Positions 1-64,000 of a stretch of 64,000 bases of DNA are shown piece by piece (position 1 is the stretch's first letter; the number at the start of each line of letters is the position of its first letter). The position numbers were made by a program, and so were the translations under genes. Origin of the DNA: Xanthobacter autotrophicus (GTDB lineage: Bacteria > Pseudomonadota > Alphaproteobacteria > Rhizobiales > Xanthobacteraceae); contig NZ_VAUP01000037.1 of the NCBI RefSeq assembly GCF_005871085.1, positions 62,001 through 126,000 on the forward strand, given 5' to 3'. The notes beneath the pieces were generated by a model, which searched no databases, was not told the DNA's origin, and saw only the letters and a list, made by a program, of their open reading frames with translations.

Positions 1-626
1 CCTTGCTCCTCGGGTGCCATGAGACACTCAGAGGCCCACTTCAGGAAGTGCATGCGAACCTTCTCATGCTCAAAGTTCTCGATCACCAGATCATACGAGC
101 TTCTGAATAGATCGCCGATAAGGTCTCGTCCCTCGGGACTTTGGTCGAGCAGCGCCATGAACGAACCAAACGGCAGAGGCGGATTGAAAAGACCCTGCAG
201 TAGCATCGGCATGATCTGGCGGGCTTTTTCAACGAACCGCCGGTATGAGTCGGCATCCTTCTGAGAATGCTGCGCAATCGACTCGCATGTCTTGTCAAGG
301 CTGCCGAAGGTCTGAATCATGCTTCCGTCTGGAAATAAGCAGGCATGCGGGATCTCCTGCGGGATATACTCTAGCCCGAACTTGCTCTTCAGTTCCAGTT
401 CGTCATTCTTAATGAGCGGGTTGGCCTGAATGAAGATGTGGGTAGTCGAATGATGATCATGCTTGAATCCCGGCGCGGTCGTTTCGCGCGTCACGACACC
501 ACCGCCGAACCAAGCATTACGCTCGAATATCCTGACGCCCAGTCCAGCCTTGGACAAGTAGGCGGCCGCAGTCAGGTTGTTATGGCCAGCACCGACCACA
601 ACGACGTCATGTGTTTCCTCTGCCAT
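1..626 (-). CDS. Phytoene-desaturase-like FAD-dependent oxidoreductase (partial, N-terminal 208 residues)
   Basis: The frame starts at ATG 626 behind an AAGGA site and stays open to the window edge, so the C-terminal part is missing. Residues 7-20 form a dinucleotide-binding loop (VVVVGAGHNNLTAA), followed by an acidic end of beta-2 (IFER) and FGGG. This pattern is typical of the COG1233 phytoene-dehydrogenase-related flavoproteins, which are usually about 500 residues and oxidise or isomerise hydrophobic substrates. It is the last visible gene of a minus-strand run with a flavin reductase, a hydrolase and a flavin monooxygenase. An oxidative step in that pathway is therefore likely, but the substrate is unknown. 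A carotenoid role is unlikely because no carotenoid gene is nearby. Confidence 0.82.
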   Translation of the reverse strand, partial: MAEETHDVVVVGAGHNNLTAAAYLSKAGLGVRIFERNAWFGGGVVTRETTAPGFKHDHHSTTHIFIQANPLIKNDELELKSKFGLEYIPQEIPHACLFPDGSMIQTFGSLDKTCESIAQHSQKDADSYRRFVEKARQIMPMLLQGLFNPPLPFGSFMALLDQSPEGRDLIGDLFRSSYDLVIENFEHEKVRMHFLKWASECLMAPEEQ

Positions 627-780
627 GGCATTGTCCTTCGTTATATTGCGTGGTCGTTGTCAACCTCGGAACCTCTGGACCATCATTATTCAATATATGG
701 TGAAAAAGCCCATGTGACGTAACGCGTTAGTCGGTTTGTAGGCCACCTATAAGCGGAATACCGTTGCTTAGCGTCGCAAG

Positions 781-1317
781 CTATACTGCTCTAAGTAAGC
801 GTGAATATTGCCCAGAGTGAAATACAAGCGGTTGGCGGTCGGATCTATCGAACTGCAGCACTCGACCGACAAGGATTACGTGATCGCCACCATCATAACG
901 GTGCTCGTGTTTACATTGGAACCGTGCACAGCAGTCTCGCAATAGCGGGACATTTCCGATCCCAAGCTCTGTTGCGACATCGTCAAATTTGTCCTCACCC
1001 GAGCGCGCAAATCTATTCGAAAAGTGCTCTTGTTCGGAGGAAAGTATATTGATCGCCCAATGCTCGGCTGCTTGAAAAACTGGCAGACTGAACGCACGCT
1101 TGGCAAGGCTCCAAAGCACCAACGGAGGATCGAGAGAAACGGAGTTGAAGCTGCTGCAAGTCACACCGATTGCATTGCCGTCGCCCGACCGAGCGGTAAC
1201 AACACAAACACCCGTCGCAAACGAGCCCAACGCCTTCCGGAAGGACGAGGGATCGAAGCCAGGATCATGTATTTTGTCGTCGCTTGGATCTGACGGTTGT
1301 ATCGTCGTTTTGGTCAT
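781..1317 (-). CDS. Flavin reductase (HpaC/ActVB-like, FMN-binding split barrel)
   Basis: A 178-residue protein of the size and pattern of the flavin reductase domain family: FRKALGSFATGVCVVTA near the N-terminus, then GVTCSSFNSVSLDPPLVLWSL, and a C-terminal HVILVGRVLQF segment. Such enzymes use NAD(P)H to reduce free FMN or FAD for a partner monooxygenase. The start at ATG 1317 is chosen because GGAGG lies eight bases upstream; a longer in-frame start at 1365 lacks such a site. The flavin-dependent monooxygenase two genes upstream is the obvious partner. Confidence 0.88.
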   Translation of the reverse strand: MTKTTIQPSDPSDDKIHDPGFDPSSFRKALGSFATGVCVVTARSGDGNAIGVTCSSFNSVSLDPPLVLWSLAKRAFSLPVFQAAEHWAINILSSEQEHFSNRFARSGEDKFDDVATELGIGNVPLLRDCCARFQCKHEHRYDGGDHVILVGRVLQFDRSDRQPLVFHSGQYSRLLRAV

Positions 1318-1423
1318 ACGACACGCCTCCGACCACTTGGAGATAATGCAGTGCTCTAAATTCAATATCGCGATTAATACTCAGGCCGCGGGTGTATACG
1401 CGGCCTGAATTGCACTTGATATG

Positions 1424-2242
1424 TCAGACGGGTTCCGATTGCCTGTTGAGGAACTTGTCAACAATCGAGAGGGTTTCCGCACATTTCTCAACCTGCGGGA
1501 CGTGCCCGCAATCGTCGATGATCTCCACTCGACTTCCGGCAATCTTGCCGCCCAGAAAATGTGCGTAGGATGAGGAGATGACGGCGTCCAGATCTCCCCA
1601 AATAATCAGTGTCGGAGCCGTGATACGGTGCAGTCGCTTGCCGAGACCTCGGTCGGGAATTGGCCAGACAAACTTCCCGGTCGCGCCGAGGTTCCAGATC
1701 ATTTGCGCAGTGGCCTGGATGGCGGTCTCACGGTCCGCCGGCATGGCCAATGCAGCCTGTACTGCCTCGCTGTCGGGATGCCTGAACAAGAGACCGGGTA
1801 GTTCGTTCGGCGCGGCCGCAACCCAGTTCACGACCGGTGCTTCATCACGCCATAGGCCGACCGGGTCGAGAACCGTTAGACTCGAGAAGATTTCAGGATA
1901 GGCAGCCGCAATTTCCAGCGCGATCATGCCGCCGAAGCTCTGACCGATGGCCGCAGGCCGTTTCAGGCCCAGGGACCGGATTGCCTCCTCGTAGATCAGA
2001 ACTGCATCGCCAAGGTCGTCGACTTTGTGAATATCATAGGGGTTTCCGGACGTCGTCCCCGGGAATTCTGGCGCATAGATGGTATGCGATTTGGCCAGCT
2101 CGTCCAGAAACGGGTCCCACCTCATCCCCGCCGCCGGGTGGAAGTAAACTAGAGCAGGACCCGAACCCTTTACCTGGAAGTTCAATTGCACGTGCCCGTT
2201 CCAGACCGTGACCTTGTGTTGAGCAGCGGAATTGCCGGGCAT
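1424..2242 (-). CDS. Alpha/beta hydrolase
   Basis: A 272-residue alpha/beta-hydrolase fold protein. The nucleophile elbow GQSFGG puts Ser at about residue 102. An acid residue lies in IIWGDLD and the catalytic His in DDCGHVPQ near the C-terminus. The ATG at 2242 overlaps the TGA stop of the preceding monooxygenase gene (TGATG); a GTG one codon earlier is the alternative. This is strong evidence of translational coupling. The family includes carbon-carbon hydrolases of ring-cleavage pathways as well as esterases. Coupling to a flavin monooxygenase suggests it hydrolyses the monooxygenase product, but the substrate cannot be read from the sequence. Confidence 0.9.
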   Translation of the reverse strand: MPGNSAAQHKVTVWNGHVQLNFQVKGSGPALVYFHPAAGMRWDPFLDELAKSHTIYAPEFPGTTSGNPYDIHKVDDLGDAVLIYEEAIRSLGLKRPAAIGQSFGGMIALEIAAAYPEIFSSLTVLDPVGLWRDEAPVVNWVAAAPNELPGLLFRHPDSEAVQAALAMPADRETAIQATAQMIWNLGATGKFVWPIPDRGLGKRLHRITAPTLIIWGDLDAVISSSYAHFLGGKIAGSRVEIIDDCGHVPQVEKCAETLSIVDKFLNRQSEPV

Positions 2243-3504
2243 CACGCGACCTCCCTTTCAGCCTGTCCTTCCAGCGGAAGCGGCTTGCCGCCAAGTCGCT
2301 CCGGCCACCAATGATGTTCGTATTCGTTCTCCCAGATCGGTTTCAGCGCCGGCAAGACCTCCGAGGAGAACAGATCGATGGTCCGCATCGTCAGTTCCTT
2401 CGGCATCGATCCGAACTGAAGCATGGCGTGCAGATTTCCGATTCCATAGTTGCGGCCGAGCTCGACAAGTTGGTCGCGCACGGTTTGCGGACTCCCGCAG
2501 ATGACGCAACCAGCTTCGATGAGTTCTTTCAGACTGGCAGTGCGGAACTTTTCGAACATGCCGAAATCGGACGGGTCCCGAAGCACAAACTCAAGTCCTC
2601 GGATATCGATGCCCCCAGGGAGCATCATGCGATGGAGTGGGATCGCGCCGAGCCCCTTGCGGAAGAAATATTCGATATGCGGACCAAAGATGCGCTCCGC
2701 TTCGGCGTCGGTTTCCGCGATGGCGATCTGCTGCATGAAGCCGATCTGGAACGGGTTCGGTTTCTTTCCGAGCTGTTCGGCGATCGAAGCAAAACGATCG
2801 AAGATCCGCTTCCCAGTCAGCTTATAGCCGAACCAGCCGAAGTAGTTGAATCCGAAGTTTCTTGAAATGCAGAACTCCATGGTCTTGGGATTTCCGAGTC
2901 CGGTTACCCATACCGGGGGCAATGACGCCTGCACCGGGCGTGGCCAGATGTTGACGGCCCCATACTGTGAAAATTTTCCATTGAAGGCAAAGGGCTTCCG
3001 TTCGGACCATGCCCTCAGCACGAGATCAAGGTTTTCGTCGAAGCGCGCGCGGGTTTCGGCTGGCGGGATCCCGTTGTTGAGATTGGCGTCATACGCGAGA
3101 CCGACGGGGAAACCGCACACGAGCCGGCCATTGCTCATGCAGTCAAGCATGGCTGATTCTTCGGCTACACGAAGGGGCTCGCGACTTTTTCCCAGGGAGC
3201 GTCCGACGGGGTAGATGGCCGTCTGAATGCCCTCGACTTCGGTCGCATAGGCGAGCGCGGCCTCAAGGAGGTCAGGATTGGGGATCATGTCATATGAGCT
3301 TTGAGAGTGCTCTGTGATCGCGATTCCATCGAAGCCGGCGCGCGCGGCATGCATGCACTCATCGAGTGCATCGCGGTAGGCCGAAACAACATGCCGCTCT
3401 TCGGTCAGCTCGTGATAATTTGGCGTGACAACGGATTCGAAGTGTTGCCCTACGTCATTGGGAAAATGTCTGTAGGGTACTTGCTGGAAATAGCTGACCT
3501 TCAT
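2242..3504 (-). CDS. LLM-class flavin-dependent oxidoreductase (luciferase-like monooxygenase)
   Basis: A 420-residue luciferase-like monooxygenase with the TIM-barrel signature regions: FDGIAITEHS, SNGRLVCGFPVG, and PVWVTGLGNPKTMEF. The C-terminal region has AGCVICGSPQTVRDQL, a common LLM motif. The start at ATG 3504 follows GGAGGAAACA. These two-component enzymes take reduced FMN from a separate reductase and oxygenate or cleave organic substrates. A flavin reductase is encoded about 900 bases downstream in the same operon. At about 420 residues it is longer than bacterial luciferase subunits and resembles the single-component-type catabolic LLM enzymes. Confidence 0.9.
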   Translation of the reverse strand: MKVSYFQQVPYRHFPNDVGQHFESVVTPNYHELTEERHVVSAYRDALDECMHAARAGFDGIAITEHSQSSYDMIPNPDLLEAALAYATEVEGIQTAIYPVGRSLGKSREPLRVAEESAMLDCMSNGRLVCGFPVGLAYDANLNNGIPPAETRARFDENLDLVLRAWSERKPFAFNGKFSQYGAVNIWPRPVQASLPPVWVTGLGNPKTMEFCISRNFGFNYFGWFGYKLTGKRIFDRFASIAEQLGKKPNPFQIGFMQQIAIAETDAEAERIFGPHIEYFFRKGLGAIPLHRMMLPGGIDIRGLEFVLRDPSDFGMFEKFRTASLKELIEAGCVICGSPQTVRDQLVELGRNYGIGNLHAMLQFGSMPKELTMRTIDLFSSEVLPALKPIWENEYEHHWWPERLGGKPLPLEGQAEREVA

Positions 3505-3684
3505 TGTTTCCTCCATTGAGCTATTCTGTGGTTCTGCCCGAGATGCGACGGAAATACGGTATTTTGCGCCTTGCGGCATGATCCGACGGCGATGCATCCG
3601 ATTCGGGCTGTCCTTTACTGCTCGCGGCTGCGATCATTCCGAATTGGGGTTGGTGCGGACACATCTGTAGCTCGTTGAGCGGGC

Positions 3685-4572
3685 CTATCGGAAGTGCGAC
3701 TTCAAGAAGGAGCCGACCTCGGTGAGTGACTGCTTGCCCTCATCGAGGATGCCCGAAAACATCTGCCAGACATGGGGCAGACCGGGCCATATCTTCACTT
3801 CGACCGCCGCACCTGCCATGGCAAGTTTGCGAGCTAGCCTCACGCTGTCGTCGAGCAGTGCTTCGGATCCCGAGCAATGGATGATTGTCGGTGGCAAGCC
3901 GGCAAGATCCGCAAAGAGCGGCGAGGCCAGGGGAGTAGCGATATCTCCCCCGGCGAGATAGGTGCCCCCCAGACCGGCGAGCATCTCTTCTTTGATGAGA
4001 ATATCGCGTGCGGCGTTGTCGTTGATGCTTGCTCCGCTGCATGTGAGGTCGACGAATGGACTCAGCAAGGCGAGGCTTGACGGCGTCGGCAGACCGCGAG
4101 AACGGGCGGCCACCAGAGTGGCGACGGCGAGGCCACCACCTGCAGAATCGCCGACGAAGGCGATTGACCCCGGAGAGGTCGTTTCCAGCAGCCATTCATA
4201 TACAGCAAGGCTGTCGTCGACGGCAGCCGGATAAGGGTGCTCCGGCGCAAGCCGATATGCAACGGCGAGGGTCTGCGCGCCAGATGCCCGGTTCAATAGG
4301 GACACAAGACCTCTGTGGGAGTTGACGGAACCGACCATGTATCCACCGCCATGCAAATAGACGATGGCTCGAGAGCGGTCTGACGTGGGCGTCGCACCGC
4401 GTTCGACATTGACACCACGGGCAACTACGGTTTCGACTGCGAAATCATCGACAGGTGGCGTGATCATGCCGAGTTGGTCAAAGCCCGTCCGCATTTCGTC
4501 GATCGTAGCCTGCGAGAGATCAGGGCCGGACAAGAGTAGCTTTTCGACGGCGATGATTTGTTCCACCGACAT
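3685..4572 (-). CDS. Hormone-sensitive-lipase-family esterase/hydrolase
   Basis: A 295-residue alpha/beta hydrolase with the HGGG oxyanion motif at residues 74-77 and GDSAGG with the nucleophile Ser at 143. The downstream LPHVW region supplies the His. Together these define the HSL (family IV) esterases. The start at ATG 4572 has GAGGG nine bases upstream. It heads the minus-strand operon ending in the desaturase-like gene, with a 180-base gap to the monooxygenase. A perfect-arm palindrome 64-83 bases upstream probably controls the whole operon. It probably hydrolyses an ester or lactone substrate. Confidence 0.88.
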   Translation of the reverse strand: MSVEQIIAVEKLLLSGPDLSQATIDEMRTGFDQLGMITPPVDDFAVETVVARGVNVERGATPTSDRSRAIVYLHGGGYMVGSVNSHRGLVSLLNRASGAQTLAVAYRLAPEHPYPAAVDDSLAVYEWLLETTSPGSIAFVGDSAGGGLAVATLVAARSRGLPTPSSLALLSPFVDLTCSGASINDNAARDILIKEEMLAGLGGTYLAGGDIATPLASPLFADLAGLPPTIIHCSGSEALLDDSVRLARKLAMAGAAVEVKIWPGLPHVWQMFSGILDEGKQSLTEVGSFLKSHFR

Positions 4573-4635
4573 GGTCTGCGTCCCTCGGGTAGATATGCGC
4601 CACAGCTTCACGGAGAGATGTTAATCGAAGACGTT

Positions 4636-4655
4636 TGTACGTATAAATACGTACA
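4636..4655. promoter_or_regulatory. Palindromic operator upstream of the esterase/monooxygenase operon
   Basis: TGTACGTAT and its exact reverse complement ATACGTACA flank two bases (AA). The site lies 64-83 bases upstream of ATG 4572. Its size and symmetry suit a TetR- or MarR-type dimeric repressor. No adjacent regulator gene is visible; the nearest candidates would lie outside the window. Confidence 0.6.
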
Positions 4656-4701
4656 GTTTGATTATTTATAGTGTATACGAGCTCAATCAGTTGGCGTTAG
4701 T

Positions 4702-5209
4702 CTATATTCCAGAGCGAAGTCGGTGATAAGTGGTGGTGGCTAGCTCAATCACGGCGGCGGGCCGGAATTCGGTTACGCCAAGAGCGCACCCATTCATATT
4801 CAGGCACGAGAGAACGGTCGCTTGTACGGCGTCGAAGTCCCAGTCGGTCCTTTGGACGACGTACTTACGGTAAGTTTGCGATGAGCGGGGAGATTGGCCC
4901 GACCGGACAAAGCCCAACGACCGGTCGCCCTTCGGGGGCCAAGATCCTGGTAATAGGCCTCGGATCGGCTTCTGCCCGATTTGGAGCCGCGTCGGCATAC
5001 GCAATGCCAACATCCATATTTCCTCCCTAAGTGCCGAGTTCTGTGACCGGCTTGGTTCTCGCAGGAGTGAACGGTGGCAGCCTTTCGGTCAACAAAGCCG
5101 ACGGGGATGTACGCCTAGTGAACAAATTCGGATTGAGGGGCCCTATCACCCGACGTTGCCATCGGCCTTCATCCAGCGTTGAGTTCGCTCGTGCGTCTGG
5201 TCGTGCCAT
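4702..5209 (-). pseudogene. Unidentified decayed gene fragments with a well-formed gene junction
   Basis: On the minus strand a reading frame ends at 5027 (…LPPFTPARTKPVTELGT) and is followed directly by GGAGGAAAT and ATG 5017. That ATG opens a 50-codon frame (MDVGIAYADAAPNRAEADP…). The downstream frame stops at 4865, but coding-like sequence resumes in another frame (KYVVQRTDWDFDAVQ… to 4702). This looks like the end of one gene and the frameshifted start of the next. I do not recognise either protein family. It could be spurious in GC-rich DNA, but the Shine-Dalgarno and spacing are unusually good. Confidence 0.3.
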
Positions 5210-5734
5210 TGTCGGCCGGGTGAGCGCCGGGGATCTGGCCAGGGTCTTTGGGGATCCCGTGGTTGAAGAGAGCCTACGTCACCGCTCCTGCCGAGTTGGC
5301 GGGGGTGTCTAGTTCTGCTGACCCCACCTCACCGACGTTGCACCATACCTGTCCTTTTACCTCCTCACACCCTTCGCCACGCATCCGCCCCGAAAAGCAC
5401 ACCAAGGTAAGTGCGGGCTACCGACAACAGGTCTGAGGCAAGATGCTCGATCTTGCGCGATCAACCGCTTGACTTGGAAGGGGCCTGGTGGCGCAATCAA
5501 AACATGTTCGGAGAAAGGACCAAGGATCGCGTGGATGACCTACGTGTACTGCCCGACCAGAATGTCACGGCGGTGGAAGATCGTAACGCAGGCCTGCTTA
5601 GCCTCGCCCTTCCGGGCCACGAGGTGCTTGATTGGGCGCAAGGCAGCCTGGCAGAGCGCCTCGGCGTCGGCTGCCACGTTCCTCGGACGCTTGACGAGCG
5701 GCTTCTTCCGGCGGAGCTCTTGTCCGATTACATC
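5210..5734. other. Stretch without a recognisable gene
   Basis: No reading frame here has a convincing start or family similarity. Parts of 5411-5734 may be the decayed upstream portion of the IS630-type transposase remnant that follows, since an open plus-strand frame (…RTKDRVDDLRVLPDQN…) runs into it. Nothing else was seen. Confidence 0.4.
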
Positions 5735-5965
5735 GTCGGCACGGTCAAATTGCCTGCCCACAAGATCAACGGCACTCCGGAAAGCGCGCGAGAGGACCGG
5801 CACGAGGCTCTCCCGCCAACCATCCTATTCGCCTGACTTCAAACCGATTGAAAGCACTGTCCTTAAGCTCAATACGCTATTGCGGAAAGCACATCTTCGC
5901 ACAAATGACGAACTGTCGGCTATCATCATTCGATGGGTTTCGGCAAAAAATAAAATGAATTTTGA
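5735..5965 (+). pseudogene. IS630-family transposase remnant (C-terminal part, frameshifted)
   Basis: One frame reads VKLPAHKINGTPESA and another, shifted, reads QPSYSPDFKPIESTVLKLNTL then LLRKAHLRTNDEL. These match the familiar end of IS630 transposases: DNLPAHK, then a YSPDFNPIE motif carrying the last catalytic Glu, then KLK-LLRKA. The frame change between the two motifs and the missing N-terminus show it is dead. It is unrelated in sequence to the intact IS630 element at 7456-8614. Confidence 0.7.
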
Positions 5966-6013
5966 AGTGACGGTTATACTGCAGGGTACGCGCGGGTGTA
6001 AAATGACTCTGCG

Positions 6014-7194
6014 CTAGCGGTATGGCAAAGTACGCTTCAATGCCGCCAGCACTTTCTGGGTATCGGCACCGAGGCGGGGACTGGCACTCTTCGCCACCTG
6101 CCGTTCACCGTCGAGCACGATGGGGCTCGCCACCGCCGGCACAGTGCCGCTGCCGGCTTCCGGTAGATTCACCTTGAGGCCGCGATGGATCACATGCGGG
6201 TCCTCGAACACCTGCGGCACCGTATTGATGGGGCCGGCCGGCACGCCCTGCTTCTCCAGCGCCGCGAGAAGGTCGTCACGCCGGAAAGCAGCGGTGAGGG
6301 CGGAGAGCTGCGGCACCAGCGCCGCGCGATGGGCGACGCGCTCGGGATTGGTGGAAAAATCCGCCTCCTGCGCCAGCTCCGGCGCGCCGAGCACGGCGCA
6401 GAAGCGGGCGAACTGGCCGTCATTGCCCACCGCGGCGATGAAATAGCCATCGGCGCACGGAAACACCTGGTAGGGCACGATGTTGGGATGGGCATTGCCC
6501 ATACGCTTCGGCGCCCGGGCGGAGGCGAGATAGTTCATGGCCTGGTTGGCGAGCACGCTCACCTGGGTATCGAGCAATGCCATGTCCACATGGCCGCCTT
6601 CCCCCGTCGCCTCGCGCCGCCGCAGGGCCGCGAGGATGCCGACGGTGGCGTAAAGGCCGGTGAAGATGTCGGCAAAAGCGACGCCCACCTTCTGCGGCTC
6701 GCCCTCCGGCTCGCCGGTAAGGTCCATGATGCCGCCCATGCCCTGCACCAGGAAATCATAGCCGGCGCGCGGGGCATAAGGGCCGTCCTGGCCGAAGCCG
6801 GGAATGGAGCAATAGACGAGACGCGGATTGAGCGCCTTCAGGCTCTCAAAATCGAGCCCGTGTTTCTTCAGCCCGCCGACCTTGAAATTCTCGATGAGCA
6901 CATCGCTGCGTAGCACCAGAGCGCGGATGGCGGCCTGCCCCTCGGCGGTCTCGAAGTCGATGGCGACGGAGCGCTTGCCCCGGTTGGTGGCATGGAAATA
7001 AGCGGCGCCGAGGTCGGCCCCGTCGGCGCCCTTCAGGAAAGGGGGCCACAGCTGCGGGTATCGTCCCCCGCCTGCGGCCGCTCCACCTTGATCACCTCGG
7101 CGCCGAGGTCGGCCAGCGTCTGCCCGCACCACGGGCCGGCGAGGATGCGAGCCAGTTCTAGGACACGCAGGCCGGAGAGCGGAGCATCGGACAT
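6014..7194 (-). pseudogene. CoA-transferase family III (CaiB/BaiF) with an N-terminal frameshift
   Basis: From ATG 7194 one frame reads [18 protein letters not shown] through [21 protein letters not shown], the classic class III CoA-transferase start. The rest ([20 protein letters not shown]…) continues in another frame from about 7045 to the stop at 6014. Typical motifs follow: GKRSVAIDF, GYDFLVQGMGGIMDLTG, and GVAFADIFTG with the likely catalytic Asp. The break falls at a run of five C (coding strand), where six would restore the frame. It is therefore either a one-base deletion or a sequencing slip. Rejoined, it is about 393 residues, the normal length. It sits beside a glutaryl-CoA dehydrogenase remnant; this pair usually makes and oxidises glutaryl-CoA. 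Confidence 0.85.
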
Positions 7195-7259
7195 GGAAGG
7201 CCTTCCGAGAAATATGCCCCTCTCCCCTCGCGGCGGGAGAGGGGCCTGTCAACCTAACC

Positions 7260-7451
7260 TCAGGCGAAGGCCTGAATGCCGGTGATGGCGCGGCCGATGA
7301 TCAGCGCGTGAATGTCGTGGGTGCCCTCATAGGTGTCCTGCGCATAATCGCGCGAGGTATCGCGCACCAGCCGTTCGTCCTCAGTGAGCTGGACCTCGAG
7401 GTGGAAGGGATCGGCCCAGTCAAAGACCGGGCTGGCGGACTTGGTGGACAT
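7260..7451 (-). pseudogene. gcdH: Glutaryl-CoA dehydrogenase remnant, both ends fused in frame
   Basis: The 63-residue frame joins two recognisable pieces. Residues 1-39 (…[30 protein letters not shown]) match the start of glutaryl-CoA dehydrogenase, and residues 40-63 ([20 protein letters not shown]…) match its extreme C-terminus. About 330 residues of the usual roughly 395 are missing, including the FAD and acyl-CoA sites and the catalytic Glu, although the TYEGTHD motif remains. It cannot be active. It lies between the CoA-transferase and an IS630 element whose TA target is three bases upstream of the ATG, so its native promoter has been displaced. Confidence 0.85.
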
Positions 7452-7455
7452 GATA

Positions 7456-8614
7456 CCAACGGCCCTTATGAATGACCGATATGAGCCCAGTTTCGCCTTC
7501 CGATTGATGTGATGGTTTCAGGCTTTGCGACGAGGTGGTTCCACGCGTCGCAGGCGGCCTGGACGATGTCATCGTAGGTGTCGAAGACGCGGTTCGAGAG
7601 CCAGTTGGCACGCAGGTGCTGCCAGATGTTCTCGACCGGGTTGAGCTCTGGTGCACGCGACGGCAGGAAAACCAGGGAGATGTTCTTGGGCACGGCGAGC
7701 TTGCCGATGGTGTGCCATCCGGCGCGGTCGAGCAGGAGCATGGCGTGCGCGCCCTTTGCCACGGTCACGGCGATCTCGTCGAGATGGGCCTGCATGGCGT
7801 GAGTATCTGCGAAGGGCATGACGAGCGCGGCTCCGACGCCGCGAACCGGACAGATGGCGCCGAACAGGTAGGCGCTCTCATAGCGCTGGTCCGCCGGCTG
7901 ACGCGGCCGTGTTCCGCGCCTGGCCCATTGCCGGACGAGACCGTTCTTCTGGCCGATGCGCGCCTCATCCTGGAACCAGAGTTCGACAGGCTGGCGCTTC
8001 GGGAGATGAGCGAGATGAGCCTTCAGCGTCGCCGCGGCATTTTTTGAAACGCCTCGACCACGCGCTCGTCCTGCCCGGGATGGCGGGGCCGCGCGCTGAT
8101 GTGCGAGAAGCCGATCTGCTTCAAAAGCTTGCCGATCGTGCGCTCGTGATAGGCGATGCCGAAGCGCGCGAGGACGATCTTCTGCAGGTCAATGCGACGC
8201 CAGCGCACAACGCCATGGACGGCACGGTCGGGGCCGGTCTCGACGAGTTCGGCAAGCTTGAGCAGCTGGTCCTGCGACAGCTTGGGCGGGTGACCCTTGG
8301 ATCGAACGTCGCGGAGCCCGTCCGGGCCGTGTTGGTTGAAGCGCTGGACCCAATCGCGCAGCGTCTGGCGGTCCATGCCGCCGATCCGCGCAGCCAGCTC
8401 CCGATCCATGCCGTCGAGAACCGCGGCCAGCGAGAGAAGCCGGCGGCTCTGGTTGGCGTGCTTTGACCCGGACGCCAGCCGCCGCAGGTCCAAGGCCGAA
8501 TAGTCCGTCCGAAGCTTCACCGCAGCAGGCATGGCGCGAATCCTCCCCGCACCATGGAATCAGTGAACCCCGACGCCGAAAAGACCCCCGTGAGTCAGAT
8601 CACAGGGCCGTTGG
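7456..8614 (-). mobile_element. IS630-family insertion sequence, apparently complete (1159 bp)
   Basis: Terminal inverted repeats CCAACGGCCCT (7456-7466) and AGGGCCGTTGG (8604-8614) are exact and flanked on both sides by TA (7454-7455, 8615-8616), the IS630/mariner target. The outer A also matches on each side. The element carries one transposase gene split over two frames. It separates the DUF190 gene (stop at 8617) from the glutaryl-CoA dehydrogenase remnant. Confidence 0.92.
7466..8532 (-). CDS. IS630-family transposase, two frames joined by a -1 frameshift
   Basis: The upstream frame (8532 to 8023) carries the helix-turn-helix part: [21 protein letters not shown], then a second HTH ([18 protein letters not shown]). 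The downstream frame carries the DDE catalytic part: [26 protein letters not shown] and [19 protein letters not shown]. The frames overlap at a run of six A (coding strand, 8045-8040). Re-reading one A after codon AAA at 8043-8041 gives a continuous product of about 355 residues, the normal length. Programmed -1 frameshifting at A6/A7 is known in many IS630 members, so the element is probably functional. Confidence 0.9.
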
Positions 8615-8616
8615 TA

Positions 8617-8937
8617 TTACATGTCCGCGCCCAAAATGCCGAACTCCACAGGCACTTTCATGTAAAACACTTTCACATGCTCTTGCCTAAGATATTCAAG
8701 CATGCGTTCGCACTCATCAGGTGTGACGATCATCGTCACCTGTACCGGTTGATCCGAGAGATCGAACCAGCCGGCAGCATGTGTCGCGCCGTCGTGCCCC
8801 AGGCCCCTAAGCGAACTCGTCATGGTCGCTCCCCGAATGGCATGTCGTTTCGCTTCATCGAATAACCACTGAGCAAGTGGAACAAGACCAAGCATCCGAT
8901 CCTGTTGAGTATAGAATATAATTTGAAAACCTTCCAT
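8617..8937 (-). CDS. DUF190 family (PII-like) protein
   Basis: A 106-residue protein with the DUF190 pattern: a central RGATMTSSLRGLGHDG segment, a following HAAGWFDLSDQPVQVTMIV strand and a C-terminal FYMKVPVEFGIL. DUF190 proteins have a PII-like ferredoxin fold and are often encoded next to CrcB fluoride channels or transporters. Here the gene follows an EmrAB-type efflux pair on the same strand by 125 bases, and no crcB is present. GGAGAG precedes the ATG. Its stop codon is immediately at the IS630 boundary, so its original 3' context is lost. The molecular role is unknown. Confidence 0.78.
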   Translation of the reverse strand: MEGFQIIFYTQQDRMLGLVPLAQWLFDEAKRHAIRGATMTSSLRGLGHDGATHAAGWFDLSDQPVQVTMIVTPDECERMLEYLRQEHVKVFYMKVPVEFGILGADM

Positions 8938-9062
8938 CGTTCTCTCCAGGCGTCATATTTATTATTAACGTTCATGAATTTTCAATTTTATCGACTATTT
9001 GCATCATTAACGTCTAAAGCGATAGCGCTCTCAATCTTGTCATGCCGACTATAGAGGTATAG

Positions 9063-10088
9063 CTACTCGATCAGAATCTCAGGCACTGCGGACATCCCCA
9101 CACGAAGCGCATCGACGCCGGCCTGGTCGGGTTCTATCCTGATCCGGATCGGTAAGCGTTGAACGACTTTCGTGAAGTTTCCAGTGGCGTTCTGCGGGGC
9201 AATGGCCGAGTAGCTGACTCCGCTGGCGGGTCCGAGGCTGTCGACTATGCCGGCGAACACCTGACCCGGGAGGGCGTCAACAACGATCCTGACGGATTGG
9301 CCGGGTCGGACGCGAGCCAGCTGCGTCTCCCGGAAGTTGGCGCGGACATAGAGCTTGTCCAACGGGACGATCGACAGCAACGTTGTTCCGACCGTGACAT
9401 AGGCGCCCGTTCTCACGGCTTTCTGACCGACGGTGCCGGAGATGGGCGCCGCTATCCTCGTGTAGGACAGCCGTAGATTGGCATCGGCGAGGCTGGCTTG
9501 GGCCTGATCGTGTGCCGCCCGAGCCCCGTCCAGCTGGCTATTGAGGATATCGAGTTGCCGTCGAGCCGCGTTGAGCGCCGCGACATGGCTGTCTCGGGTT
9601 GCCGTTGCTGTCCCGAGGGTTGACACCGCCTCGTCGAAGCCTCGCTTGGTGACGGCACCTGATCCCACCAGTTCGCGCATTCGGGCTTCGTTTGCGCGTG
9701 CCAGGCTGAGAACGGCATCGTCTGAGGCAATGGCGGCTTGCGCTTCGATGATGAGCGCATCCTGACGCTCAATTTGCGCGTGGAGGGTCTTGATGCTCGC
9801 CTCATTGACGGCGATGGCAGCCTGCGCATTCTGCACTGCGATCCTCAGATCACGATCGTCGAGGATCGCCAGCGGATCGCCCTTGTTCACGACCTGGTTT
9901 TCCTCGACTAGAACCGCCTCGACCACACCCGCCACCCTGGATGCAACGTTGGTAAAGTCGGCCAGCACATATGCATCGTCGGTCGATTGGCGTAAGGCCG
10001 TGAACTCGGGACGGTTGAAGTAGAGATAGCTTCCTGCGGCAACCGCAATGAGAAGGCCGCCGGCGGCCAGCCTGATGAAACGCGACAT
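9063..10088 (-). CDS. HlyD/EmrA-type membrane fusion protein of an efflux pump
   Basis: A 341-residue periplasmic adaptor. There is one N-terminal membrane anchor (about residues 5-24). A biotinyl-lipoyl-like half motif (NVASRVAGVVEAVLVEENQVVNKGDPLA) is followed by a long alpha-helical hairpin rich in Ala and Gln, then the second half (IAAPISGTVGQKAVRTGAYV) and a barrel domain. EmrA-type proteins link an inner-membrane major-facilitator pump to an outer-membrane channel. It starts three bases after the stop of the transporter gene, so the two are one operon. No outer-membrane TolC-like gene is in the window. Confidence 0.92.
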   Translation of the reverse strand: MSRFIRLAAGGLLIAVAAGSYLYFNRPEFTALRQSTDDAYVLADFTNVASRVAGVVEAVLVEENQVVNKGDPLAILDDRDLRIAVQNAQAAIAVNEASIKTLHAQIERQDALIIEAQAAIASDDAVLSLARANEARMRELVGSGAVTKRGFDEAVSTLGTATATRDSHVAALNAARRQLDILNSQLDGARAAHDQAQASLADANLRLSYTRIAAPISGTVGQKAVRTGAYVTVGTTLLSIVPLDKLYVRANFRETQLARVRPGQSVRIVVDALPGQVFAGIVDSLGPASGVSYSAIAPQNATGNFTKVVQRLPIRIRIEPDQAGVDALRVGMSAVPEILIE

Positions 10089-10091
10089 GTT

Positions 10092-11651
10092 TTATCCATT
10101 TGCCGGCGAGAGTTGTGGGGAGTTTTGTGGCGTAGGGTTCGGCGCCGGGATGAATTGCATGAGGAGGGCAAGCGGCACCAGGACAAAAGCCAGGGTGCCG
10201 AGGACTCGATAGACATCCGCGGTCGCGAGAGCGACGACCTGCGCATTGATCGCCGTTTTCAATGCCGTGATGTCCTCAACCTGAGGAAGGCTCTGTCCGA
10301 TGGACCCGAACCGATCGACAAGAATATAGGAATGGAAGTGCTCGCGGACCTCCATCAGCCAGTTGACGAGCGCGCCACCAATGAGCGTACTGATGGATCG
10401 CAACGTGTTGACGAAGCCGGCGATATAGGGCCCTTCCATCGGTTGCACGACGCTGGTCGCGAGAAACAACATCGAGACGACCGCCATCGGCTGGCCAACC
10501 GCTTGCAAAGACTGGGCGGGGACGAACTGTTCCCAGGTCCAGGTGGTGTCGACCCGGGCTGCATGGAAACAGGATAGGCCGATCAGCGCGAGCCCGGCGG
10601 CGAAGACAAACCGCGCATCCACCCATTTCTGGTAGAGCAGAAACGCGACCAACGAGCCGGCGAAGAGCTGGGGAACCCCGATTAGCAGCCCGATCGGGGC
10701 GCTTTGCAAGGCACGGTAGCCCCAGTTTGATGCGAGGAAGGAAGACGGCAATACCGCGCCCGATATGAGAACGATCAGCATCAGGATGAAGATGGTGAAA
10801 CCGATAGAAAGGTTTCGGCGCGACAGGAGCTGGAACTTGATAAACGGCGCCGGGTGAAACCATTCAGAGGCGCCGTAGGCCACCAAACAGACAAGACCTA
10901 TTGTCATGGCAGTGCTGATCACCGGCGAGTTGAACCAATCGAGGCGGGTGCCCTGATCGAACGCCACCGCCAGCAGGAAAAGCCCAGTTATTCCGGCAAG
11001 CATGCCTGGCCAGTTGATAGACGAGAACCGTTTCCAGGCAATCGGCTCACGCGGCAATGCCCAAGCGACAATACATCCTGAAACAATCGCCACCGGAATG
11101 AACTGCCAGTACAGCCACCGCCAATCCACAAGGACGTCTGTCCATTGCCCGACGATCCAGATCGCGACGTTCGGTGCAAACGTGGCCGTCATGGCATAAA
11201 GGGCAAGGCCATGCAGGCGAATGGAAGGTGGAAGCGTTCTCAATGCCATCATCATCAGCAGAGGGATAAGCGCTCCAGCGCTGATCCCCTGTATTGTCCG
11301 CAGCACGAGCAGCAGGTTGAGGTCAACAACGAACGGAAGCACCATCGCGATCAGAGACGACACTGTGACGAGTACCAGATGAAAGCGTCTCGCGCTAAAG
11401 GTAATGGCAAACCAAGTTGCGAACGGCATGGCGACGAGTTCGCCCGCTGAGTAGAAAGTATTCAACCAGGAAGCGTCGTCAGAACCGAAGCCGAGCGCAC
11501 CACGAACATCGGCAAGGCCGAGGGAGCCGCTGCGGCTGTTGAGCCCCGACATCATCGCAGACAGAAAGATGCCGAGCAGCGCGATCAACGCTCGCTTGGT
11601 CAGCGGCGGCGGCGCCATAGCCGGTGCAACTGCGTGACCGGTATCTGCCAT
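10092..11651 (-). CDS. DHA2-family (EmrB/QacA-like) multidrug transporter
   Basis: A 519-residue, very hydrophobic protein with about 14 predicted membrane segments, the DHA2 layout. Motifs include LNTFYSAGELVAMPFATWFA and RTIQGISAGALIPLLMMMALRTLPP. The start at ATG 11651 has GGAG eight bases upstream. With the downstream HlyD-type adaptor it forms an EmrAB-like proton-driven drug or aromatic-compound exporter. A near-perfect operator at 11755-11772 suggests TetR-type repression, relieved by the exported compound. Confidence 0.92.
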   Translation of the reverse strand: MADTGHAVAPAMAPPPLTKRALIALLGIFLSAMMSGLNSRSGSLGLADVRGALGFGSDDASWLNTFYSAGELVAMPFATWFAITFSARRFHLVLVTVSSLIAMVLPFVVDLNLLLVLRTIQGISAGALIPLLMMMALRTLPPSIRLHGLALYAMTATFAPNVAIWIVGQWTDVLVDWRWLYWQFIPVAIVSGCIVAWALPREPIAWKRFSSINWPGMLAGITGLFLLAVAFDQGTRLDWFNSPVISTAMTIGLVCLVAYGASEWFHPAPFIKFQLLSRRNLSIGFTIFILMLIVLISGAVLPSSFLASNWGYRALQSAPIGLLIGVPQLFAGSLVAFLLYQKWVDARFVFAAGLALIGLSCFHAARVDTTWTWEQFVPAQSLQAVGQPMAVVSMLFLATSVVQPMEGPYIAGFVNTLRSISTLIGGALVNWLMEVREHFHSYILVDRFGSIGQSLPQVEDITALKTAINAQVVALATADVYRVLGTLAFVLVPLALLMQFIPAPNPTPQNSPQLSPANG

Positions 11652-11754
11652 CTTTGGCTCTCCAATCTTATGCAGATCGCGGCCCATCCCATTTGGGTAG
11701 TCGCGTTGCGTTCCGGGCTCATCCTGCCGAAAGGGCGGCAGCTTTCTCTCACAT

Positions 11755-11772
11755 TGGTAATATTGATTACCA
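11755..11772. promoter_or_regulatory. Palindromic operator of the efflux operon
   Basis: TGGTAAT and ATTACCA are exact inverted repeats around ATTG, 104-121 bases upstream of the transporter start. A further half site (AGGTAAC) follows at 11778. The same half sites occur in front of the TetR gene at 25931, 14 kb away. Confidence 0.65.
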
Positions 11773-11795
11773 CATAAGGTAACTGCGAGTACCAG

Positions 11796-12110
11796 TCAAT
11801 GGAAACCCACCATCGAAAGCGTCAATTTGGAGTGCGGATTGAGACCAAGGGAGCTCGCCAGCTTCCGCAGGCTGCTGAACCGGCTGATGTCGCCGATCGC
11901 CGCGGTCGTCGCCAGGCCCGCTACCATGTCGATACCTGAGATCGTCATCAACCGCATCACACCTTCATCCACGAGCGCCGAGCATGTGCGGTCGCGCTCG
12001 ATCACCTTCAGGTCCGCGCCGAGACGGTCGAACTCGCAAAGGTGCCGCTTGATCGCGAGACGCTCGTCCTTCGGCACGGTCTGCTTGGCAAGCCAGGCAC
12101 CGCCGTTGGA
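11796..12110 (-). pseudogene. IS110-family transposase remnant
   Basis: The minus-strand frame reads LCEFDRLGADLKVIERD, then GVMRLMTISGIDMVAGLAT, AAIGDISRFSSLRKLASSLGL and NPHS. This is the C-terminal transposase_20 helix-hairpin region of IS110 elements. The N-terminal RuvC-like half and the catalytic Ser region are absent. It lies between the efflux operon and a LysR gene, and is a different lineage from the two large IS110 copies in this window. The rest of 11773-12503 holds nothing else recognisable. Confidence 0.72.
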
Positions 12111-12503
12111 CCCGCACAGATCGGCAGAAGCCCCACCCCCTATGAGTTCATCTGCAAATGCTGGACAAACGAGCCTGAAAGATTCACCCTCGATCCAATC
12201 CGCCAAAAGCCGGGACTGAACACCTAGCTGCCCTCGAGGAACCGCCATACGATCAAGTGAGGTCCTGTCAAATGCCAAGATAGCGGTGTCACAACGTGAT
12301 CGGCGTGGCGCGAGCCATGCCGAGAGCTCAAAGGCGCCCGTCGCAGGGCTCAGGTGTAGGTGCCGTCCTCACTCCAAGGGTGATCGGTTAAGGTCAACAT
12401 CATTCCCAAACTGGCCCCCTGTAGAAGATCCCAGCTTCCCGGATTTGCCATGAATGTTCTTTGTAAAGGGTGCAAGGGCAGCAGGTAGCTTGAGAGGTTG
12501 AAT

Positions 12504-13415
12504 GTGACGGTGATCATCGATCCAAAATGGGAATTATTCGTTAGAGTGGCTCAAATTGGAAATTTCACACGCGCTGCGGAGCATTTAGATTGCCCGCAAT
12601 CAGTACTCAGCAGGCAAATCGGAGTTCTGGAGACGCAATGTGGTCAGCGGCTGTTTCGGCGCACCGGCAGGGGCGTCGTGCTTACGGATTTCGGCGAGAT
12701 TGTGTTTGCTCGAATTCGCCCTCTTATGGATGAGGCGGCGCGGTTAGTTGTTGACATTCGGGCCGTGGGAAACGAACCCATGGGTGAGGTTCGCGTTGGG
12801 TTGCTGCCTTCACTCACACCGACACTCGCAGGCCCGCTCTTCCAAACCTTGCGCGATCAGTGCCCTTTAGTACGACTGCATTTCATGGACGGAGATAGCG
12901 CCCATTTAGGGGAATGGTTGAAGCAAGGTCGTTTGGATCTCTCGCTGCTGCTGCGAGAAGACAGCGAGGCAAGACCCGGTGAGCCTTGCATGGCTGAGAT
13001 CAGTTTGCACCTTATTGGCGTGCCGGGAGATCCCATCACAAGTCAGAATCAAGTGCGGTTCGCAGATTTGGAAGGCCTTCCGCTGATTGTGCCGGCGCCG
13101 CCACACTTGCTACGGGCGAGGCTTGACCTTCTGGCAAAAAAGCAGGTCGTCGAGCTGAACGTCGCCATGGAAGCAGATTCCGTTTTACTGCAACAAGAAC
13201 TCGCGATTGCAGGGGCGGGCTATGCAATCGTCGCCTCCACCACCGTAGCAGCCCGTGTGGCCTCCGGATTACTCAGCTCCTGTCCTATCATTGAACCTCG
13301 GCTTATGCGGCAGGTAGTTCTCGGTACTACGCAAATGCGGCCGCGTACATCAGCGACGCGGGAGGTCGCGCGTATTCTGTTTCAATTGCGTGACCGAATT
13401 TTCTGTAGTCGATAG
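12504..13415 (+). CDS. LysR-family transcriptional regulator
   Basis: A 303-residue LysR-type protein. The N-terminal winged helix-turn-helix is clear (WELFVRVAQIGNFTRAAEHL, CPQSVLSRQIGVLETQCGQRLF), followed by a periplasmic-binding-like effector domain. GTG 12504 is preferred because GAGAGG lies six bases upstream; TTG 12498 would leave no spacing. Its neighbours are decayed IS110 pieces on both sides and a TctC/Bug remnant, so its original target operon may be lost. The SphA-like catabolic cluster starting at 14591 is the nearest intact candidate. Confidence 0.9.
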   Translation: MTVIIDPKWELFVRVAQIGNFTRAAEHLDCPQSVLSRQIGVLETQCGQRLFRRTGRGVVLTDFGEIVFARIRPLMDEAARLVVDIRAVGNEPMGEVRVGLLPSLTPTLAGPLFQTLRDQCPLVRLHFMDGDSAHLGEWLKQGRLDLSLLLREDSEARPGEPCMAEISLHLIGVPGDPITSQNQVRFADLEGLPLIVPAPPHLLRARLDLLAKKQVVELNVAMEADSVLLQQELAIAGAGYAIVASTTVAARVASGLLSSCPIIEPRLMRQVVLGTTQMRPRTSATREVARILFQLRDRIFCSR

Positions 13416-13419
13416 CACC

Positions 13420-13679
13420 CTGTTGAAGAGCGCTGGCCGCGCCAGAGTGTCGCCCTGTTTGTTGATGTGGCCGATCCGATCGGCCTCGCCCGATTGGTAA
13501 CGCCGCAGCGTCGCGCCGAAATGCGCATCCACGGCGCGTGTGCCGCTGAACCGACCGGGATCATCTACCGCGGTGCAGAAGGTCAGCGCCGTACCTGGCC
13601 CGACGTCCGACACCGTTATCAGCCTGCGGCAAACCACATCGTCGCATACCGCACGCAGCCTATTGGAGCTTTCGCACAT
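13420..13679 (-). pseudogene. IS110-family transposase remnant (C-terminal)
   Basis: The frame reads CRRLITVSDVGPGTALTF, TAVDDPGRFSGTRAVDAHFG, LRRYQSGEADRIGHINKQGD and TLARPALF. These are the helix-hairpin and catalytic-serine segments (YQSGE) of a common IS110 lineage. No N-terminal half is present, and the frame runs on into flanking DNA. It overlaps nothing else and marks another old insertion beside the LysR gene. Confidence 0.78.
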
Positions 13680-13885
13680 TCGCGATAGCTGAAATGAGAC
13701 GGCAGGGCTTACTGCTTGCTTCCGCGCATCCTACAGTCCCTCTAAGAATATCACGCAAGTTAAGCGGCTTGCGGTACACGGAGATGGGCGACATGCAATT
13801 CAACCTCCAGTAGCTCCCGGGCGCTGTTCCGGCTTGCTTAGACTCGGCACAGAGTAAGGGCCGACTGTTTCAAACGCCGATCAAG

Positions 13886-14265
13886 ATGATCGCTCGGCAA
13901 TCAGTTCGGCGTATTACGGATGGCGCATCAAGAGTCGTGCGGGACAGGATCGCGCAGCAGTTGGGTGTTCCCATTGTGGTGGACAACAGACCAGCAGCGG
14001 GAACCAAGATAGGTACCGCCGCCGTGATCAAAGCCACCGAACGACCAGTACACCCGTTACTTGATGGACGCGCCAGACACAACGCTTCCGAAAATCGACG
14101 GAACTCGCGCTATGACGCGGAGTGCGACTTGAGACCGGTTGGGCTGGGGAGGCCCACGACATCGCGATGGTTGTCAACTCCAGCAATTCGGCAACGCGCT
14201 TGCGGGAATTCGTGTTCTTGGCGAAGCGGGCACGAGGCAAGCTGAACTATGGAAAGCTGAGATGG
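13886..14265 (+). pseudogene. TctC/Bug-type solute-binding protein remnant
   Basis: One frame gives RDRIAQQLGVPIVVDNRPAA then GTKIGTAAVIKA, the hallmark segment of tripartite tricarboxylate (Bug/TctC) receptors. About 100 bases further on a second frame gives MVVNSSNSATRLREFVFLAK, ending in GKLNYG, the next conserved block. The frame change, the missing signal peptide and the missing C-terminal half show decay. The stretch 14266-14590 has no recognisable gene. Confidence 0.72.
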
Positions 14266-14590
14266 GAAATGGCTCTCGCGTCACGCGCGAGCGCCTGAGA
14301 TGACTCATTCGAACGAGCATTCTGCACGTGCCGTGCAACGCCACTTCACAAGCCCGCCGTCACCTGGTGGCGGGCCAGGAAGACATGATCGTGGATGTTG
14401 TCCTCGACATCGTGAAGGGCAGCAGCAGAGCTGCCTAATCAACAGATACGGATACGTCACCGACACGGTCGACGCAATGGCGCCCAATGTCACGACTTGC
14501 AGCAGAGAGAATACCTAAATAGTGGCAGGTAAAACAATTTCAACCTGCATCGCCACGAAAAGAAATAAAGTTAGGGATGGGAACTTAATC

Positions 14591-15433
14591 ATGAACACGC
14601 CGAATTTTGCGATGCTAATTGGTGCATGTTGCGTTCTCGCGACTCTGCCTGCTACACCTTCGTACGCCGGGTCCCAAATTTTGCCAGGTCTCTCGACCGG
14701 ACTTCCAATGGGCGCGCCGCTGCCGGAGGGGTTGTGGTCCATTACCTTTCCCAGCTACGGATGGCGAGATTCTGATCCAAACGTGAATGTCGGCGCAATT
14801 GCTCCCGCTTGGCTGATCTGGTCGACTCCCTACAAGCTAGCTGGTGGCGTCATCATGCTTGACGTAACCATGCCCTACGTGAACGTCGACATAGATAACG
14901 GGCCGAGCTTTTCAGGCATGGCCAATGCCATTATTGATTTGCAGGTCAAGTGGGATCTCGGCAATGGCTTCTTTGGAGGCTTCCAGAGCGGCATTTATCT
15001 ACCAATCAGCTCGGAAGTGGGCCGTGATTTTCTCTCCTGGCAGGGCCTTGCAGCCCTCAGCTATCTCCGGGACGGATGGAATCTCTCCTCCACCTTCTAC
15101 TATGGCACCGGCGCGCAGGGCACAGGCGGCGCGCCCGCTTGGTTCAACGTGGACCTGACGGCCACCAAGAAGTTCGGCAAGTTCGAGATCGGCGCGGTTG
15201 GTTTCGGTTCCACCGATCTGTCGACGCCGTACTATGGATACCAGAAGCAGAGTCAATTCGCGCTGGGCGGTCTCATCGGCTATGACTTCGATATCGTCAA
15301 CGTTCAACTGAAGCTGACTCGCGACGTATATCAGGAAAACTACGCCGGATACGAGACGCGCGTGTGGGCCAACATCATCGTGCCGCTGATGGCGCCCGCT
15401 TCGGCCGGGCGACCCGCAGTTTTCAAATATTGA
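14591..15433 (+). CDS. SphA/phenol MetA-pathway family protein (putative outer-membrane or secreted transporter)
   Basis: A 280-residue exported protein. The start at ATG 14591 gives a clear signal peptide (hydrophobic ACCVLATLPATPSYA, cleavage after Ala). The body alternates aromatic and polar residues in beta-strand-like stretches (GGFQSGIYLPISSEV, WNLSSTFYYGTG, FALGGLIGYDFDIVNVQLKL), as in the Phenol_MetA_deg family (COG4313). These are encoded beside aromatic degradation genes and are thought to aid uptake across the outer membrane. It heads the plus-strand catabolic cluster. A homologue is encoded at 57706-58605. Confidence 0.8.
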   Translation: MNTPNFAMLIGACCVLATLPATPSYAGSQILPGLSTGLPMGAPLPEGLWSITFPSYGWRDSDPNVNVGAIAPAWLIWSTPYKLAGGVIMLDVTMPYVNVDIDNGPSFSGMANAIIDLQVKWDLGNGFFGGFQSGIYLPISSEVGRDFLSWQGLAALSYLRDGWNLSSTFYYGTGAQGTGGAPAWFNVDLTATKKFGKFEIGAVGFGSTDLSTPYYGYQKQSQFALGGLIGYDFDIVNVQLKLTRDVYQENYAGYETRVWANIIVPLMAPASAGRPAVFKY

Positions 15434-15519
15434 TGTCGCCTCCACAACTTGCGGCATCATTTGGCGATATATCGGATATCAATACTCCATAGCACTTCAA
15501 TCTACATCGGATTCCTAAA

Positions 15520-16545
15520 ATGTTTGAATCAAATGACCTCCTCGTAGGAACGCAGATTCCACCCACACTTTTTTTGACTGATAAAGATGTAGGCAAGCTG
15601 TGCGAATGGCGAAATGCGGTGATGGCGCTGCGAAGCGCATATGCAGCATCTCGCGATCGTCCCGCTCTTCCGCCACGTACAATGGCCCGAGGTGACGGAA
15701 TTTGGTTGCGAAGTCTCACGGCGATATCGCCCAGCGGGGATTTCATGGGATGCAAGTTAATCGCCGCTTCACCTCGAAGTGGATATGTAAGTTACCTAAT
15801 TTCATTGTTCAACGCAAAGACAATGAATTTGGCTGCGCTCATCGACGGCAATCAAGTAACGGGCATACGTACCGCTGCAACATCTGCAGTCGCAGTTGAT
15901 GCGATCGCACCCCATCGAGCGCTGAGGGTCACTGTGATTGGTACGGGATTTGAGGCGCAGGGGCAACTTGAGGCCCTTGCGTCGATGCGCAGGATCGAAT
16001 CCGTTAGCGTGTTCAGCCCAAGTCCAGAAAGCCGTGCTCGCTACGTCGGCAAGTTCGCGACGCTGATTCCGGATCTCAGGGTACGGGCCTGCGACTCGGC
16101 AGAAGATGCGGTAAGCGGTGCTGATGTCGTGATCTGTGCCGCCCGATCTCGTGACGAATCTCCTGTGCTTCGAGGTGCCTGGCTTCGACCCGGCATGACA
16201 GTGGTTTCCATTGGATCGACGCTGCCGGAGCAGCGTGAGGTGGATGTCGATGTCATCCGCCGCGCGGACCTCATCGTGGCGGACATCCCCGAAGAGGTTG
16301 GTCATGAAACAGGTGACATGCTGAAAGCGAAAGATGAAGGTGTCATATTCAAAGAAAAAATGTGCTCTCTTTCTTCGATCGTGAGTGGACAGCAGGAAGC
16401 GCGCCCAACGCCAGACTCAATCATTCTGTTCAAGTCTGTCGGCTCCGCATTACAGGATGTGGTGATAGCGGAAATGCTGCTCCTAAGGGCACGAGAAACA
16501 TCAGCTGGCACGCCAATTCCGGTCGGCATCGTTCCTGTGGAGTGA
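15520..16545 (+). CDS. Ornithine cyclodeaminase/mu-crystallin family protein, C-terminus cut by an IS
   Basis: A 341-residue member of the OCD family, with the Rossmann motif VTVIGTGFEAQGQLEAL at about residues 139-155, preceded by GIRTAATSAVAVDAIAP. Members include ornithine cyclodeaminase, alanine dehydrogenase, ketimine reductase and lyases of catabolic pathways, so the substrate is open. The stop TGA at 16543-16545 is the first codon of the inserted IS3 element. Crossing the IS via its GGAG duplication restores 17 more residues, ending at 19529. The missing tail is short and outside the nucleotide-binding core, so partial activity is possible. Confidence 0.88.
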   Translation: MFESNDLLVGTQIPPTLFLTDKDVGKLCEWRNAVMALRSAYAASRDRPALPPRTMARGDGIWLRSLTAISPSGDFMGCKLIAASPRSGYVSYLISLFNAKTMNLAALIDGNQVTGIRTAATSAVAVDAIAPHRALRVTVIGTGFEAQGQLEALASMRRIESVSVFSPSPESRARYVGKFATLIPDLRVRACDSAEDAVSGADVVICAARSRDESPVLRGAWLRPGMTVVSIGSTLPEQREVDVDVIRRADLIVADIPEEVGHETGDMLKAKDEGVIFKEKMCSLSSIVSGQQEARPTPDSIILFKSVGSALQDVVIAEMLLLRARETSAGTPIPVGIVPVE

Positions 16546-16959
16546 CGTTGCCCCCAACTTCTATCCAGCGGTGAGTTCGTTCTGGCGGTTGGATTTGCCC
16601 TGTCGGGCGTGCGGAGCGGCGGGGGCAGACGCGGAGCCGTTCATGATGCGGAGCGTCTGATCCCGCCGCGGGTGGAACGTTGAGGCGAAGGCGCTTGGCG
16701 TCTGCCATCCGAGCTTCGAGTGCGGCCGGTCGGTGTTGTAATCGACCTGCCACCGGGCGAGAGCGGCCCTGGCCTGGGACAGGCTGGAGAACAGCGTTTC
16801 GTTCAACAGCTCGTCCCGCAGGCGGCCGTTGAAGCTCTCAATGAAGCCATTCTGCATCGGCTTGCCGGGCGCGATGTAGTGCCACTCGACCCGAGCCGCG
16901 TCGGCCCAGCCCAGAATGGCGTTGGAGGTGAACTCACTGCCATAGCACATCAGGAAGGA

Positions 16960-17010
16960 GCCTCAGCCGGCGCGCGGAGCCATTGCGTCGCGCAGCGCGC
17001 CGGCTGAGGC
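16960..17010. repeat. Left-end hairpin of the IS110 element
   Basis: GCCTCAGCCGGCGCGC at 16960-16975 pairs exactly with its complement at 16995-17010, leaving a 19-base loop. The same hairpin occurs in the second copy (26488-26503 with 26523-26538), differing by one loop base. It lies just upstream of the transposase gene, and could be a recombination-site structure, part of a guide RNA, or a barrier to read-through. Confidence 0.75.
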
Positions 17011-17078
17011 GGTCATGGTCGGTCAGCAGGTCTCTAAAATGACGGTGTTCAAAGCCCCATTCCGGAGACGAACCCACC

Positions 17079-18371
17079 ATGACCACCTTGCATCCTATGC
17101 CCGATGACGTCGTTCTGGTGGCGATTGATATCGCCAAAGCGCGGAACGAGGTGCTGATCGAGACACCCGGCCAGAAGCGGCGACGGCGCATGACAGTCCT
17201 GAACACGCGCGCCGAGCACGATCGGCTGATCGTGCTGTTGAAGGGCTTTGGCCGGCCTGTCGCATGCGCCATGGAGGCGACAGGCAACTATCACCGGCCG
17301 ATCGCTTGGCGTTTGCGTGAAGCCGGCTTCCAGGTTCGCCTGGTTTCGTCGGTGGCCCTGGCCCGCACGCGCGAAGCCCTGCACAACGGCTGGGACAAGA
17401 ACGATCCCAAGGACGCCCAGGTCATTCTGCACATGCTGCGGATCGGAGCCTCGCAAACCTACCATGACCCGCTGGCCGCCGGCATCAACGACGTCCAGGA
17501 GCTATCGAAGACCCACGAGGCGATCGCCGGCGCCAAGACCCAGGTGCTGCATCGGATCCAGACACATTATCTGCCGCTCTACTTCCCGGAGGTCGACCGC
17601 TTCCGCCAGAACAGCCGAAGCGATTGGTTCTTCGCCTTCCTGGATCGGTTTCCCACGCCGGCCAGCATCACGGCATTGGACAAACCCGCGTTCATTGAAG
17701 CCGCTTGGAGCGTCGTCGGCCGGAAGGTCTCGAAGGAACGCTTACTGGGCGACATCTACGAGACGGCCAAGACCTCCATCGGCCTGCCCATCCCACTCGA
17801 AGCCCCCGCCATCCGCATGTTCCGGCTTGTCATCGCCGAGGCGCGCAGCTTGATCCGCCAGCGCAATGAGATCGAGGCCATGGCCGACCAGCTCCTGGCC
17901 GAGAGCAAGGACTATAAGCGCCTGCGACAGATTCCAGGGATCGGACCTATCATTGCCCTCGCCATTCTGGCCGAGGCCGGCGATCTCCGTCGCTTCGGCC
18001 ATCATCGCCAGTTCCTGAAGTTCTGCGGCCTGGACCTCTCGACCCAGCAGTCGGGCACATACCGCGGCCAGACCAGGTTGTCGAAGTATGGAAATGCACG
18101 TCTTCGGCGCAACCTCTGGCTCGCCGGTCAGGTTGCGATCCGGCAGAAGGAGAACAGTTTTCGCGACAAGTTCGAGCGCTACATCGCCCGCGACCGGCAC
18201 AACGCCGATCTCAGGCGCAAGGCGCTGACCGCGATCACCGCCAAGATGGCCCGCGTGGTGCACGCCATCATCAAAAGCGGTGACGATTACCGGCCCTTTG
18301 TCGAGGGGCCGGTGCCAGGTGGGAGAACCCCTCTCAGCAGTGCCGTGAGGGCGCAGCCTGCGACCCTGTAG
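17079..18371 (+). CDS. IS110-family DEDD transposase, full length
   Basis: A 430-residue IS110 transposase. The N-terminal RuvC-like DEDD domain shows VAIDIAK, AMEATGNYH and KNDPKDAQVI, supplying the acidic residues. The C-terminal transposase_20 domain shows IPGIGPIIALAILAEAGD, and a catalytic-serine region reads LSTQQSGTYRGQTRLSKYGN. The family recombines DNA through a Holliday-junction-like mechanism, and in IS110 members a structured noncoding RNA from the element's ends specifies target and donor. This copy keeps both ends and is likely active. Confidence 0.93.
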   Translation: MTTLHPMPDDVVLVAIDIAKARNEVLIETPGQKRRRRMTVLNTRAEHDRLIVLLKGFGRPVACAMEATGNYHRPIAWRLREAGFQVRLVSSVALARTREALHNGWDKNDPKDAQVILHMLRIGASQTYHDPLAAGINDVQELSKTHEAIAGAKTQVLHRIQTHYLPLYFPEVDRFRQNSRSDWFFAFLDRFPTPASITALDKPAFIEAAWSVVGRKVSKERLLGDIYETAKTSIGLPIPLEAPAIRMFRLVIAEARSLIRQRNEIEAMADQLLAESKDYKRLRQIPGIGPIIALAILAEAGDLRRFGHHRQFLKFCGLDLSTQQSGTYRGQTRLSKYGNARLRRNLWLAGQVAIRQKENSFRDKFERYIARDRHNADLRRKALTAITAKMARVVHAIIKSGDDYRPFVEGPVPGGRTPLSSAVRAQPATL

Positions 18372-18587
18372 ATAATGCTCGGGTCTCCTGCCTGGATCGA
18401 TATCTCGTCTTAAGGACGGTGAGGGCCACGGTGCGCCGATGGACCCTGTGTTTGCTATGGCCGAGAACTCTTTCCTTCCCAGCAGGGGCCGCCTGGTTCG
18501 CGTATTGACGACCATCACCCCACGAGCGCAATCTCGTGGACAGAGACATGCTGCCCAATCAGCCGCTTTCCTTCCCAACATAGGACG
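18372..18587 (+). other. Noncoding right end of the IS110 element (candidate guide RNA region)
   Basis: 216 bases between the transposase stop and the right boundary, with no open frame of note. It contains a hairpin, CCACGAG/CTCGTGG, at 18520-18539. It also contains TGACGACCATC at 18506-18516, which matches ten of eleven bases of the target flank TGACGATCATC at 18595-18605. The second IS110 copy lacks this end completely. Confidence 0.4.
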
Positions 18588-19128
18588 TTATCGCTGACGA
18601 TCATCTTGGGCCGGCCGCGCTCTGCCAGAAGCCTGTCGAGTTCGCGAGCGACCCTGACCCCGGACAGCGACGTGTCCGCCACGAGCGCCAGGCACTCGCG
18701 GGTGCAATCGTCCACGATGGCCAGCATCCGGAAGCGCCGACCATCGGTCATCTGGTCGGCGACGAAGTCGAGCGACCAGCGCTCGTTCGGTCGCATCGGG
18801 ATCATCATCGGCGCCCGCGTCCCGATGGCCCGCTTGCGGCCCCCTCGCCGGCGGACCATCAGCCGTTCCTCGCGATAGAGCCGGAACACGCGCTTGTGGT
18901 TGACCCGGAAGCCCTCGCGCCTGAGCAGGACGTGGAGACGGCGATACCCGAACCGCCGCCGCTCCTGGGCGATGGCTTTCATCCGCTCACGCAGCGAAGC
19001 GTCAGTCCCGCGCGTGGCTCTGTATCTCATGGTCATGCGGCAGAAGCCGGTGGCTTTACACGCCCGCCGTTCGCTCATCCCATGGACGTCCATGAGGTGG
19101 GCGACAGCTCTGCGCTCGGCAGCGGACG

Positions 19129-19395
19129 TCACCATTTCTTTCCCAGGAGATCCTTCAGCGCCACGTTGTCCAGCATGGCGTCGGCGAGCATGCGCTTCAG
19201 CTTGGCGTTCTCGTCTTCGAGCGCCCGCAGCCGCTTGGCCTCCGAAACGTCCATCCCGCCGAAACGGGCCTTCCACTTGTAGATGCTAGCGTCGCTGACC
19301 CCGTGCTTCCGGCACAGGTCCGAGACCGGCACCCCGGCCGCGTGCTCCTTCAGGATGCCGATGATCTGCTCCTCGGTGAAGCGGCTGCGCCTCAT
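19129..19395 (-). CDS. IS3-family orfA (IS407 group)
   Basis: An 88-residue protein with the HTH of IS3 orfA (FTEEQIIGILKEHAAGVPVS, CRKHGVSDASIYKWKARFGG) followed by a leucine-zipper-like helix (LRALEDENAKLKRMLADAML). It overlaps orfB, which lies one frame back. In IS3 elements a frameshift joins the two into the active transposase. It is intact, but orfB is interrupted, so only the OrfA regulator/inhibitor could be made. Confidence 0.9.
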   Translation of the reverse strand: MRRSRFTEEQIIGILKEHAAGVPVSDLCRKHGVSDASIYKWKARFGGMDVSEAKRLRALEDENAKLKRMLADAMLDNVALKDLLGKKW

Positions 19396-19459
19396 GTTCT
19401 GGTCCTCTCATTGGGCCAGAACGAACTTCAAGCTGGATTAGCCAGGAGGGGCAACGTCA

Positions 19460-19529
19460 GGAGAAATGGAAAGTGCCGAAGATCTCGGCGCAGACACCAA
19501 GCGTTGATTTGTGCACGGTCACCAAATAG
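19460..19529 (+). pseudogene. Detached 3' end of the ornithine-cyclodeaminase-like gene
   Basis: Starting at the target duplication GGAG, the frame reads EKWKVPKISAQTPSVDLC then TVTK and stops at TAG 19527-19529. The frame is exactly continuous with codon GAG 16540-16542 before the IS3 element, so this is the original C-terminus of that gene. It is followed 28 bases later by the next gene, as expected in an operon. Confidence 0.8.
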
Positions 19530-19557
19530 CAGAAGCTCATTTATCAAGAGTGAAATC

Positions 19558-20577
19558 ATGCATCAGTACAAAAAGAACGACGCGCGTGCATGGGCACGCG
19601 AACACCTCAAAGGGTGCTCCGCGGTAACGATCCCAAGCTACACCTCCGATCTGAGGCGATTGAACCAATCCGGGATCCGTCACGACATTGATCTAGTCAG
19701 AAAACTGGGGTTTTCCTACACCTTGCTGTGCACGGAGGTTGCAATAACTCCGCAGGAAAACGCGTTGTTCACTTCGATCGCTAGGGAGTCTGCGGGATCG
19801 GAGTTCGGCATATTTTTCCACGCAGCGTTTGGAACCTTGTCGGAAAACATCGAGGCGGTAAAGCTGGCCGAGAAGTCCGGGGCAGACATTGTTCTCTTGT
19901 CCTACCCTAGCCAGTTCTGGCCAAATTCGGAGCGGGAGATCTACGACTACACCAGGGAGCTCTGCGATGCCACCGAGCTCGCCGTCATGCTGTTTCCTCT
20001 CCCGCTCTGGGGCTTTGAGCGCGTGCATCCTGCGGGGATGTCGGTAGATCTGGTGCGACGCCTGCTTCGGGATTGTCCCAACATCGTCGCGATCAAGGCA
20101 GAGCAGGGCTATCCGCTGATTGGTGGAGTATGCGAGATGTATCACCATTTCAGGGAGGAAGTCGTGATCAGCTGTCCGATCGAGTCGGACGCCATTCCCT
20201 TGATGGGTCTGATGAAGCTGCAGTTCTCGGGAACAAGCAACACGCAATGGATGAGCGACTATTACCCAAGAGCTTTTGCGTTGGCGCGCGAAGGAAAGTT
20301 CGCTGAGGCGATGGAGCTGTACTGGCAAGTCAGTCCAGCACGGAATGCGAACGCTGCGGGAGCCCATGCGTACATTGGTGGGACGTCTGTTCTCAACCGA
20401 ACGATGTGGAAGTACCAGGATTGGCTAGCCGGGTTCAATGGTGGTCCGCTGCGTGCGCCGGCGATGCGGGTGCCGGACAAATTCATGAAGGGTTTCCGGC
20501 AGGGACTTCAGGCGAGCGGACTTCCTGTGACCGACGATCCGGACCACATGTTCATCGTGGGCCGGCATCCAGATTGA
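19558..20577 (+). CDS. Dihydrodipicolinate-synthase (DapA) family aldolase/hydratase
   Basis: A 339-residue TIM-barrel protein of the class I aldolase DapA superfamily. The Schiff-base Lys is recognisable in NIVAIKAEQG. The usual Tyr (YNVP) is replaced by Phe in VMLFPLPLWGF, which argues against a lysine-pathway DapA and for a catabolic aldolase, hydratase or dehydratase. The start at ATG 19558 follows a weak AAGAG. It originally lay 28 bases after the cyclodeaminase-like gene and is followed 12 bases later by an aldehyde dehydrogenase, consistent with an aldehyde-producing step. Confidence 0.82.
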   Translation: MHQYKKNDARAWAREHLKGCSAVTIPSYTSDLRRLNQSGIRHDIDLVRKLGFSYTLLCTEVAITPQENALFTSIARESAGSEFGIFFHAAFGTLSENIEAVKLAEKSGADIVLLSYPSQFWPNSEREIYDYTRELCDATELAVMLFPLPLWGFERVHPAGMSVDLVRRLLRDCPNIVAIKAEQGYPLIGGVCEMYHHFREEVVISCPIESDAIPLMGLMKLQFSGTSNTQWMSDYYPRAFALAREGKFAEAMELYWQVSPARNANAAGAHAYIGGTSVLNRTMWKYQDWLAGFNGGPLRAPAMRVPDKFMKGFRQGLQASGLPVTDDPDHMFIVGRHPD

Positions 20578-20589
20578 GGGCCGCTGATC

Positions 20590-22057
20590 ATGAAGAAGCT
20601 ATTGAAAGATGCTGCGCTCTGGCGCACCGGCGCACTGATCGACGGCCGCTGGATCGAAGACATGCCAGCTGGCAAGTATGTCGTGCACAACCCGGCGAAC
20701 GGGGAGCCACTGCAGGCGCTGCCGCGCTGTCAGGAAGCCGAGACCGTCGCAGCTGTTGAGGCCGCGGATCGCGCGTTCCGTGAATGGCAGACCACCACCG
20801 CCAAACAGCGCCATGAGATCATCAACCGCTGGTACCAGTTGATCGTTGAGAGCCGTGAGGATCTCGCCACTTTGATCACGTTGGAAGAGGGCAAGCCCCT
20901 GTCGGAGGCGCGCGGCGAGGTGGACTACGCCGCCTCCTTCGTGCAGTGGTTTGCCGAAGAGGCCAAGCGCGTGCGCGGCGATGTGATCCCGGCGCCGCGC
21001 GAGGGCCTGCGCATCGTGGTGCTCAAGCAGCCTGTGGGTGTGTGTGCGGCCATCACGCCGTGGAATTTTCCCGCTGCGATGATCACGCGCAAGGCCGGCC
21101 CGGCGCTAGCTGCAGGTTGCTCCATGGTGGTCAAGCCTGCCAGCCAGACGCCGTTAACCGCCTTGGCACTCGGTGAATTGGCCCTCCGCGCGGGCGTACC
21201 GGCGGGCGTGTTCAACGTGGTAACCGGCAATGACACGCGTATTATCGGTAGCGTACTCACGGGGCACCGCTTAGTCCGCAAGGTCACGTTCACCGGTTCG
21301 ACAGAAGTGGGGCGAGTGTTGCTGCTGCAGTCTGCCGCGACCATCAAGAAGTGTTCGATGGAACTGGGCGGCAACGCACCGTGCATCGTGTTCGACGACG
21401 CCGACCTGAAGACCGCGGTCGAGGGGGTTTTGGCGGCCAAGTTCCGCAACACTGGACAGTCGTGTATCGCAGCCAATCGCGTGCTGGTGCAGGACGGTAT
21501 CTACGACGCACTGGCCGAGCGGCTCGCTCTTCGTGCTACACAGCTAAAGGTCGGGAACGGGTTGGACGACGGGGTGCAAATCGGGCCACTGATCGACGGC
21601 GCGGCCGCCGACAAGGTGCAGACATCTGCGCGATGCGGTGGCCAGTGGCGCCAAGGTTCTCGCCGGCGGACAGCCCCATGCGGCTGGCGGAGCATTCTTT
21701 GAGCCGACGGTGATCGCGGGAGTCACGGCGGGCATGGCGATTGCGCGTGAGGAGACGTTCGGACCGGTGCTGCCGCTACTTCGCTTCAAGACCGAGGCCG
21801 AAGCGATCGCCTTGGCCAATGACACCGAGTTTGGCTTGGCAGCTTATCTGTTCAGTCGTGACCATGCGCGTATCTGGCGTGTCGCCGAAGCGCTCGAATC
21901 GGGCATGGTGGGCATTAACTGCGGCCTCATCTCGAATGAGGTGGCCCCGTTCGGCGGTGTCAAGCAAAGTGGCTTAGGCCGCGAAGGTTCGCAGTACGGC
22001 ATGAACGAGTTTCTGGAAACCAAGTACCTCGCCTGGGATGGTGTCACGTCCCAGTGA
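20590..22057 (+). pseudogene. NAD(P)-dependent succinate-semialdehyde-type dehydrogenase, frameshifted
   Basis: The frame from ATG 20590 (GAGGG upstream) has the aldehyde dehydrogenase motifs PWNFPAAMITRKAGPALAAG, FTGSTEVG, MELGGNAP (general-base Glu) and GQSCIAANR (catalytic Cys). It then derails after DKVQT near 21622. The C-terminal part resumes from about 21635 in another frame (ASGAKVLAGGQPHAAGG to 22057). Restoring two bases (CA) at ACAT gives the expected VQTHLRDAVASGAKVL. The sum, about 489 residues, is normal for the GabD group. The loss removes the C-terminal oligomerisation and substrate residues, unless it is a sequencing error. Confidence 0.88.
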
Positions 22058-22140
22058 GCGAGACCGCACATCTTTCTTAGAGGAGCGCGCCACCAGACGC
22101 CCGCCCTAAATCCTACCAACTAAACAGGAGGAGACAAGCC

Positions 22141-23193
22141 ATGCCCACCCATGGGAATTCCGAACTGGGCTATACGGCGGCAGACCGCAGTACCACCTTT
22201 GCACGCCATGAGATGCGTTCTGTTCACGAATCTAGTGAGCAAAAGAATACACAAATGGGCCAGCGTCTGTTGACCCACCTTCGGCATGTCGACATCGCGG
22301 TGCCAGACTTCGAAAGGCAAGTTGCCTTTTACACCGAGACGTGGGGTCTGACCATCGCCGATTCTGATGCCGGAATCGCCTTCCTCGCTGCCGAGGGTTC
22401 CCCTGAACGCTACTCAGTGCGCATCCGACGGGCCGAGGAGAAGCGACTCGACCTCATCTCGTTTGGAGCTGAGACCGAAGCCGACGTCGACCAGCTCGCC
22501 CTGGTGTTAGGCACCGCTGGGATCCAATTGGTCACCGAACCCGAAAGGCTCCGTACGCCCGGAGGGGGCTATGGCTTCCGCTTCTTCGACGTTGACGGAA
22601 GAGTCATCGAAGTATCTGCGGACGTGGCACGGCGAATGCCTCGAGCGATCGAGAAGGGTGAGTCGATCCCGGTCAAGCTGTCGCACGTGGTGGTAAACTC
22701 CCCCAACATTGGTATCACGCGCGCCTTCTACGAGCGGCATCTCGGTTTCAAGCTCTCCGACACGCTGGCACACCCGAGTGCAGGTGATCTCTTTCATTTC
22801 ATGCGAATCGACCGGACGCACCACTCCATCGCCTTCGCACAAGGACCACACACCTCGGTCAATCACCTGTCATTTGAGATGCGTGGCCTGGACGAGTACA
22901 TGCGCGGTACCGGTCGACTGCTCCGCGCCGGAGCGTCAAAGCTCTGAGGTCCTGGTCGACACCGGATCGGCAACAACACCTTCTCCTACTTCCTCGATCC
23001 TCACGGAAATGTCTTGGAGTACACCACCGAACTTCAGGTCATCGACGAAGACACCTGGCACCCGACCATCCACGATGCGACCGACCCGATGACGGCAGAT
23101 CAATGGGGCATTGCTGATCCGATATCCGAAGAGGTGTTCGAGGAGATGCGCAACGATGTTGACAAGGGTGTCTTCACAGCACCTCCGGTGTGA
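22141..23193 (+). pseudogene. Type I extradiol dioxygenase with an in-frame stop codon
   Basis: Two vicinal-oxygen-chelate domains are visible. The catalytic one begins VKLSHVVVNSPNIGITRAFY (first metal His), with the second His in SVNHLSFEM. The frame hits TGA at 22945-22947, yet the same frame continues with GPGRHRIGNNTFSYFLDPHG then NVLEYTTEL, which carries the third metal ligand, Glu. It runs on to a stop at 23193. Homologues have Trp in KLWGPGRH, so TGG to TGA is the likely change. The start has an excellent GGAGGAG site. As written, the product lacks the Glu ligand and should be inactive. Confidence 0.88.
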
Positions 23194-23361
23194 TGACATT
23201 CCTCGCGGAGTCGGAAGCGACTTCGCTCCGTCTGCCGAAGTAAACACCCTTCGTCTCCAGCATTGATGCGCGGGACTTCGCAGGATAGGCGATGCTCATT
23301 CATGCGCCTCGGAGAGTTGGCGCTCGAACGCGATGTAGCTCAGATTACGGAAAGAAAGTAG

Positions 23362-25185
23362 GTGCAACCCCAGGTAGTTACCCCTGGCGCCAAGGCGCAC
23401 TTCAAGCATATACCTGTCCTCATTGTCGGAGCCGGAGTTGCGGGGCTCACCGCATCCATCATGCTCTCGCGAATGGGCGTGGACCACATTCTGCTGGAGC
23501 GGCGGCGCGCGGTCCACGGCCTTCCTAAGGCACACATCGTCAGCGCGAAGACGATGGAGATCTTCCGGCAGTTGGGGCTCGACGAGGAGTTCTACCGTCG
23601 CGGCGGACCCATCGAGCGCTTCTCCCGGTTCAACTGGATGACGTCCCTCGCAGGTCCGACACCGCTCCATGGGCGAGAGATCGGCCACGTGGACGCGTGG
23701 GGCGGTGGTGAGGACGTCACGCGTTACGCAAATGCAACACCGTGTGAGTACACGAATCTCACTCAGATCCAGGTCGAGCCACTCCTGAATGAGGAGGCCA
23801 AGCGCTGTGCGCCGGGTCGAATCCAGTATGGCCAGGAGCTGTTGAAGCTCAAGCAGGATGACTCCGGCGTGACGGCGAGGGTCCGGAATGTCGAAAACGG
23901 TGTGGAGTGGGAGGTCCGGTCGGAGTTCGTGCTAGGCACTGACGGCGGCCGGTCGGTGGGCCGTGAGGTCGGTGTTGGCTGGGTTGGTCAGCAGGAGCTC
24001 GGCCAGGCCTTGATTATCCATTTCAGCGCGCAACTGCACCCTTGGATCAAGGATCCCCGGCAGGCCATCACGATCTTCCTCTCACCGGACAACATCGGTC
24101 ACGGCCTGTGGAGTGGAGCGCTGGTAAAAATGGGACCAACCCGTTGGGGCACGGACTCGGAGGAGTGGGTCTGCCACATCGGCATGCCAGAAACCGGCAT
24201 TCCTCAGGATGAGGCGGTCGTTGTTGACATGCTTCGCACAACCATCGGAATTCCAGACCTTGAGCCTGTCATCCATTCAGTGGGCGGGTGGTCCATCGGA
24301 GGCGTCGTCGCCGAGAAGCTCCATATCGGGAGGATCCTACTCCTCGGAGATTCTGCACACCGCCACCCACCGGCAGGTGGCCTTGGGCTCAACACGGCGG
24401 TCGCCGACGCGCAAAACGCCACCTGGAAAGTCGCGCAGATCACCAAGGGCAACGCCACCCTCGAATTGCTCCACAGCTATGAGGAGGAGCGCCTCCCCAT
24501 TGCCCGCACAGTCGTCCAGCAGGCACTCACCTGCTTGGGACGCCAGACTGAGGAAGTCGCCGCAGTTCTCCGCGGGTTCGAGCGGGGCCAGGCGGGTTGG
24601 AATGCGCTGGACCGCTTCTTCGCTGACTCGCCCGAGGGCGAGCAGTTGCGAACCGAAATGGCACAGATGTTCCGCAAAACCAACTTCGGCACTCGGATGC
24701 TCGGTGTGGAGCTGGGTCAGCAATACGTCGGCGGAGGGATCGTTTCGGACGGAAGTAGGCCCAAGCCGAATCCCGACCCGATCATTGAGTACGTCCCTGA
24801 GGCGCGTCCCGGTCACCGGGTTCCGCACGCCTGGATCTACCGCGGCTCGCAACGGAAGTCGACCATCGACCTGGCGGTCATAGATCGGTTTGTCCTTGTC
24901 ACACAACCAACTGCACGACGTGAGTGGCTTGAGGCGATCGCGGCTGCGGCGGGCGAAGTCGGCACTCCTATCGATCTCGTGACGATCGGCGAGAACGGTG
25001 ACTACGAGGACTCGATGAACAACTGGGCAGCCCTGAACGGCCTGAGCGAAGGGGGCGCAGTCTTGATCCGTCCGGATTCCTTTGTTGGCTGGCGAACTGT
25101 CGCCCTCCCGAAGAACCCTGGCCAGGAGCTTACCCAAGTCTTAACCACCATCCTGGGCAAGGCAAGGGCACTCACACACGCGTGA
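23362..25185 (+). CDS. FAD-dependent aromatic hydroxylase (phenol hydroxylase/MhpA/TfdB type)
   Basis: A 607-residue class A flavoprotein monooxygenase. The FAD fingerprint VLIVGAGVAGLTASIML is near residue 19-35. A DG motif follows (LGTDGGRSVGREVG), then the GD motif LLLGDSAHRHPPAGGLGLNT. A C-terminal thioredoxin-like extension fits the phenol-2-monooxygenase/2,4-dichlorophenol hydroxylase subgroup. It starts at GTG 23362. These enzymes use NAD(P)H and O2 to ortho-hydroxylate a phenol to a catechol, which would feed the extradiol dioxygenase encoded just upstream. Codon choices look less alphaproteobacterial than in the 28-64 kb genes, suggesting separate acquisition. Confidence 0.9.
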   Translation: MQPQVVTPGAKAHFKHIPVLIVGAGVAGLTASIMLSRMGVDHILLERRRAVHGLPKAHIVSAKTMEIFRQLGLDEEFYRRGGPIERFSRFNWMTSLAGPTPLHGREIGHVDAWGGGEDVTRYANATPCEYTNLTQIQVEPLLNEEAKRCAPGRIQYGQELLKLKQDDSGVTARVRNVENGVEWEVRSEFVLGTDGGRSVGREVGVGWVGQQELGQALIIHFSAQLHPWIKDPRQAITIFLSPDNIGHGLWSGALVKMGPTRWGTDSEEWVCHIGMPETGIPQDEAVVVDMLRTTIGIPDLEPVIHSVGGWSIGGVVAEKLHIGRILLLGDSAHRHPPAGGLGLNTAVADAQNATWKVAQITKGNATLELLHSYEEERLPIARTVVQQALTCLGRQTEEVAAVLRGFERGQAGWNALDRFFADSPEGEQLRTEMAQMFRKTNFGTRMLGVELGQQYVGGGIVSDGSRPKPNPDPIIEYVPEARPGHRVPHAWIYRGSQRKSTIDLAVIDRFVLVTQPTARREWLEAIAAAAGEVGTPIDLVTIGENGDYEDSMNNWAALNGLSEGGAVLIRPDSFVGWRTVALPKNPGQELTQVLTTILGKARALTHA

Positions 25186-25211
25186 AGTTGCAGAAGTGAC
25201 ACCCCGATTGG

Positions 25212-25246
25212 GAGGAGGCTCTTTCGCTTGAGAAATAAGCCTCCTC
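25212..25246. terminator. Stem-loop between convergent genes
   Basis: GAGGAGGCT and AGCCTCCTC are exact complements with a 17-base spacer, between the hydroxylase stop (25185) and the TetR stop (25266). It is probably a bidirectional terminator, though the following T-run is short. Confidence 0.5.
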
Positions 25247-25265
25247 TTGGACTTCCCGTGTTTGT

Positions 25266-25931
25266 TTATCCGACGTCCTTGCCTCGCCGGATGTCGATTC
25301 CGTCGAGAAAGTGTTGAACAACGGCTTCCGCCTTCACCCGCTGTTCGGTCTCACTAACAGCCTTGCCCAGAAGGGCCCAGAGTTGCAGGTCCTGTACCAA
25401 AGCTCCAACGAATATGCGTGCCGAAATGTCCGCATCGGGCACAAGGACGTCGCCCTTTGCCGCGTGTTGGCGAAGCAATTGCGCAACCGTTTCGTAGGCC
25501 CTCAGCGGCGCGTTCGTTAGGAAAGCTTCTGAGGCGTTCGGCGCTCTGGCGGCTTCCGATATGATCAGTCTGTGCAGCGCCAGCGCGCGAGGTGACAGGA
25601 GGACCTCAATGATTTTGAGACCGATCGAGGTGAGTGCCGCCCGGAGATCGTCGGAGAGTGGCACTTCCCGAAAAAGATCCGCTCGCTCTGTCGCAAGCTT
25701 TTCTACCGCCCGCCGGAACAACGTCTCCTTGTCCCCAAATAGGGCGTATATATCTCGCTTCGACCCGCCGACGAGCGCGGTGATTGCGTCGATGGAAACG
25801 CCCTCGTACCCGCGATCGAGAAACAATTCCGCCGCGGTGTCGATGATCACCGGTGCCTGGCTGGAGACAGATACGAATCGCCTCGGCAGGGCCTTCCGCT
25901 CTCCAGTTTGCCTTTGCGCAGACTTCACCAT
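25266..25931 (-). CDS. TetR-family transcriptional regulator
   Basis: A 221-residue protein with the N-terminal TetR helix-turn-helix (IIDTAAELFLDRGYEGVSIDA, then VGGSKRDIYALFGDKETLF) and a C-terminal helical ligand domain of the AefR/AcrR style (ARIFVGALVQDLQLWALLG). The start at ATG 25931 is preferred to 25955, because a palindromic operator lies at 25936-25955, directly in front. The half sites match the operator of the EmrAB-type efflux operon 14 kb away. The simplest reading is that this repressor controls both itself and that pump. Confidence 0.88.
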   Translation of the reverse strand: MVKSAQRQTGERKALPRRFVSVSSQAPVIIDTAAELFLDRGYEGVSIDAITALVGGSKRDIYALFGDKETLFRRAVEKLATERADLFREVPLSDDLRAALTSIGLKIIEVLLSPRALALHRLIISEAARAPNASEAFLTNAPLRAYETVAQLLRQHAAKGDVLVPDADISARIFVGALVQDLQLWALLGKAVSETEQRVKAEAVVQHFLDGIDIRRGKDVG

Positions 25932-25935
25932 GGAA

Positions 25936-25955
25936 ATGGTATTACACATTACCAT
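25936..25955. promoter_or_regulatory. Operator in front of the TetR gene
   Basis: ATGGTA and TACCAT are inverted repeats with eight bases between. On the minus strand it reads TGGTAAT-GTGT-AATACCA, one base from the perfect TGGTAAT-N4-ATTACCA at 11755. Position immediately upstream of the start suggests autorepression. Confidence 0.65.
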
Positions 25956-26102
25956 ATAAATGGCAAGCTCTTACAACCCACAAAGGGTGACAGCCATGAT
26001 ACACCACGTCAGCCGTGTGTCGTCAACGAACTGCGCGCCGGAACATGGTTGCCGGCGCGAAGCACGAGCAGGCCTCGTGACCTGCCCCCGCCGGTCCCTC
26101 AG

Positions 26103-26466
26103 TCATTGTGAGAGTCCAGGGATTTGGTAGCTGATCTCTGACGCCGGCGGTAGCGGCCGGTCGGCGGAGCCTTCGAGGTTGCGCAGCCGTCCGGCCGCGT
26201 GGTGCAGCCGCACCGCTTCAGGGGTAAGCCCGCCGTGGGCCGAGTGCGGCCGGATATGGTTGTAGTCGTGCCGCCAGCGCTCGATGACGACGCGGGCCTC
26301 GGCCAAGGTGGCGAACACCTCCTCGTTCGAGCACTCGTCGCGTAGCTTGCCGTTGAAGCTTTCGACGAAGCCGTTCTGCTGCGGCTTGCCCGGCGCGATG
26401 TAATGCCATTCCAGGCCGGTGCGGTTGGTCCATTCCAGTATGGCCCGGCTGGTCATCTCGGTCCCG
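26103..26466 (-). pseudogene. IS3-family orfB fragment (C-terminal)
   Basis: The frame resumes at the IS110 boundary with GTEMTSRAILEWTNRTGLEW, then [19 protein letters not shown] and RPHSAHGGLTPEAVR. These are the last DDE blocks of an IS407-type transposase. Its sequence differs clearly from the orfB at 16561, so this is a different IS3 member. The preceding SDN codons are lost with the deletion. Confidence 0.88.
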
Positions 26467-27710
26467 TAGCACATCAGGAAGGAAGGAGCCTCAGCCGGCG
26501 CGCGGAGCCATTGCGTCACGCAGCGCGCCGGCTGAGGCGGTCATGGTCGGTCAGCAGGTCTCTAAAATGACGGTGTTCAAAGCCTCATTCCGGAGACGGA
26601 CCCACCATGACCACTTTGCATCCTATGCCCGATGACGTCGTTCTGGTGGCGATTGATATCGCCAAAGCGCGGAACGAGGTGCTGATCGAGACGCCCGGCC
26701 AGAAGCGGCGGCGGCGCATGACAGTCCTGAACACGCGCGCCGAGCACGATCGGCTGATCGTGTTGTTGAAGGGCTTTGACCGGCCTGTCGCCTGCGCCAT
26801 GGAGGCGACAGGCAACTATCACCGGCCGATCGCCTGGCGTTTGCGCGAAGCCGGCTTCCAGGTTCGTCTGGTTTCGTCGGTGGCCCTGGCCCGCACGCGC
26901 GAGGCCCTGCACAACGGCTGGGACAAGAACGATCCCAAGGACGCCCAGGTCATTCTCCACATGCTGCGGATTGGGGCCTCGCAAGCCTACCATGACCCGC
27001 TGGCCGCCGGCATCAACGACGTCCAGGAGCTATCGAAGACCCACGAAGCGATCGCCGGCGCCAAGACCCAGGTGCTGCATCGGATCCAGACACATTATCT
27101 GCCGCTCTACTTCCCGGAGCTCGACCGCTTCCGCCAGAACAGCCGAAGCGATTGGTTCTTCGCCTTCCTGGATCGGTTTCCCACGCCGGCCAGCATCACG
27201 GCATTGAACAAACCCGCGTTCATTGAAGCCGCTTGGAGCGTCGTCGGCCGGAAGGTCTCGAAGGAACGCTTGCTCGGCGACATCTACGAGACGGCCAAGA
27301 CCTCCATCGGCCTGCCCATCCCACTCGAAGCACCCGCCATCCGCATGTTCCGGCTTGTCATCGCCGAGGCGCGCAGTTTGATCCGCCAGCGCAATGAGAT
27401 CGAGGCCATGGCCGACCAGCTCCTGGCCGAGAGCCAGGACTATAAGCGCCTGGGACAGATTCCAGGGATCGGACCTATCATTGCCCTCGCCATTCTGGCC
27501 GAGGCCGGCGATCTCCGTCGCTTCGGCCATCATCGCCAGTTCCTGAAGTTCTGCGGCCTGGACCTCTCGACCCAGCAGTCGGGCACATACCGCGGCCAGA
27601 CCAGGTTGTCGAAGTATGGAAATGCACGTCTTCGGCGCAACCTCTGGCTCGCCGGTCAGGTTGCGATCCGGCAGAAGGAGAACAGTTTTCGCGACAAGTT
27701 CGAGCGCTAC
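26467..27710 (+). mobile_element. Second IS110 copy, truncated at the 3' end, with transposase pseudogene (26607-27710)
   Basis: From TAGCACATCAGG onward it is nearly identical to the copy at 16943, apart from a four-base AAGG duplication near the left end and scattered substitutions. The transposase starts at 26607 and matches the full copy through DKFERY, after which the sequence switches at 27710/27711 to antisense IS3 orfA. About 60 C-terminal residues and the right end are gone. The residual frame to 27788 therefore ends in meaningless residues. The copy should be immobile by itself. Confidence 0.9.
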
Positions 27711-27770
27711 AGCCTCCTGCTCGCGCAGCACGCCGATGATCTGCGTCTCGTTAAACCTGCTCTTTTTCAC
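27711..27770 (-). pseudogene. IS3-family orfA fragment (first 20 codons)
   Basis: From GTG 27770 with GGAGACG upstream the frame reads VKKSRFNETQIIGVLREQEA, the start of an IS407-group OrfA, then ends abruptly at the IS110 junction. Together with the orfB piece at 26103-26466 it defines the two ends of one IS3 element. Confidence 0.85.
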
Positions 27771-27943
27771 GTCCGTCTCCTTGGGTGACGGACTCTCACT
27801 CAAATCGAGGGATCAGGAAGGGGGCAGGTCACTCGCAAGCGCGCGAAAGCCGATGTGGGCGCCCGCCGGACCGGACAAGATCACAACGTTGTCGGGATAA
27901 CGTCCTCGTATCCGAAACCGCTGGATCCAAAGAATTGCGCTGC

Positions 27944-29185
27944 CTAGCGCGCGCTCGCATATGGGCAGTTGCTCTCGCTCAAAGGACGGATGATCTCCTC
28001 CGCGGGCATCTCGCGCACCGCCTTGAGATAGTCCCACGGGCCATTGGAGTCCGCAGGCGACTTCACCTCGTAGAGGGTCATGCCCTTCATGAGGCGACCA
28101 TCGGCCCGCACCTTCGCGCCCCTGGCGTAGAAGTCGTTGACCGGAAGCTCCCGGATCTTCTCGGACACCTTCACCGGATCGTCCGTGCCAACCGCCTCCA
28201 CCGCCCTGAGATAGGCGAGGACCGCGCTGTAGACGCCGGCCTGCAAGTGGGTAGGGGCATTTGTGGTCCCGCGCTCGGCGCGCCAACGGCGGGTGAACTC
28301 GCGCGAGGCGTCGTCCTGATCCCAATAGAAGGGCGCCACGAACTGGAGCCCCTGCGCCGTCTTCAGCCCCAGGCTGTGCACGTTGGTGAAGTAGAAAGCG
28401 GTGGCCGCGAGCTTCTGGCCACCCTCCACGATGCCGAATTCGCCGGCCTGCTTGATGGAGTTGATAGTGTTGTCGGCCGCGTTGAGCAGGGCGATGACCT
28501 TGGCCTTCGACGCCTGCGCCTGGACGAGATAGGCGCTGAAGTCGGTGGTCGTCACCGGGTGACGCGCCACGCCGACGATCCTGCCGCCCGCCGGCACCAC
28601 CACACGCTCGATCTGCTGCTGCAGGGAGTGGCCGAACGAATAGTCGGCGACGATGAGGAACCAGCTGTCGCCACCCGATTTCACCGTCGCGCGCCCCATG
28701 GCATTGGCTATGGTGGAAGAATCATAGTTCCAGACGAAGCCGGTGGGCGAGCAGTTCTCGCCGAACAATTTGTCCGTGACCGAGCTGACATTCAGGATGA
28801 CCGCCTTGTTCTTGGCGAGGTCCTGCACGGCCAGCGAAACCGCCGAATTGCCGAAATCGACCAGGGCATCGACCCCGTCCACGTCGATCCATTTGCGGGC
28901 GATGCTGGCGCCGATGTCGGCCTTGTTCTGGTGGTCCCCGACCACCAGTTCGACGGGTTTGCCCAGCACCTTCCTGCCGAAGTCCTCGATGGCGAGCCGG
29001 GCGGAGGCCACCGAGCCCGGCCCCTGGGGATCGGAATAGGGGCCCGCCTGGTCGTTCAGCACGCCGATACGGACCACGCCGTTCGACGGTTCCGCGACAC
29101 AGGCGCCCGCCAGCGCGACAGCGCCGACCGCCGTGTATAGGACCGCAAGACCCAGTCTTTTCTTCACAGACTCATTTGCGAACAT
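27944..29185 (-). CDS. ABC-type branched-chain/aromatic substrate-binding protein
   Basis: A 413-residue periplasmic-binding protein of the Peripla_BP_6 (LivJ-like) type. It has a basic then hydrophobic N-terminus with signal-peptide character (LGLAVLYTAVGAVALAGACVA), followed by VRIGVLNDQAGPYSDPQGPG and VVGDHQNKADIGASIARKW. Its neighbours are a beta-oxidation-type operon on the same strand, but no permease or ATPase gene is present. It resembles the product of 39931-41163, sharing the DHQNKADI and ARKWID blocks. The ligand is probably the acid degraded by the operon; this is inference from position. Confidence 0.88.
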   Translation of the reverse strand: MFANESVKKRLGLAVLYTAVGAVALAGACVAEPSNGVVRIGVLNDQAGPYSDPQGPGSVASARLAIEDFGRKVLGKPVELVVGDHQNKADIGASIARKWIDVDGVDALVDFGNSAVSLAVQDLAKNKAVILNVSSVTDKLFGENCSPTGFVWNYDSSTIANAMGRATVKSGGDSWFLIVADYSFGHSLQQQIERVVVPAGGRIVGVARHPVTTTDFSAYLVQAQASKAKVIALLNAADNTINSIKQAGEFGIVEGGQKLAATAFYFTNVHSLGLKTAQGLQFVAPFYWDQDDASREFTRRWRAERGTTNAPTHLQAGVYSAVLAYLRAVEAVGTDDPVKVSEKIRELPVNDFYARGAKVRADGRLMKGMTLYEVKSPADSNGPWDYLKAVREMPAEEIIRPLSESNCPYASAR

Positions 29186-29257
29186 CGATTCCTCCCTTGC
29201 TTTCCGACGTTGTCACCGTTCGGACTTTCTTCAGGTTGCGATGGAATGCGGGGCAAC

Positions 29258-31078
29258 TCAGAACAGTTCGGCGCGCACCTCGGACAACAGATGCGGGGCG
29301 GCGCGCAGCGGCGAGAGCCAGCCCGGGATCTTCGGCAACTCGTAGGCGGCGAAATACCGGGCGGTGGCGACCTTGCCGTCCACGAGCGATGCCGGCAGGC
29401 GATCGCGCGCCGCCTCTGCGGCAAGCGCCTGGTCCAGCCAGAGCCAGCCCGCCACCAGGTGGCCGAAGGCGGAGAGCACGGCGGTGGCGTTGTCCAGGGC
29501 TCCGGTTCCCGTGGGATCGGCGACCAGGGTCTGCGCCATGTCCGCAACCGCGCCGCGCGCCATGTTCAGCACCCGCCCCGGCTCCGCGAGGACAGCGGAC
29601 GCCGCGGCCCGCGCGATCGTCGCATCGATCCGCGACAGCAGCAGCGTGAAGGCTTCGCCCTTGTCGCGGATGAGCTTGCGACCGACGAAGTCAATGGCCT
29701 GGATGCCGGTGGTCCCCTCGTGGATCGGGTTGAGGCGGTTGTCGCGATAGAGCTGCTCCACGTCGAAGTCGCGGGTGTAGCCGTATCCGCCGTGGATCTG
29801 GATGGCGATGTCGCTGGCAGCCAGGCCCCATTCCGAGCTCCAGGTCTTTGCCACCGGCGTGAGGAGGTCGAGCAGTTGCCGCGCCTCGAGATCGTCTGCC
29901 GCCTCGGCGAGGTCGGCGAGATGGAAACAGTAGAGCACCAGCGCCAGGGACCCTTCCGCATAGGCCTTCTGCGCGAGCAGCATCCTTTTCACGTCGGCAT
30001 GGGCGATGATGGGGATCGGGCGCATGTCCGGTGTCGCGCCGCGCGGGCGGCCCTGGGCGCGCTCGCCGGCATAAGCGACGCTGAGGCGGTGGCTGCGATA
30101 GGCGAGCATGGCCGCGCCGAGTCCGACCTGCAGCCGCGCCTCGTTCATCATCATGAACATGATGGCGAGCCCATGCCCGGGCGCGCCGACGAGGTAGCCC
30201 ACCGCACCCGACGCGCCGCCCGGCCGGTGGCGCTGTCCCTCGCCGAAATTAAGGAGGCAGTTGGCGGTGCCGCGATACCCCATCTTGTGGTTGAGGCCGG
30301 CCACGACCACGTCGTTGCGTTCGCCGGCGAAGTCGCCGGGCACGACGAGGGTCTTCGGTACGGCAAAGAGTGAGATGCCGGTTGTTCCGGGCACGAGTTT
30401 TTCCCCTTCGCCGGGGATCTTCGCCAGCACCAGATGGCAGATGTTCTCCGAGGCGTCCTGATCGCCGCCGGAGATCCACATCTTGTTGCCGGTGAGCCGG
30501 TAGCGCCGGCCGAGGCCGTCCTCCCCGTCCACGACCGCGCGGGTGGTGATGTCGGCGAGGGAGGAGCCCGCCTGCGGCTCGGACAGGCACATGGTGCCGA
30601 AATAGCGGCCCTCGATCTGCGGGCGCGCCAATGCATCGATGAGCGCTTCGCCGCCGAAGGTGGTCAGGAGGCGCGCATTCGCCACCGTCAGCATGGGATA
30701 GGCGGCGGTGGCGATGTTCGCCGCGAGGAAATGGGCGAACGAAGCGGCCGCCACCGTCAGCGGCAGCTGCATGCCCCCATGCTCATGGGCGAAGCTCTGG
30801 CCGAACAGGCCCGCCTCGGCATAAGCGGAGAGCGCCACGCCGATCTCCGGCAGGATGTGGACCCCGCCCTCGTCGAGCGTCGGCTCCTCCATGTCCGCCG
30901 TCTTGTAGTGGGGAAGGAAGTGGCGCGAGGCGACGGTCTCGCTCAAGTCGAGCAACGCCGTCAGCGTCTCGCGGTTGATGTCGGAAAAGCGCGGGACCTC
31001 GGCCAGCCGGTCCGCGCCCAGCCAGTCGAGCAGAAGAAAATCCAGATCAGCACGGCGGATCAGCGTTGCGGAAGTCAT
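29258..31078 (-). CDS. Acyl-CoA dehydrogenase, long (about 600 residues) C-terminally extended type
   Basis: A 606-residue acyl-CoA dehydrogenase. It has FGTMCLSEPQAGSSLADITT and NKMWISGGDQD (FAD/substrate motifs), then a C-terminal AIQIHGGYGYTRDFDVEQLY then NPIHEGTTGIQAIDFVGRKL. The usual catalytic Glu lies in HEGTTGIQ. The extra 150-200 residues match the DmdC/FadE-like subgroup, which also acts on unusual acids. The start at ATG 31078 is the first consistent one, upstream DNA being the preceding SDR gene. It would perform the first oxidation of the CoA thioester made by the ligase in the same operon. Confidence 0.9.
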   Translation of the reverse strand: MTSATLIRRADLDFLLLDWLGADRLAEVPRFSDINRETLTALLDLSETVASRHFLPHYKTADMEEPTLDEGGVHILPEIGVALSAYAEAGLFGQSFAHEHGGMQLPLTVAAASFAHFLAANIATAAYPMLTVANARLLTTFGGEALIDALARPQIEGRYFGTMCLSEPQAGSSLADITTRAVVDGEDGLGRRYRLTGNKMWISGGDQDASENICHLVLAKIPGEGEKLVPGTTGISLFAVPKTLVVPGDFAGERNDVVVAGLNHKMGYRGTANCLLNFGEGQRHRPGGASGAVGYLVGAPGHGLAIMFMMMNEARLQVGLGAAMLAYRSHRLSVAYAGERAQGRPRGATPDMRPIPIIAHADVKRMLLAQKAYAEGSLALVLYCFHLADLAEAADDLEARQLLDLLTPVAKTWSSEWGLAASDIAIQIHGGYGYTRDFDVEQLYRDNRLNPIHEGTTGIQAIDFVGRKLIRDKGEAFTLLLSRIDATIARAAASAVLAEPGRVLNMARGAVADMAQTLVADPTGTGALDNATAVLSAFGHLVAGWLWLDQALAAEAARDRLPASLVDGKVATARYFAAYELPKIPGWLSPLRAAPHLLSEVRAELF

Positions 31079-31119
31079 GGGTGTTCTCGTGTTTCGATTC
31101 AGAACAGTGGCATCCGCGC

Positions 31120-31902
31120 TCAGACCGCGGTCATGCCGCCGTCCACCGCGAGGGTCTGGCCGGTGATATGGGCGCCGGCATCGGAGGCGAAGAGCAGCGC
31201 CGCCCCCTTCAGGTCGCTCTCGCCGCCGAGCACGCCGCGCGGGGTCACGGAAAGGAGCTTCTCGCCGTGCCTGTCGAGGGTGCCGGCCGTCATCTTCGAG
31301 GGGAAATATCCCGGCGCGAGGGCGTTCACCGTGATGCCGCGCGCGCCCCATTCGGAGGCGAGCGCGCGCGTCAGGCTGATCACGCCGCCCTTCGAGGCAT
31401 TGTAGGCGGCGGTGCCCTCCATGCCCGGCAGGTTGCCCGTCAGGCCGGCGATGGAGGCAATGTTGATGATCCGCCCGTAGCCCTGCGGCAGCATCGCCCG
31501 CGCCGCCACCTCGCGCGTGAGGTCGAAGAGGCGGTTGAGGTTGAGGTCCATCACCTTGGCCCAGCCGTGCGGTGGATAGGCTTCGGCCGGAGCGCCCCAG
31601 GTCGCGCCCGCATTGTTCACTAGGATGTCGATGCGCCCCGTCACGGCGAGCGCCGCCTCCACCAGCAGAGGAATCGAGGCCGGATCCGAGAGGTCCGATA
31701 CCAACGTGGTGCAGGCGGTGCCCAGCCCTTCGAGGTGGCGTCCCGCATCCGCCAGCTCACCGGCCTTGCGCGCGGTGATGACGACATGCGCGCCGAACTC
31801 GCCAAGCGCCTCCGCCATCTGCAGGCCAATGCCGCGCGAGCCGCCGGTGACGATGGCGACACGGCCGGAAAGGTCGAGCAGGCGATGCAGATCATTGGTC
31901 AT
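31120..31902 (-). CDS. Short-chain dehydrogenase/reductase
   Basis: A 260-residue classical SDR: TGGSRGIG cofactor loop at residues 19-26, NNAG, catalytic Ser in IINIASIAG, and YNASK (Tyr-Lys). The C-terminal GQTLAVDGG is typical. ATG 31902 overlaps the TGA of the FadB-like gene by four bases, so they are translationally coupled. It probably oxidises or reduces a hydroxyacyl-CoA or alicyclic alcohol intermediate; 3-hydroxyacyl or ring-hydroxyl chemistry are both plausible. Confidence 0.9.
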   Translation of the reverse strand: MTNDLHRLLDLSGRVAIVTGGSRGIGLQMAEALGEFGAHVVITARKAGELADAGRHLEGLGTACTTLVSDLSDPASIPLLVEAALAVTGRIDILVNNAGATWGAPAEAYPPHGWAKVMDLNLNRLFDLTREVAARAMLPQGYGRIINIASIAGLTGNLPGMEGTAAYNASKGGVISLTRALASEWGARGITVNALAPGYFPSKMTAGTLDRHGEKLLSVTPRGVLGGESDLKGAALLFASDAGAHITGQTLAVDGGMTAV

Positions 31903-33995
31903 GCCACGTCTCCATTGAGGGCGGCGAAGCCCGTGCCGGCCTCGGCCGCACGGCGCAGCAAATCGGCGGGCGTCCAGGCCCAGCCCTGGTAGGCGCCAGC
32001 GAAGTCCTCGATGCGGGAAAGGACGTGGGGCAGTCCCACACGATCGGCATAGAACATCGGCCCGCCCCGGAATCGCGGGAAGCCGTAGCCGCAGACCCAC
32101 ACCGTATCGATGTCAAGGGGACGCGCGGCGATCCTGTCCTCGAGGATGCGTGCACCCTCATTCACCAGCGCATAGACACAGCGCTCGACGATCTCTTCGT
32201 CGCTGATGGGGCGGCGGGTGATCCCGAGGCGGCGCGATTCCTCAATCACGAGCGCGTCGATGGCCGGGTCCACCTCCGGCTTGCCGCCCCTTGTGTAGAG
32301 ATAATAGCCGGCGCCGGTCTTCTGGCCGTAGCGGCCCATCTCGCAGATCAGGTCGGGGATACACGAATAGGGCCGGTCGGGCTGCTCTACTGCGCGCCGC
32401 TTGCGGATGCTCCAGCCAATGTCCTGGCCCGCAAGGTCCATGGTGCGCAGCGGCCCCATGGCCATGCCCCAGGCCTCCATGGCGGCATCCACCTGCTGCG
32501 GCAGGGCGCCTTCCTCCAGCAGGAAGTAGGCCTGGCGCAGATACTCCTCGAACATGCGGTTGCCGATGAAGCCGTCGCAGACGCCCGAGACCACGCCCAC
32601 CTTGCGAATCTGCTTGGCGAAGGTCATGGCGCGCGCCAGCGTGGAGGAGGCTGTCTTCGCGCCTTGCACCACCTCCAGCAGCCGCATGATGTTCGCGGGG
32701 CTGAAGAAGTGCGTGCCGACCACGGACTGCGGTCGGTTCGTGAAGGCCGCGATCCTGTCCACATCCAGCGTCGAGGTGTTGGAGGCGATCACCGCGCCCG
32801 CGTCGGCGAGCCGGTCGAGCGCCTCGAACACCTGCTGCTTGACGGAAATATCCTCGAACACCGCCTCGATCACGAAGTCCGCGCCGCGCACGGCCTCCAT
32901 GTCGAGGGAGAAGCCGATGAATGCGCGCTGCGCCTGGCCCGCGGCCTCGCTCATCCGACCCCGCTCGACAGCACGCGAGATGGTGCTTTCCACCGAGGAC
33001 CGGGAGCGCTCCAGCGCCGCGGCGTTGGCGTCGATGACGGTGACGGGAAGCCCGGCCTGGGCCACCGCCAGCGCTATGCCCGTCCCCATGGTGCCAGACC
33101 CGATGATGGCCACTGCGCGCACCGGGTCAACCTTCAGCGCCGGATCGAGCCCCGGCACCCGCGCCACCGCGCGCTCTGCGAGGAAGGCGTGGCGCAGGCC
33201 GCGCGCCGGCTCGCTGATCAGCAGGCGGTCGAAGATGCCATATTCGGCTTTCAGACCGCCGTCGAAGCCCTGCACGATGACAGCCTCGATGGCGTCGAGA
33301 GCGCCGCGGACCGCGTCGCCCGGCGCACCCCGAGGCGCCTTGCCACGCGCCTCGGCGATGGCTTCCGGCCCGCCCTCAGTGGATATCTCCTGGTCGCGGC
33401 TCCTGCGGCGGCCGTCGCTCGCCACCGTCCGGGCGAAGGCAACGGCCTCGGCGCGGACATCGTCTCCCGCGAGGGCGTCCAGCAGCCCGATGCGGTGCGC
33501 CTCGGCGGCGCTGATGACCTTGCCGGTTGTGATCAGCTGCACCGCCTGTGCGGCGCCGGTCAGGCACGGCAGCCGCTGCGTGCCGCCCGCGCCTGGAATG
33601 AGGCCGAGCGTCACCTCGGGCAGGCCAACCTTCGCATCCGCCGTGGCGATCCGGTAATCGGTCGCGAGCGCCAGTTCCAGGCCGCCGCCGAGGGCGCCGC
33701 CTTGAATGGCGGAAACCACCGGTTTTTTCAGGCCGTCGAGCACGTCGTCGAGCCGGCGTGCCGGCCCCGCGATCGCCTCGGGATCCTTGTCGAACTCGGC
33801 GATGTCGGCGCCAGCGGAGAACATCCGCCCCTCGGCTGCGAGCACGATGGCCTTGATTGCGGGGTCGGCGTCGAACGTGCGCAATGCGGCCTCGATGGCC
33901 TGGGGAATGCCGGCGCTCGCCGAGATGGGATTGAGGGGCGGATTGGAAAAGACGATGATCCCGACCCCATCCTCGATATGCGTTTTGACCGGCAC
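31899..33995 (-). CDS. Bifunctional enoyl-CoA hydratase/3-hydroxyacyl-CoA dehydrogenase (FadB/FadJ-like)
   Basis: A 698-residue two-domain protein. The N-terminal crotonase part has SAGADIAEF, IQGGALGGGLELALATDYRI and LPEVTLGLIPGAGG with both catalytic Glu positions present. The middle Rossmann domain has VAIIGSGTMGTGIALAVAQAG, and HFFSPANIMRLLEVV carries the dehydrogenase His. The C-terminal domain is complete. GTG 33995 is chosen because GGAGGGGAGC lies just upstream; an ATG at 34061 has no such site. It hydrates enoyl-CoA and oxidises the product, the two middle steps of beta-oxidation. Confidence 0.93.
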   Translation of the reverse strand: MPVKTHIEDGVGIIVFSNPPLNPISASAGIPQAIEAALRTFDADPAIKAIVLAAEGRMFSAGADIAEFDKDPEAIAGPARRLDDVLDGLKKPVVSAIQGGALGGGLELALATDYRIATADAKVGLPEVTLGLIPGAGGTQRLPCLTGAAQAVQLITTGKVISAAEAHRIGLLDALAGDDVRAEAVAFARTVASDGRRRSRDQEISTEGGPEAIAEARGKAPRGAPGDAVRGALDAIEAVIVQGFDGGLKAEYGIFDRLLISEPARGLRHAFLAERAVARVPGLDPALKVDPVRAVAIIGSGTMGTGIALAVAQAGLPVTVIDANAAALERSRSSVESTISRAVERGRMSEAAGQAQRAFIGFSLDMEAVRGADFVIEAVFEDISVKQQVFEALDRLADAGAVIASNTSTLDVDRIAAFTNRPQSVVGTHFFSPANIMRLLEVVQGAKTASSTLARAMTFAKQIRKVGVVSGVCDGFIGNRMFEEYLRQAYFLLEEGALPQQVDAAMEAWGMAMGPLRTMDLAGQDIGWSIRKRRAVEQPDRPYSCIPDLICEMGRYGQKTGAGYYLYTRGGKPEVDPAIDALVIEESRRLGITRRPISDEEIVERCVYALVNEGARILEDRIAARPLDIDTVWVCGYGFPRFRGGPMFYADRVGLPHVLSRIEDFAGAYQGWAWTPADLLRRAAEAGTGFAALNGDVA

Positions 33996-34102
33996 GATGC
34001 TCCCCTCCACTCGCTCTTCCCGGAATGGCCTGCAAAAGATGCGGAACACCTGGGCAAGCACTTCGGCTGAATGTATGAAGTAATTTCGATCTTCACGGAC
34101 TG

Positions 34103-35752
34103 TCAGTGCGGCCTGTTGATCATGTAGTCCGCAAACTGATGGCGTACTTCGGCTTTCAGAAGCTTCCCCGTGGCCGTGTGGGGCAGCTCCTGCACGAAGA
34201 CCACATCATCCGGGACCCACCACTTGGCGACCTTGCCGCCGTACCAGTCGAGAATCTCGCTCTTCTCCACGACCCTTCCCGGCTTCAGCACCACCAGCAG
34301 GAGGGGGCGCTCATCCCATTTCTGGTGGCGCGCGGCGATGACCACCGCCTCCTCGACCGCAGGATGTGCCACGGCGATGTTCTCGAGCGCGATGGAGCTG
34401 ATCCACTCGCCGCCCGATTTGATCAGGTCCTTGGTGCGGTCGACGATCTCGAAATAGCCTGAGGCATCCTGCGTGACCACGTCGCCGGTGTGGAACCAGC
34501 CGTCCATCGTGAATGCAGCGTCCTGGCTTTGGCGCTTGAAATAGGCCGCCGCGATCCAGGGCCCGCGTATCAGCATCTCGCCCGTCGCAACCCCATCGGC
34601 GGGCACCTCAGCTCCGGCATCGTCCACCACCTTCATCTCGACACCGAAGGTGGGACGCCCCTGGCGGCGCTGGGAGGCGAGCCATTCCGACAGCGGCATG
34701 TCCTTGTTCTCCACCTTGCGCTGGTTGAACAGGCCGCAAGGGGTTGTCTCCGTCATGCCCCAGGCGTGGTTGACGGCGATGCCGAATTCGTCATGGAAAG
34801 CGGTGGCGACGTGGGGCGGGCAGGCCGCGCCGCCCACTGTGATCCTGAGGGGCTGGGGGATCGCGGGGCGTGTCGCGCGCAGGCGCTCCAGCACGCCGAG
34901 CCAGACGGTGGGCACTGCGGCCGACCATGTCACACCCGTCGTCGCCATCAGGTCGCAGAGGTCGGCCGCCTGCGGCCGTGGGCCGGGCAGGACGAGGCTG
35001 GCTCCCACCATGGGCGCGCTGTAGGGCACGCCCCAGCCATTGACGTGGAACATGGGCACCACCGGCATGGCCACGTCCACCGAGCGCAGGCCGAAGAAGT
35101 CCGGCAGGTTGGTGGAATAGCCATGCAGCACCACGGCGCGGTGCGAATAGAGCACGCCCTTGGGGCTCCCCGTGGTCCCCGACGTGTAGCAGAGGCTGAC
35201 AGCCTCGTTCTCGTCGAAGCGCGGCCAGTCGATCTCGGCGGGCTCCCCGGCGATCAGCGTCTCGTAGGAGATCACCTCCAGATGCGCTTTCAAAGCGGTC
35301 TCGGGCACCTCCTCGTCCCCGCCCAGCACCACGAGCGTGGCGACGCCCGCAATCCGCAGCTGCGGCCCCAGATCTTCCAGGACCGACACCTCGAGCGGGT
35401 CGACGAACAGCATCGCGTCCGTGGCGTCGGCGATGATGTAGGCGATCTGTTCCTTGAACAGGCGCGGATTGATGGTGTGGCAGATGGCGCCGACGCCGGC
35501 GACGCCGTAATAGAGCTCGAGGTGCCTATGGTCGTTCCAGGCCAGCGTGCCGATCCGCGTCCCCGGGGCAATGCCGCGCCGCTTCAGCGCATGGGCGAGC
35601 TGGGCCGCCCGGCCCTCGATCCCGGGATAGGAATGGACGACCCGGCTGCCGTCCGCGCGGCGTGTCGTGACAGTGGCATGGGTATGGTAGCTGGACGCGA
35701 AACGGATGATGTCCGACACGTTCAGGTCGCGGCTCTGCATCAGGCCCTTCAT
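34103..35752 (-). CDS. Acyl-CoA synthetase (AMP-forming, medium/long-chain type)
   Basis: A 549-residue ANL-superfamily ligase. The P-loop-like motif is YTSGTTGSPKGVLYSH; WGMTETTP and GWFHTGDV follow. The C-terminal lysine motif is TATGKLLKAEVR. It activates a carboxylic acid to its CoA thioester at the cost of ATP, which starts the degradation carried out by the neighbouring dehydrogenase, FadB-like protein and thiolase. The likely start is at 35752, with alternative in-frame Met codons a few residues in. The acid is not identifiable. Confidence 0.93.
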   Translation of the reverse strand: MKGLMQSRDLNVSDIIRFASSYHTHATVTTRRADGSRVVHSYPGIEGRAAQLAHALKRRGIAPGTRIGTLAWNDHRHLELYYGVAGVGAICHTINPRLFKEQIAYIIADATDAMLFVDPLEVSVLEDLGPQLRIAGVATLVVLGGDEEVPETALKAHLEVISYETLIAGEPAEIDWPRFDENEAVSLCYTSGTTGSPKGVLYSHRAVVLHGYSTNLPDFFGLRSVDVAMPVVPMFHVNGWGVPYSAPMVGASLVLPGPRPQAADLCDLMATTGVTWSAAVPTVWLGVLERLRATRPAIPQPLRITVGGAACPPHVATAFHDEFGIAVNHAWGMTETTPCGLFNQRKVENKDMPLSEWLASQRRQGRPTFGVEMKVVDDAGAEVPADGVATGEMLIRGPWIAAAYFKRQSQDAAFTMDGWFHTGDVVTQDASGYFEIVDRTKDLIKSGGEWISSIALENIAVAHPAVEEAVVIAARHQKWDERPLLLVVLKPGRVVEKSEILDWYGGKVAKWWVPDDVVFVQELPHTATGKLLKAEVRHQFADYMINRPH

Positions 35753-35849
35753 TGTCGTTTCTCCCTGGCACCCTTATTTTTCTTCATCGAACGGGGCCGC
35801 CCTCTTGCGGAGCAGCTCCCTGTCAGGTCGGTCTACTGCCCGGCTGTCC

Positions 35850-37031
35850 TCACACCCGCTCGAAGATGGCGGCGATGCCCTGGCCACCGCCGATGCACAT
35901 GGTCACGAGCGCGTAGCGCCCGCCGATGCGGTGCAACTCATAGATGGCCTTCACAGTGATGATGGCGCCGGTCGCCCCCACGGGATGGCCGAGGGAGATG
36001 CCCGAGCCGTTGGGATTGACCTTCGCGGGATCGAACCCGAGCTCCCGCGCCACGGCGCAGGCCTGGGCGGCAAAGGCCTCGTTGGATTCGATCAAGTCGA
36101 GGTCCGCGACGGAAAGCCCCGTGCGTTCCAGCACCTTGCGCGTCGCGGGGATGGGGCCGATGCCCATCTCGTCGGGCGCGACGCCGGCATGGGCGTAGCC
36201 CACGAGGCGCGCGAGGGGCTTGAGCCCCATCCTCTCGGCAAGCCCGGCCTCGGCCAGCACCACCGCCGCCGCGGCATCGTTGATGCCGGACGCGTTGCCG
36301 GCGGTCACGGTGCCGTCGGCCTTGAACACCGGCTTCATCTTGGACAGGACATCGACCGTAGTTTCGGCGCGCACGTGCTCGTCCGTGTCGAAGATCTTCG
36401 TGCCCTTGCGGGAGACGATCTCCACCGGCACGATCTGCTCGCGGAAGCGCCCCTCGGCGATGGCGTGGGCGGCGCGGCGGTGGCTCTCCGCGGCAAGCGC
36501 ATCCTGGTCCTCCCGGCTCACCTGCCGGCGGGCGGCCACGTTCTCCGCGGTGATCCCCATGTGGATGTCCTGGAAGGGGTCGTGCAAAGCGGCGAGCATG
36601 TAGTCCACCATGCGCCCATCGCCCATGCGCTGGCCCCAGCGCATGCCGGGCAAGATGTACGGCCCCCGGCTCATGGCTTCGGCACCGCCGCCGATGGCGA
36701 CGTCGGTGTCGCCCAGCGCGATCGTCTGAGCCGCGGAGACGATCGCCTGCAGGCCCGAGCCGCACAGGCGGTTGACGTTGAAGGCCGGCACCTCCTGGGG
36801 AAGGCCTGCATTCAGCGCCGCGACGCGGCTCAGATAGGCGTCCTTGGGCTCGGTCGGGATGACGTTGCCGAGGGCGACGTGACCAACCGCGTCAGGCGCG
36901 ACGGCGCTGCGCTCCAGCGCGGCCTTCACGGCGGTGGTCGCGAGCTGCGACAGGGGCACGTCCTTGAGGGTCCCGCCGAAGGTGCCGATGGCCGTGCGCG
37001 CAGCGCCGACGATCACGATGTCACGTGTCAT
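35850..37031 (-). CDS. Acetyl-CoA acyltransferase (thiolase)
   Basis: A 393-residue thiolase with the acylated Cys in [19 protein letters not shown], His in [12 protein letters not shown] and the second Cys in [10 protein letters not shown]. Length and motifs are those of acetyl-CoA acetyltransferases and 3-ketoacyl-CoA thiolases. It is the first gene of the minus-strand operon 37031 to 27944 and would release acetyl-CoA in the last step. The promoter region is shared with the divergent GntR gene and contains a consensus GntR/FadR-type operator. Confidence 0.94.
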
Positions 37032-37134
37032 TTCCGCTTCCCTGATCCCGCCGGCCGCCGTTCCACCCCGTGGGCGAGGGTCTTCCTCACGGTCCGGCGC
37101 ACCTCATTTTGAAACCGTCTTACGTCATGTTGAT

Positions 37135-37145
37135 TTGTTGGACAA
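37135..37145. promoter_or_regulatory. GntR (FadR subfamily) operator candidate
   Basis: TTGTTGGACAA fits the FadR-subfamily consensus TNGTNNNACNA exactly. It lies between the divergent thiolase (start 37031) and GntR (start 37179) genes, so one bound dimer could repress both. Confidence 0.6.
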
Positions 37146-37178
37146 TGGAACATTTGCACAACGTGGTCCAGGATGATA

Positions 37179-37946
37179 ATGCCGGCCAGCCCCGATCGAG
37201 ATTGCGCCATGTTTCAACGTATTGAGCCCGTCCCGGCCTATCGCACCGTGTGCGACGCCATCGAGAAGCAGATCATGACCGGTCGCCTCGGCGCCGGAGA
37301 TCCCCTGCCGACGGAAACGGAGCTCGCCGAGCAGTTTGGCCTCGCCCGGCACACCGTGCGCGAGGGCCTCAGGATCCTGGAAGAAAGCGGCCTCGTTGGT
37401 CGCGAGGCCGGCCGGCGGCTGTTCGTGAAGGCGCCGCACTATTCCGACCTCGCGCCGCGGGCTTCGCGCGCCCTCGTCATGCAGCGCGTGACCTTCGAGG
37501 AGCTGTGGGAGGTCTCCATGTCGCTGGAGCCCAGCGCCGCTGCGCGGGCCGCCGCCCGGATCGACGCAGAGCAGATCGCGCAGCTCGAAGAGAACTATCG
37601 CCACATGGAAGAGGAGCGCGCCGCAGGCCGCTCCATCATCGCTCTCGACGTGGAGTTCCACACCCTCGTTGCCGAGATTGCCGCCAACAAGGCGCTTCTG
37701 CTCGCTCGCGAGCCCATTTCCCAGCTGTTCTATCCGGCGCTCGCCAAGCTGTTCGCCCATCCGCTCAATTGCGAGACCGGGCCGCGCCGCCTCGCGCAGG
37801 CGCACCGGCGCATCATCGACGCGCTCAAGGCGCACGATGCTGGGCAGGCCGAGCTGTGGATGCGGCGGCACATGGTGGATTTCCGCCGCGGCTACGAATT
37901 GTGCAGCTTCAACCTCAAGGATGCGATCGCCTTCGAGGGCGCGTGA
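37179..37946 (+). CDS. GntR-family regulator, FadR/FCD subfamily
   Basis: A winged HTH at the N-terminus (YRTVCDAIEKQIMTGRLGAG, LPTETELAEQFGLARHTVRE) is followed by an all-helical FCD ligand domain with the metal-type residues ALDVEFHTLVAEIA and AHRRIIDALKAHD. Starts at 37173, 37179 and 37209 are possible; 37179 is preferred because AGGA lies five bases upstream. FCD regulators typically bind an acid or CoA-linked metabolite and repress the adjacent catabolic operon, here the thiolase-to-binding-protein operon running the other way. Confidence 0.9.
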   Translation: MPASPDRDCAMFQRIEPVPAYRTVCDAIEKQIMTGRLGAGDPLPTETELAEQFGLARHTVREGLRILEESGLVGREAGRRLFVKAPHYSDLAPRASRALVMQRVTFEELWEVSMSLEPSAAARAAARIDAEQIAQLEENYRHMEEERAAGRSIIALDVEFHTLVAEIAANKALLLAREPISQLFYPALAKLFAHPLNCETGPRRLAQAHRRIIDALKAHDAGQAELWMRRHMVDFRRGYELCSFNLKDAIAFEGA

Positions 37947-37957
37947 CGCCGGATGGC

Positions 37958-37984
37958 GGAAGCCGGAGCATGTCTCCGGCTTCC
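37958..37984. terminator. Bidirectional stem-loop terminator
   Basis: GGAAGCCGGAG, loop CATGT, CTCCGGCTTCC: an 11-base-pair perfect stem between the convergent stops of the GntR gene (37946) and the hydrolase gene (37996). Confidence 0.7.
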
Positions 37985-37995
37985 TCGGGTTGCGT

Positions 37996-38913
37996 TCAGG
38001 CGTCGACGAGATGCTTCCTGATGAAGGCGGAAGCCGCGGCGCCGGCGCGGGACAGGTGGTCCTGCTGGGAGTAGAGGCTCATGTGCGAGACCTTGGGGAT
38101 CACCGCCAGCTCCTTCTGCGCCGATGGAACCGAATGGTAGGTAGCGATCTCCAGATCCCACAGGGTGATCTCGTCGCCCTCGGCGATCACGAACAGGATG
38201 GGCTTGTCGTAGATGCGCCGCGCGAACGGGCCCACATCGTAGTTCAGAAGCAGCTCGGTGCTCTCGATCGTGCTCCAGTGCTCGTGATTGGGCGCCTCGC
38301 GGGCCTTGATGTCGTTGAACACCGAGTGAATGGTCGGGAACGGCCAGGTCGACAGTTCCGTCGGCGGCGTCAGCGAGGACATGGGCATGCGCCCGTCATG
38401 GCCCTTCGCCCGGCCCCTGCGATCCTCCAGGAGCAGGTCCTCGAGATCGTTGAAGCGGGTGGAGCCGTGGGTCCGGCGCATGGTCTCGTAGCCGTTGACC
38501 ACCGGAATGTTGGAGACCGCGAGCTTCACCCGGCTGTCGATGGCCGCCACGGCGATAACGTGGCCGCCGGCATAGGAGATGCCCCACACGCCGATGCGCC
38601 GGGGATCGATCTCGGGCAGCGTCTCGGCATAGGTTACGGCGCTGCGGAAATCCTCGATCTGTTCCCACGGATCGATGTGCTGGCGGCGCGTGCCGCTGCT
38701 CTCGCCGAAATTGCGGTAGTCGAACATGAGCACCGCGGCGCCGGCCGCCACAATGCCCTTGGCATAGTGCGGCATGACGATTTCCTTGACGTAGCACCAG
38801 CCCCCTCCCATCACGACGACGGGCACCGGACCGCTCGCGCCGTCCGGCACGATGAGAATGCCGCTGATGATGTGGCTGCCGCTCTTGAACTCGACCTTCT
38901 TCTGGCTCGGCAT
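37996..38913 (-). CDS. Alpha/beta hydrolase (dienelactone-hydrolase/X-Pro-peptidase-like)
   Basis: A 305-residue alpha/beta hydrolase. It has VVMGGGWCYVKE near the start, the nucleophile elbow GVWGISYAGGH (Ser), an acid in VIAEGDEITLWD and His in PKVSHMSLY. The FDYRNFGESSG segment is typical of the family that includes dienelactone hydrolases and acyl esterases. A TetR-type operator lies 33 bases upstream, and a TetR gene is divergent, so it is probably induced by its substrate. The substrate is unknown. Confidence 0.88.
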   Translation of the reverse strand: MPSQKKVEFKSGSHIISGILIVPDGASGPVPVVVMGGGWCYVKEIVMPHYAKGIVAAGAAVLMFDYRNFGESSGTRRQHIDPWEQIEDFRSAVTYAETLPEIDPRRIGVWGISYAGGHVIAVAAIDSRVKLAVSNIPVVNGYETMRRTHGSTRFNDLEDLLLEDRRGRAKGHDGRMPMSSLTPPTELSTWPFPTIHSVFNDIKAREAPNHEHWSTIESTELLLNYDVGPFARRIYDKPILFVIAEGDEITLWDLEIATYHSVPSAQKELAVIPKVSHMSLYSQQDHLSRAGAAASAFIRKHLVDA

Positions 38914-38945
38914 GTCCTGCTTCCTCGACCTGCTTTCGAATATTA

Positions 38946-38961
38946 TTGGTCAGTCGTCCAA
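38946..38961. promoter_or_regulatory. TetR operator, hydrolase/TetR intergenic copy
   Basis: TTGGTCAGTCGTCCAA matches 13 of 16 bases of the perfect palindrome TTGGTCGGACGACCAA at 39813. It lies between the divergent hydrolase (38913) and TetR (39023) genes. Confidence 0.6.
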
Positions 38962-39022
38962 CCAAATATCGAGGACGGTCGGGCCTGTCAATCGGTTGCC
39001 GCGATCCCCCCGATGGGCGATC

Positions 39023-39760
39023 ATGGATAATGCCTGTGCAGAACAACGGCGAGGGATCGTGAAAAAGAAAGCAGTTCCGGATGCAGGCCCTCCGACGCGC
39101 GAGCGCATCTTGAGTGCTGCAGAGCATTTGTTCGCCACTCACGGATACGACGCCACCTCGCTGCGCGATATTGCGATCAAGGCGGAGACGCGGATCGGCC
39201 TCGTCTCCTATCATTTCCAGAACAAGGAGTTGCTGTACGAGACGCTCATCGAGCGCCGATCGGCCGAAATCGGCAGGAGACGTCTCGGCCTGCTGACCAG
39301 GGAGCGCAAGTCATTCCTGCCGGCCGCAATTCCCGCCGAGCGGATCATCCACGCCTATACATGGCCCTTCCTGGAGCTGTCCCATAGCGCCGGGGCGGAA
39401 TGGAAGAGCTATACGAAGATCATATCGAGCGTTGCCAATTCACAGCGATGGACGGGGCTTCTCAGCACCTATTACGACCCGGTCGCCACTGTCTTTCTCA
39501 ACGAGCTCCGCCGCACGTTCCCGACCTGCTCCGAGGCGAAGCTCGTCGCCGGCTTCACCTTCATGGTCAGCGTGATGCTCGGAATCGCGGCCGAGACCGG
39601 ACGGGCGGACCAACTGTCCAATGGAGCCATACGCTCTACCGACATCGGCCGGATCTTCGACATGATGCTGCCCTTCCTCTCCGCCGGCTTCGAGCGCCTG
39701 GGCGATGCGGACGACGGCATGGCCGTGGGAGGGCGGGGCTTGGCCCCTTCCTCTGAGTGA
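39023..39760 (+). CDS. TetR-family transcriptional regulator
   Basis: A 245-residue TetR protein. It has ILSAAEHLFATHGYDATSLRD, then IKAETRIGLVSYHFQNKELLYETLI (the HTH), and a helical ligand domain with DUF-like YSTYY regions after it. A GTG at 39059 with GAGGG upstream is an alternative start that still retains the HTH. Two related palindromes flank the gene, one before the divergent hydrolase and one before the downstream binding protein, which defines its regulon by sequence. Confidence 0.9.
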   Translation: MDNACAEQRRGIVKKKAVPDAGPPTRERILSAAEHLFATHGYDATSLRDIAIKAETRIGLVSYHFQNKELLYETLIERRSAEIGRRRLGLLTRERKSFLPAAIPAERIIHAYTWPFLELSHSAGAEWKSYTKIISSVANSQRWTGLLSTYYDPVATVFLNELRRTFPTCSEAKLVAGFTFMVSVMLGIAAETGRADQLSNGAIRSTDIGRIFDMMLPFLSAGFERLGDADDGMAVGGRGLAPSSE

Positions 39761-39812
39761 CCATTGGACAGGTCCGGGACATTTTTTATTGACATCGACA
39801 CCGTCCCAAGTT

Positions 39813-39828
39813 TTGGTCGGACGACCAA
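39813..39828. promoter_or_regulatory. TetR operator upstream of the binding-protein gene
   Basis: TTGGTCG and CGACCAA are exact inverted repeats around GA. A TTGACA-like -35 element sits at 39789-39794, so the operator falls where the -10 region would be expected. It is 103 bases upstream of ATG 39931. Confidence 0.68.
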
Positions 39829-39930
39829 CTAATGGTTCGGCGCGGATGTCGGCCGGGATTGCACGCGATCTCCGGCCGGCAGGCCCGAAAGCCGATCGGT
39901 CGCCGCAGGCCACAATCAAGGGATGGAAAC

Positions 39931-41163
39931 ATGCGCATCACAATCGCCACCGCTGCGGCCCTGCTGGGCGTCCTTCTTTCCGGTGCGCCCGGAGCATGTC
40001 TCGCGCAGGAGCAGCGTCTCAAGGTCAGGATCGGCGTCCTGACCGACCTGTCCGGCCCGTTCGCCGATTTTGCCGGCAAGGGCTCCGTGATCGCCACGCA
40101 GATGGCGGTGGACGACTGCCTCAAGGCCGAGTGCAAGGGCATGCAGGTCGAAGTGATCGCCGCCGATCATCAGAACAAGGCCGATATTGCCCTCGGTATC
40201 GCGCGCAAGTGGATTGATACGGAAAATGTGGATGTGATCGGGGACGTGGTGAACGCTGCCGTGCAACTGGCGGTGCAGTCACTTGCGCGGGAGAGGCAGA
40301 GCTTCAGTGTGCTCTTCCCGGGGGGCACCGCGCGACTGACCAACGAGGACTGCTCCCCCGATACGTCGGTGCAGTGGATGTGGGACACTTACAGCCAGGT
40401 CGCGGGTGCGGTGAAGCCCCTGGCCAAGCCGGGCACCAAATGGTTCTTCCTTGCGTCCGACTATGCCTTTGGCCATTCACTGCAGAAGGATGGCACCGAA
40501 ATCATCAACGCGCAGAGCGCGCAAGTTGTCGGCGCGGTGCGGCACCCGTTCCAGACCAGCGACTTCTCCTCCTTCCTCCTCCAGGCCCAGGCGTCGAGCG
40601 CGAATTTCGTCGCGTTTGCGAACGCGGGAACCGATGCAACCGCCTCGATCCGCCAAGCCTCGGAATTCGGCCTGCAAACGAGCGGGAAGAAGCCCGTGGC
40701 CCTGTTTCTGACCCTCCCTGACGTCAAGGCGCTCGGCCTCGCGGCCGCAGCCGGGACGCAGCTGACCGAAAGCTTCTATTGGAACGTCGACGACCGGACC
40801 CGGACCTGGTCGTCCCGCTTCGCTGAAGTTGCCGGCAGCGGCAAGATGCCATCCATCAGCCATGCGGGCGCCTATTCGGCAACGCGCCACTACCTGAAGG
40901 CGGTCGCGGCGCTGAGGTCCAAGGCCCCCAAGGCCGTCACCGCAAAGATGCGTGAGATCCCGGTGGAGGACGATATCGTCCGCAACGCCACGCTGCGCCC
41001 GGATGGCCGCCTCGTCCATGACACGTACCTGCTGCAGGTCAAGACGCCCCAACAGTCGAAGTCCGAATGGGACGTCTACAACGTGATCGAGGTCATTCCC
41101 GGTGAGCAGGCCTTCCGCCCGCTGTCGCAGAGTGCCTGCCCGGCCATCAGGAAGGCCGGATGA
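39931..41163 (+). CDS. ABC-type substrate-binding protein (Peripla_BP_6)
   Basis: A 410-residue exported binding protein. The signal peptide (TIATAAALLGVLLSGAPGACLAQ) is followed by VRIGVLTDLSGPFADFAGKG and IAADHQNKADIALGIARKW. ATG 39931 with GGGATGG upstream is preferred; longer in-frame starts precede the signal peptide. It is paralogous to the protein at 27944-29185. No transporter membrane or ATPase subunit is nearby, so it must borrow one or act as a sensor. TetR control by the gene just upstream is inferred from the shared operator. Confidence 0.9.
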   Translation: MRITIATAAALLGVLLSGAPGACLAQEQRLKVRIGVLTDLSGPFADFAGKGSVIATQMAVDDCLKAECKGMQVEVIAADHQNKADIALGIARKWIDTENVDVIGDVVNAAVQLAVQSLARERQSFSVLFPGGTARLTNEDCSPDTSVQWMWDTYSQVAGAVKPLAKPGTKWFFLASDYAFGHSLQKDGTEIINAQSAQVVGAVRHPFQTSDFSSFLLQAQASSANFVAFANAGTDATASIRQASEFGLQTSGKKPVALFLTLPDVKALGLAAAAGTQLTESFYWNVDDRTRTWSSRFAEVAGSGKMPSISHAGAYSATRHYLKAVAALRSKAPKAVTAKMREIPVEDDIVRNATLRPDGRLVHDTYLLQVKTPQQSKSEWDVYNVIEVIPGEQAFRPLSQSACPAIRKAG

Positions 41164-41268
41164 GCGGAGCACGGTCTTCATCGACTTTGATGTCGCCAAA
41201 CCGCTGCGCCGATTCGGGCCGGGCGCAGCGGAGAGCTATCCAGCAACAGCCCGTCGAGGCGCAGCGCC

Positions 41269-41853
41269 TTACGCCGTCAGCGCTTCCATCAGCACCTGCA
41301 CCAGCTGCCCGCCTTCGGGGGTGCCCCAGCTTCCAGCCAGTTCGGCAATGACCTGGTTGGTGCTGGTGAGCGTGACGCCACCCTTGTCCATGCGCCGCAA
41401 GGCGATGTCGTCGGCTGCCTTGGTGGGCGAAGCGCCGGCGTCGGCAACGACCTGAACCTCGAAACCATCGCGTACCAGGCTGAGCGCCGGATAAACGGTG
41501 CAGACGTCATTGGTGACACCGGCGACGATCAGCTTCTTGCGGCCCGTGGCCTTGACGGCGGCGGCAAATTTCTCGTCGTCCATAGCATTGACGATGCCCT
41601 GGCGCTTGATGCGGGCGGAGAATGCGTCGGGCAGGATGGTTTCCAGTTCCGACAAGAGCGGGCCCTGTGCATATTCTTCCATGCTGGAGGTCAGCACGGT
41701 GGGGATTTTCAGGATCTTTGCAGCCTTCGCCAACATCAGCGCGTTGCGCTTCAGTTCCTCGAAAGGCATGGACTTCGCCCAGCCCATGGTTCCCACCTGA
41801 TGGTCGATCAGCAGCATGGCGCTGTTGTCGGCGGTAAATTTCTCGTATGCCAT
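41269..41853 (-). CDS. Isochorismatase-family hydrolase (YcaC-like)
   Basis: A 194-residue cysteine hydrolase: Asp in AMLLIDHQVGTMGWA, and Cys in VAGVTNDVCTVYPALSLV with the preceding cis-peptide Val. Length and the SMEEYAQGPLLSEL segment match YcaC-type proteins, whose substrates are mostly unknown. It is the last gene of a minus-strand set after a pirin gene (27-base gap). GGAG precedes the ATG. An amidase or N-carbamoyl-type reaction is possible, but not shown. Confidence 0.9.
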   Translation of the reverse strand: MAYEKFTADNSAMLLIDHQVGTMGWAKSMPFEELKRNALMLAKAAKILKIPTVLTSSMEEYAQGPLLSELETILPDAFSARIKRQGIVNAMDDEKFAAAVKATGRKKLIVAGVTNDVCTVYPALSLVRDGFEVQVVADAGASPTKAADDIALRRMDKGGVTLTSTNQVIAELAGSWGTPEGGQLVQVLMEALTA

Positions 41854-41880
41854 TGTGGTTCTCCTTGGAGTTGAGCGGGG

Positions 41881-42747
41881 TCATGCGCCCCGAGAATACC
41901 GACTGGGCGCCAGTCCGCTTGGCAGCGCGCCAAACTCGCCACGCTGGTAAGCAGCGAAGGCATCAGCCAGCGCCTCTGGTGAGGCCATCCCCATTGACCC
42001 GTGCCAATGCACGGGCTGGAGCAAAGGACGGCCTGAGAACGCCACAGCCTTGGCGCGGCCCTGTCGTGCCTCGATCGTGAGGTCCCGAGAACCATGGCCA
42101 GCCGGATAGATAGGTAGCTGAGGCTTGTTGCTGTCGAAGCACTCGCCACAGATGGTCAATGTGCCGTGGATCGGCATGACGAAAGCGTTGTGACTTGCCT
42201 CGACCGGGAGAACCAGTTCGGCGCCGTCTTCAAGGAGGATGTCGAGCAGGTTGACCTCGGTCGGTGGCGTCAGCGGCGACCGTGTCTCGCGATACCGGCC
42301 AAGCGGCACGCGAATCTTGACACCGGGCAGTCGGACGACGGGGACATCCAGCGATGCGAGGCTCAAGGCGAAGGGGGCCGCACCCTGCCGCTCGCGCGGC
42401 AGATTGACGAAGATCTGCAGCATATGCACCGTCTTGCCGCTCTCCGCCGGGACTTCCTCGTGAACCACCCCGCGACCGCCTGTGGTCCAGTGAAGACCGC
42501 CAGGCTGGATGAGCGTGCGATTGCCGAGCGAATCGCGATTGTCGATTCCAGTTTCCGAGTCCAGAAACAGGTAAGACACCGCTGAGAAGCCGGCATGCGG
42601 GTGTGGAGGAAATGTCGGCGCGCTCATCCAGGCATGATCGACCCCAAGGAAAGGGTCGATCAGCCCAGCGATTTCGCCGCCGTGCAGGCGGCTTGCACGA
42701 AAGTCGCTGCCACGGTTGGCGCGGTGCAGCCTCGCAAGTGTTGTCAC
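41881..42747 (-). CDS. Pirin family protein
   Basis: A 288-residue bicupin pirin. Metal-binding residues appear in PPHPHAGFSAVSYLF and VVHEEVP, followed by HMLQIFVNLP. The C-terminal cupin has PIHGTLTICGE. Bacterial pirins can be quercetin 2,3-dioxygenases or regulators. The ATG overlaps the stop of the truncated old-yellow-enzyme frame upstream (ATGA). It pairs with an isochorismatase-type gene, and a second pirin gene lies in the divergent cluster at 44539. Confidence 0.9.
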   Translation of the reverse strand: MTTLARLHRANRGSDFRASRLHGGEIAGLIDPFLGVDHAWMSAPTFPPHPHAGFSAVSYLFLDSETGIDNRDSLGNRTLIQPGGLHWTTGGRGVVHEEVPAESGKTVHMLQIFVNLPRERQGAAPFALSLASLDVPVVRLPGVKIRVPLGRYRETRSPLTPPTEVNLLDILLEDGAELVLPVEASHNAFVMPIHGTLTICGECFDSNKPQLPIYPAGHGSRDLTIEARQGRAKAVAFSGRPLLQPVHWHGSMGMASPEALADAFAAYQRGEFGALPSGLAPSRYSRGA

Positions 42748-42995
42748 GGCTCACTCCTTGGGCCGGAGTAGCCGCGGAGGACAGGGGCGTCCGGGCAGCC
42801 TTTGCCCATGGCGACGAGAAAGACGCCCTCGCTGATGTTCAGGCCGGCACCAACTCGCGGGCCGTCGTATGTTGTGACCTTGTCGGTGGGCACGCCATCG
42901 TCACCGCTCGACCGGGCGCGCGTCATCGGCGCCACGGAAAGGCAGCTCGGAAGCTGCAGCCGGCGGATGCGGGTGGGCTTGAACAGAACACTCAT
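42744..42995 (-). pseudogene. Old-yellow-enzyme N-terminal remnant
   Basis: An 83-residue frame, MSVLFKPTRIRRLQLPSCLS then VAPMTRARSSGDDGVPT, GAGLNISEGVF and MGKGCP, is the first FMN-binding block of NADH:flavin oxidoreductases (about 360 residues). It then ends at TGA overlapping the pirin start. Compared with the intact homologue at 43460, several conserved positions have drifted (YDGPR for YYAQR). It is probably a deletion remnant of a divergent duplicate. Confidence 0.8.
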
Positions 42996-43070
42996 CTGGA
43001 GGTCACCCCCTCGATAGTGCCCGAGAAGATGGCGGCTGCTGCGCGTGGGATAAACATGGCAGAATGAGAA

Positions 43071-43096
43071 TCATTGATCCGGTGATGGATCAATGA
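43071..43096. promoter_or_regulatory. Inverted repeat, LysR box candidate 1
   Basis: TCATTGATCC and GGATCAATGA are exact complements around GGTGAT. It lies upstream of the minus-strand OYE-remnant/pirin/isochorismatase set and shares TCC-N6-GGANCAAT with the sites at 43282 and 46358. Confidence 0.55.
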
Positions 43097-43281
43097 TGAG
43101 AGGTGCTAAGGCTCCGACGCCACTCACTCGCTGAAATCACGAAAGAATGAAACTTCGACCTGCCTCCGGGGATGCTCGGCATGGTCCGCTCCACCTTGTC
43201 CTGCGAGGTCGATGTTCTTGAGAAGATGAATGGGGGCCGCCAAGCCACCCCACGGCGGCATATCCGACAACCCTGATCACT

Positions 43282-43301
43282 TTGCTCCACTTATGGAGCA
43301 A
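43282..43301. promoter_or_regulatory. Inverted repeat, LysR box candidate 2
   Basis: TTGCTCC and GGAGCAA are exact complements around ACTTAT, 159 bases upstream of the OYE start. It matches the TCC-N6-GGANCAAT core seen at 43071 and at the LysR promoter. Confidence 0.55.
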
Positions 43302-43459
43302 TCTATCCCAAAAACCGATCTATGCGGCAGATAAATGGCGCACTAGCTGTCGCAGCAGACGCAAGGAAGAGACCTCGGCCTCATCCGACGAACAGGTCCC
43401 GAGACGGCCGACACCATCCTCATCTCATGTCTCGTGGCAAGAACTATGGAGTTAGCACG

Positions 43460-44542
43460 ATGTCCGACATCTGGAGCCCGGCCAAGGTCGGCGCGATCGA
43501 AACCAAGAACCGTCTGGTCATGGCCCCGATGACCCGCAGTCGGGCACTGGTCGATGGCACGCCTGGAGCGCTTGCGGCAAAGTATTACGCGCAGCGGGCC
43601 GGGGTGGGTCTGATCGTCACCGAAGGCGCCCAGCCCTCGGAGGACGGCCAGGGCTATCTGGCGACGCCGGGGATCTACACCGACGCCCATGTTCGAGGCT
43701 GGCGTGCCGTCACCTCGGCCGTTCATGCCAAGGGATCGCGTATCGTCATCCAGCTGATGCATGTCGGGCGGACCTCGCACCCCGACAACACGCCGCATCA
43801 TCGGCAGCCCGTGGCCCCTTCGGCGGTGAAGCCGGGCGATCAGATCTTCACCGCGACCGGCATGCAGCCGATCCCCGAGCCGCGCGCCCTGACGATCGAA
43901 GAGGTCGCGAAGACCGTCGATGATTTCCGCAACGCCGCGCGGCACGCGATCGACGCCGGAGCGGACGGGGTCGAGATCCACGGGGCCAATGGCTACCTGA
44001 TCCAGCAGTTCTTCTCGGTGAATGCCAATCTGCGCACCGACGCCTATGGCGGCAGCATCGAGAACCGCGCCCGCTTCGCCCTCGAAGTGGCCCGCGCCGT
44101 GGCGGCGGAGATCGGAGCGGACCGCACCGGCATTCGCCTTTCGCCCGGCGCAACGCTTGGCGGCCTGGACGAGGGTGCCGAGGGGCCGGAACTCTACCGC
44201 TATCTCGTGCGCGAGCTGAACAAGCTGGGGCTAGCCTATATTCACATCATGCATCTCGGCAATGACGCGCTGCTAGCCGATTTGCGCGCGCTCTGGCATC
44301 AGGCGCTGATCCTCAACCGGCCCGGTCGTGCGCTCGAAGACGTCGGATCCGATGTGAAGGCTGGGCTGGCCGATCTGGAGGCCTATGGCCAGTTCGTGCT
44401 GTCCACGCCGGATTTCGTCGAACGCCTGAAGTCCGGCGCTGCGATGAACACGCCCGACCGCGCCACCTATTACGGCGGCAGCCCCGATGGTGCGGGTTAT
44501 ATCGATTATCCGGCGCTGTCGGAAGCCGCAGATGCGAAATGA
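43460..44542 (+). CDS. Old yellow enzyme family NADH:flavin oxidoreductase
   Basis: A 360-residue ene-reductase: NRLVMAPMTRSRA, YYAQRAGVGLIVTEGAQPS, IVIQLMHVGRTSHP, and the substrate-binding His-Asn pair in GVEIHGANGYLIQQFF, followed by TDAYGGSIENRARF. ATG 43460 is preferred with GGAG upstream. OYE enzymes reduce activated alkenes, nitro groups or nitrate esters with NAD(P)H. It overlaps the following pirin gene by four bases. The cluster OYE-pirin-SDR could reduce and then dehydrogenate an unsaturated ketone. Confidence 0.92.
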   Translation: MSDIWSPAKVGAIETKNRLVMAPMTRSRALVDGTPGALAAKYYAQRAGVGLIVTEGAQPSEDGQGYLATPGIYTDAHVRGWRAVTSAVHAKGSRIVIQLMHVGRTSHPDNTPHHRQPVAPSAVKPGDQIFTATGMQPIPEPRALTIEEVAKTVDDFRNAARHAIDAGADGVEIHGANGYLIQQFFSVNANLRTDAYGGSIENRARFALEVARAVAAEIGADRTGIRLSPGATLGGLDEGAEGPELYRYLVRELNKLGLAYIHIMHLGNDALLADLRALWHQALILNRPGRALEDVGSDVKAGLADLEAYGQFVLSTPDFVERLKSGAAMNTPDRATYYGGSPDGAGYIDYPALSEAADAK

Positions 44543-45288
44543 CCCCCGTCAAACTTGATCGCAGCGTCAAGCGCACGCACCGGACAGGGGATTTCGGGAT
44601 CGAAATCCTGTTTCCAGGAATGACGCTTGGCCAGGGCGACAGCGGTATCGGCGCAATCGGCCGAATCGATCAGGCACTGATCGGGCCGGGGGGCTTCGTC
44701 GCGTTGCACCCGCATCGCGACGACGAAATCCTCACCTATATGCGCGGTGGCACCATGCTGCATCGCGACACGGTCGGCAACGAGGAAGTGCTGACCAAGA
44801 CCCGGCTGATGCTGATGAACGCCGGGCACACGTTCCAGCATGAGGAAAAGATGGTGGGCACGGAGGACATCGAAGCCCTTCAGATCTTCATCCGCCCTCG
44901 CGCTCCGGCTCTCGAACCGATGGTGCAGTTCCATGACTTTCCCGATGCGATCAGCCAGGACGAGTGGCGGCTGATCGCCGGCCCGAAAGGCGAGGCGCCG
45001 CTGGAATTGCGGGCCGCCGCCTGGGTGCAGGACAGCCATCTGTCCGCCGGCGCCAAGCTAGCCCTCCCTGCCGTGCCTGTCCCCGGTGCGATGCGGCTGC
45101 TCTACGTCTTCGCGGGCCGTGCATCGGTCGGGACCAAGGCTCTCTGCGACGGCGAAAGCCTGGTGCTGGACGATGAAGCCTATGTGGTCGAGGCCCAGGC
45201 CGACACCGATCTGGTGCTGTTCACTACGGACGCCAGCGTACCGGTCTTCAAGGGCGGCATGTTCAGCGGGAATGTCCTCGCCCGTTGA
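44539..45288 (+). CDS. Pirin family protein (YhhW-like)
   Basis: A 249-residue pirin with FVALHPHRDDEILTYMRGG, MLMNAGHTFQHEEKM and ALQIFIRPR, the conserved metal ligands of the N-terminal cupin (His-His, His, Glu). It is shorter than the pirin encoded at 41881 and belongs to the YhhW/YhaK style, for which quercetinase activity is known in E. coli. Translationally coupled to the OYE gene by ATGA. The paired occurrence in both divergent clusters suggests pirin acts on or protects the same pathway. Confidence 0.9.
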   Translation: MTPVKLDRSVKRTHRTGDFGIEILFPGMTLGQGDSGIGAIGRIDQALIGPGGFVALHPHRDDEILTYMRGGTMLHRDTVGNEEVLTKTRLMLMNAGHTFQHEEKMVGTEDIEALQIFIRPRAPALEPMVQFHDFPDAISQDEWRLIAGPKGEAPLELRAAAWVQDSHLSAGAKLALPAVPVPGAMRLLYVFAGRASVGTKALCDGESLVLDDEAYVVEAQADTDLVLFTTDASVPVFKGGMFSGNVLAR

Positions 45289-45387
45289 GCCACCGGAACA
45301 GAACGTGCCGACTGCAAAAGGGTGGCGGACTTCCCATCACCGCCCTCGGCACGTCTTCCTCAACACAGTTTGCAAAGGAGACACCCT

Positions 45388-46119
45388 ATGTCCAAGGGAA
45401 CCGTAGTGATCACGGGGGCCGCGAACGGAATCGGCCAGTTCTATGCGAAACGGCTGGCGGCCGATGGCTTCGACATCGCCGTCGCCGATGTCGCCGAGGC
45501 CGATGCGACCCGCGCCGTCGTGGAAGCCGAAGGGCGGAAATTCTTCTCGGCCGTTGTCGACGTCACTTCGCCGGACTCGACGCTCCGGTTCGCTGCGGCT
45601 GTCGAGGCGGCGCTGCCGCCAGTAGTCGCGCTGGTCAACAATGCCGGGATCTACCCCTGGAAGTCGTTCGAGGACACCGACTTCGCCACTTGGAAAAAAG
45701 TCCTGAGCGTCAACGTCGACGGCCCCTTCCTGATGACCAAGGCCTTCCTGCCAGGCATGAGGGCCCGCAAATATGGCCGCATCGTCAATGTCGCCAGCAC
45801 GACCTTCTGGCTGAACGCGCCGCAGATGACGGCCTATATCGCCAGCAAGGGCGGCGTCATCGGCTTCACCCGCGCGCTGGCCAGCGAAATCGGCGGCGAT
45901 GGCGTGACGGCGAACGTCATCGCGCCCGGCCTGACCAATACGGCGACAATGAGGGGCGTAAACCAGGATATCTACGAATACCTCCCCAAGCAGCAGGCCA
46001 TTCCCCGGGTCATCGAGCCCGAGGATCTGGTGGGCGTCGTATCTTTCCTCTGCTCGAAAGACTCCGGCTTCGTGACTGGCCAGACAATCGCGACGGACGG
46101 GGGCCAGGTCCGGCTCTGA
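45388..46119 (+). CDS. Short-chain dehydrogenase/reductase
   Basis: A 243-residue SDR: VVITGAANGIGQFYAKRLA at the N-terminus, NNAG, IVNVASTTF with catalytic Ser/Thr, YIASKGG (Tyr-Lys) and GQTIATDGGQVRL at the end. The ATG is placed behind AAAGGAG with seven-base spacing. It follows the pirin gene by 99 bases. With the OYE it would interconvert an alcohol/ketone of an alicyclic or terpenoid-like compound; the substrate is inferred only from context. Confidence 0.92.
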   Translation: MSKGTVVITGAANGIGQFYAKRLAADGFDIAVADVAEADATRAVVEAEGRKFFSAVVDVTSPDSTLRFAAAVEAALPPVVALVNNAGIYPWKSFEDTDFATWKKVLSVNVDGPFLMTKAFLPGMRARKYGRIVNVASTTFWLNAPQMTAYIASKGGVIGFTRALASEIGGDGVTANVIAPGLTNTATMRGVNQDIYEYLPKQQAIPRVIEPEDLVGVVSFLCSKDSGFVTGQTIATDGGQVRL

Positions 46120-46357
46120 TGAAAAGGTCGACGGCCGCATGCCGCAAATGGGAGTGATCGGCTCCCTATCGGTTGAACCTACGCGCAAGCATTCGCCCGG
46201 ACAATTCTTGAAGCCATCTCAACACCACGTGGCGCCCTTGCGGGAGACACACCTATTCGGCTGGCCCGAGCGTCTGCGTCTGGCATGGGAACGCGAGTTG
46301 AGGTGCGGCATTGCCGACCACCCCGATATCGGCATAAAATTAATGGCTAGGTAGAAA

Positions 46358-46379
46358 TTAATCCGTTGATGGAACAATG
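46358..46379. promoter_or_regulatory. LysR box candidate 3, at the regulator's own start
   Basis: TTAATCCGTTGATGGAACAAT overlaps the LysR start region and keeps the core TCC-N6-GGANCAAT found at 43071 and 43282, suggesting autoregulation. Confidence 0.5.
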
Positions 46380-47267
46380 CATGTGGAGTTGCTGAATGAC
46401 ATGGCTCTCTTCGTCGAGGTCGTGAAGGCGCGGAGTTTCCGCCGAGCGGCTGAAACGATCGGCATGCCCAACTCCACCCTGTCCCGCCGGATCGGACTTC
46501 TCGAGAAGGCGATCGGCTTGCGTCTCCTGCACCGCACCACACGCAAGATCGAGTTGACGGAAGCTGGCCAGATCTATTTCGAGCGCTGCAAGCGTATTGT
46601 CGACGAGGCGCGGCTCGCCCATGAGCAACTTGGGGAGATTCTGGCCCAGCCGAGTGGTGTGCTGCGCGTCTCCCTGCCGGTTGACTTTGCCACGACGTTT
46701 CTGGCGCCGCAGATTGCCGAATTCTCGCGGCGCTATCCAGGCATAAGCTTCGAGTTCGACCTCACTCCGCGCAGAGTGGATCTCGTGACCGAGCCGTTTG
46801 ATGTGGCGATCCGTATGGGAGAACAGCCTGATTCAAATCTGATCGCGCGCCAGATCGCCGTTCTTCCGCGTTATCTTTATGCTTCACCGCGGTATCTTGA
46901 ACTATATGGCGAGCCCCGCCAGCCGGCCGATCTGTCCGGCCACGAGTGCCTGCGCATGCGCCCGTCAGCCAATGTCTGGACGCTGCATGACGCGACGGAG
47001 GCGATCGACGTCACGGTCGGCGGCCGATTCCAACTCAACAGTATCGGGATGATGCGGCGCCTCGCCGCGTTCGATCTGGGCATCGCCATGCTGGCGGAGG
47101 AAATCGTCGCCGACGACCTGGCCAACGGACGGCTGCGTCGCGTCCTGCCACAGTGGCAGGCCACGCCGGTCCCCGTCTATGCGATCACCGAAACACGCTT
47201 GTTGCCGGCAAAGACGCTACGATTCATAGACTTCCTGCACGATTACATGATACATAAACCTAAATGA
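46377..47267 (+). CDS. LysR-family transcriptional regulator
   Basis: A 296-residue LysR protein with MALFVEVVKARSFRRAAETI and MPNSTLSRRIGLLEKAIGLR (HTH), then an effector domain of the AaeR/DsdC-like type. The frame starts at ATG 46377; ATG 46401 would start at MALFVEVV, a common LysR N-terminus, and would clear the operator. It follows the OYE-pirin-SDR cluster on the same strand. Three copies of a TCC-N6-GGANCAAT box link it to both divergent promoters. Confidence 0.9.
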   Translation: MHVELLNDMALFVEVVKARSFRRAAETIGMPNSTLSRRIGLLEKAIGLRLLHRTTRKIELTEAGQIYFERCKRIVDEARLAHEQLGEILAQPSGVLRVSLPVDFATTFLAPQIAEFSRRYPGISFEFDLTPRRVDLVTEPFDVAIRMGEQPDSNLIARQIAVLPRYLYASPRYLELYGEPRQPADLSGHECLRMRPSANVWTLHDATEAIDVTVGGRFQLNSIGMMRRLAAFDLGIAMLAEEIVADDLANGRLRRVLPQWQATPVPVYAITETRLLPAKTLRFIDFLHDYMIHKPK

Positions 47268-48210
47268 GAATTATATCTCACCACAATATCAAAAATTATT
47301 CCAATGCATCACAGGCCGCAGACGTTTTCGTAATTCTTAATTGATCCGATGGATTGAATACAAAAATTAATATTTAAATATTTCTTTTGATGCGATTCGC
47401 TCCACGAACTCTATCTGCATGAACACAAAGCGCTCGGTGCGGGGGAAGTGCGACGAAGGCAATGTCCATCAAATGCCGAGGCTAAACATCGCACGAAGTC
47501 TCGGGCGATGCGGGCTTCGCAGCCGAGGCGAACATCGCGGCATGAAGGGGCGCCGATCAACGCCGATCTGCTCTCCTGCAGGGCGACGCGGGATGACGAA
47601 GATACCCCTGATCCGCGAGATGGCCCGACCCCTCAGATGTGCCGGGCGGCGCAATCGATGTCGACTACGCCAGCAGCCGGTCATGCCGGGTTCAGACAGA
47701 TCATGCAGGTCATAGGCTTCCGAGTACTTCTGGTGCGAATCCTCAAGTACTTCCGGCCATAATGAGCGAAAATCTGCACCTATCACAATATCATTAAGCT
47801 CACACCAACAGGACGTTAAGTGTATATAGCGAAATATCGCCCATCAATCCTACGTAATAAAACAATTGCTCGGACAGTTACCTAGCTGAGGCAATGTTAT
47901 TTCAGCGCACGCTCCGGTCCTCCGGTCGAATCAATTCCGTCGTTCCGCTTCACATGACAAAGTCATACCTGCCTGTCTTCCAACCAGTAAAGCGTCGCCC
48001 GTAGAGATAAGTAAATGTAATGTTTTCGATTGACAGCCCTAAAAAGCCCTACATTCATTTTCCCCAGAATGGAATTGTCCGTATCGCGCGTAAATATGCA
48101 ATTAATTTGTCGATCACCTGAAAGCGCTCCGTGACTGGATTGTGCATTACGCATGCGCAGGCTTTCTACGCAAGCTTCCACTCTTTACTTGCCACTGTAT
48201 CCAAGTGCGC
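47268..48210. other. AT-richer stretch without a recognisable gene
   Basis: Overlapping short frames on both strands at 47419-47786 show no family similarity and no good ribosome-binding site. The flanks (47270-47420, 47770-48060) are the most AT-rich part of the window and may hold promoters, but no inverted repeat comparable to the others was found. This looks like a join between two gene blocks. Confidence 0.45.
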
Positions 48211-49011
48211 TCAGACAAAATGCAACGAGACACTTCCAAAATCCTTGTAGCGCACATCAATCCAGTCACCCCGTGCGACCGGTACGGCCTCGGTGATGCC
48301 TCCGGTCAGAATCAAGGCCTCGGCCGGCACTTCCCATCCTTCCCCTTTGCGTCCCAACATATTGGCGAGCATGGCCACGCTCGCCGCGGGGTGACCTAGC
48401 ACCGTGGCTCCGACACCCTCGGCGACGACGCTGCCGTTCTTCTCCAAGACGACATTGAGACGGTGAAGATCGGAGGCGGCAAACGGCGTCGTAGAGCTTC
48501 CGACGACGTAGCGCGCCGCCGAGGTATTGTCCGCAATCACGCTCTTGAGGTCGAATCTGAAATCGCGATAACGCGAATCTATCACTTCCACTGCCGGGAC
48601 AATCCGGTCGGTCGCGGCAAGCACCATATCGATATCCACGCCCGGACCGGACAGGGGCCGTTTCAGCACGAACCCGACCTCGGCCTCGACTTTGGGATGG
48701 ATCAGCGCATCCATAGCGATCTCCCCGCCATCGGGCACCATCCCATAGTCAGTGATGAAGCCATGGATGGGGTCCTCCACGCCCATTTGCGTCATCTTCG
48801 CCAAAGAGGTCAGGCCCATCTTCAGTCCGGTGATGCGTACGCCGCGCGCCACCTTGCGCGCCCGGATGCAATCCTGAATGGCGTACGCCTCCTCCCAACT
48901 CAAATCGGGACAATCATCAGTGATCTTCGTGATCGCGCGGCGCTCCAATTCAGCATTTTCGAGATGCTCGGCGAACGCTTCCAGAGTCTTCCAATCCAGG
49001 GCCATGGCCAT
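48211..49011 (-). CDS. 4-oxalocrotonate decarboxylase-like (2-oxo-3-hexenedioate decarboxylase)
   Basis: A 266-residue member of the fumarylacetoacetate-hydrolase-like hydratase/decarboxylase family: SWEEAYAIQDCIRARKVARG, ITGLKMGLTSLAKMTQMGV, HPKVEAEVGFVLKRPLSGPG (metal Glu pair) and GHPAASVAMLAN. GITDYGM-type residues in HGFITDYGM match the decarboxylases (DmpH/XylI) rather than the hydratases. It starts at ATG 49011 or 49005; the upstream open frame to 49329 is not protein-like. It would convert oxalocrotonate to 2-oxopent-4-enoate in the meta-cleavage pathway. Confidence 0.85.
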   Translation of the reverse strand: MAMALDWKTLEAFAEHLENAELERRAITKITDDCPDLSWEEAYAIQDCIRARKVARGVRITGLKMGLTSLAKMTQMGVEDPIHGFITDYGMVPDGGEIAMDALIHPKVEAEVGFVLKRPLSGPGVDIDMVLAATDRIVPAVEVIDSRYRDFRFDLKSVIADNTSAARYVVGSSTTPFAASDLHRLNVVLEKNGSVVAEGVGATVLGHPAASVAMLANMLGRKGEGWEVPAEALILTGGITEAVPVARGDWIDVRYKDFGSVSLHFV

Positions 49012-49109
49012 TCCATCCCAACTCATCCCGGCAGGGGGGCTCGTGCGTTCCTCGCGCCTCAAGCTGAACCCGCGCGTCTCTCCTTCTTGGCGACGGTAAC
49101 GAGCCGCCG

Positions 49110-49123
49110 CCCCCCCCCCCCCC
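49110..49123. repeat. Homopolymer of 14 C
   Basis: A run of 14 C (14 G on the coding strand) lies between the dioxygenase stop (49148) and the decarboxylase start (49011). It is in the leader of the decarboxylase gene. Such a tract is rare in bacteria outside phase-variable loci, and it is also a common place for assembly error. Confidence 0.8.
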
Positions 49124-49147
49124 GCCACCCAAAGCTGACGCTTGATC

Positions 49148-50236
49148 CTATCGCGATACGGCATGCTCATTGATGCCGGAGAGACCATCTGTCCCGGCCA
49201 GAAGGAGCGCGGCTTCCGCGGCGATGTAGCGGTTCGGCGTGCGGTACCGGGTCGGCCCGTCATGAGGCGTGCCGTAGGTGTCGAATTCCGTGGGCAAGGG
49301 CGCGCCGTACCAGATGATCGCGCTGTCAAGGTGGTCCTGCACCCAGTTCACCGGCGCCCATGACGGGTCGGTGATGATGTAACCCGGCGTCCCGACCAGC
49401 TCGATGCGGTTGCCGCCCGGCTCGAAGACGTAGACGAACTGAGCCTGGCTGACCCCGTGAAGGGCGGGACCCGCCTCCAGTTCGAGCCCCTGGTCGGTCA
49501 TCACATCGCAGATGTCGGCAAGATGCTGGGAATTGCCGTACAGGAAGGCCACATGGTGCAGGCGGCCGCCCTGCCCGGCGCCGTCTTTCACCAGGGCGAT
49601 GTCATGGGATCGGGTCATCGCCCGCAGCCAGGCCCCAGCCTCGGTGTGATCGCTGAGGAGGATGTGCTCGCTGAGCTTGAAGCCGAGGTGCTCGGCAAAG
49701 AAGCGCCGGTTGTCGCTCACATTGCGCGACAGGATATTGAGATGATCGAGGCCCGAGATGGGAACGCCCCGCAGCGGCCGGCGCTGCACGCGATTGAGCA
49801 CCACGCTCCTGTCGTCCCGCTCCGGCTGATAGTATTCAACTTCCCAGTGGATGCGCTGCACGGCGCCATCCGGCAGGGTGAACTCGAAGGACGGGCCGAT
49901 GCCCTGTTCGCCCTCGACCCAGCCGCGGGCGAGACCGCTGTCCTTGATCGATTTCACCCGGCGCTCCAGGGCCGCCGGCGACATGGCCCGCCATCCTGCG
50001 AAACCCATGCCGGGGCGCTCGCGATAGGTGATCTTCAGCGAATGCCGGTAGGCCTCCTGCCAGCCGCGGAGGAATACGGAATCGCCGCTGCGGCCGGTCT
50101 CGATCATGCCGAGGAGGTCCCGGAAGAACCACACTGTCTCATCAACACATGGCGAGAACAGTTCGAACGATGACAGCTCGGCGATGTCGAAGATGGGCTC
50201 AGCCATCTGGTGTGTGGTGACAGGGTTGATCGTCAT
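49148..50236 (-). CDS. Catechol 2,3-dioxygenase-type extradiol dioxygenase
   Basis: A 362-residue two-domain vicinal-oxygen-chelate enzyme. The catalytic C-terminal half has GLDHLNILSRNVSDNRRFF (His), RLHHVAFLYGNSQHLADICD (His) and FVYVFEPGGNRIELVG (Glu), the Fe(II) triad. GGAGG precedes ATG 50236. It follows the aldolase gene after a 145-base gap that may contain its own promoter. Ring cleavage of a catechol would give a 2-hydroxymuconic-semialdehyde-type product for the decarboxylase, hydratase and aldolase encoded here. A dehydrogenase and tautomerase for that route are not visible nearby. Confidence 0.9.
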   Translation of the reverse strand: MTINPVTTHQMAEPIFDIAELSSFELFSPCVDETVWFFRDLLGMIETGRSGDSVFLRGWQEAYRHSLKITYRERPGMGFAGWRAMSPAALERRVKSIKDSGLARGWVEGEQGIGPSFEFTLPDGAVQRIHWEVEYYQPERDDRSVVLNRVQRRPLRGVPISGLDHLNILSRNVSDNRRFFAEHLGFKLSEHILLSDHTEAGAWLRAMTRSHDIALVKDGAGQGGRLHHVAFLYGNSQHLADICDVMTDQGLELEAGPALHGVSQAQFVYVFEPGGNRIELVGTPGYIITDPSWAPVNWVQDHLDSAIIWYGAPLPTEFDTYGTPHDGPTRYRTPNRYIAAEAALLLAGTDGLSGINEHAVSR

Positions 50237-50381
50237 GTTGTTCCTCCCAATGGTTCCTACGCGACACCGTCCAGCGAAACCGCGCACCTGCATGCTCAAC
50301 ACCAAGATTTTATTGCGAAATACACATATGAGTTAAGTCATAATGTAATAAACGTTCTGAGCTCCATAATGGACACTAAGA

Positions 50382-51161
50382 TCAGGCGGATCCCGGCTTT
50401 CCCAAGAACTGGGCCGCGAGCTTCTCGGTGCCGCGGGCGAGCACGCCGACATCGACACCGACGGCCGTGAAGGTGGTGCCGAGGGTGATGCAGCGCGCCG
50501 CGAAGGCGGGATCGGGGGTGAGGATGCCCGCAGGCTTGCCCGCCTCACGGATCCGCACGATGGCTGCCTCCACCGCGGCGACCACCTCCGCATGGCCCGG
50601 CTCCCCCGGATAGCCGAGGCTCGCCGCGAGGTCGGCGGGCCCGATAAAGATGCCATCCACGCCATCGACTGCGGCGATGTGCTCGATCTCGTCGATCGCT
50701 TCGCGGGTTTCGACCTGGACCAGCAGGCAGAGTTCCGCCGCGGCTTTCCGGGCATAACCTGGTACGCGCCCGAAACGCGTCGCCCTGGTCAGCCCCGAGA
50801 CGCCGCGGATGCCGTCGGGCGCGTAGCGCATGGCCCTGACCGCGGCCCCCGCCTCGTCCGCATTCTGCACATAGGGCACGAGAAGCGTCTGGGCGCCGAT
50901 GTCGAGAAAGCGTTTGATGAGCACGGCATCGTTGCTGGCCGGGCGGACCACCGGGACGACGGGATAGGGCGCGACCGCCTGCAGCTGGCCGAGCGTGCGG
51001 ACCGGATCGGACGGTGAGTGCTCGGTGTCGAACAGCAGCCAGTCGAAGCCGGAGCCAGCCGCGATTTCCGCCGAATAGGGGTCGGGCAGGCTGCACCAGA
51101 GCCCGATCTGCTGACGCCCCTCGGCCAGCGCGCGCTTGAAGGGATTGATGGGTAGATCCAT
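50382..51161 (-). CDS. HpcH/HpaI-family class II aldolase
   Basis: A 259-residue HpaI-like aldolase: [14 protein letters not shown] (catalytic His), [11 protein letters not shown] (Arg), [16 protein letters not shown] (metal Glu) and [17 protein letters not shown] (metal Asp). These divalent-metal aldolases split 4-hydroxy-2-oxo acids to pyruvate and an aldehyde. It starts at ATG 51161, seven bases after the hydratase stop. A partial duplicate lies at 53287-53613. It is probably the last step of the meta-cleavage pathway. Confidence 0.92.
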
Positions 51162-51168
51162 GGCCGCC

Positions 51169-51951
51169 TCAGATGAACGAGACGCCGATGGCGCCGAGCG
51201 GACCGTAGTCCACCTGAATGATATCCCCGGCCGTGATGTCGACCGGCCGGGTGAAGGATCCGGCGAGCACGATCTGACCTTTCTCCAGTCCGGTGCCAAC
51301 CACATGGAGCTTGTTGACGAGCCAGGCGATGCCGGCGGCGGGGTGGCCCATGATGCCCGCGGAAACCCCGGTCTCCTCGATGATCCCGTTCTGCGACAGG
51401 GTCGCGCCCACCCAGCGCAGGTCCACGTCGAACGGACGAACCGGCCGTCCGCCGACCACGATCGAGCCGAAGGCGGCGTTGTCGGCGATGGTGTCGGTGA
51501 TCGCGCGCGGCACCTCGGTGCGATAGTCGATCACCTCGAGGGCGGGGACGACGAATTCGGTGGCGCGCAGCACGTCGTAGATGCGTACGCCGGGACCGGC
51601 GAGGTCTTCGCCCATGATGAAGGCGAGCTCCACCTCCAGCCGGGGCTTGATGAAGCGCGACGCCGGGATCCTGGCGCCGTCGTTGTAGAAGGCATCATCG
51701 AGGATCCGCCCGTAGTCTGGCTCCGTCATCTTCGAGGCGAGCTGCATGGCGCGCGAGGTCAGGCCGATCTTGTGGCCGGCGACCCGGGCGCCAGCGGCGA
51801 TGCGCGCCTGTGCCCAATAATCCTGGATGCGATAGGCATCCTCGATCTCGATGTCCGGAAAGGTCTTGCTCAATTGCGGGATGGGCTTGCGCTCCCGCTC
51901 CGCTTGCAGCAGCAATTCTGCACCCTTGCGGCGGTCTTCTTCCGACAGCAT
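51169..51951 (-). CDS. 2-oxo-hept-3-ene-dioate/2-oxopent-4-enoate hydratase (HpaH-like)
   Basis: A 260-residue hydratase of the FAH family: [57 protein letters not shown] and [15 protein letters not shown]. The start at ATG 51951 has GGAGGAG with seven-base spacing. It adds water to the 2-oxo-enoate made by ring cleavage, producing the aldolase substrate. It is the first gene of a minus-strand operon beginning opposite an IclR gene. Highly similar to the product of 53622-54404. Confidence 0.92.
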
Positions 51952-52125
51952 CAAAAACTCCTCCAGGTTGACGACGACAAGGCGATCACCGCAGCGCCGC
52001 GCCGGGTGTGGCATGGTGAAAAGCAGCTACGCGCCTGCGGCCCTCCCGCATCGCGGCGACTTCGCCGCAGGGAAGGGCAATGCGGCCGGCAATGCGCGCG
52101 GACCGATGCCCCGACAGGGCCGGCC

Positions 52126-52221
52126 TCATCGAGCAGGCGCGCTGAAATCTTGGAATTGCTGACGACCGCTCCAGCCGAAGCTTGCGGCAGCCGGGCGCAC
52201 TTGAGCCGGCGGGATGCCCAT
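52126..52221 (-). other. 31-codon open frame with a strong ribosome-binding site
   Basis: ATG 52221 (MGIPPAQVRPAAASFGWSGR…) is preceded by GGAGGAG six bases upstream and ends at TGA 52126, in the leader of the hydratase operon. It has no known family. It could be a leader peptide or the stump of a lost first gene. The rest of 51952-52377 holds only the operator. Confidence 0.3.
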
Positions 52222-52323
52222 GGTCAAACTCCTCCCTGATGACGTTCTTCGCCCGAATGAGGCATCGACCGCTGCCACGCAGCACCGATGCTCTTCCAGA
52301 GCGAGAATGTTCTTATTGAAGCT

Positions 52324-52353
52324 CATCAATCGATACATATGTATCGATTGATG
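52324..52353. promoter_or_regulatory. 30-base perfect palindrome, IclR operator
   Basis: CATCAATCGATACAT is followed immediately by its exact reverse complement, ATGTATCGATTGATG. It lies 24 bases before the IclR start and upstream of the divergent hydratase/aldolase operon. A partly matching site (AACGATACA…GCATCGTT) occurs at 60312-60331. Confidence 0.75.
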
Positions 52354-52377
52354 AATGATAGTTTTGAGAGGCACGGC

Positions 52378-53235
52378 ATGTCAACGACAAAGTCGCGGCC
52401 GCGTGCAACTGCACGCGCAGCCACCCCGCCTGCGGCAGCCCCGGGCCCGGAGGCACCGATGGGCGAGGCGGCACGCGGCGAGATGCGCCTGATTTCACGG
52501 GCGGCAGCGATCCTGCGGGCCATTGCCGATCATCCCACCGGCCTGAGCCTCGGGCAGATCGCCAAGGAAACCGGGCTGTCACGCGCCACTGTCCAGCGCC
52601 TCGTGGACGCCCTCGAGGTGGAGGGGCTGCTTGCCAAGAGCGACCTCGTGCCCGGCGTGCGGCTCGGGGTGGAGATCGCGCGCATCGCGGCCTCGGTTCA
52701 CCGGGACGTGGCACTCCTGGTCCGGCCGATTCTCGAAAGGCTCAACGCCGAAGTCGGAGAAACGGTGGATCTCACCATGCTGCAGGGCGATGCTGCCCTC
52801 GTCGTCGATCAGGTGCAGCCCGCGCGGGCCCTTCGGGTCGTCTCCCATATCGGAACGCCGCTGCCGCTCCATTGCACGGCGAGCGGCAAGGCCCACCTCT
52901 CCCAGATGAGCGGCCAGGAGGCTTCGAGCCACCTCGTCCACCCGCTGACCCGCTACACCGACAAGACGATCACCAGCCACCAGGAACTGCTGGCCGGCAT
53001 CGCCAATCCGGCTGATGACTGCTTCGTCGACGACGAGGAGTTCGCGAGCGGAGTCTGCGCGCTTGCTCTGCCGGTTCGAGGATTGGTCAGCGGCAACTAT
53101 GTGCTCTCCGTATCGCTTCCCAAGCAACGTTTTGACGAGAGCCGCGGCACCGTCGCGGACGCGCTCCGACGATGCCGCGATGCCGTGGAACGAATGGCCG
53201 GGACGGGTCCGGCGGGCCACCGTCCAGCGAAGTGA
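52378..53235 (+). CDS. IclR-family transcriptional regulator
   Basis: A 285-residue IclR protein. It begins with a basic Ala/Pro-rich stretch. A winged HTH follows (AAAILRAIADHPTGLSLGQI, ETGLSRATVQRLVDALEVEG), then the GAF-like effector domain with HCTASGKAHLSQM and the C-terminal FASGVCALALPV. ATG 52378 with GAGAGG is chosen; the longer frame would include the operator. IclR regulators of aromatic pathways commonly act as activators or repressors on divergent operons, here the hydratase/aldolase/dioxygenase genes. Confidence 0.92.
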   Translation: MSTTKSRPRATARAATPPAAAPGPEAPMGEAARGEMRLISRAAAILRAIADHPTGLSLGQIAKETGLSRATVQRLVDALEVEGLLAKSDLVPGVRLGVEIARIAASVHRDVALLVRPILERLNAEVGETVDLTMLQGDAALVVDQVQPARALRVVSHIGTPLPLHCTASGKAHLSQMSGQEASSHLVHPLTRYTDKTITSHQELLAGIANPADDCFVDDEEFASGVCALALPVRGLVSGNYVLSVSLPKQRFDESRGTVADALRRCRDAVERMAGTGPAGHRPAK

Positions 53236-53286
53236 TGTCCCGGCTTCTACCCGGGGCCGACAGGCTCAAGGGCACATCGGAAACCC

Positions 53287-53613
53287 TTAGGCCCGGAAGC
53301 GGGCGGCGAGGCCTTCCGTCGCCCGTGCCAGGATGCCGGCATCCACTCCCACTGCGGTGAAGAGCGCGCCGATCTCGATGCACCGACGGGCGAAGGCCTC
53401 GTCCCCCGTCAGGATGCCCGCTGGCCTACCGGCGGCTTGGATGCGGCGAATGGGCACGTCCGCCGGCGAATGTTCCGTGTCGAGGAGCAGCCAGTCGAAG
53501 CCGGAGCCGGCCACGATTTCGACCGCATAGGCATTCGCCAGCGTGCACCAGAGCCCGAGCTGCGGCCGCCTCGCCCGGAGCGCGTGTTTGAAGAGGTTGC
53601 GTGGCAGGTCCAT
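53287..53613 (-). pseudogene. HpcH/HpaI aldolase with large in-frame internal deletion
   Basis: A 108-residue frame starting [18 protein letters not shown]… [17 protein letters not shown], homologous to the first 52 residues of the aldolase at 50382. It jumps directly to [20 protein letters not shown]… [12 protein letters not shown], homologous to its last 55. The middle, about 150 residues with the catalytic Arg and both metal ligands (Glu, Asp), is gone although the frame is kept. It follows the duplicate hydratase by eight bases, as in the intact pair. It cannot catalyse aldol cleavage. Confidence 0.9.
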
Positions 53614-53621
53614 GGTCGTCC

Positions 53622-54404
53622 TCAGGTGAAGGAGACGCTGATGGCGCCTATCGGCCCGTAGTCGGCGGTAATAACGTCGCGGGCGGTGATGTCTACCGGG
53701 CGCGTGAAGGACCCGGCAAGCACGATCTGTCCTTTCAGCAACTTGGCTCCCACCACCGAAAGCTTGTTTACGAGCCAGGCGATACCGGCCGCCGGATGGC
53801 CCATCACGGCCGCCGACACACCGCTCTCCTCGATGATGCCGTTCTTGGACAGCGTGGCGCCCACCCAACGGATGTCCACATCCATGGGGCGAACCACCCG
53901 GCCGCCCACCACGATGGCGCCAAAGGCGGCATTGTCGGCGATGGTATCGACGATGGTGCGCGGCACATCGGTGCGATAGTCGATGATTTCCAGTGCTGGC
54001 ATCACGAATTCAGTGGCCCGCATCACGTCATAGATGCGGGCGCCAGGGCCGGAAAGGTCCTCACCCATGATGAAGGCGAGTTCCACCTCAAGACGCGGCT
54101 TGATGAAGCGCGACGCGGGGATCTGCGCCCCGTCGTTGTAGAGCGCATCGTCGAGGATGCGGCCATAATCCGGCTCGGTCATCTTCGACGCCATCTGCAT
54201 GGCGCGCGAGGTCAGCCCGATCTTGTGGCCTACTACCCGCGCGCCCGTGGCGATGCGCGCCTGCGCCCACAGGTCCTGGACGCGGTAGGCGTCCTCGATC
54301 TCCATCTGCGGGAAGGTCCGGCTGAGCTGCGCCACCGGCTTTCCCTCGCGCTCGGCGCGCAGGATCTGTTCGGCGCCGCGACGGCGCTCTTCCTCGGTCA
54401 GCAT
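53622..54404 (-). CDS. 2-oxo-enoate hydratase, second copy (HpaH-like)
   Basis: A 260-residue hydratase, closely related to the one at 51169: [60 protein letters not shown] and [15 protein letters not shown]. It starts at ATG 54404, 27 bases after the cyclase stop, in a minus-strand operon of transporter, cyclase and hydratase. The downstream aldolase is broken, so this hydratase presumably relies on the intact aldolase at 50382. Confidence 0.92.
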
Positions 54405-54431
54405 GTGTGATTGACTCCCGTCGTCGGGCTC

Positions 54432-55271
54432 TCAGAAAAGGGCGATGGGTCGGATGGGCGACCCCGTGGCACCACTGATGCGCAGCGGCTGTGCCACGAA
54501 GGCGAACAGGCCGGGAGCCGCCGCGCCCAGTTCTTCGAGCGCCAGGTTCTCGATGATGTGGATGCCGTTCTGAGCGATCAGGATCATGTGGACTTCAAGC
54601 GTGATGTTGTGGTGGTTCATCACCTCGAAGGCCGACGTGTCGGAGCCCACCGAGAACGGCTTGCGCGCCGCGAGCCACTGCCCGCCCTCGGCACCCGGCC
54701 CCGGTGCCCCGGCGGAATCGAGGCCGAGATATTTCGGCGAATTGGACCAGTAGGCCGCCCAGCCGGTGCGCACCAGAACCACGTCTCCGGCCTCGATAGA
54801 GGTGCCCGAGGCCTCCTCCGCGGCTTCGAGGTCAGCCGCCGTGATCTCATAAGCCGGCGCGAGTGCCGCGACCCCCAGGCTGCGCGCCACGTCGAGCAGC
54901 ACCCCCCGCCGGAAGATGGGGGCGATGGTCTCTGCCCCGTGCACCTTGAACAGGTCCGTGCCCTGCTGCTGCTCGCCCGCGTCGAACTTGCCGTAGAGCG
55001 CCCCGTGCTCCGACACGTGGCACAGGGCGTCGATGTGGGTCGAGGAGTGGGTGCTCGTGACCATCAGTTCGTTGGACGAGGAATGGCCGCAACAGCGCAG
55101 CACGTCGCCGTGCCGGTTGTTGAGGGTGATGTGGAACGGCGGATGGGCCGGGTGGATGGGCATGCCCTTCTGCATGGGATGGCTGAGGTCGATCCGGCAT
55201 GCGCCGTCGGCGGCCGTGAGCCACGCATTGGGATCGAACACGCGGGAAAGAGGCGCGGTGGCGATGTTCAT
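54432..55271 (-). CDS. Cyclase family protein (kynurenine-formamidase-like)
   Basis: A 279-residue protein of the cyclase/formamidase family: IDLSHPMQKGMPIHPAHPPFH, ELMVTSTHSSTHIDALCHV (HxGTHxDxP-like metal motif, here with Ser) and GDVVLVRTGWAAYW, then NHHNITLEVHMILIAQNGIH. Members are Zn/Mn hydrolases such as kynurenine formamidase, isatin hydrolase and other amide or lactone hydrolases. ATG 55271 overlaps the transporter stop (ATGA). In this operon it probably opens a cyclic or formylated aromatic intermediate. Confidence 0.88.
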   Translation of the reverse strand: MNIATAPLSRVFDPNAWLTAADGACRIDLSHPMQKGMPIHPAHPPFHITLNNRHGDVLRCCGHSSSNELMVTSTHSSTHIDALCHVSEHGALYGKFDAGEQQQGTDLFKVHGAETIAPIFRRGVLLDVARSLGVAALAPAYEITAADLEAAEEASGTSIEAGDVVLVRTGWAAYWSNSPKYLGLDSAGAPGPGAEGGQWLAARKPFSVGSDTSAFEVMNHHNITLEVHMILIAQNGIHIIENLALEELGAAAPGLFAFVAQPLRISGATGSPIRPIALF

Positions 55272-56527
55272 TGCAGCTTGGCTCCCTTGGTCTCGGGAAG
55301 GAAGATCAGGACGATCAGGCCGGCGAGGAGGAAGAAACCGGCGGTGAAGGCGAGGGCTCCGGAAAGGCCGTAACTCGACGCCAGGAGGCCCACTGCGGCG
55401 GGGGCGAGCGCGCTCACCGCGCGACCGGCGTTGTAGATGAAGCCCTGGGCCGTAGCGCGCACATTGGTGGGGAACAACTCGGCGAAGGTAGGCGCGAAGC
55501 CCGAGTAGAAGCCGGTGCCGAAGAAGGCGACGACGGGCCCGAACAGGAGCAGCATGGTGGGCGTGGAAATCATCGTGTAGACCGGCACCGCCAGCGCCGA
55601 GAGCACGAAGTAGGTGACGAAAGCCACCTTGCGGCCCAGCGAGTCGGCCACATAGCCGAAGGAGATGAAGCCGAGCGCGGCGCCCACCTGCATCACCACG
55701 ATCCAGGTGGTGGACTTCACGAGGTCGAGGCCGGGGCCGCCGTTGGCGACGGGGGTGGCGAGCCAAGTGGGGATCCAGGTGAACAGGCCCCAGTAGCCGC
55801 ACATCGCCGCGGCGGTGAAAGCGAAGCACACCGCGGTGCTGCGCCCATGCTCACCACAGAGCATGCGCAGGGTTTCCATCAGCGAGAGGCGGTGGGTCTG
55901 CTGTTTCCAGATCTCCGGCTCCGGCGTGTGGCGGCGAATCCAGAAGGCCAGCAACGCCGGCGCGATGCCGAAGAAGAAGGCGCCGCGCCAGCCAATCACC
56001 GGCAGCAGCACCGCCGCCACGATGGCCGCAAGCGCATAGCCGGAGGCGAAGGCACTCTGCACCCAGGCCATCACCTTGCCCCGGTGTTGGGCCGGCCAGG
56101 TCTCGGTGATGAGGGCGGCGCCCGCCGACCACTCGCCGCCGACGCCAAGTCCCACCACGATACGGAAGAGGAGGAGCTGCGCCACGCTCTGCGAGAAACC
56201 GCACAGCAGCGTCCCCACCGAATAGCACAGAATGGACAGCACCATGGAGCGGGTGCGGCCGATCCGATCAGCGAGGAAGCCGAACACAAGACCGCCGAAG
56301 GCCGTGGCGACGAGACTCGCCGAAGCAATCATGCCGGCGGTGGAACGGTCCATCCCGAGGTCGGTGCTGATGTGGCTCAGCAACATCGCGAACAGCAGCA
56401 AGTCCATGATGTCCAGCGCCCAGCCCAGATATGCGGACCAGAACGCCTGCCACTGCACCTTCGTCGCACCTACATACCACCGCGCGCTGGCAGGCGTAGG
56501 TGTCTTGGCAGAGAGTTCCATGCTCAT
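55268..56527 (-). CDS. MFS transporter, aromatic-acid/proton symporter-like
   Basis: A 419-residue, 12-segment major-facilitator protein with the AAHS/SHS-like N-terminus (WQAFWSAYLGWALDIMDLLL), the motif FLADRIGRTRSM after TM2, GLGVGGEWSAGAALITE, and the repeat motif SLGRKVAFVTYF in the second half. Members carry protocatechuate, 4-hydroxybenzoate, muconate or similar acids. It is the first gene of the operon that contains the cyclase and hydratase. A divergent LysR gene lies 232 bases upstream and probably controls it. Confidence 0.9.
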   Translation of the reverse strand: MSMELSAKTPTPASARWYVGATKVQWQAFWSAYLGWALDIMDLLLFAMLLSHISTDLGMDRSTAGMIASASLVATAFGGLVFGFLADRIGRTRSMVLSILCYSVGTLLCGFSQSVAQLLLFRIVVGLGVGGEWSAGAALITETWPAQHRGKVMAWVQSAFASGYALAAIVAAVLLPVIGWRGAFFFGIAPALLAFWIRRHTPEPEIWKQQTHRLSLMETLRMLCGEHGRSTAVCFAFTAAAMCGYWGLFTWIPTWLATPVANGGPGLDLVKSTTWIVVMQVGAALGFISFGYVADSLGRKVAFVTYFVLSALAVPVYTMISTPTMLLLFGPVVAFFGTGFYSGFAPTFAELFPTNVRATAQGFIYNAGRAVSALAPAAVGLLASSYGLSGALAFTAGFFLLAGLIVLIFLPETKGAKLQ

Positions 56528-56759
56528 CGGCTTCCTCCAGCGTTTGTTGCTTGCTTGGATCCGGGAGTGTCCGGCTCACCGGCCGCTCGGGTGTCTTGAG
56601 ACGACGGGTGCGGCCGCATTGGCGTCGGAGCTTGATAAGAACGGCCGGAAGGTGCCGCAATTGGTCAATTTTCAAGCGCGCTGTGAACAGAATTGACATG
56701 TGCGCATCAGACCCGCATGCGTGCTTGGCTTCTGCTTCTGTCGCGATATGTGATCCAAG

Positions 56760-57668
56760 ATGGCTGCCCCGTACCGTTCGCTTCCGTCCATCCAAACGCT
56801 GCGGTGCTTCGAGGCGGCTGCGCGCCTCGGCAGCTTCACTCTGGCCGCTGACGAAATGTGCATCACCCACAGCGCCATCAGCCACCAGATCCGCGGCCTT
56901 GAAGAAGCCATCGGGCAGCCCCTTTTCATGCGCCAGGGCAACAGGATGACGCTGACGATGGTGGGACGCAGCCTTGCCGCCGAGACGCGCCGGGCGCTCG
57001 ACTATCTGAGCCAGGCCTATGCGGTGGCTCACGTGCAGGCGGTTCCTCAGTCGGAGATGCTCAATCTGGCTGTGCAGATCGGCCTCGCCGAGCACTGGCT
57101 GCTGCCCCGCCTCGACGCATTCAAGACCGCGCTGGGGCCGGTGAGGTTGCGGCTGACCAGCTTGCCTGACCTCGGGGAGAAATGTCCGGACGACACGGAT
57201 ATCGCCCTCGTCTACGGCACCGGTGACGTGACGGGCATGATGTCCGAGAAAATCGCCGAGGAGGTGGTGTTCCCGGTGTGCAGCCCATCGTTCCTCGCGC
57301 GCCATCCCGCTCTTTCGATCGAGACGATGCCCGACGTGCCGCTGCTGCTGCACTCCCAGGTGACATGGAACCTGTGGCTTGAAAAAGCCGGCCTGCCGAT
57401 CCTCTATCCCGCCCACTCCACGCTGCTCGACGACATTGCCTTGACCATTCGGGGCGCCCTCGCCGGGCAGGGCATCGCCATGGCGCGCTCGCTGCTGGTG
57501 CGCGACTATCTTGAGCGGGGCGAACTCGTGCGGCTGTTCGACCTCTCGGTGCCCGGCATTTTCAGTTATCACCTCGCATGCCGCACGAAGGAGATCCGCG
57601 AGCGCTTCGCGGCTCCCCTCGATTGGCTTGGCCAGAGACTTCGGCACGCATGCGCGCCTCAGCAGTAG
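56760..57668 (+). CDS. LysR-family regulator (GcvA-like)
   Basis: A 302-residue protein with the GcvA-type N-terminus: LPSIQTLRCFEAAARLGSFT, LAADEMCITHSAISHQIRGL, EEAIGQPLFMRQGNRM. The effector domain is normal. It is divergent from the transporter-cyclase-hydratase operon, the usual arrangement of a LysR activator and its target. The gap contains ATTGGTCAAT at 56660-56669, a palindromic LysR-type half-site candidate. Start assigned at ATG 56760; no strong Shine-Dalgarno is seen. Confidence 0.9.
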   Translation: MAAPYRSLPSIQTLRCFEAAARLGSFTLAADEMCITHSAISHQIRGLEEAIGQPLFMRQGNRMTLTMVGRSLAAETRRALDYLSQAYAVAHVQAVPQSEMLNLAVQIGLAEHWLLPRLDAFKTALGPVRLRLTSLPDLGEKCPDDTDIALVYGTGDVTGMMSEKIAEEVVFPVCSPSFLARHPALSIETMPDVPLLLHSQVTWNLWLEKAGLPILYPAHSTLLDDIALTIRGALAGQGIAMARSLLVRDYLERGELVRLFDLSVPGIFSYHLACRTKEIRERFAAPLDWLGQRLRHACAPQQ

Positions 57669-57669
57669 A

Positions 57670-57699
57670 GGTGCCGGCCGCTGGGACACGGCCGGCACC
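57670..57699. terminator. Bidirectional stem-loop terminator
   Basis: GGTGCCGGCCG and CGGCCGGCACC are exact complements with an eight-base loop, between the convergent LysR (57668) and SphA-like (57706) genes. Confidence 0.7.
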
Positions 57700-57705
57700 A
57701 CATCA

Positions 57706-58605
57706 TCAGGGGACCCGCAGCGGCAGCAGGAACTGGCACCAGAAGCGCTCGCCTTCCGGCCGGTTCTCGGTAGCGAATTCATGCTGCCATTTCAGGGCAA
57801 TGGCGCCGTTCGGCGTGCCGTAGGAAATCTGCGGCCCGATGGCGATGCCTTGCTGCCGGAACCCGTCCTGGTAGACGACACCCTCCACCTTGTCGTCGGT
57901 GAACTGCTTGATCACATAACCGCCGATGCCGATGGCCAGCGGCGGGATGGTGTCGAACGCATGGTAGTTCACCCCGAAATCCATAAAGAACAGGGAACCG
58001 GATCGATAGTCCGTATCCGTGTTCTCGGTATGGAACTCAAGGCCGATCGCGCCCGAAATCTCCAACTTCGGCGTCGGAAACCAGGTAAAGTTGGCGAGCG
58101 GGTTGATGCTGTAAAAATTGTTGGAGATCCCGCCCCCCGTGGGGATGAATATATCGACGCCGGCGTAGCCGAGGAAGGTCTTGTCCGCATTCGACCAGCC
58201 GAGATAGAGCGGCTGCAGCGTGATGTCGCCGACGCCGAAGGAACTTTGCGATCCCGAAGCCGTTCCGACATCCACGTTCATGATGGGAACGACAATGCCC
58301 GACACGAGTTCGAACGGGCCGAGGCTCACGTCCCAGCCGTGGAGCAGGCGCGCCGCATTGACGGCCACGTCAGCCTTGAAGCCGGGCACGGCTGCGTTTC
58401 CCTGACCGTCGGTGAAAGCACCGGCGGTGTAATAGACAGTATAGTTCTGCCACCAGGTCTCGCCGGGCCCCGGCAGGGCGCCGGCCATGACGGTATTGAC
58501 GCCGATGGGATAGGCGATAGCGCCGTTTTCCGTGGCCCGCGCGAGTTGTGGCATGGCGAGGATCGCACCGCCCAGGCAGGCGGCGAGCAGGTTCGATTTG
58601 GACAT
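57706..58605 (-). CDS. SphA/phenol MetA-pathway family protein, second homologue
   Basis: A 299-residue exported protein with a signal peptide (NLLAACLGGAILAMPQLARA) and beta-strand-like body. Family hallmarks are TWWQNYTVYYTAGAF, VPGFKADVAVNAARLLHGWD, FGVGDITLQPLYLGWSNADK, and a C-terminal GAIALKWQHEFATENRPEG then FWCQFLLPL. COG4313 proteins go with aromatic degradation and are thought to be outer-membrane uptake factors. It follows the MFS gene on the same strand, pairing an outer- and an inner-membrane transport component. Confidence 0.85.
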   Translation of the reverse strand: MSKSNLLAACLGGAILAMPQLARATENGAIAYPIGVNTVMAGALPGPGETWWQNYTVYYTAGAFTDGQGNAAVPGFKADVAVNAARLLHGWDVSLGPFELVSGIVVPIMNVDVGTASGSQSSFGVGDITLQPLYLGWSNADKTFLGYAGVDIFIPTGGGISNNFYSINPLANFTWFPTPKLEISGAIGLEFHTENTDTDYRSGSLFFMDFGVNYHAFDTIPPLAIGIGGYVIKQFTDDKVEGVVYQDGFRQQGIAIGPQISYGTPNGAIALKWQHEFATENRPEGERFWCQFLLPLRVP

Positions 58606-58638
58606 TTGCCCCCCTGTCAGGATTTGTTTTCAGCTCAT

Positions 58639-58665
58639 GGGCCGGCGGAAGGCGGCCGCCGGCCC
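58639..58665. terminator. Stem-loop between transporter and SphA-like genes
   Basis: GGGCCGGCGG and CCGCCGGCCC are exact complements with a seven-base loop, in the 77-base gap between the MFS stop (58683) and SphA-like start (58605). No T-run follows. It may be an attenuator or an mRNA-stabilising element that sets different expression of the two genes. Confidence 0.5.
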
Positions 58666-58682
58666 CTCCAAATTCGGTTGCG

Positions 58683-59951
58683 CTATCCATTGACGGGTGA
58701 AGGAGCCGGCTCCCGCACAAGGTCCTTGCGGGCGCGGCGCGGCGCGGTTTCCTTGAGTGCCGTGCACACGATGAAGCCGACCAGCATGGCGCCGACCGCG
58801 AGGTGCAGGATGTACTGGATGCCGAAATGGTGGGCGACGGTGCCCGCAATGATGGGCGCGATGCCGCCGCCGAAGATCTCTCCGGTGCCGATGACGATGC
58901 CCGAGGCCGTGGCCATCAGCGCCGCGGGGACGGCCTCGACGCTGAGCGGACCCACGGTGAGGCAGATGAGCGCGAAGTTGAAGAAGTGGGCTCCAAACAG
59001 GAACAGGAAGAGCCACACGGGATCAGCTCCGGTCCCCATGAGCAGGAGCAGGAAGCCGATGGCCCCGAGCACCGAGACGATCATGATCGGCTTGCGGCCG
59101 AGGCGATCGGACAGCCAGGGCATGAGAACCGTGCCGAGGCTGGCGCCGAACCCGATGCCCGACAGGACGAAGCCCATGGCCTGTACGTCGAGGTGGAGGT
59201 GATCCGTGAGATAGTTGGGCATCAACGCGCTGGTGACGACGAGTGTGGTGAGCCAGCAGAGCATTCCCACCATGTTGAGGGGAATGTTCCGGTAGCGGAA
59301 GACATCGGTCCAGCGATGGGCGGAGGCGTCGTGGGTCGCGGTATGGAGCGCCGCCGCCGCGCGCGGCACATTGCGCAGCACCCGGTAGAGCAGGAAGGCC
59401 ACGATGAGGCCCGGCGCCGCGACCAGAAGGAAAATCCACCGCCAGTCGACAATCTCCAGCAACTGGGTGACGAGGATGGGGGCGAGGCCGAGGCCGAACA
59501 GCGGCATGGCCATCTGCTGGATGCCGAGATTGAGCCCGTGGCGCGTGGGCTTGGAGGCCTCCAGCGTCGCGGTGATGCTGGCCGGCGCATAGGCGCCCTC
59601 CGAGAACCCCATGAGCGCGCGCACCAGGAGAAGTCCGCCAACCCCGCCGGCAAGGCCGCTGGCACCGGCGAGGAGGGAGAAGATCACCAGGGAACCGATA
59701 ACCACTTTCCGGCGCCCGATGCGGTCGGAAATATTCCCCATGAAGAACGCCGATATCCCCCAGGCGATAGCGAGAATACCGGTGATGTGGCCCAGATCCT
59801 GGTAGGTGAGGCCGAGATCCTTCATGATCGCCGGAAACATCGGCATGATCATGAAGCGGTCTATGCCGACGAGGCCGAAGCCGAGCGACAGCAGAGCCAC
59901 CGCCTTCCATTCGTACTGTCTATCCCAGGCTACCTTGGCGTGCGATTGCAT
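58683..59951 (-). CDS. MFS transporter
   Basis: A 422-residue, 12-segment transporter with GVDRF-type residues in GLVGIDRFMIMPMFPAIMK, the TM2-3 motif ISDRIGRRKVVIGS and its second-half counterpart LSDRLGRKPIMIVS. The start at ATG 59951 has GGGAGG five bases upstream; the longer frame from 60128 lacks one. It is likely to import the phenolic acid degraded by the adjacent hydroxylase/dioxygenase genes. An IclR-type operator candidate lies about 360 bases upstream. Confidence 0.9.
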   Translation of the reverse strand: MQSHAKVAWDRQYEWKAVALLSLGFGLVGIDRFMIMPMFPAIMKDLGLTYQDLGHITGILAIAWGISAFFMGNISDRIGRRKVVIGSLVIFSLLAGASGLAGGVGGLLLVRALMGFSEGAYAPASITATLEASKPTRHGLNLGIQQMAMPLFGLGLAPILVTQLLEIVDWRWIFLLVAAPGLIVAFLLYRVLRNVPRAAAALHTATHDASAHRWTDVFRYRNIPLNMVGMLCWLTTLVVTSALMPNYLTDHLHLDVQAMGFVLSGIGFGASLGTVLMPWLSDRLGRKPIMIVSVLGAIGFLLLLMGTGADPVWLFLFLFGAHFFNFALICLTVGPLSVEAVPAALMATASGIVIGTGEIFGGGIAPIIAGTVAHHFGIQYILHLAVGAMLVGFIVCTALKETAPRRARKDLVREPAPSPVNG

Positions 59952-60638
59952 TCCGTCCTCCCTTGGATCCGGTTCAATGTTTGTGGCCGTTATTTTTCTT
60001 GGCGTTGTCGCTGCGACGATGCATTCCATGCGCGTCGCAGTGGATGTATTTAATAGTTTTGGATGAAGTATTCTTGAGATTTGAACAAACGAAGTCGCTG
60101 CACGGCTCGGATGACCCGCGCGATTCAAGCTGTTTCACAAATGCTGTGACAGATTGGGCTCTATACGAACGTTCCGCTGCGTGCGGCGGCCCAATGCTGT
60201 CCTATGGCGCGCGGATAGCCATGCTTCCCTCCTCTTGGCGTTTCTCTCTAAAGGGCGCCCTGCATCACCCCGGCGACGCCGGAGCGGTGGAACACCTCGT
60301 TTTGTTCATTAAACGATACAAGTGCATCGTTATATGCATAATCATCGAAAGTCGAATATGTGTCAACAACGACGCTGCACTTCCGGGACAAAGCCTCTCC
60401 TGCCCCAAGAAAAACTACCTTGATGCCGATCGTCGCGCCGCTTCAGCGGTATTGCGCGGTGCCGGGACAAGACAAATGCTCCGCACTCGCCAACGCGGCA
60501 TGCCCCAGCGTTGAGCGGCACGGGCGATCACCCGCCCCGCTCCGCTCCTGCCGTGATCCCTGCGGGTACCAAAGGCCGCGCACGCGGCCACGCGCCTGCG
60601 CCGTCTTCAATCGACGGACCGTCCGTCGCCGAGCCCCT
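59952..60638. other. Intergenic region with IclR-type site (60312-60331)
   Basis: 687 bases without a credible gene between the hydroxylase stop and the transporter start. AACGATACA-AG-TGCATCGTT at 60312-60331 is an inverted repeat (arms AACGAT/ATCGTT). It matches 15 of 20 central bases of the IclR palindrome at 52324. It is probably a control site for the transporter/SphA pair, read on the minus strand. Confidence 0.5.
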
Positions 60639-62312
60639 TCAGGCGCTGTGCGCCGTCCGGTCGGGCTGGCCGTCGCGGACCTCGAACTTGCTGAGATGAA
60701 GCCGCTCCAGCACCTGGTCCATGACGCGGCGCAAGTCGTCCTCCGACGCGGCGGAGGCGGCCACGTAGAAGTCAGGGCGCAGAACCACATAGCGCGCCCC
60801 GATGCGGCCCAGCCATTGCGCGTAGGCGCCGTTCACATCCACCGCGTCGCAGTCCGTGCCTTCGAAGCCGATATGCACGCAGCGCCCGTCGAGGAAGCGG
60901 AGCGCCGCGCGCTGCTGCTCCGTCAGCACCGCCTCTGGCGAGGCGCCGAGGCCCAGCACCATCCAGCCACGGCCCACCACGTCGTCGAACCGGCCGCTAC
61001 GCTCCGTCGTGCTCACGATGCCCTGCACCGAAAGCTCGCCGGCATGGGGCGTGCCTTCCACCCAGGCGCCGCTGCCGAGGCAGGCGACATCGGTGGGCAC
61101 CGGCGTGCCGTCGGACGCCGCGAGTTCGGCGATCATCCTCCGGTCGCGCGCGTCGGCTTCCTCGGGATCGGTGATGCAGATGATCTTGCCGAGATCCATC
61201 GAGAACTCGATGTAGTGGCGCGCGTGCGCCTTGCGCTCCGTGCCATAGGTGTCGAGCAGACGATCATTGGCCTTGCCGGAGAGGATCAGGTCGAGACGCC
61301 AGGCCAGCGCCACAGAATCGCGCAGGCCCGCGCACATGCCCTCCCCTGCGAAGGGCGGCATCAGGTGGGCTGCATCGCCGGCGATGAGGCCGCGGCCGCG
61401 TCGCCAGGTCTCCGCCCACCGCGCCTGGAAGCGATAGACCGCGCTGCGCTCCAGGGTGGCGTTCTGCGGCGTCAGGCCCCAGGGCTCGAGCAGCCGCCAG
61501 GCCGATTCCGGCGCCGCGAGCGCCTGCGGATCCTCGCCGGGTAGAACCATATATTCCCAGCGCCGGCGGCCCGGCCCGGCTGGCACGATCGTGGTGGGAC
61601 GCTGGGGATCGCACAACTGCCACTGCGACGGCGACATCTCGTAGGGTCCGTGCGGGAGCATGTCGAGGATGAGCCAGTCGAAGAAGAAGCCGTGATCGAC
61701 GAAGTCGAGGCCCAGCGCCTGGCGCACGAAGCTGTTGGCACCGTCGGCGCCGACCACATAGCGCGCGCGGATGGTCTCAGTGGTGGTCTCGCCGGCGGCG
61801 TTGGTGACGGTGCCCCCCAGCAACACGCCGTCCGCGTCCTGGGAGAGCGCCGTTGCCTGCCAGCCCCAGCGCAGCGTCACCGATGGCACCTCGCCGGCGA
61901 TCCTGCGCAGCCGCTTTTCAAGGTCGGGCTGGTTGAACCAGTAGCGCACTCGCCAGCCTGACGCCGACGTGCTCGCCCAGTCCACCACCAGCAGCGTCTC
62001 GCCCTTGGCATTCTTCCAGTAATAAAGCTCGTCGTGATAGTTGATAGCGTCGTCCTGGTCGGAATCGATGCCCAGGATCGAGAGGATGCGGGCGATCTCG
62101 TGGTCGTAGGTCACCGCCCGCGGCTGCGCGTAGGCGGTTGGCCATTTCTCCACCAAGGTCACCCGGTGGCCGCGCAGGCCGAGCAGCACGGCGAGCAGGG
62201 TGCCCACCGGGCCGGCGCCGACGATGGCCACGTCGGCATCGAAGCCGCCCGGCCGCGGCGCACCCGTATCGTCGAAGAGGCCGTGTGAAGCGGCGGATTT
62301 GGTTGGCGTCAT
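60639..62312 (-). CDS. FAD-dependent aromatic hydroxylase (MhpA/resorcinol-hydroxylase type)
   Basis: A 557-residue class A flavoprotein hydroxylase with [20 protein letters not shown] (FAD), [13 protein letters not shown] (DG motif) and [20 protein letters not shown] (GD motif). The last 100 residues form the short thioredoxin-like C-terminal domain ([13 protein letters not shown]). Closest style: 3-(3-hydroxyphenyl)propionate and resorcinol hydroxylases. ATG 62312 has GGGAGG seven bases upstream. Followed, in pathway terms, by the intradiol dioxygenase encoded just upstream, it would convert a resorcinol-like phenol to hydroxyquinol. Confidence 0.9.
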
Positions 62313-62436
62313 GTGATGTCCTCCCTTTAAGGGCTTGGGCAATGTCCGACCGGCCGGCTTATGCGCGCGGTGCCGCAGCGCCGGATCCTCATTCAATAGC
62401 GGATGGCCGCGGGTGACCGTCTCGTGGCGCGACGCC

Positions 62437-63324
62437 TCAAGCGGCCTGCGATGCGGCCTGGGCCGCCGGCAGCAATCTGAAGTCGTAGTGCAGGTGGCAA
62501 TAATCACGATCCATCTGCCGCCCGTCGGGCGCGGTGCCGGCCGCACAGGGGGTGAATTCGCGGATCAGCGAGTCCTTCACGCCGAAGACGGCGTCGGAGT
62601 CCAGATACTGGTCGCCGGCGACGAACACGTGGGTGACGAGCCGCTCGTGCCCCGGCGCCTCGATCATGAAGTGCACATGGGCCGGCCGCCAGGGATGGCG
62701 CCCCTGCGCCTCCAGCATCTTCCCCACCGGGCCGTCGTGCGGAATGGGATAGGCGGCCGGCTTGATGGACCAGAAATGGAAGCGTCCGGCGGCGTCGGTG
62801 CGGAACCGGGCCCGCGCCGCGAGGCCCGCGTCCGGCACGGTGCTCTGGACGTCGTAATAGCCGTCTTCGTCGGAGTGCCAGACATCCACGATGGCGCCGG
62901 CGAGCGCGGCGCCGTCCGCGGTCGCGACGCTGCCGGAGACGAATATGGGCGCGCCGGCGAGATCACCCGAAATATCCGCGCCACAGGCGAATTCCGGCGG
63001 GCTTTCCACATAGAAAGGGCCGAGCACCGTGCTCTCGGTGGCGACGCCCTTGTGGTCGTGGTTGATGGCATCCACCAGCATGGAGACGCCGAGGGTGTCG
63101 GACAGCAGAATGAACTCCTGCCGGGTCTGCGTGCACATGTGCCCGACGTCGGTGAGGAAGGCGATGCCCTCAGTCCATTCCTCCTGGGTGGGGCGCACCT
63201 CGCGGATGAAGTCGTGAAGGTGGCGCACCAGGGCCGAACTGATCTCGTGGACGCGCCGGTCCTGCCCATTGGCGATGCGGGTGAACACGGCTTGCGTGAT
63301 GGTGAACTGATCGAAGTTTCTCAA
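62437..63324 (-). CDS. Intradiol dioxygenase, hydroxyquinol 1,2-dioxygenase type
   Basis: A 295-residue intradiol enzyme. It has the N-terminal dimerisation domain, then [28 protein letters not shown] (Tyr ligand), [12 protein letters not shown] (Tyr) and [20 protein letters not shown] (two His), the Fe(III) set. The [13 protein letters not shown] segment is typical of hydroxyquinol and catechol 1,2-dioxygenases. It starts at TTG 63324 with GGGAG upstream. Next to maleylacetate reductase it most likely cleaves hydroxyquinol to maleylacetate. Confidence 0.9.
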
Positions 63325-63425
63325 TGGAATCTCCCTGGGTCTTGTTGTCGTCCGGCTTGGCGGCCGGGTCCGTCATCTGCAAGGCGGGCGGCGCGAGCGC
63401 CACCTGCATGGTCGCGGGGCAGCGT

Positions 63426-64000
63426 TCAGGCCGCGCGGCTCGCCACGGCGCCCGGCCGCTCGCCGGCATAGGCATGGGCGATCAGGTCGCGGATGGCGTC
63501 GCGCACGATGGGGCGTGGATTCCAGTAGGGGGACTCGACGGCGATGTCGGCGGCCCGCTCGATCCCGTCGGCGGGCATGCCGATATCGGCGAGGGCCTGC
63601 GGCACGCCGAGCGCCCGCACCAGATCGAACAGGCCGCGCGCGGCATCGCTTGCGCCGAGTGCGCGCTTGATGGCCGCCATGGCCTCGGGCGCCGCCTCCG
63701 CATTGTAGGCCACGGCATGGGGCAGCACGATGGTATGCGTCTCGGCGTGGGGCAGGTTGAAGGAGCCGCCGAGCGTGTGGCAGAGCTTGTGGTGCAGCGC
63801 CATGCCCACCGCGCCGAGGCAGCAGCCGCACAGCCATGCACCGTAGAAGGCGCGGTTGCGTGCGTCCAGGTTGAGCGGCTCATGCACCAGGATCGGCAAG
63901 GCGGACGCGAGGTTGCGGATGCCCTCTTCCGCCATCAGCGAGACGATGGGGTTGCGGTCGCGGGCGTAGAGCGCCTCCACCGCATGGGCGATGGCATTGA
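63426..64000 (-). CDS. Maleylacetate reductase (iron-containing alcohol dehydrogenase family), C-terminal part
   Basis: The frame is open from the window edge, giving the last 191 residues, beginning NAIAHAVEALYARDRNPIVS. The metal-ligand region is HHKLCHTLGGSFNLPHAETH then TIVLPHAVAYN, typical of maleylacetate reductases. The family reduces maleylacetate to 3-oxoadipate with NADH. The gene precedes the intradiol dioxygenase on the same strand, and the two with the hydroxylase form a complete hydroxyquinol pathway. The N-terminal NAD-binding part lies outside the window. Confidence 0.93.
   Translation of the reverse strand, partial: NAIAHAVEALYARDRNPIVSLMAEEGIRNLASALPILVHEPLNLDARNRAFYGAWLCGCCLGAVGMALHHKLCHTLGGSFNLPHAETHTIVLPHAVAYNAEAAPEAMAAIKRALGASDAARGLFDLVRALGVPQALADIGMPADGIERAADIAVESPYWNPRPIVRDAIRDLIAHAYAGERPGAVASRAA

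Follow-up and report, generated by a model that had tools for sequence, protein, structure and literature searches.

An IS110-family element with a predicted bridge RNA probably specialised on the second catalytic aspartate codons of DDE transposases

Why should two copies of one IS110-family element sit at the same codon of two different IS3 transposase genes? The 64,000-nucleotide stretch of the Xanthobacter autotrophicus genome analysed here (the window) contains two occurrences of the left-end sequence TAGCACATCAGG, at 16943 and 26467 (chance expectation 0.17 when one mismatch is tolerated). Copy 1 (16943..18587, 1645 bp, plus strand), delimited by the junctions of 102 loci and by an uninterrupted IS3 relative, L108, is a complete element with the left end TAGCAC and the right end TAGGACG; its junctions are GAACTCACTGCCA/TAGCAC on the left and TAGGACG/TTATCGCTGAC on the right. 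A 16-bp inverted repeat (16960..17010, plus strand; arms 16960-16975 and 16995-17010) lies between the left end and the transposase gene. Copy 2 (26467..27710, plus strand; left junction CTCGGTCCCG/TAGCAC) retains about 380 transposase codons and breaks off near 27711; the bridge RNA and the right end are lost, and only the left junction remains, as the original prediction stated.

In both copies, the insertion point is the Asn/Gly codon boundary in the Asp-Asn-Gly motif that includes the second catalytic Asp of IS3 transposases, which confirms that the same codon position was hit in two different IS3 genes. Copy 1 splits a minus-strand orfB into a C-terminal piece starting at the Gly after Asp-Asn (16561..16942; PF13683, tblastn) and an N-terminal piece ending at the Asp-Asn codons (18588..19276; PF00665 to position 74 of 102, tblastn). 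Copy 2 adjoins the C-terminal piece, likewise starting at Gly, of a second, different minus-strand orfB (26103..26466; PF13683, tblastn). The empty site is contiguous in L108, which comes from the same genome: window position 16942 aligns with L108 position 1707, and 18588 with 1706. Given that the element copies are similar (transposases 96% identical over 380 aa) and only 9.5 kb apart, one could imagine a single insertion that was subsequently duplicated. However, the flanks belong to different IS3 members, the C-terminal pieces of which are 53-59% identical as protein, far below the identity of the elements themselves; this argues against the duplication scenario, which has next to no probability and which we consider ruled out.

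The transposase gene of copy 1 (17079..18371, plus strand) encodes a 430-aa recombinase in which both the DEDD RuvC-like domain and the Transposase_20 domain are present (PF01548 and PF02371, each above the cut-off), and which matches NF033542 with 225.9 bits (cut-off 140) and IS621 (8wt6) with E=1.4e-24. The D, E, D and D residues, which we take to be catalytic, are retained along with the SG motif in the alignment with IS621, as judged by eye.

We examined the flanks of 80 of the 351 relatives, picked by transposase similarity alone, and, more broadly, those of 102 loci in all. Among the 80, the left flank is CC[A/G] (CCR) in 69, a tandem arrangement in 6, another sequence in 1 and unreadable in 4, and the right flank is TT[A/G]TC (TTRTC) in 64, another sequence in 2 and unreadable or absent in 14; joined and read antisense, CCR and TTRTC spell GAY AAY GGN. 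The 102 loci include 86 with CCR on the left and 78 with TTRTC on the right (71 and 66 distinct flanks, respectively), in a count that lists L078 as lacking a left end although CCA precedes TAGCAC there. Thus, extraction of the flanks of other copies recovered a common target and supports the sequence-specific targeting of the SDN/G codons of IS3 orfB that had been proposed; neither a majority of unrelated, non-IS3 sites nor a single duplicated junction was found. The base before the left end can be A or G, which suggests that it belongs to the target, whereas the base before TTRTC, with any base allowed, is G in 76 of 76 right junctions and looks like the element's own.

In almost every readable sampled copy, the element separates the Asn codon from the Gly codon and runs antisense to the host gene. 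An IS3 orfB piece lies within 450 bp of the transposase in 62 of the 80 loci, but the host genes are diverse and encode IS3, IS481-like and IS30 transposases. The IS30 pieces on the two sides match profile positions 87-196 and 198-267. Six of ten non-IS3 left pieces pass the rve_3 cut-off; three (L018, L067 and L013) have no Pfam match and L017 has a sub-threshold match only. The exceptions include left flanks in mutL (L064, starting at the mutL DNG codons) and in an oligopeptide ABC transporter gene (L088), an irregular left flank (L066) and two right flanks other than TTRTC (L013 and L060). The clade is represented in many Alphaproteobacteria, and a 46% identical relative is located on a Salmonella plasmid. 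The IS481-like and IS30 targets, as well as a bridge-type RNA with guides matching the site, go beyond the original prediction.

The predicted core of this RNA (18315..18466, plus strand), with a target loop followed by a donor loop, extends from within the 3' end of the transposase gene into the sequence after it. An alignment of 69 of the 76 distinct RNAs (L015, L031 and L065, in which the donor loop is missing, and L021, L059, L077 and L091 were excluded) contains 32 pairs, with 97.7% of the cells paired and 21 of the 32 pairs changing on both sides; the covariation score is 0.399, compared with 0.215 for shuffled alignments, and was reached by 0 of 500 shuffles. An Rfam search of positions 16500-28000 yielded one match, off the RNA, scoring 19.3 bits where the gathering score is 300. 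The two predicted internal loops match the target and the element's own ends. All four putative guides are on the plus strand: the left target guide AGUGCCGU (18339..18346) has the same sense as the left target NNGCC[R]T, the right target guide GAUAAUG (18371..18377) is complementary to CRTTRTC, the left donor guide AAGGACG (18412..18418) matches the right end TAGGACG, and the right donor guide UGCUAUGG (18453..18460) is complementary to C[C][R]TAGCA at the left end. A target guide 3' of GAUAAUG (CUCGGG) was rejected because GGG and the following bases form the outer stem. The IS1111 guide order was rejected as well because the left guide lies 5' of the right one; the order GCCGU, then GAYAAUG, fits the IS110 group under the rule given in a section of PMC11187229.

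The donor loop changes together with the left end. Among 65 elements, TAGCA is combined with GCUAUGG in 44 and TAACA with GUUAUGG in 14, the latter pairing occurring in three places in the tree (L051, L088 and the L053 clade); L032, with TAGCA and GUUAUGG, is an exception. L015, L016, L031 and L065 do not enter this set because no donor guide could be found in them, and L002 and L014 were removed by name; identical proteins, proteins ending before 395 aa, and loci whose left end or RNA escaped the patterns were also dropped. In the 46-47% identical relatives L101 and L103, the right end (TAGTCCG) and the left donor guide (AAGTCC) have both changed; ends and donor guides changed together while GAUAAUG and the target site were kept. 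Two further relatives, L104 and L105, are incomplete. Recognition of the site by the recombinase protein alone, with the conserved RNA serving another role, would fit the constancy of the target across the clade, which leaves the target loop without covariation to offer. Nevertheless, we consider it very unlikely, given that the target and both ends have matching sequences in the loops, that changes in the donor loop go with changes in the left end, and that IS621 and ISEc21 use such RNAs, as described in parts of PMC11208160 and PMC11187229.

Guidance by the RNA, the reading we prefer, raises the question of how synonymous codons are accommodated. The target-loop guides, GCCGU on the left and GAYAAUG on the right, together match CC[R]TT[R]TC, and the guide bases at the synonymous third positions are G and, mostly, U, so that, allowing for wobble, pairing to each of the four Asp-Asn codings is open to the commonest guide. 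Each of them is indeed occupied: among 61 sites, there are 37 GAC-AAC, 15 GAC-AAT, 5 GAT-AAC and 4 GAT-AAT. The 11 sites surveyed for background codon use in uninterrupted rve genes come from a loose motif rule, some of them doubtful, and do not serve as a control. The target guides are too nearly constant across the clade for the target loop to reveal covariation; the coincidence of guide C at the third Asp position with target G (7 of 7) is uninformative as covariation, with G there in 56 of 65 cases anyway. The term wobble does not appear in the main text of three bridge RNA and seekRNA papers, and a literature search likewise returned none.

The near-exclusive location in transposase genes is not explained by pairing alone: the host genome contains 331 occurrences of the 8-bp core CCRTTRTC (333 of the reversed control) and 48 of GKNCCRTTRTC (38 of the control), compared with 6 rve matches, one of them the gene interrupted by copy 1. 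A survival filter, whereby any CCRTTRTC-like site can be entered but selection then removes the copies in host genes and leaves those in dispensable transposase genes, would account for this disparity, and the left flanks in mutL and the ABC transporter gene suggest that non-transposase sites are reachable. Such a filter, however, would also have to purge insertions in intergenic regions and accessory genes, and among the 69 CCR left flanks, the only one shown to be another gene is that in mutL; we deem this explanation quite possible, if short of an even prospect. Alternatively, recognition beyond the 8-9-bp core, through longer pairing, DNA structure or protein contacts, might confine insertion to DDE genes. 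In an analysis of 70 distinct left flanks (L014, L064 and L088 excluded by name, loci without an RNA dropped), 57 of the 70 targets have G at position -5, as do 65 of the 70 left guides, in line with this possibility. Yet, the left-guide pairing beyond the core averages 2.14 of 4 at the 70 real sites against 1.84 at 68 other CCRTTRTC sites, only slightly above the background, which makes longer pairing a weak source of specificity, and the non-IS3 and exceptional targets share little outside CCRTTRTC by eye. We regard this second explanation as possible, though less likely than not.

Taken together, the junctions and the predicted RNA indicate that this is very probably a bridge-RNA IS110-family element specialised on the DNA encoding Asp-Asn-Gly, with the second catalytic Asp, of DDE (rve-fold) transposases. 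The recombinase would use the target and donor guides as IS621 does, and a circular form of the element would be inserted into the target by strand exchange at an RT core, the R being G in the donor and A or G in the target. With G in the left guide and U in the right guide where the Asn and Asp codons have their third positions, a single guide could read all the synonymous codings. Insertion leaves the catalytic Asp-Asn codons cut off from the remainder of the host gene, so that the host transposase is presumably inactivated. The address of this mobile element would then be the catalytic motif of a protein rather than one locus, most likely found by RNA guidance. Two testable questions follow: whether bridge guides can be degenerate via G-U wobble, and whether the targeting of one transposon by another curbs the spread of IS3, IS481 and IS30 elements. 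It is an even call whether the guide is a synonym-tolerant, RNA-encoded reading of the catalytic Asp-Asn-Gly of DDE transposases, so that a single RNA would reach every Asp-Asn coding in all motif-bearing families and the element would be a general parasite and silencer of its rivals, ISEc21 having come to these codons independently.

Targeting of the second-D codons is already known from ISEc21, a guide-RNA-directed element for which the relevant part of Siddiquee et al. 2024 (PMC11187229) describes the target as lying, in some IS3 transposases, at the codon of the second D of DDE and its neighbours. The present clade resembles ISEc21 in inserting at these codons of IS3, and thus in function, and in that the bottom-strand match lies 5' of the top-strand match (PMC11187229, in the portion on guide arrangement). 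It differs in other respects. The best BLASTP match between the 358-aa ISEc21 transposase and those of the clade is not significant (E 0.02, 24% over 49 aa); members of the ISEc21 subgroup have related transposases of 345-385 aa and an upstream non-coding region (NCR), whereas here the protein has 430 aa and the RNA is downstream; the ISEc21 copy examined follows an IS3 frame ending in VIVHSD in sense orientation, whereas this clade splits DN/G antisense; and, unlike ISEc21, the clade also uses IS481-like and IS30 hosts. The lack of significant transposase similarity, the upstream RNA and the sense orientation of ISEc21 make it likely that the two reached the same codons by convergence; if transposase lineages that share no significant similarity both hit one aspartate codon, this would exemplify convergence clearly.

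Other mobile-element targets are known among IS110/IS1111-type elements: as far as the sources consulted describe them, IS4321/IS5075 and the attC-targeting IS1111 elements target part of another mobile element, either a transposon end or an attC site, whereas a catalytic codon is the target here. Literature searches, judged by titles and the openings of abstracts, returned no description of the target of the present clade, nor one for ISMex12 or ISRel25 (names from plasmid annotation). The transposases of these two are 82% and 69% identical, respectively, and the guides are the same; both junctions of ISRel25 and the left junction of ISMex12 lie at DN/G.

With IS621, the element shares the recombinase family, the two internal loops of the RNA (a target loop with LTG before RTG and a donor loop with LDG before RDG), and the almost invariant T as the second core base (PMC11208160 and PMC11208158, in the parts covering these features). 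According to the same parts, IS621 inserts at REP elements, carries its RNA in the left end, has CT as its core and strongly prefers pairing to both core strands (PMC11208160). The present element instead has an RT core, a predicted RNA overlapping the gene's 3' end, and guides that carry G and U at the core base that varies. The long non-coding region with an upstream, left-end RNA that is typical of the IS110 group is likewise lacking, the RNA being at the 3' end or downstream, although some IS110-type elements have a downstream NCR, as a passage of PMC11187229 notes. At 430 aa, the transposase is outside the 330-350 aa range of the IS1111 group. The subterminal parts of the element show, by eye, a short imperfect resemblance; subterminal inverted repeats of 7-17 bp are an IS1111 trait.

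Two copies of the same IS110-family element lie 9.5 kb apart in the window. Copy 1 is complete (16943-18587) and encodes a recombinase of 430 amino acids (17079-18371); copy 2 starts at 26467, ends after about 380 codons, and is missing the RNA and the right end. Both copies have their left junction within the Asp-Asn-Gly codons of an IS3 orfB, directly ahead of Gly. The two interrupted IS3 genes are distinct members, in agreement with the original prediction that the same codon of two different IS3 genes is occupied. At the right junction of copy 1, the IS3 orfB continues from the Asp-Asn codons. The empty site is present in the same genome: window positions 16942 and 18588 align to adjacent bases, 1707 and 1706, of an uninterrupted relative (L108). 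By eye, the segment from the left end to the start of the transposase contains in many relatives a 16-bp inverted repeat (16960-17010 in copy 1) and an additional hairpin-like conserved stretch (~17030-17075), which possibly control transposase expression. Another IS3-like sequence seemingly starts where copy 2 breaks off (27711-27800, also by eye), and this break seems to point to a later insertion or deletion.

The main set of loci was selected on transposase similarity only (the best 80 of 351 relatives), and the element ends were placed by the element sequence alone. Further loci came from a search of 397 relative genomes, with a match in 8, and a few more from class-wide and phylum-wide searches and from plasmids. 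Among the best 80 of 351, the left flank is CC[A/G] in 69 loci, the remainder being 6 tandem copies, 1 irregular case (L066), 3 loci without a left end by pattern, and 1 at a contig end. The right flank is TTRTC in 64 of these 80 loci; of the others, 2 have a different flank (L013, L060) and 7 have no right end, and the sequence is cut off by Ns in 4 and by a contig end in 3. Read antisense, the two flanks are the codons GAY AAY GGN. Altogether, 71 left and 66 right flanks are distinct among the 102 loci examined. These flanks bear out the earlier suggestion of sequence-specific targeting, as opposed to chance, and make a strong case that the element does insert in this way in the part of rival transposase genes that encodes the catalytic core. 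Two loci (L005, L085) have the right end TAGGAG, one base short of TAGGACG, and perhaps defective.

An IS3 orfB piece lies within 450 bp in 62 of the best 80 of 351 loci, and these pieces are very diverse. Nine flank pieces were compared with the NCBIfam profiles; the best match was IS481 for four (L017, L021, L023, L090; for L021, with IS3 near behind), IS3 for L024, IS30 for both pieces of L053, and MutL for one; for L067, IS3 and IS481 nearly tied. The IS30 scores exceed the whole-protein cut-off; the IS481 and IS3 scores fall below it, as may be expected of fragments. In a Pfam scan of ten non-IS3 left pieces, six passed the rve_3 cut-off, L017 fell below it, and no match was obtained for L018 or for two very short pieces (L067, L013). 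The left flank of L064 is mutL, beginning at MutL's own DNG codons; in L088 it is the terminal part of an oligopeptide ABC transporter gene, in another frame. Both loci have an IS3 gene on the right side and so resemble what rearrangement would leave of a copy once located within a host gene, which suggests off-target insertion followed by rearrangement, and recognition of the DNA sequence rather than of gene identity. In Afipia birgiae, five copies (L026-L029, L077) adjoin the same IS481-like sequence with an identical left flank, reflecting either repeated targeting or the spread of a composite.

The predicted bridge-type RNA (~18315-18466 in copy 1) was aligned across 69 distinct RNAs, which fold as two hairpins, each with an internal loop. 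In this fold, 97.7% of the cells are paired and 21 of the 32 pairs show changes on both sides. None of 500 shuffles was as good on pairing and both-side changes (further pair types were reached in 85 of the 500), and slid versions of the structure are much worse; the alignment thus supports the predicted two-hairpin structure. The target loop carries GCCGU at the 5' side and GAYAAUG at the 3' side, which correspond to C-C-R-T-T-R-T-C as left and right target guides, in the order of IS621; in the donor loop, the guides are AAGGACG and UGCUAUGG. Judging from these sequences, insertion into rival transposase genes is most likely RNA-guided.

The guides appear to tolerate synonymous codons. Opposite the third base of the Asn codon, G is found in the left guide of 68 of the 69 RNAs and U in the right guide of all 69; whether the target has A-T or G-C there, one guide reads it with a Watson-Crick pair and the other with a wobble pair. 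At the third Asp position, 62 of the right guides carry U and 7 carry C, and the guide-target pairs at 65 distinct right flanks are U-G (49), U-A (9), and C-G (7). All four Asp-Asn codings are occupied (37, 15, 5, and 4 of 61). A guide fitted to the commonest coding would carry C at both positions, and we infer that the guide U is selected, not merely inherited.

The core CCRTTRTC occurs at 331 sites in the host genome (333 for the reversed control) and the extended GKNCCRTTRTC at 48 (control, 38). With 331 core sites against only 6 rve matches, including the gene interrupted by copy 1, the measured pairing alone cannot restrict the element to transposases; left-guide pairing past the core is just slightly better at real sites. 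Such restriction needs a survival filter, an unseen recognition component, or both.

Codons around the second D of the DDE motif in some IS3 members are described as the target of ISEc21 (Siddiquee et al. 2024, PMC11187229), so the idea of this kind of target is already known; a downstream NCR is likewise described there for some IS110-type elements. ISEc21 is reported on plasmid pCRE3-KPC (PMC7096625), and we used for comparison the sole IS110 transposase annotated within positions 1-50000 and 51500-62673 of this plasmid, which has the published ISEc21 length of 358 amino acids. Taken broadly, the IS110 family includes both elements, but BLASTP similarity between the two transposases is not significant. 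The frame ahead of the plasmid copy ends in VIVHSD, in sense orientation, whereas the window clade is antisense; this frame weakly matches the copy-associated IS3 piece of the window (tblastn, E 0.001). Apparently, ISEc21 and the window clade reached these codons independently. In the open-licence literature, we found no description of another lineage that targets such codons, of IS481-like and IS30 transposases among the targets, or of a synonym-tolerant guide. Four relatives from other phyla (25-28% identity) have no IS3 match, and their own transposase is the sole one annotated within 1.2 kb.

The right donor guide changes together with the left end: among 65 elements, 44 combine TAGCA with GCUAUGG and 14 combine TAACA with GUUAUGG, the latter in three separate places of the transposase tree. 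The remaining seven are three cases of TAGTA with GCUAUGG and four types seen once each. Outside these 65, L032 combines TAGCA with GUUAUGG, which makes a wobble pair. In L101 and L103 (46-47% identical), the right end and the left donor guide have jointly changed from GGAC to GTCC, and the target guide GAUAAUG is kept. Tandem copies (L046-L050, L020/L095) share the right-to-left end joint TAGGAC-GT-AGCAC, the expected circle-junction sequence, which suggests that the core of the donor is GT. A similar joint, TCGGACGTAGCACGG, is present in L003, a fragment from the genome that contains the window. The core in the target is AT or GT, and U at the core of the donor guide would suit excision from either left junction.
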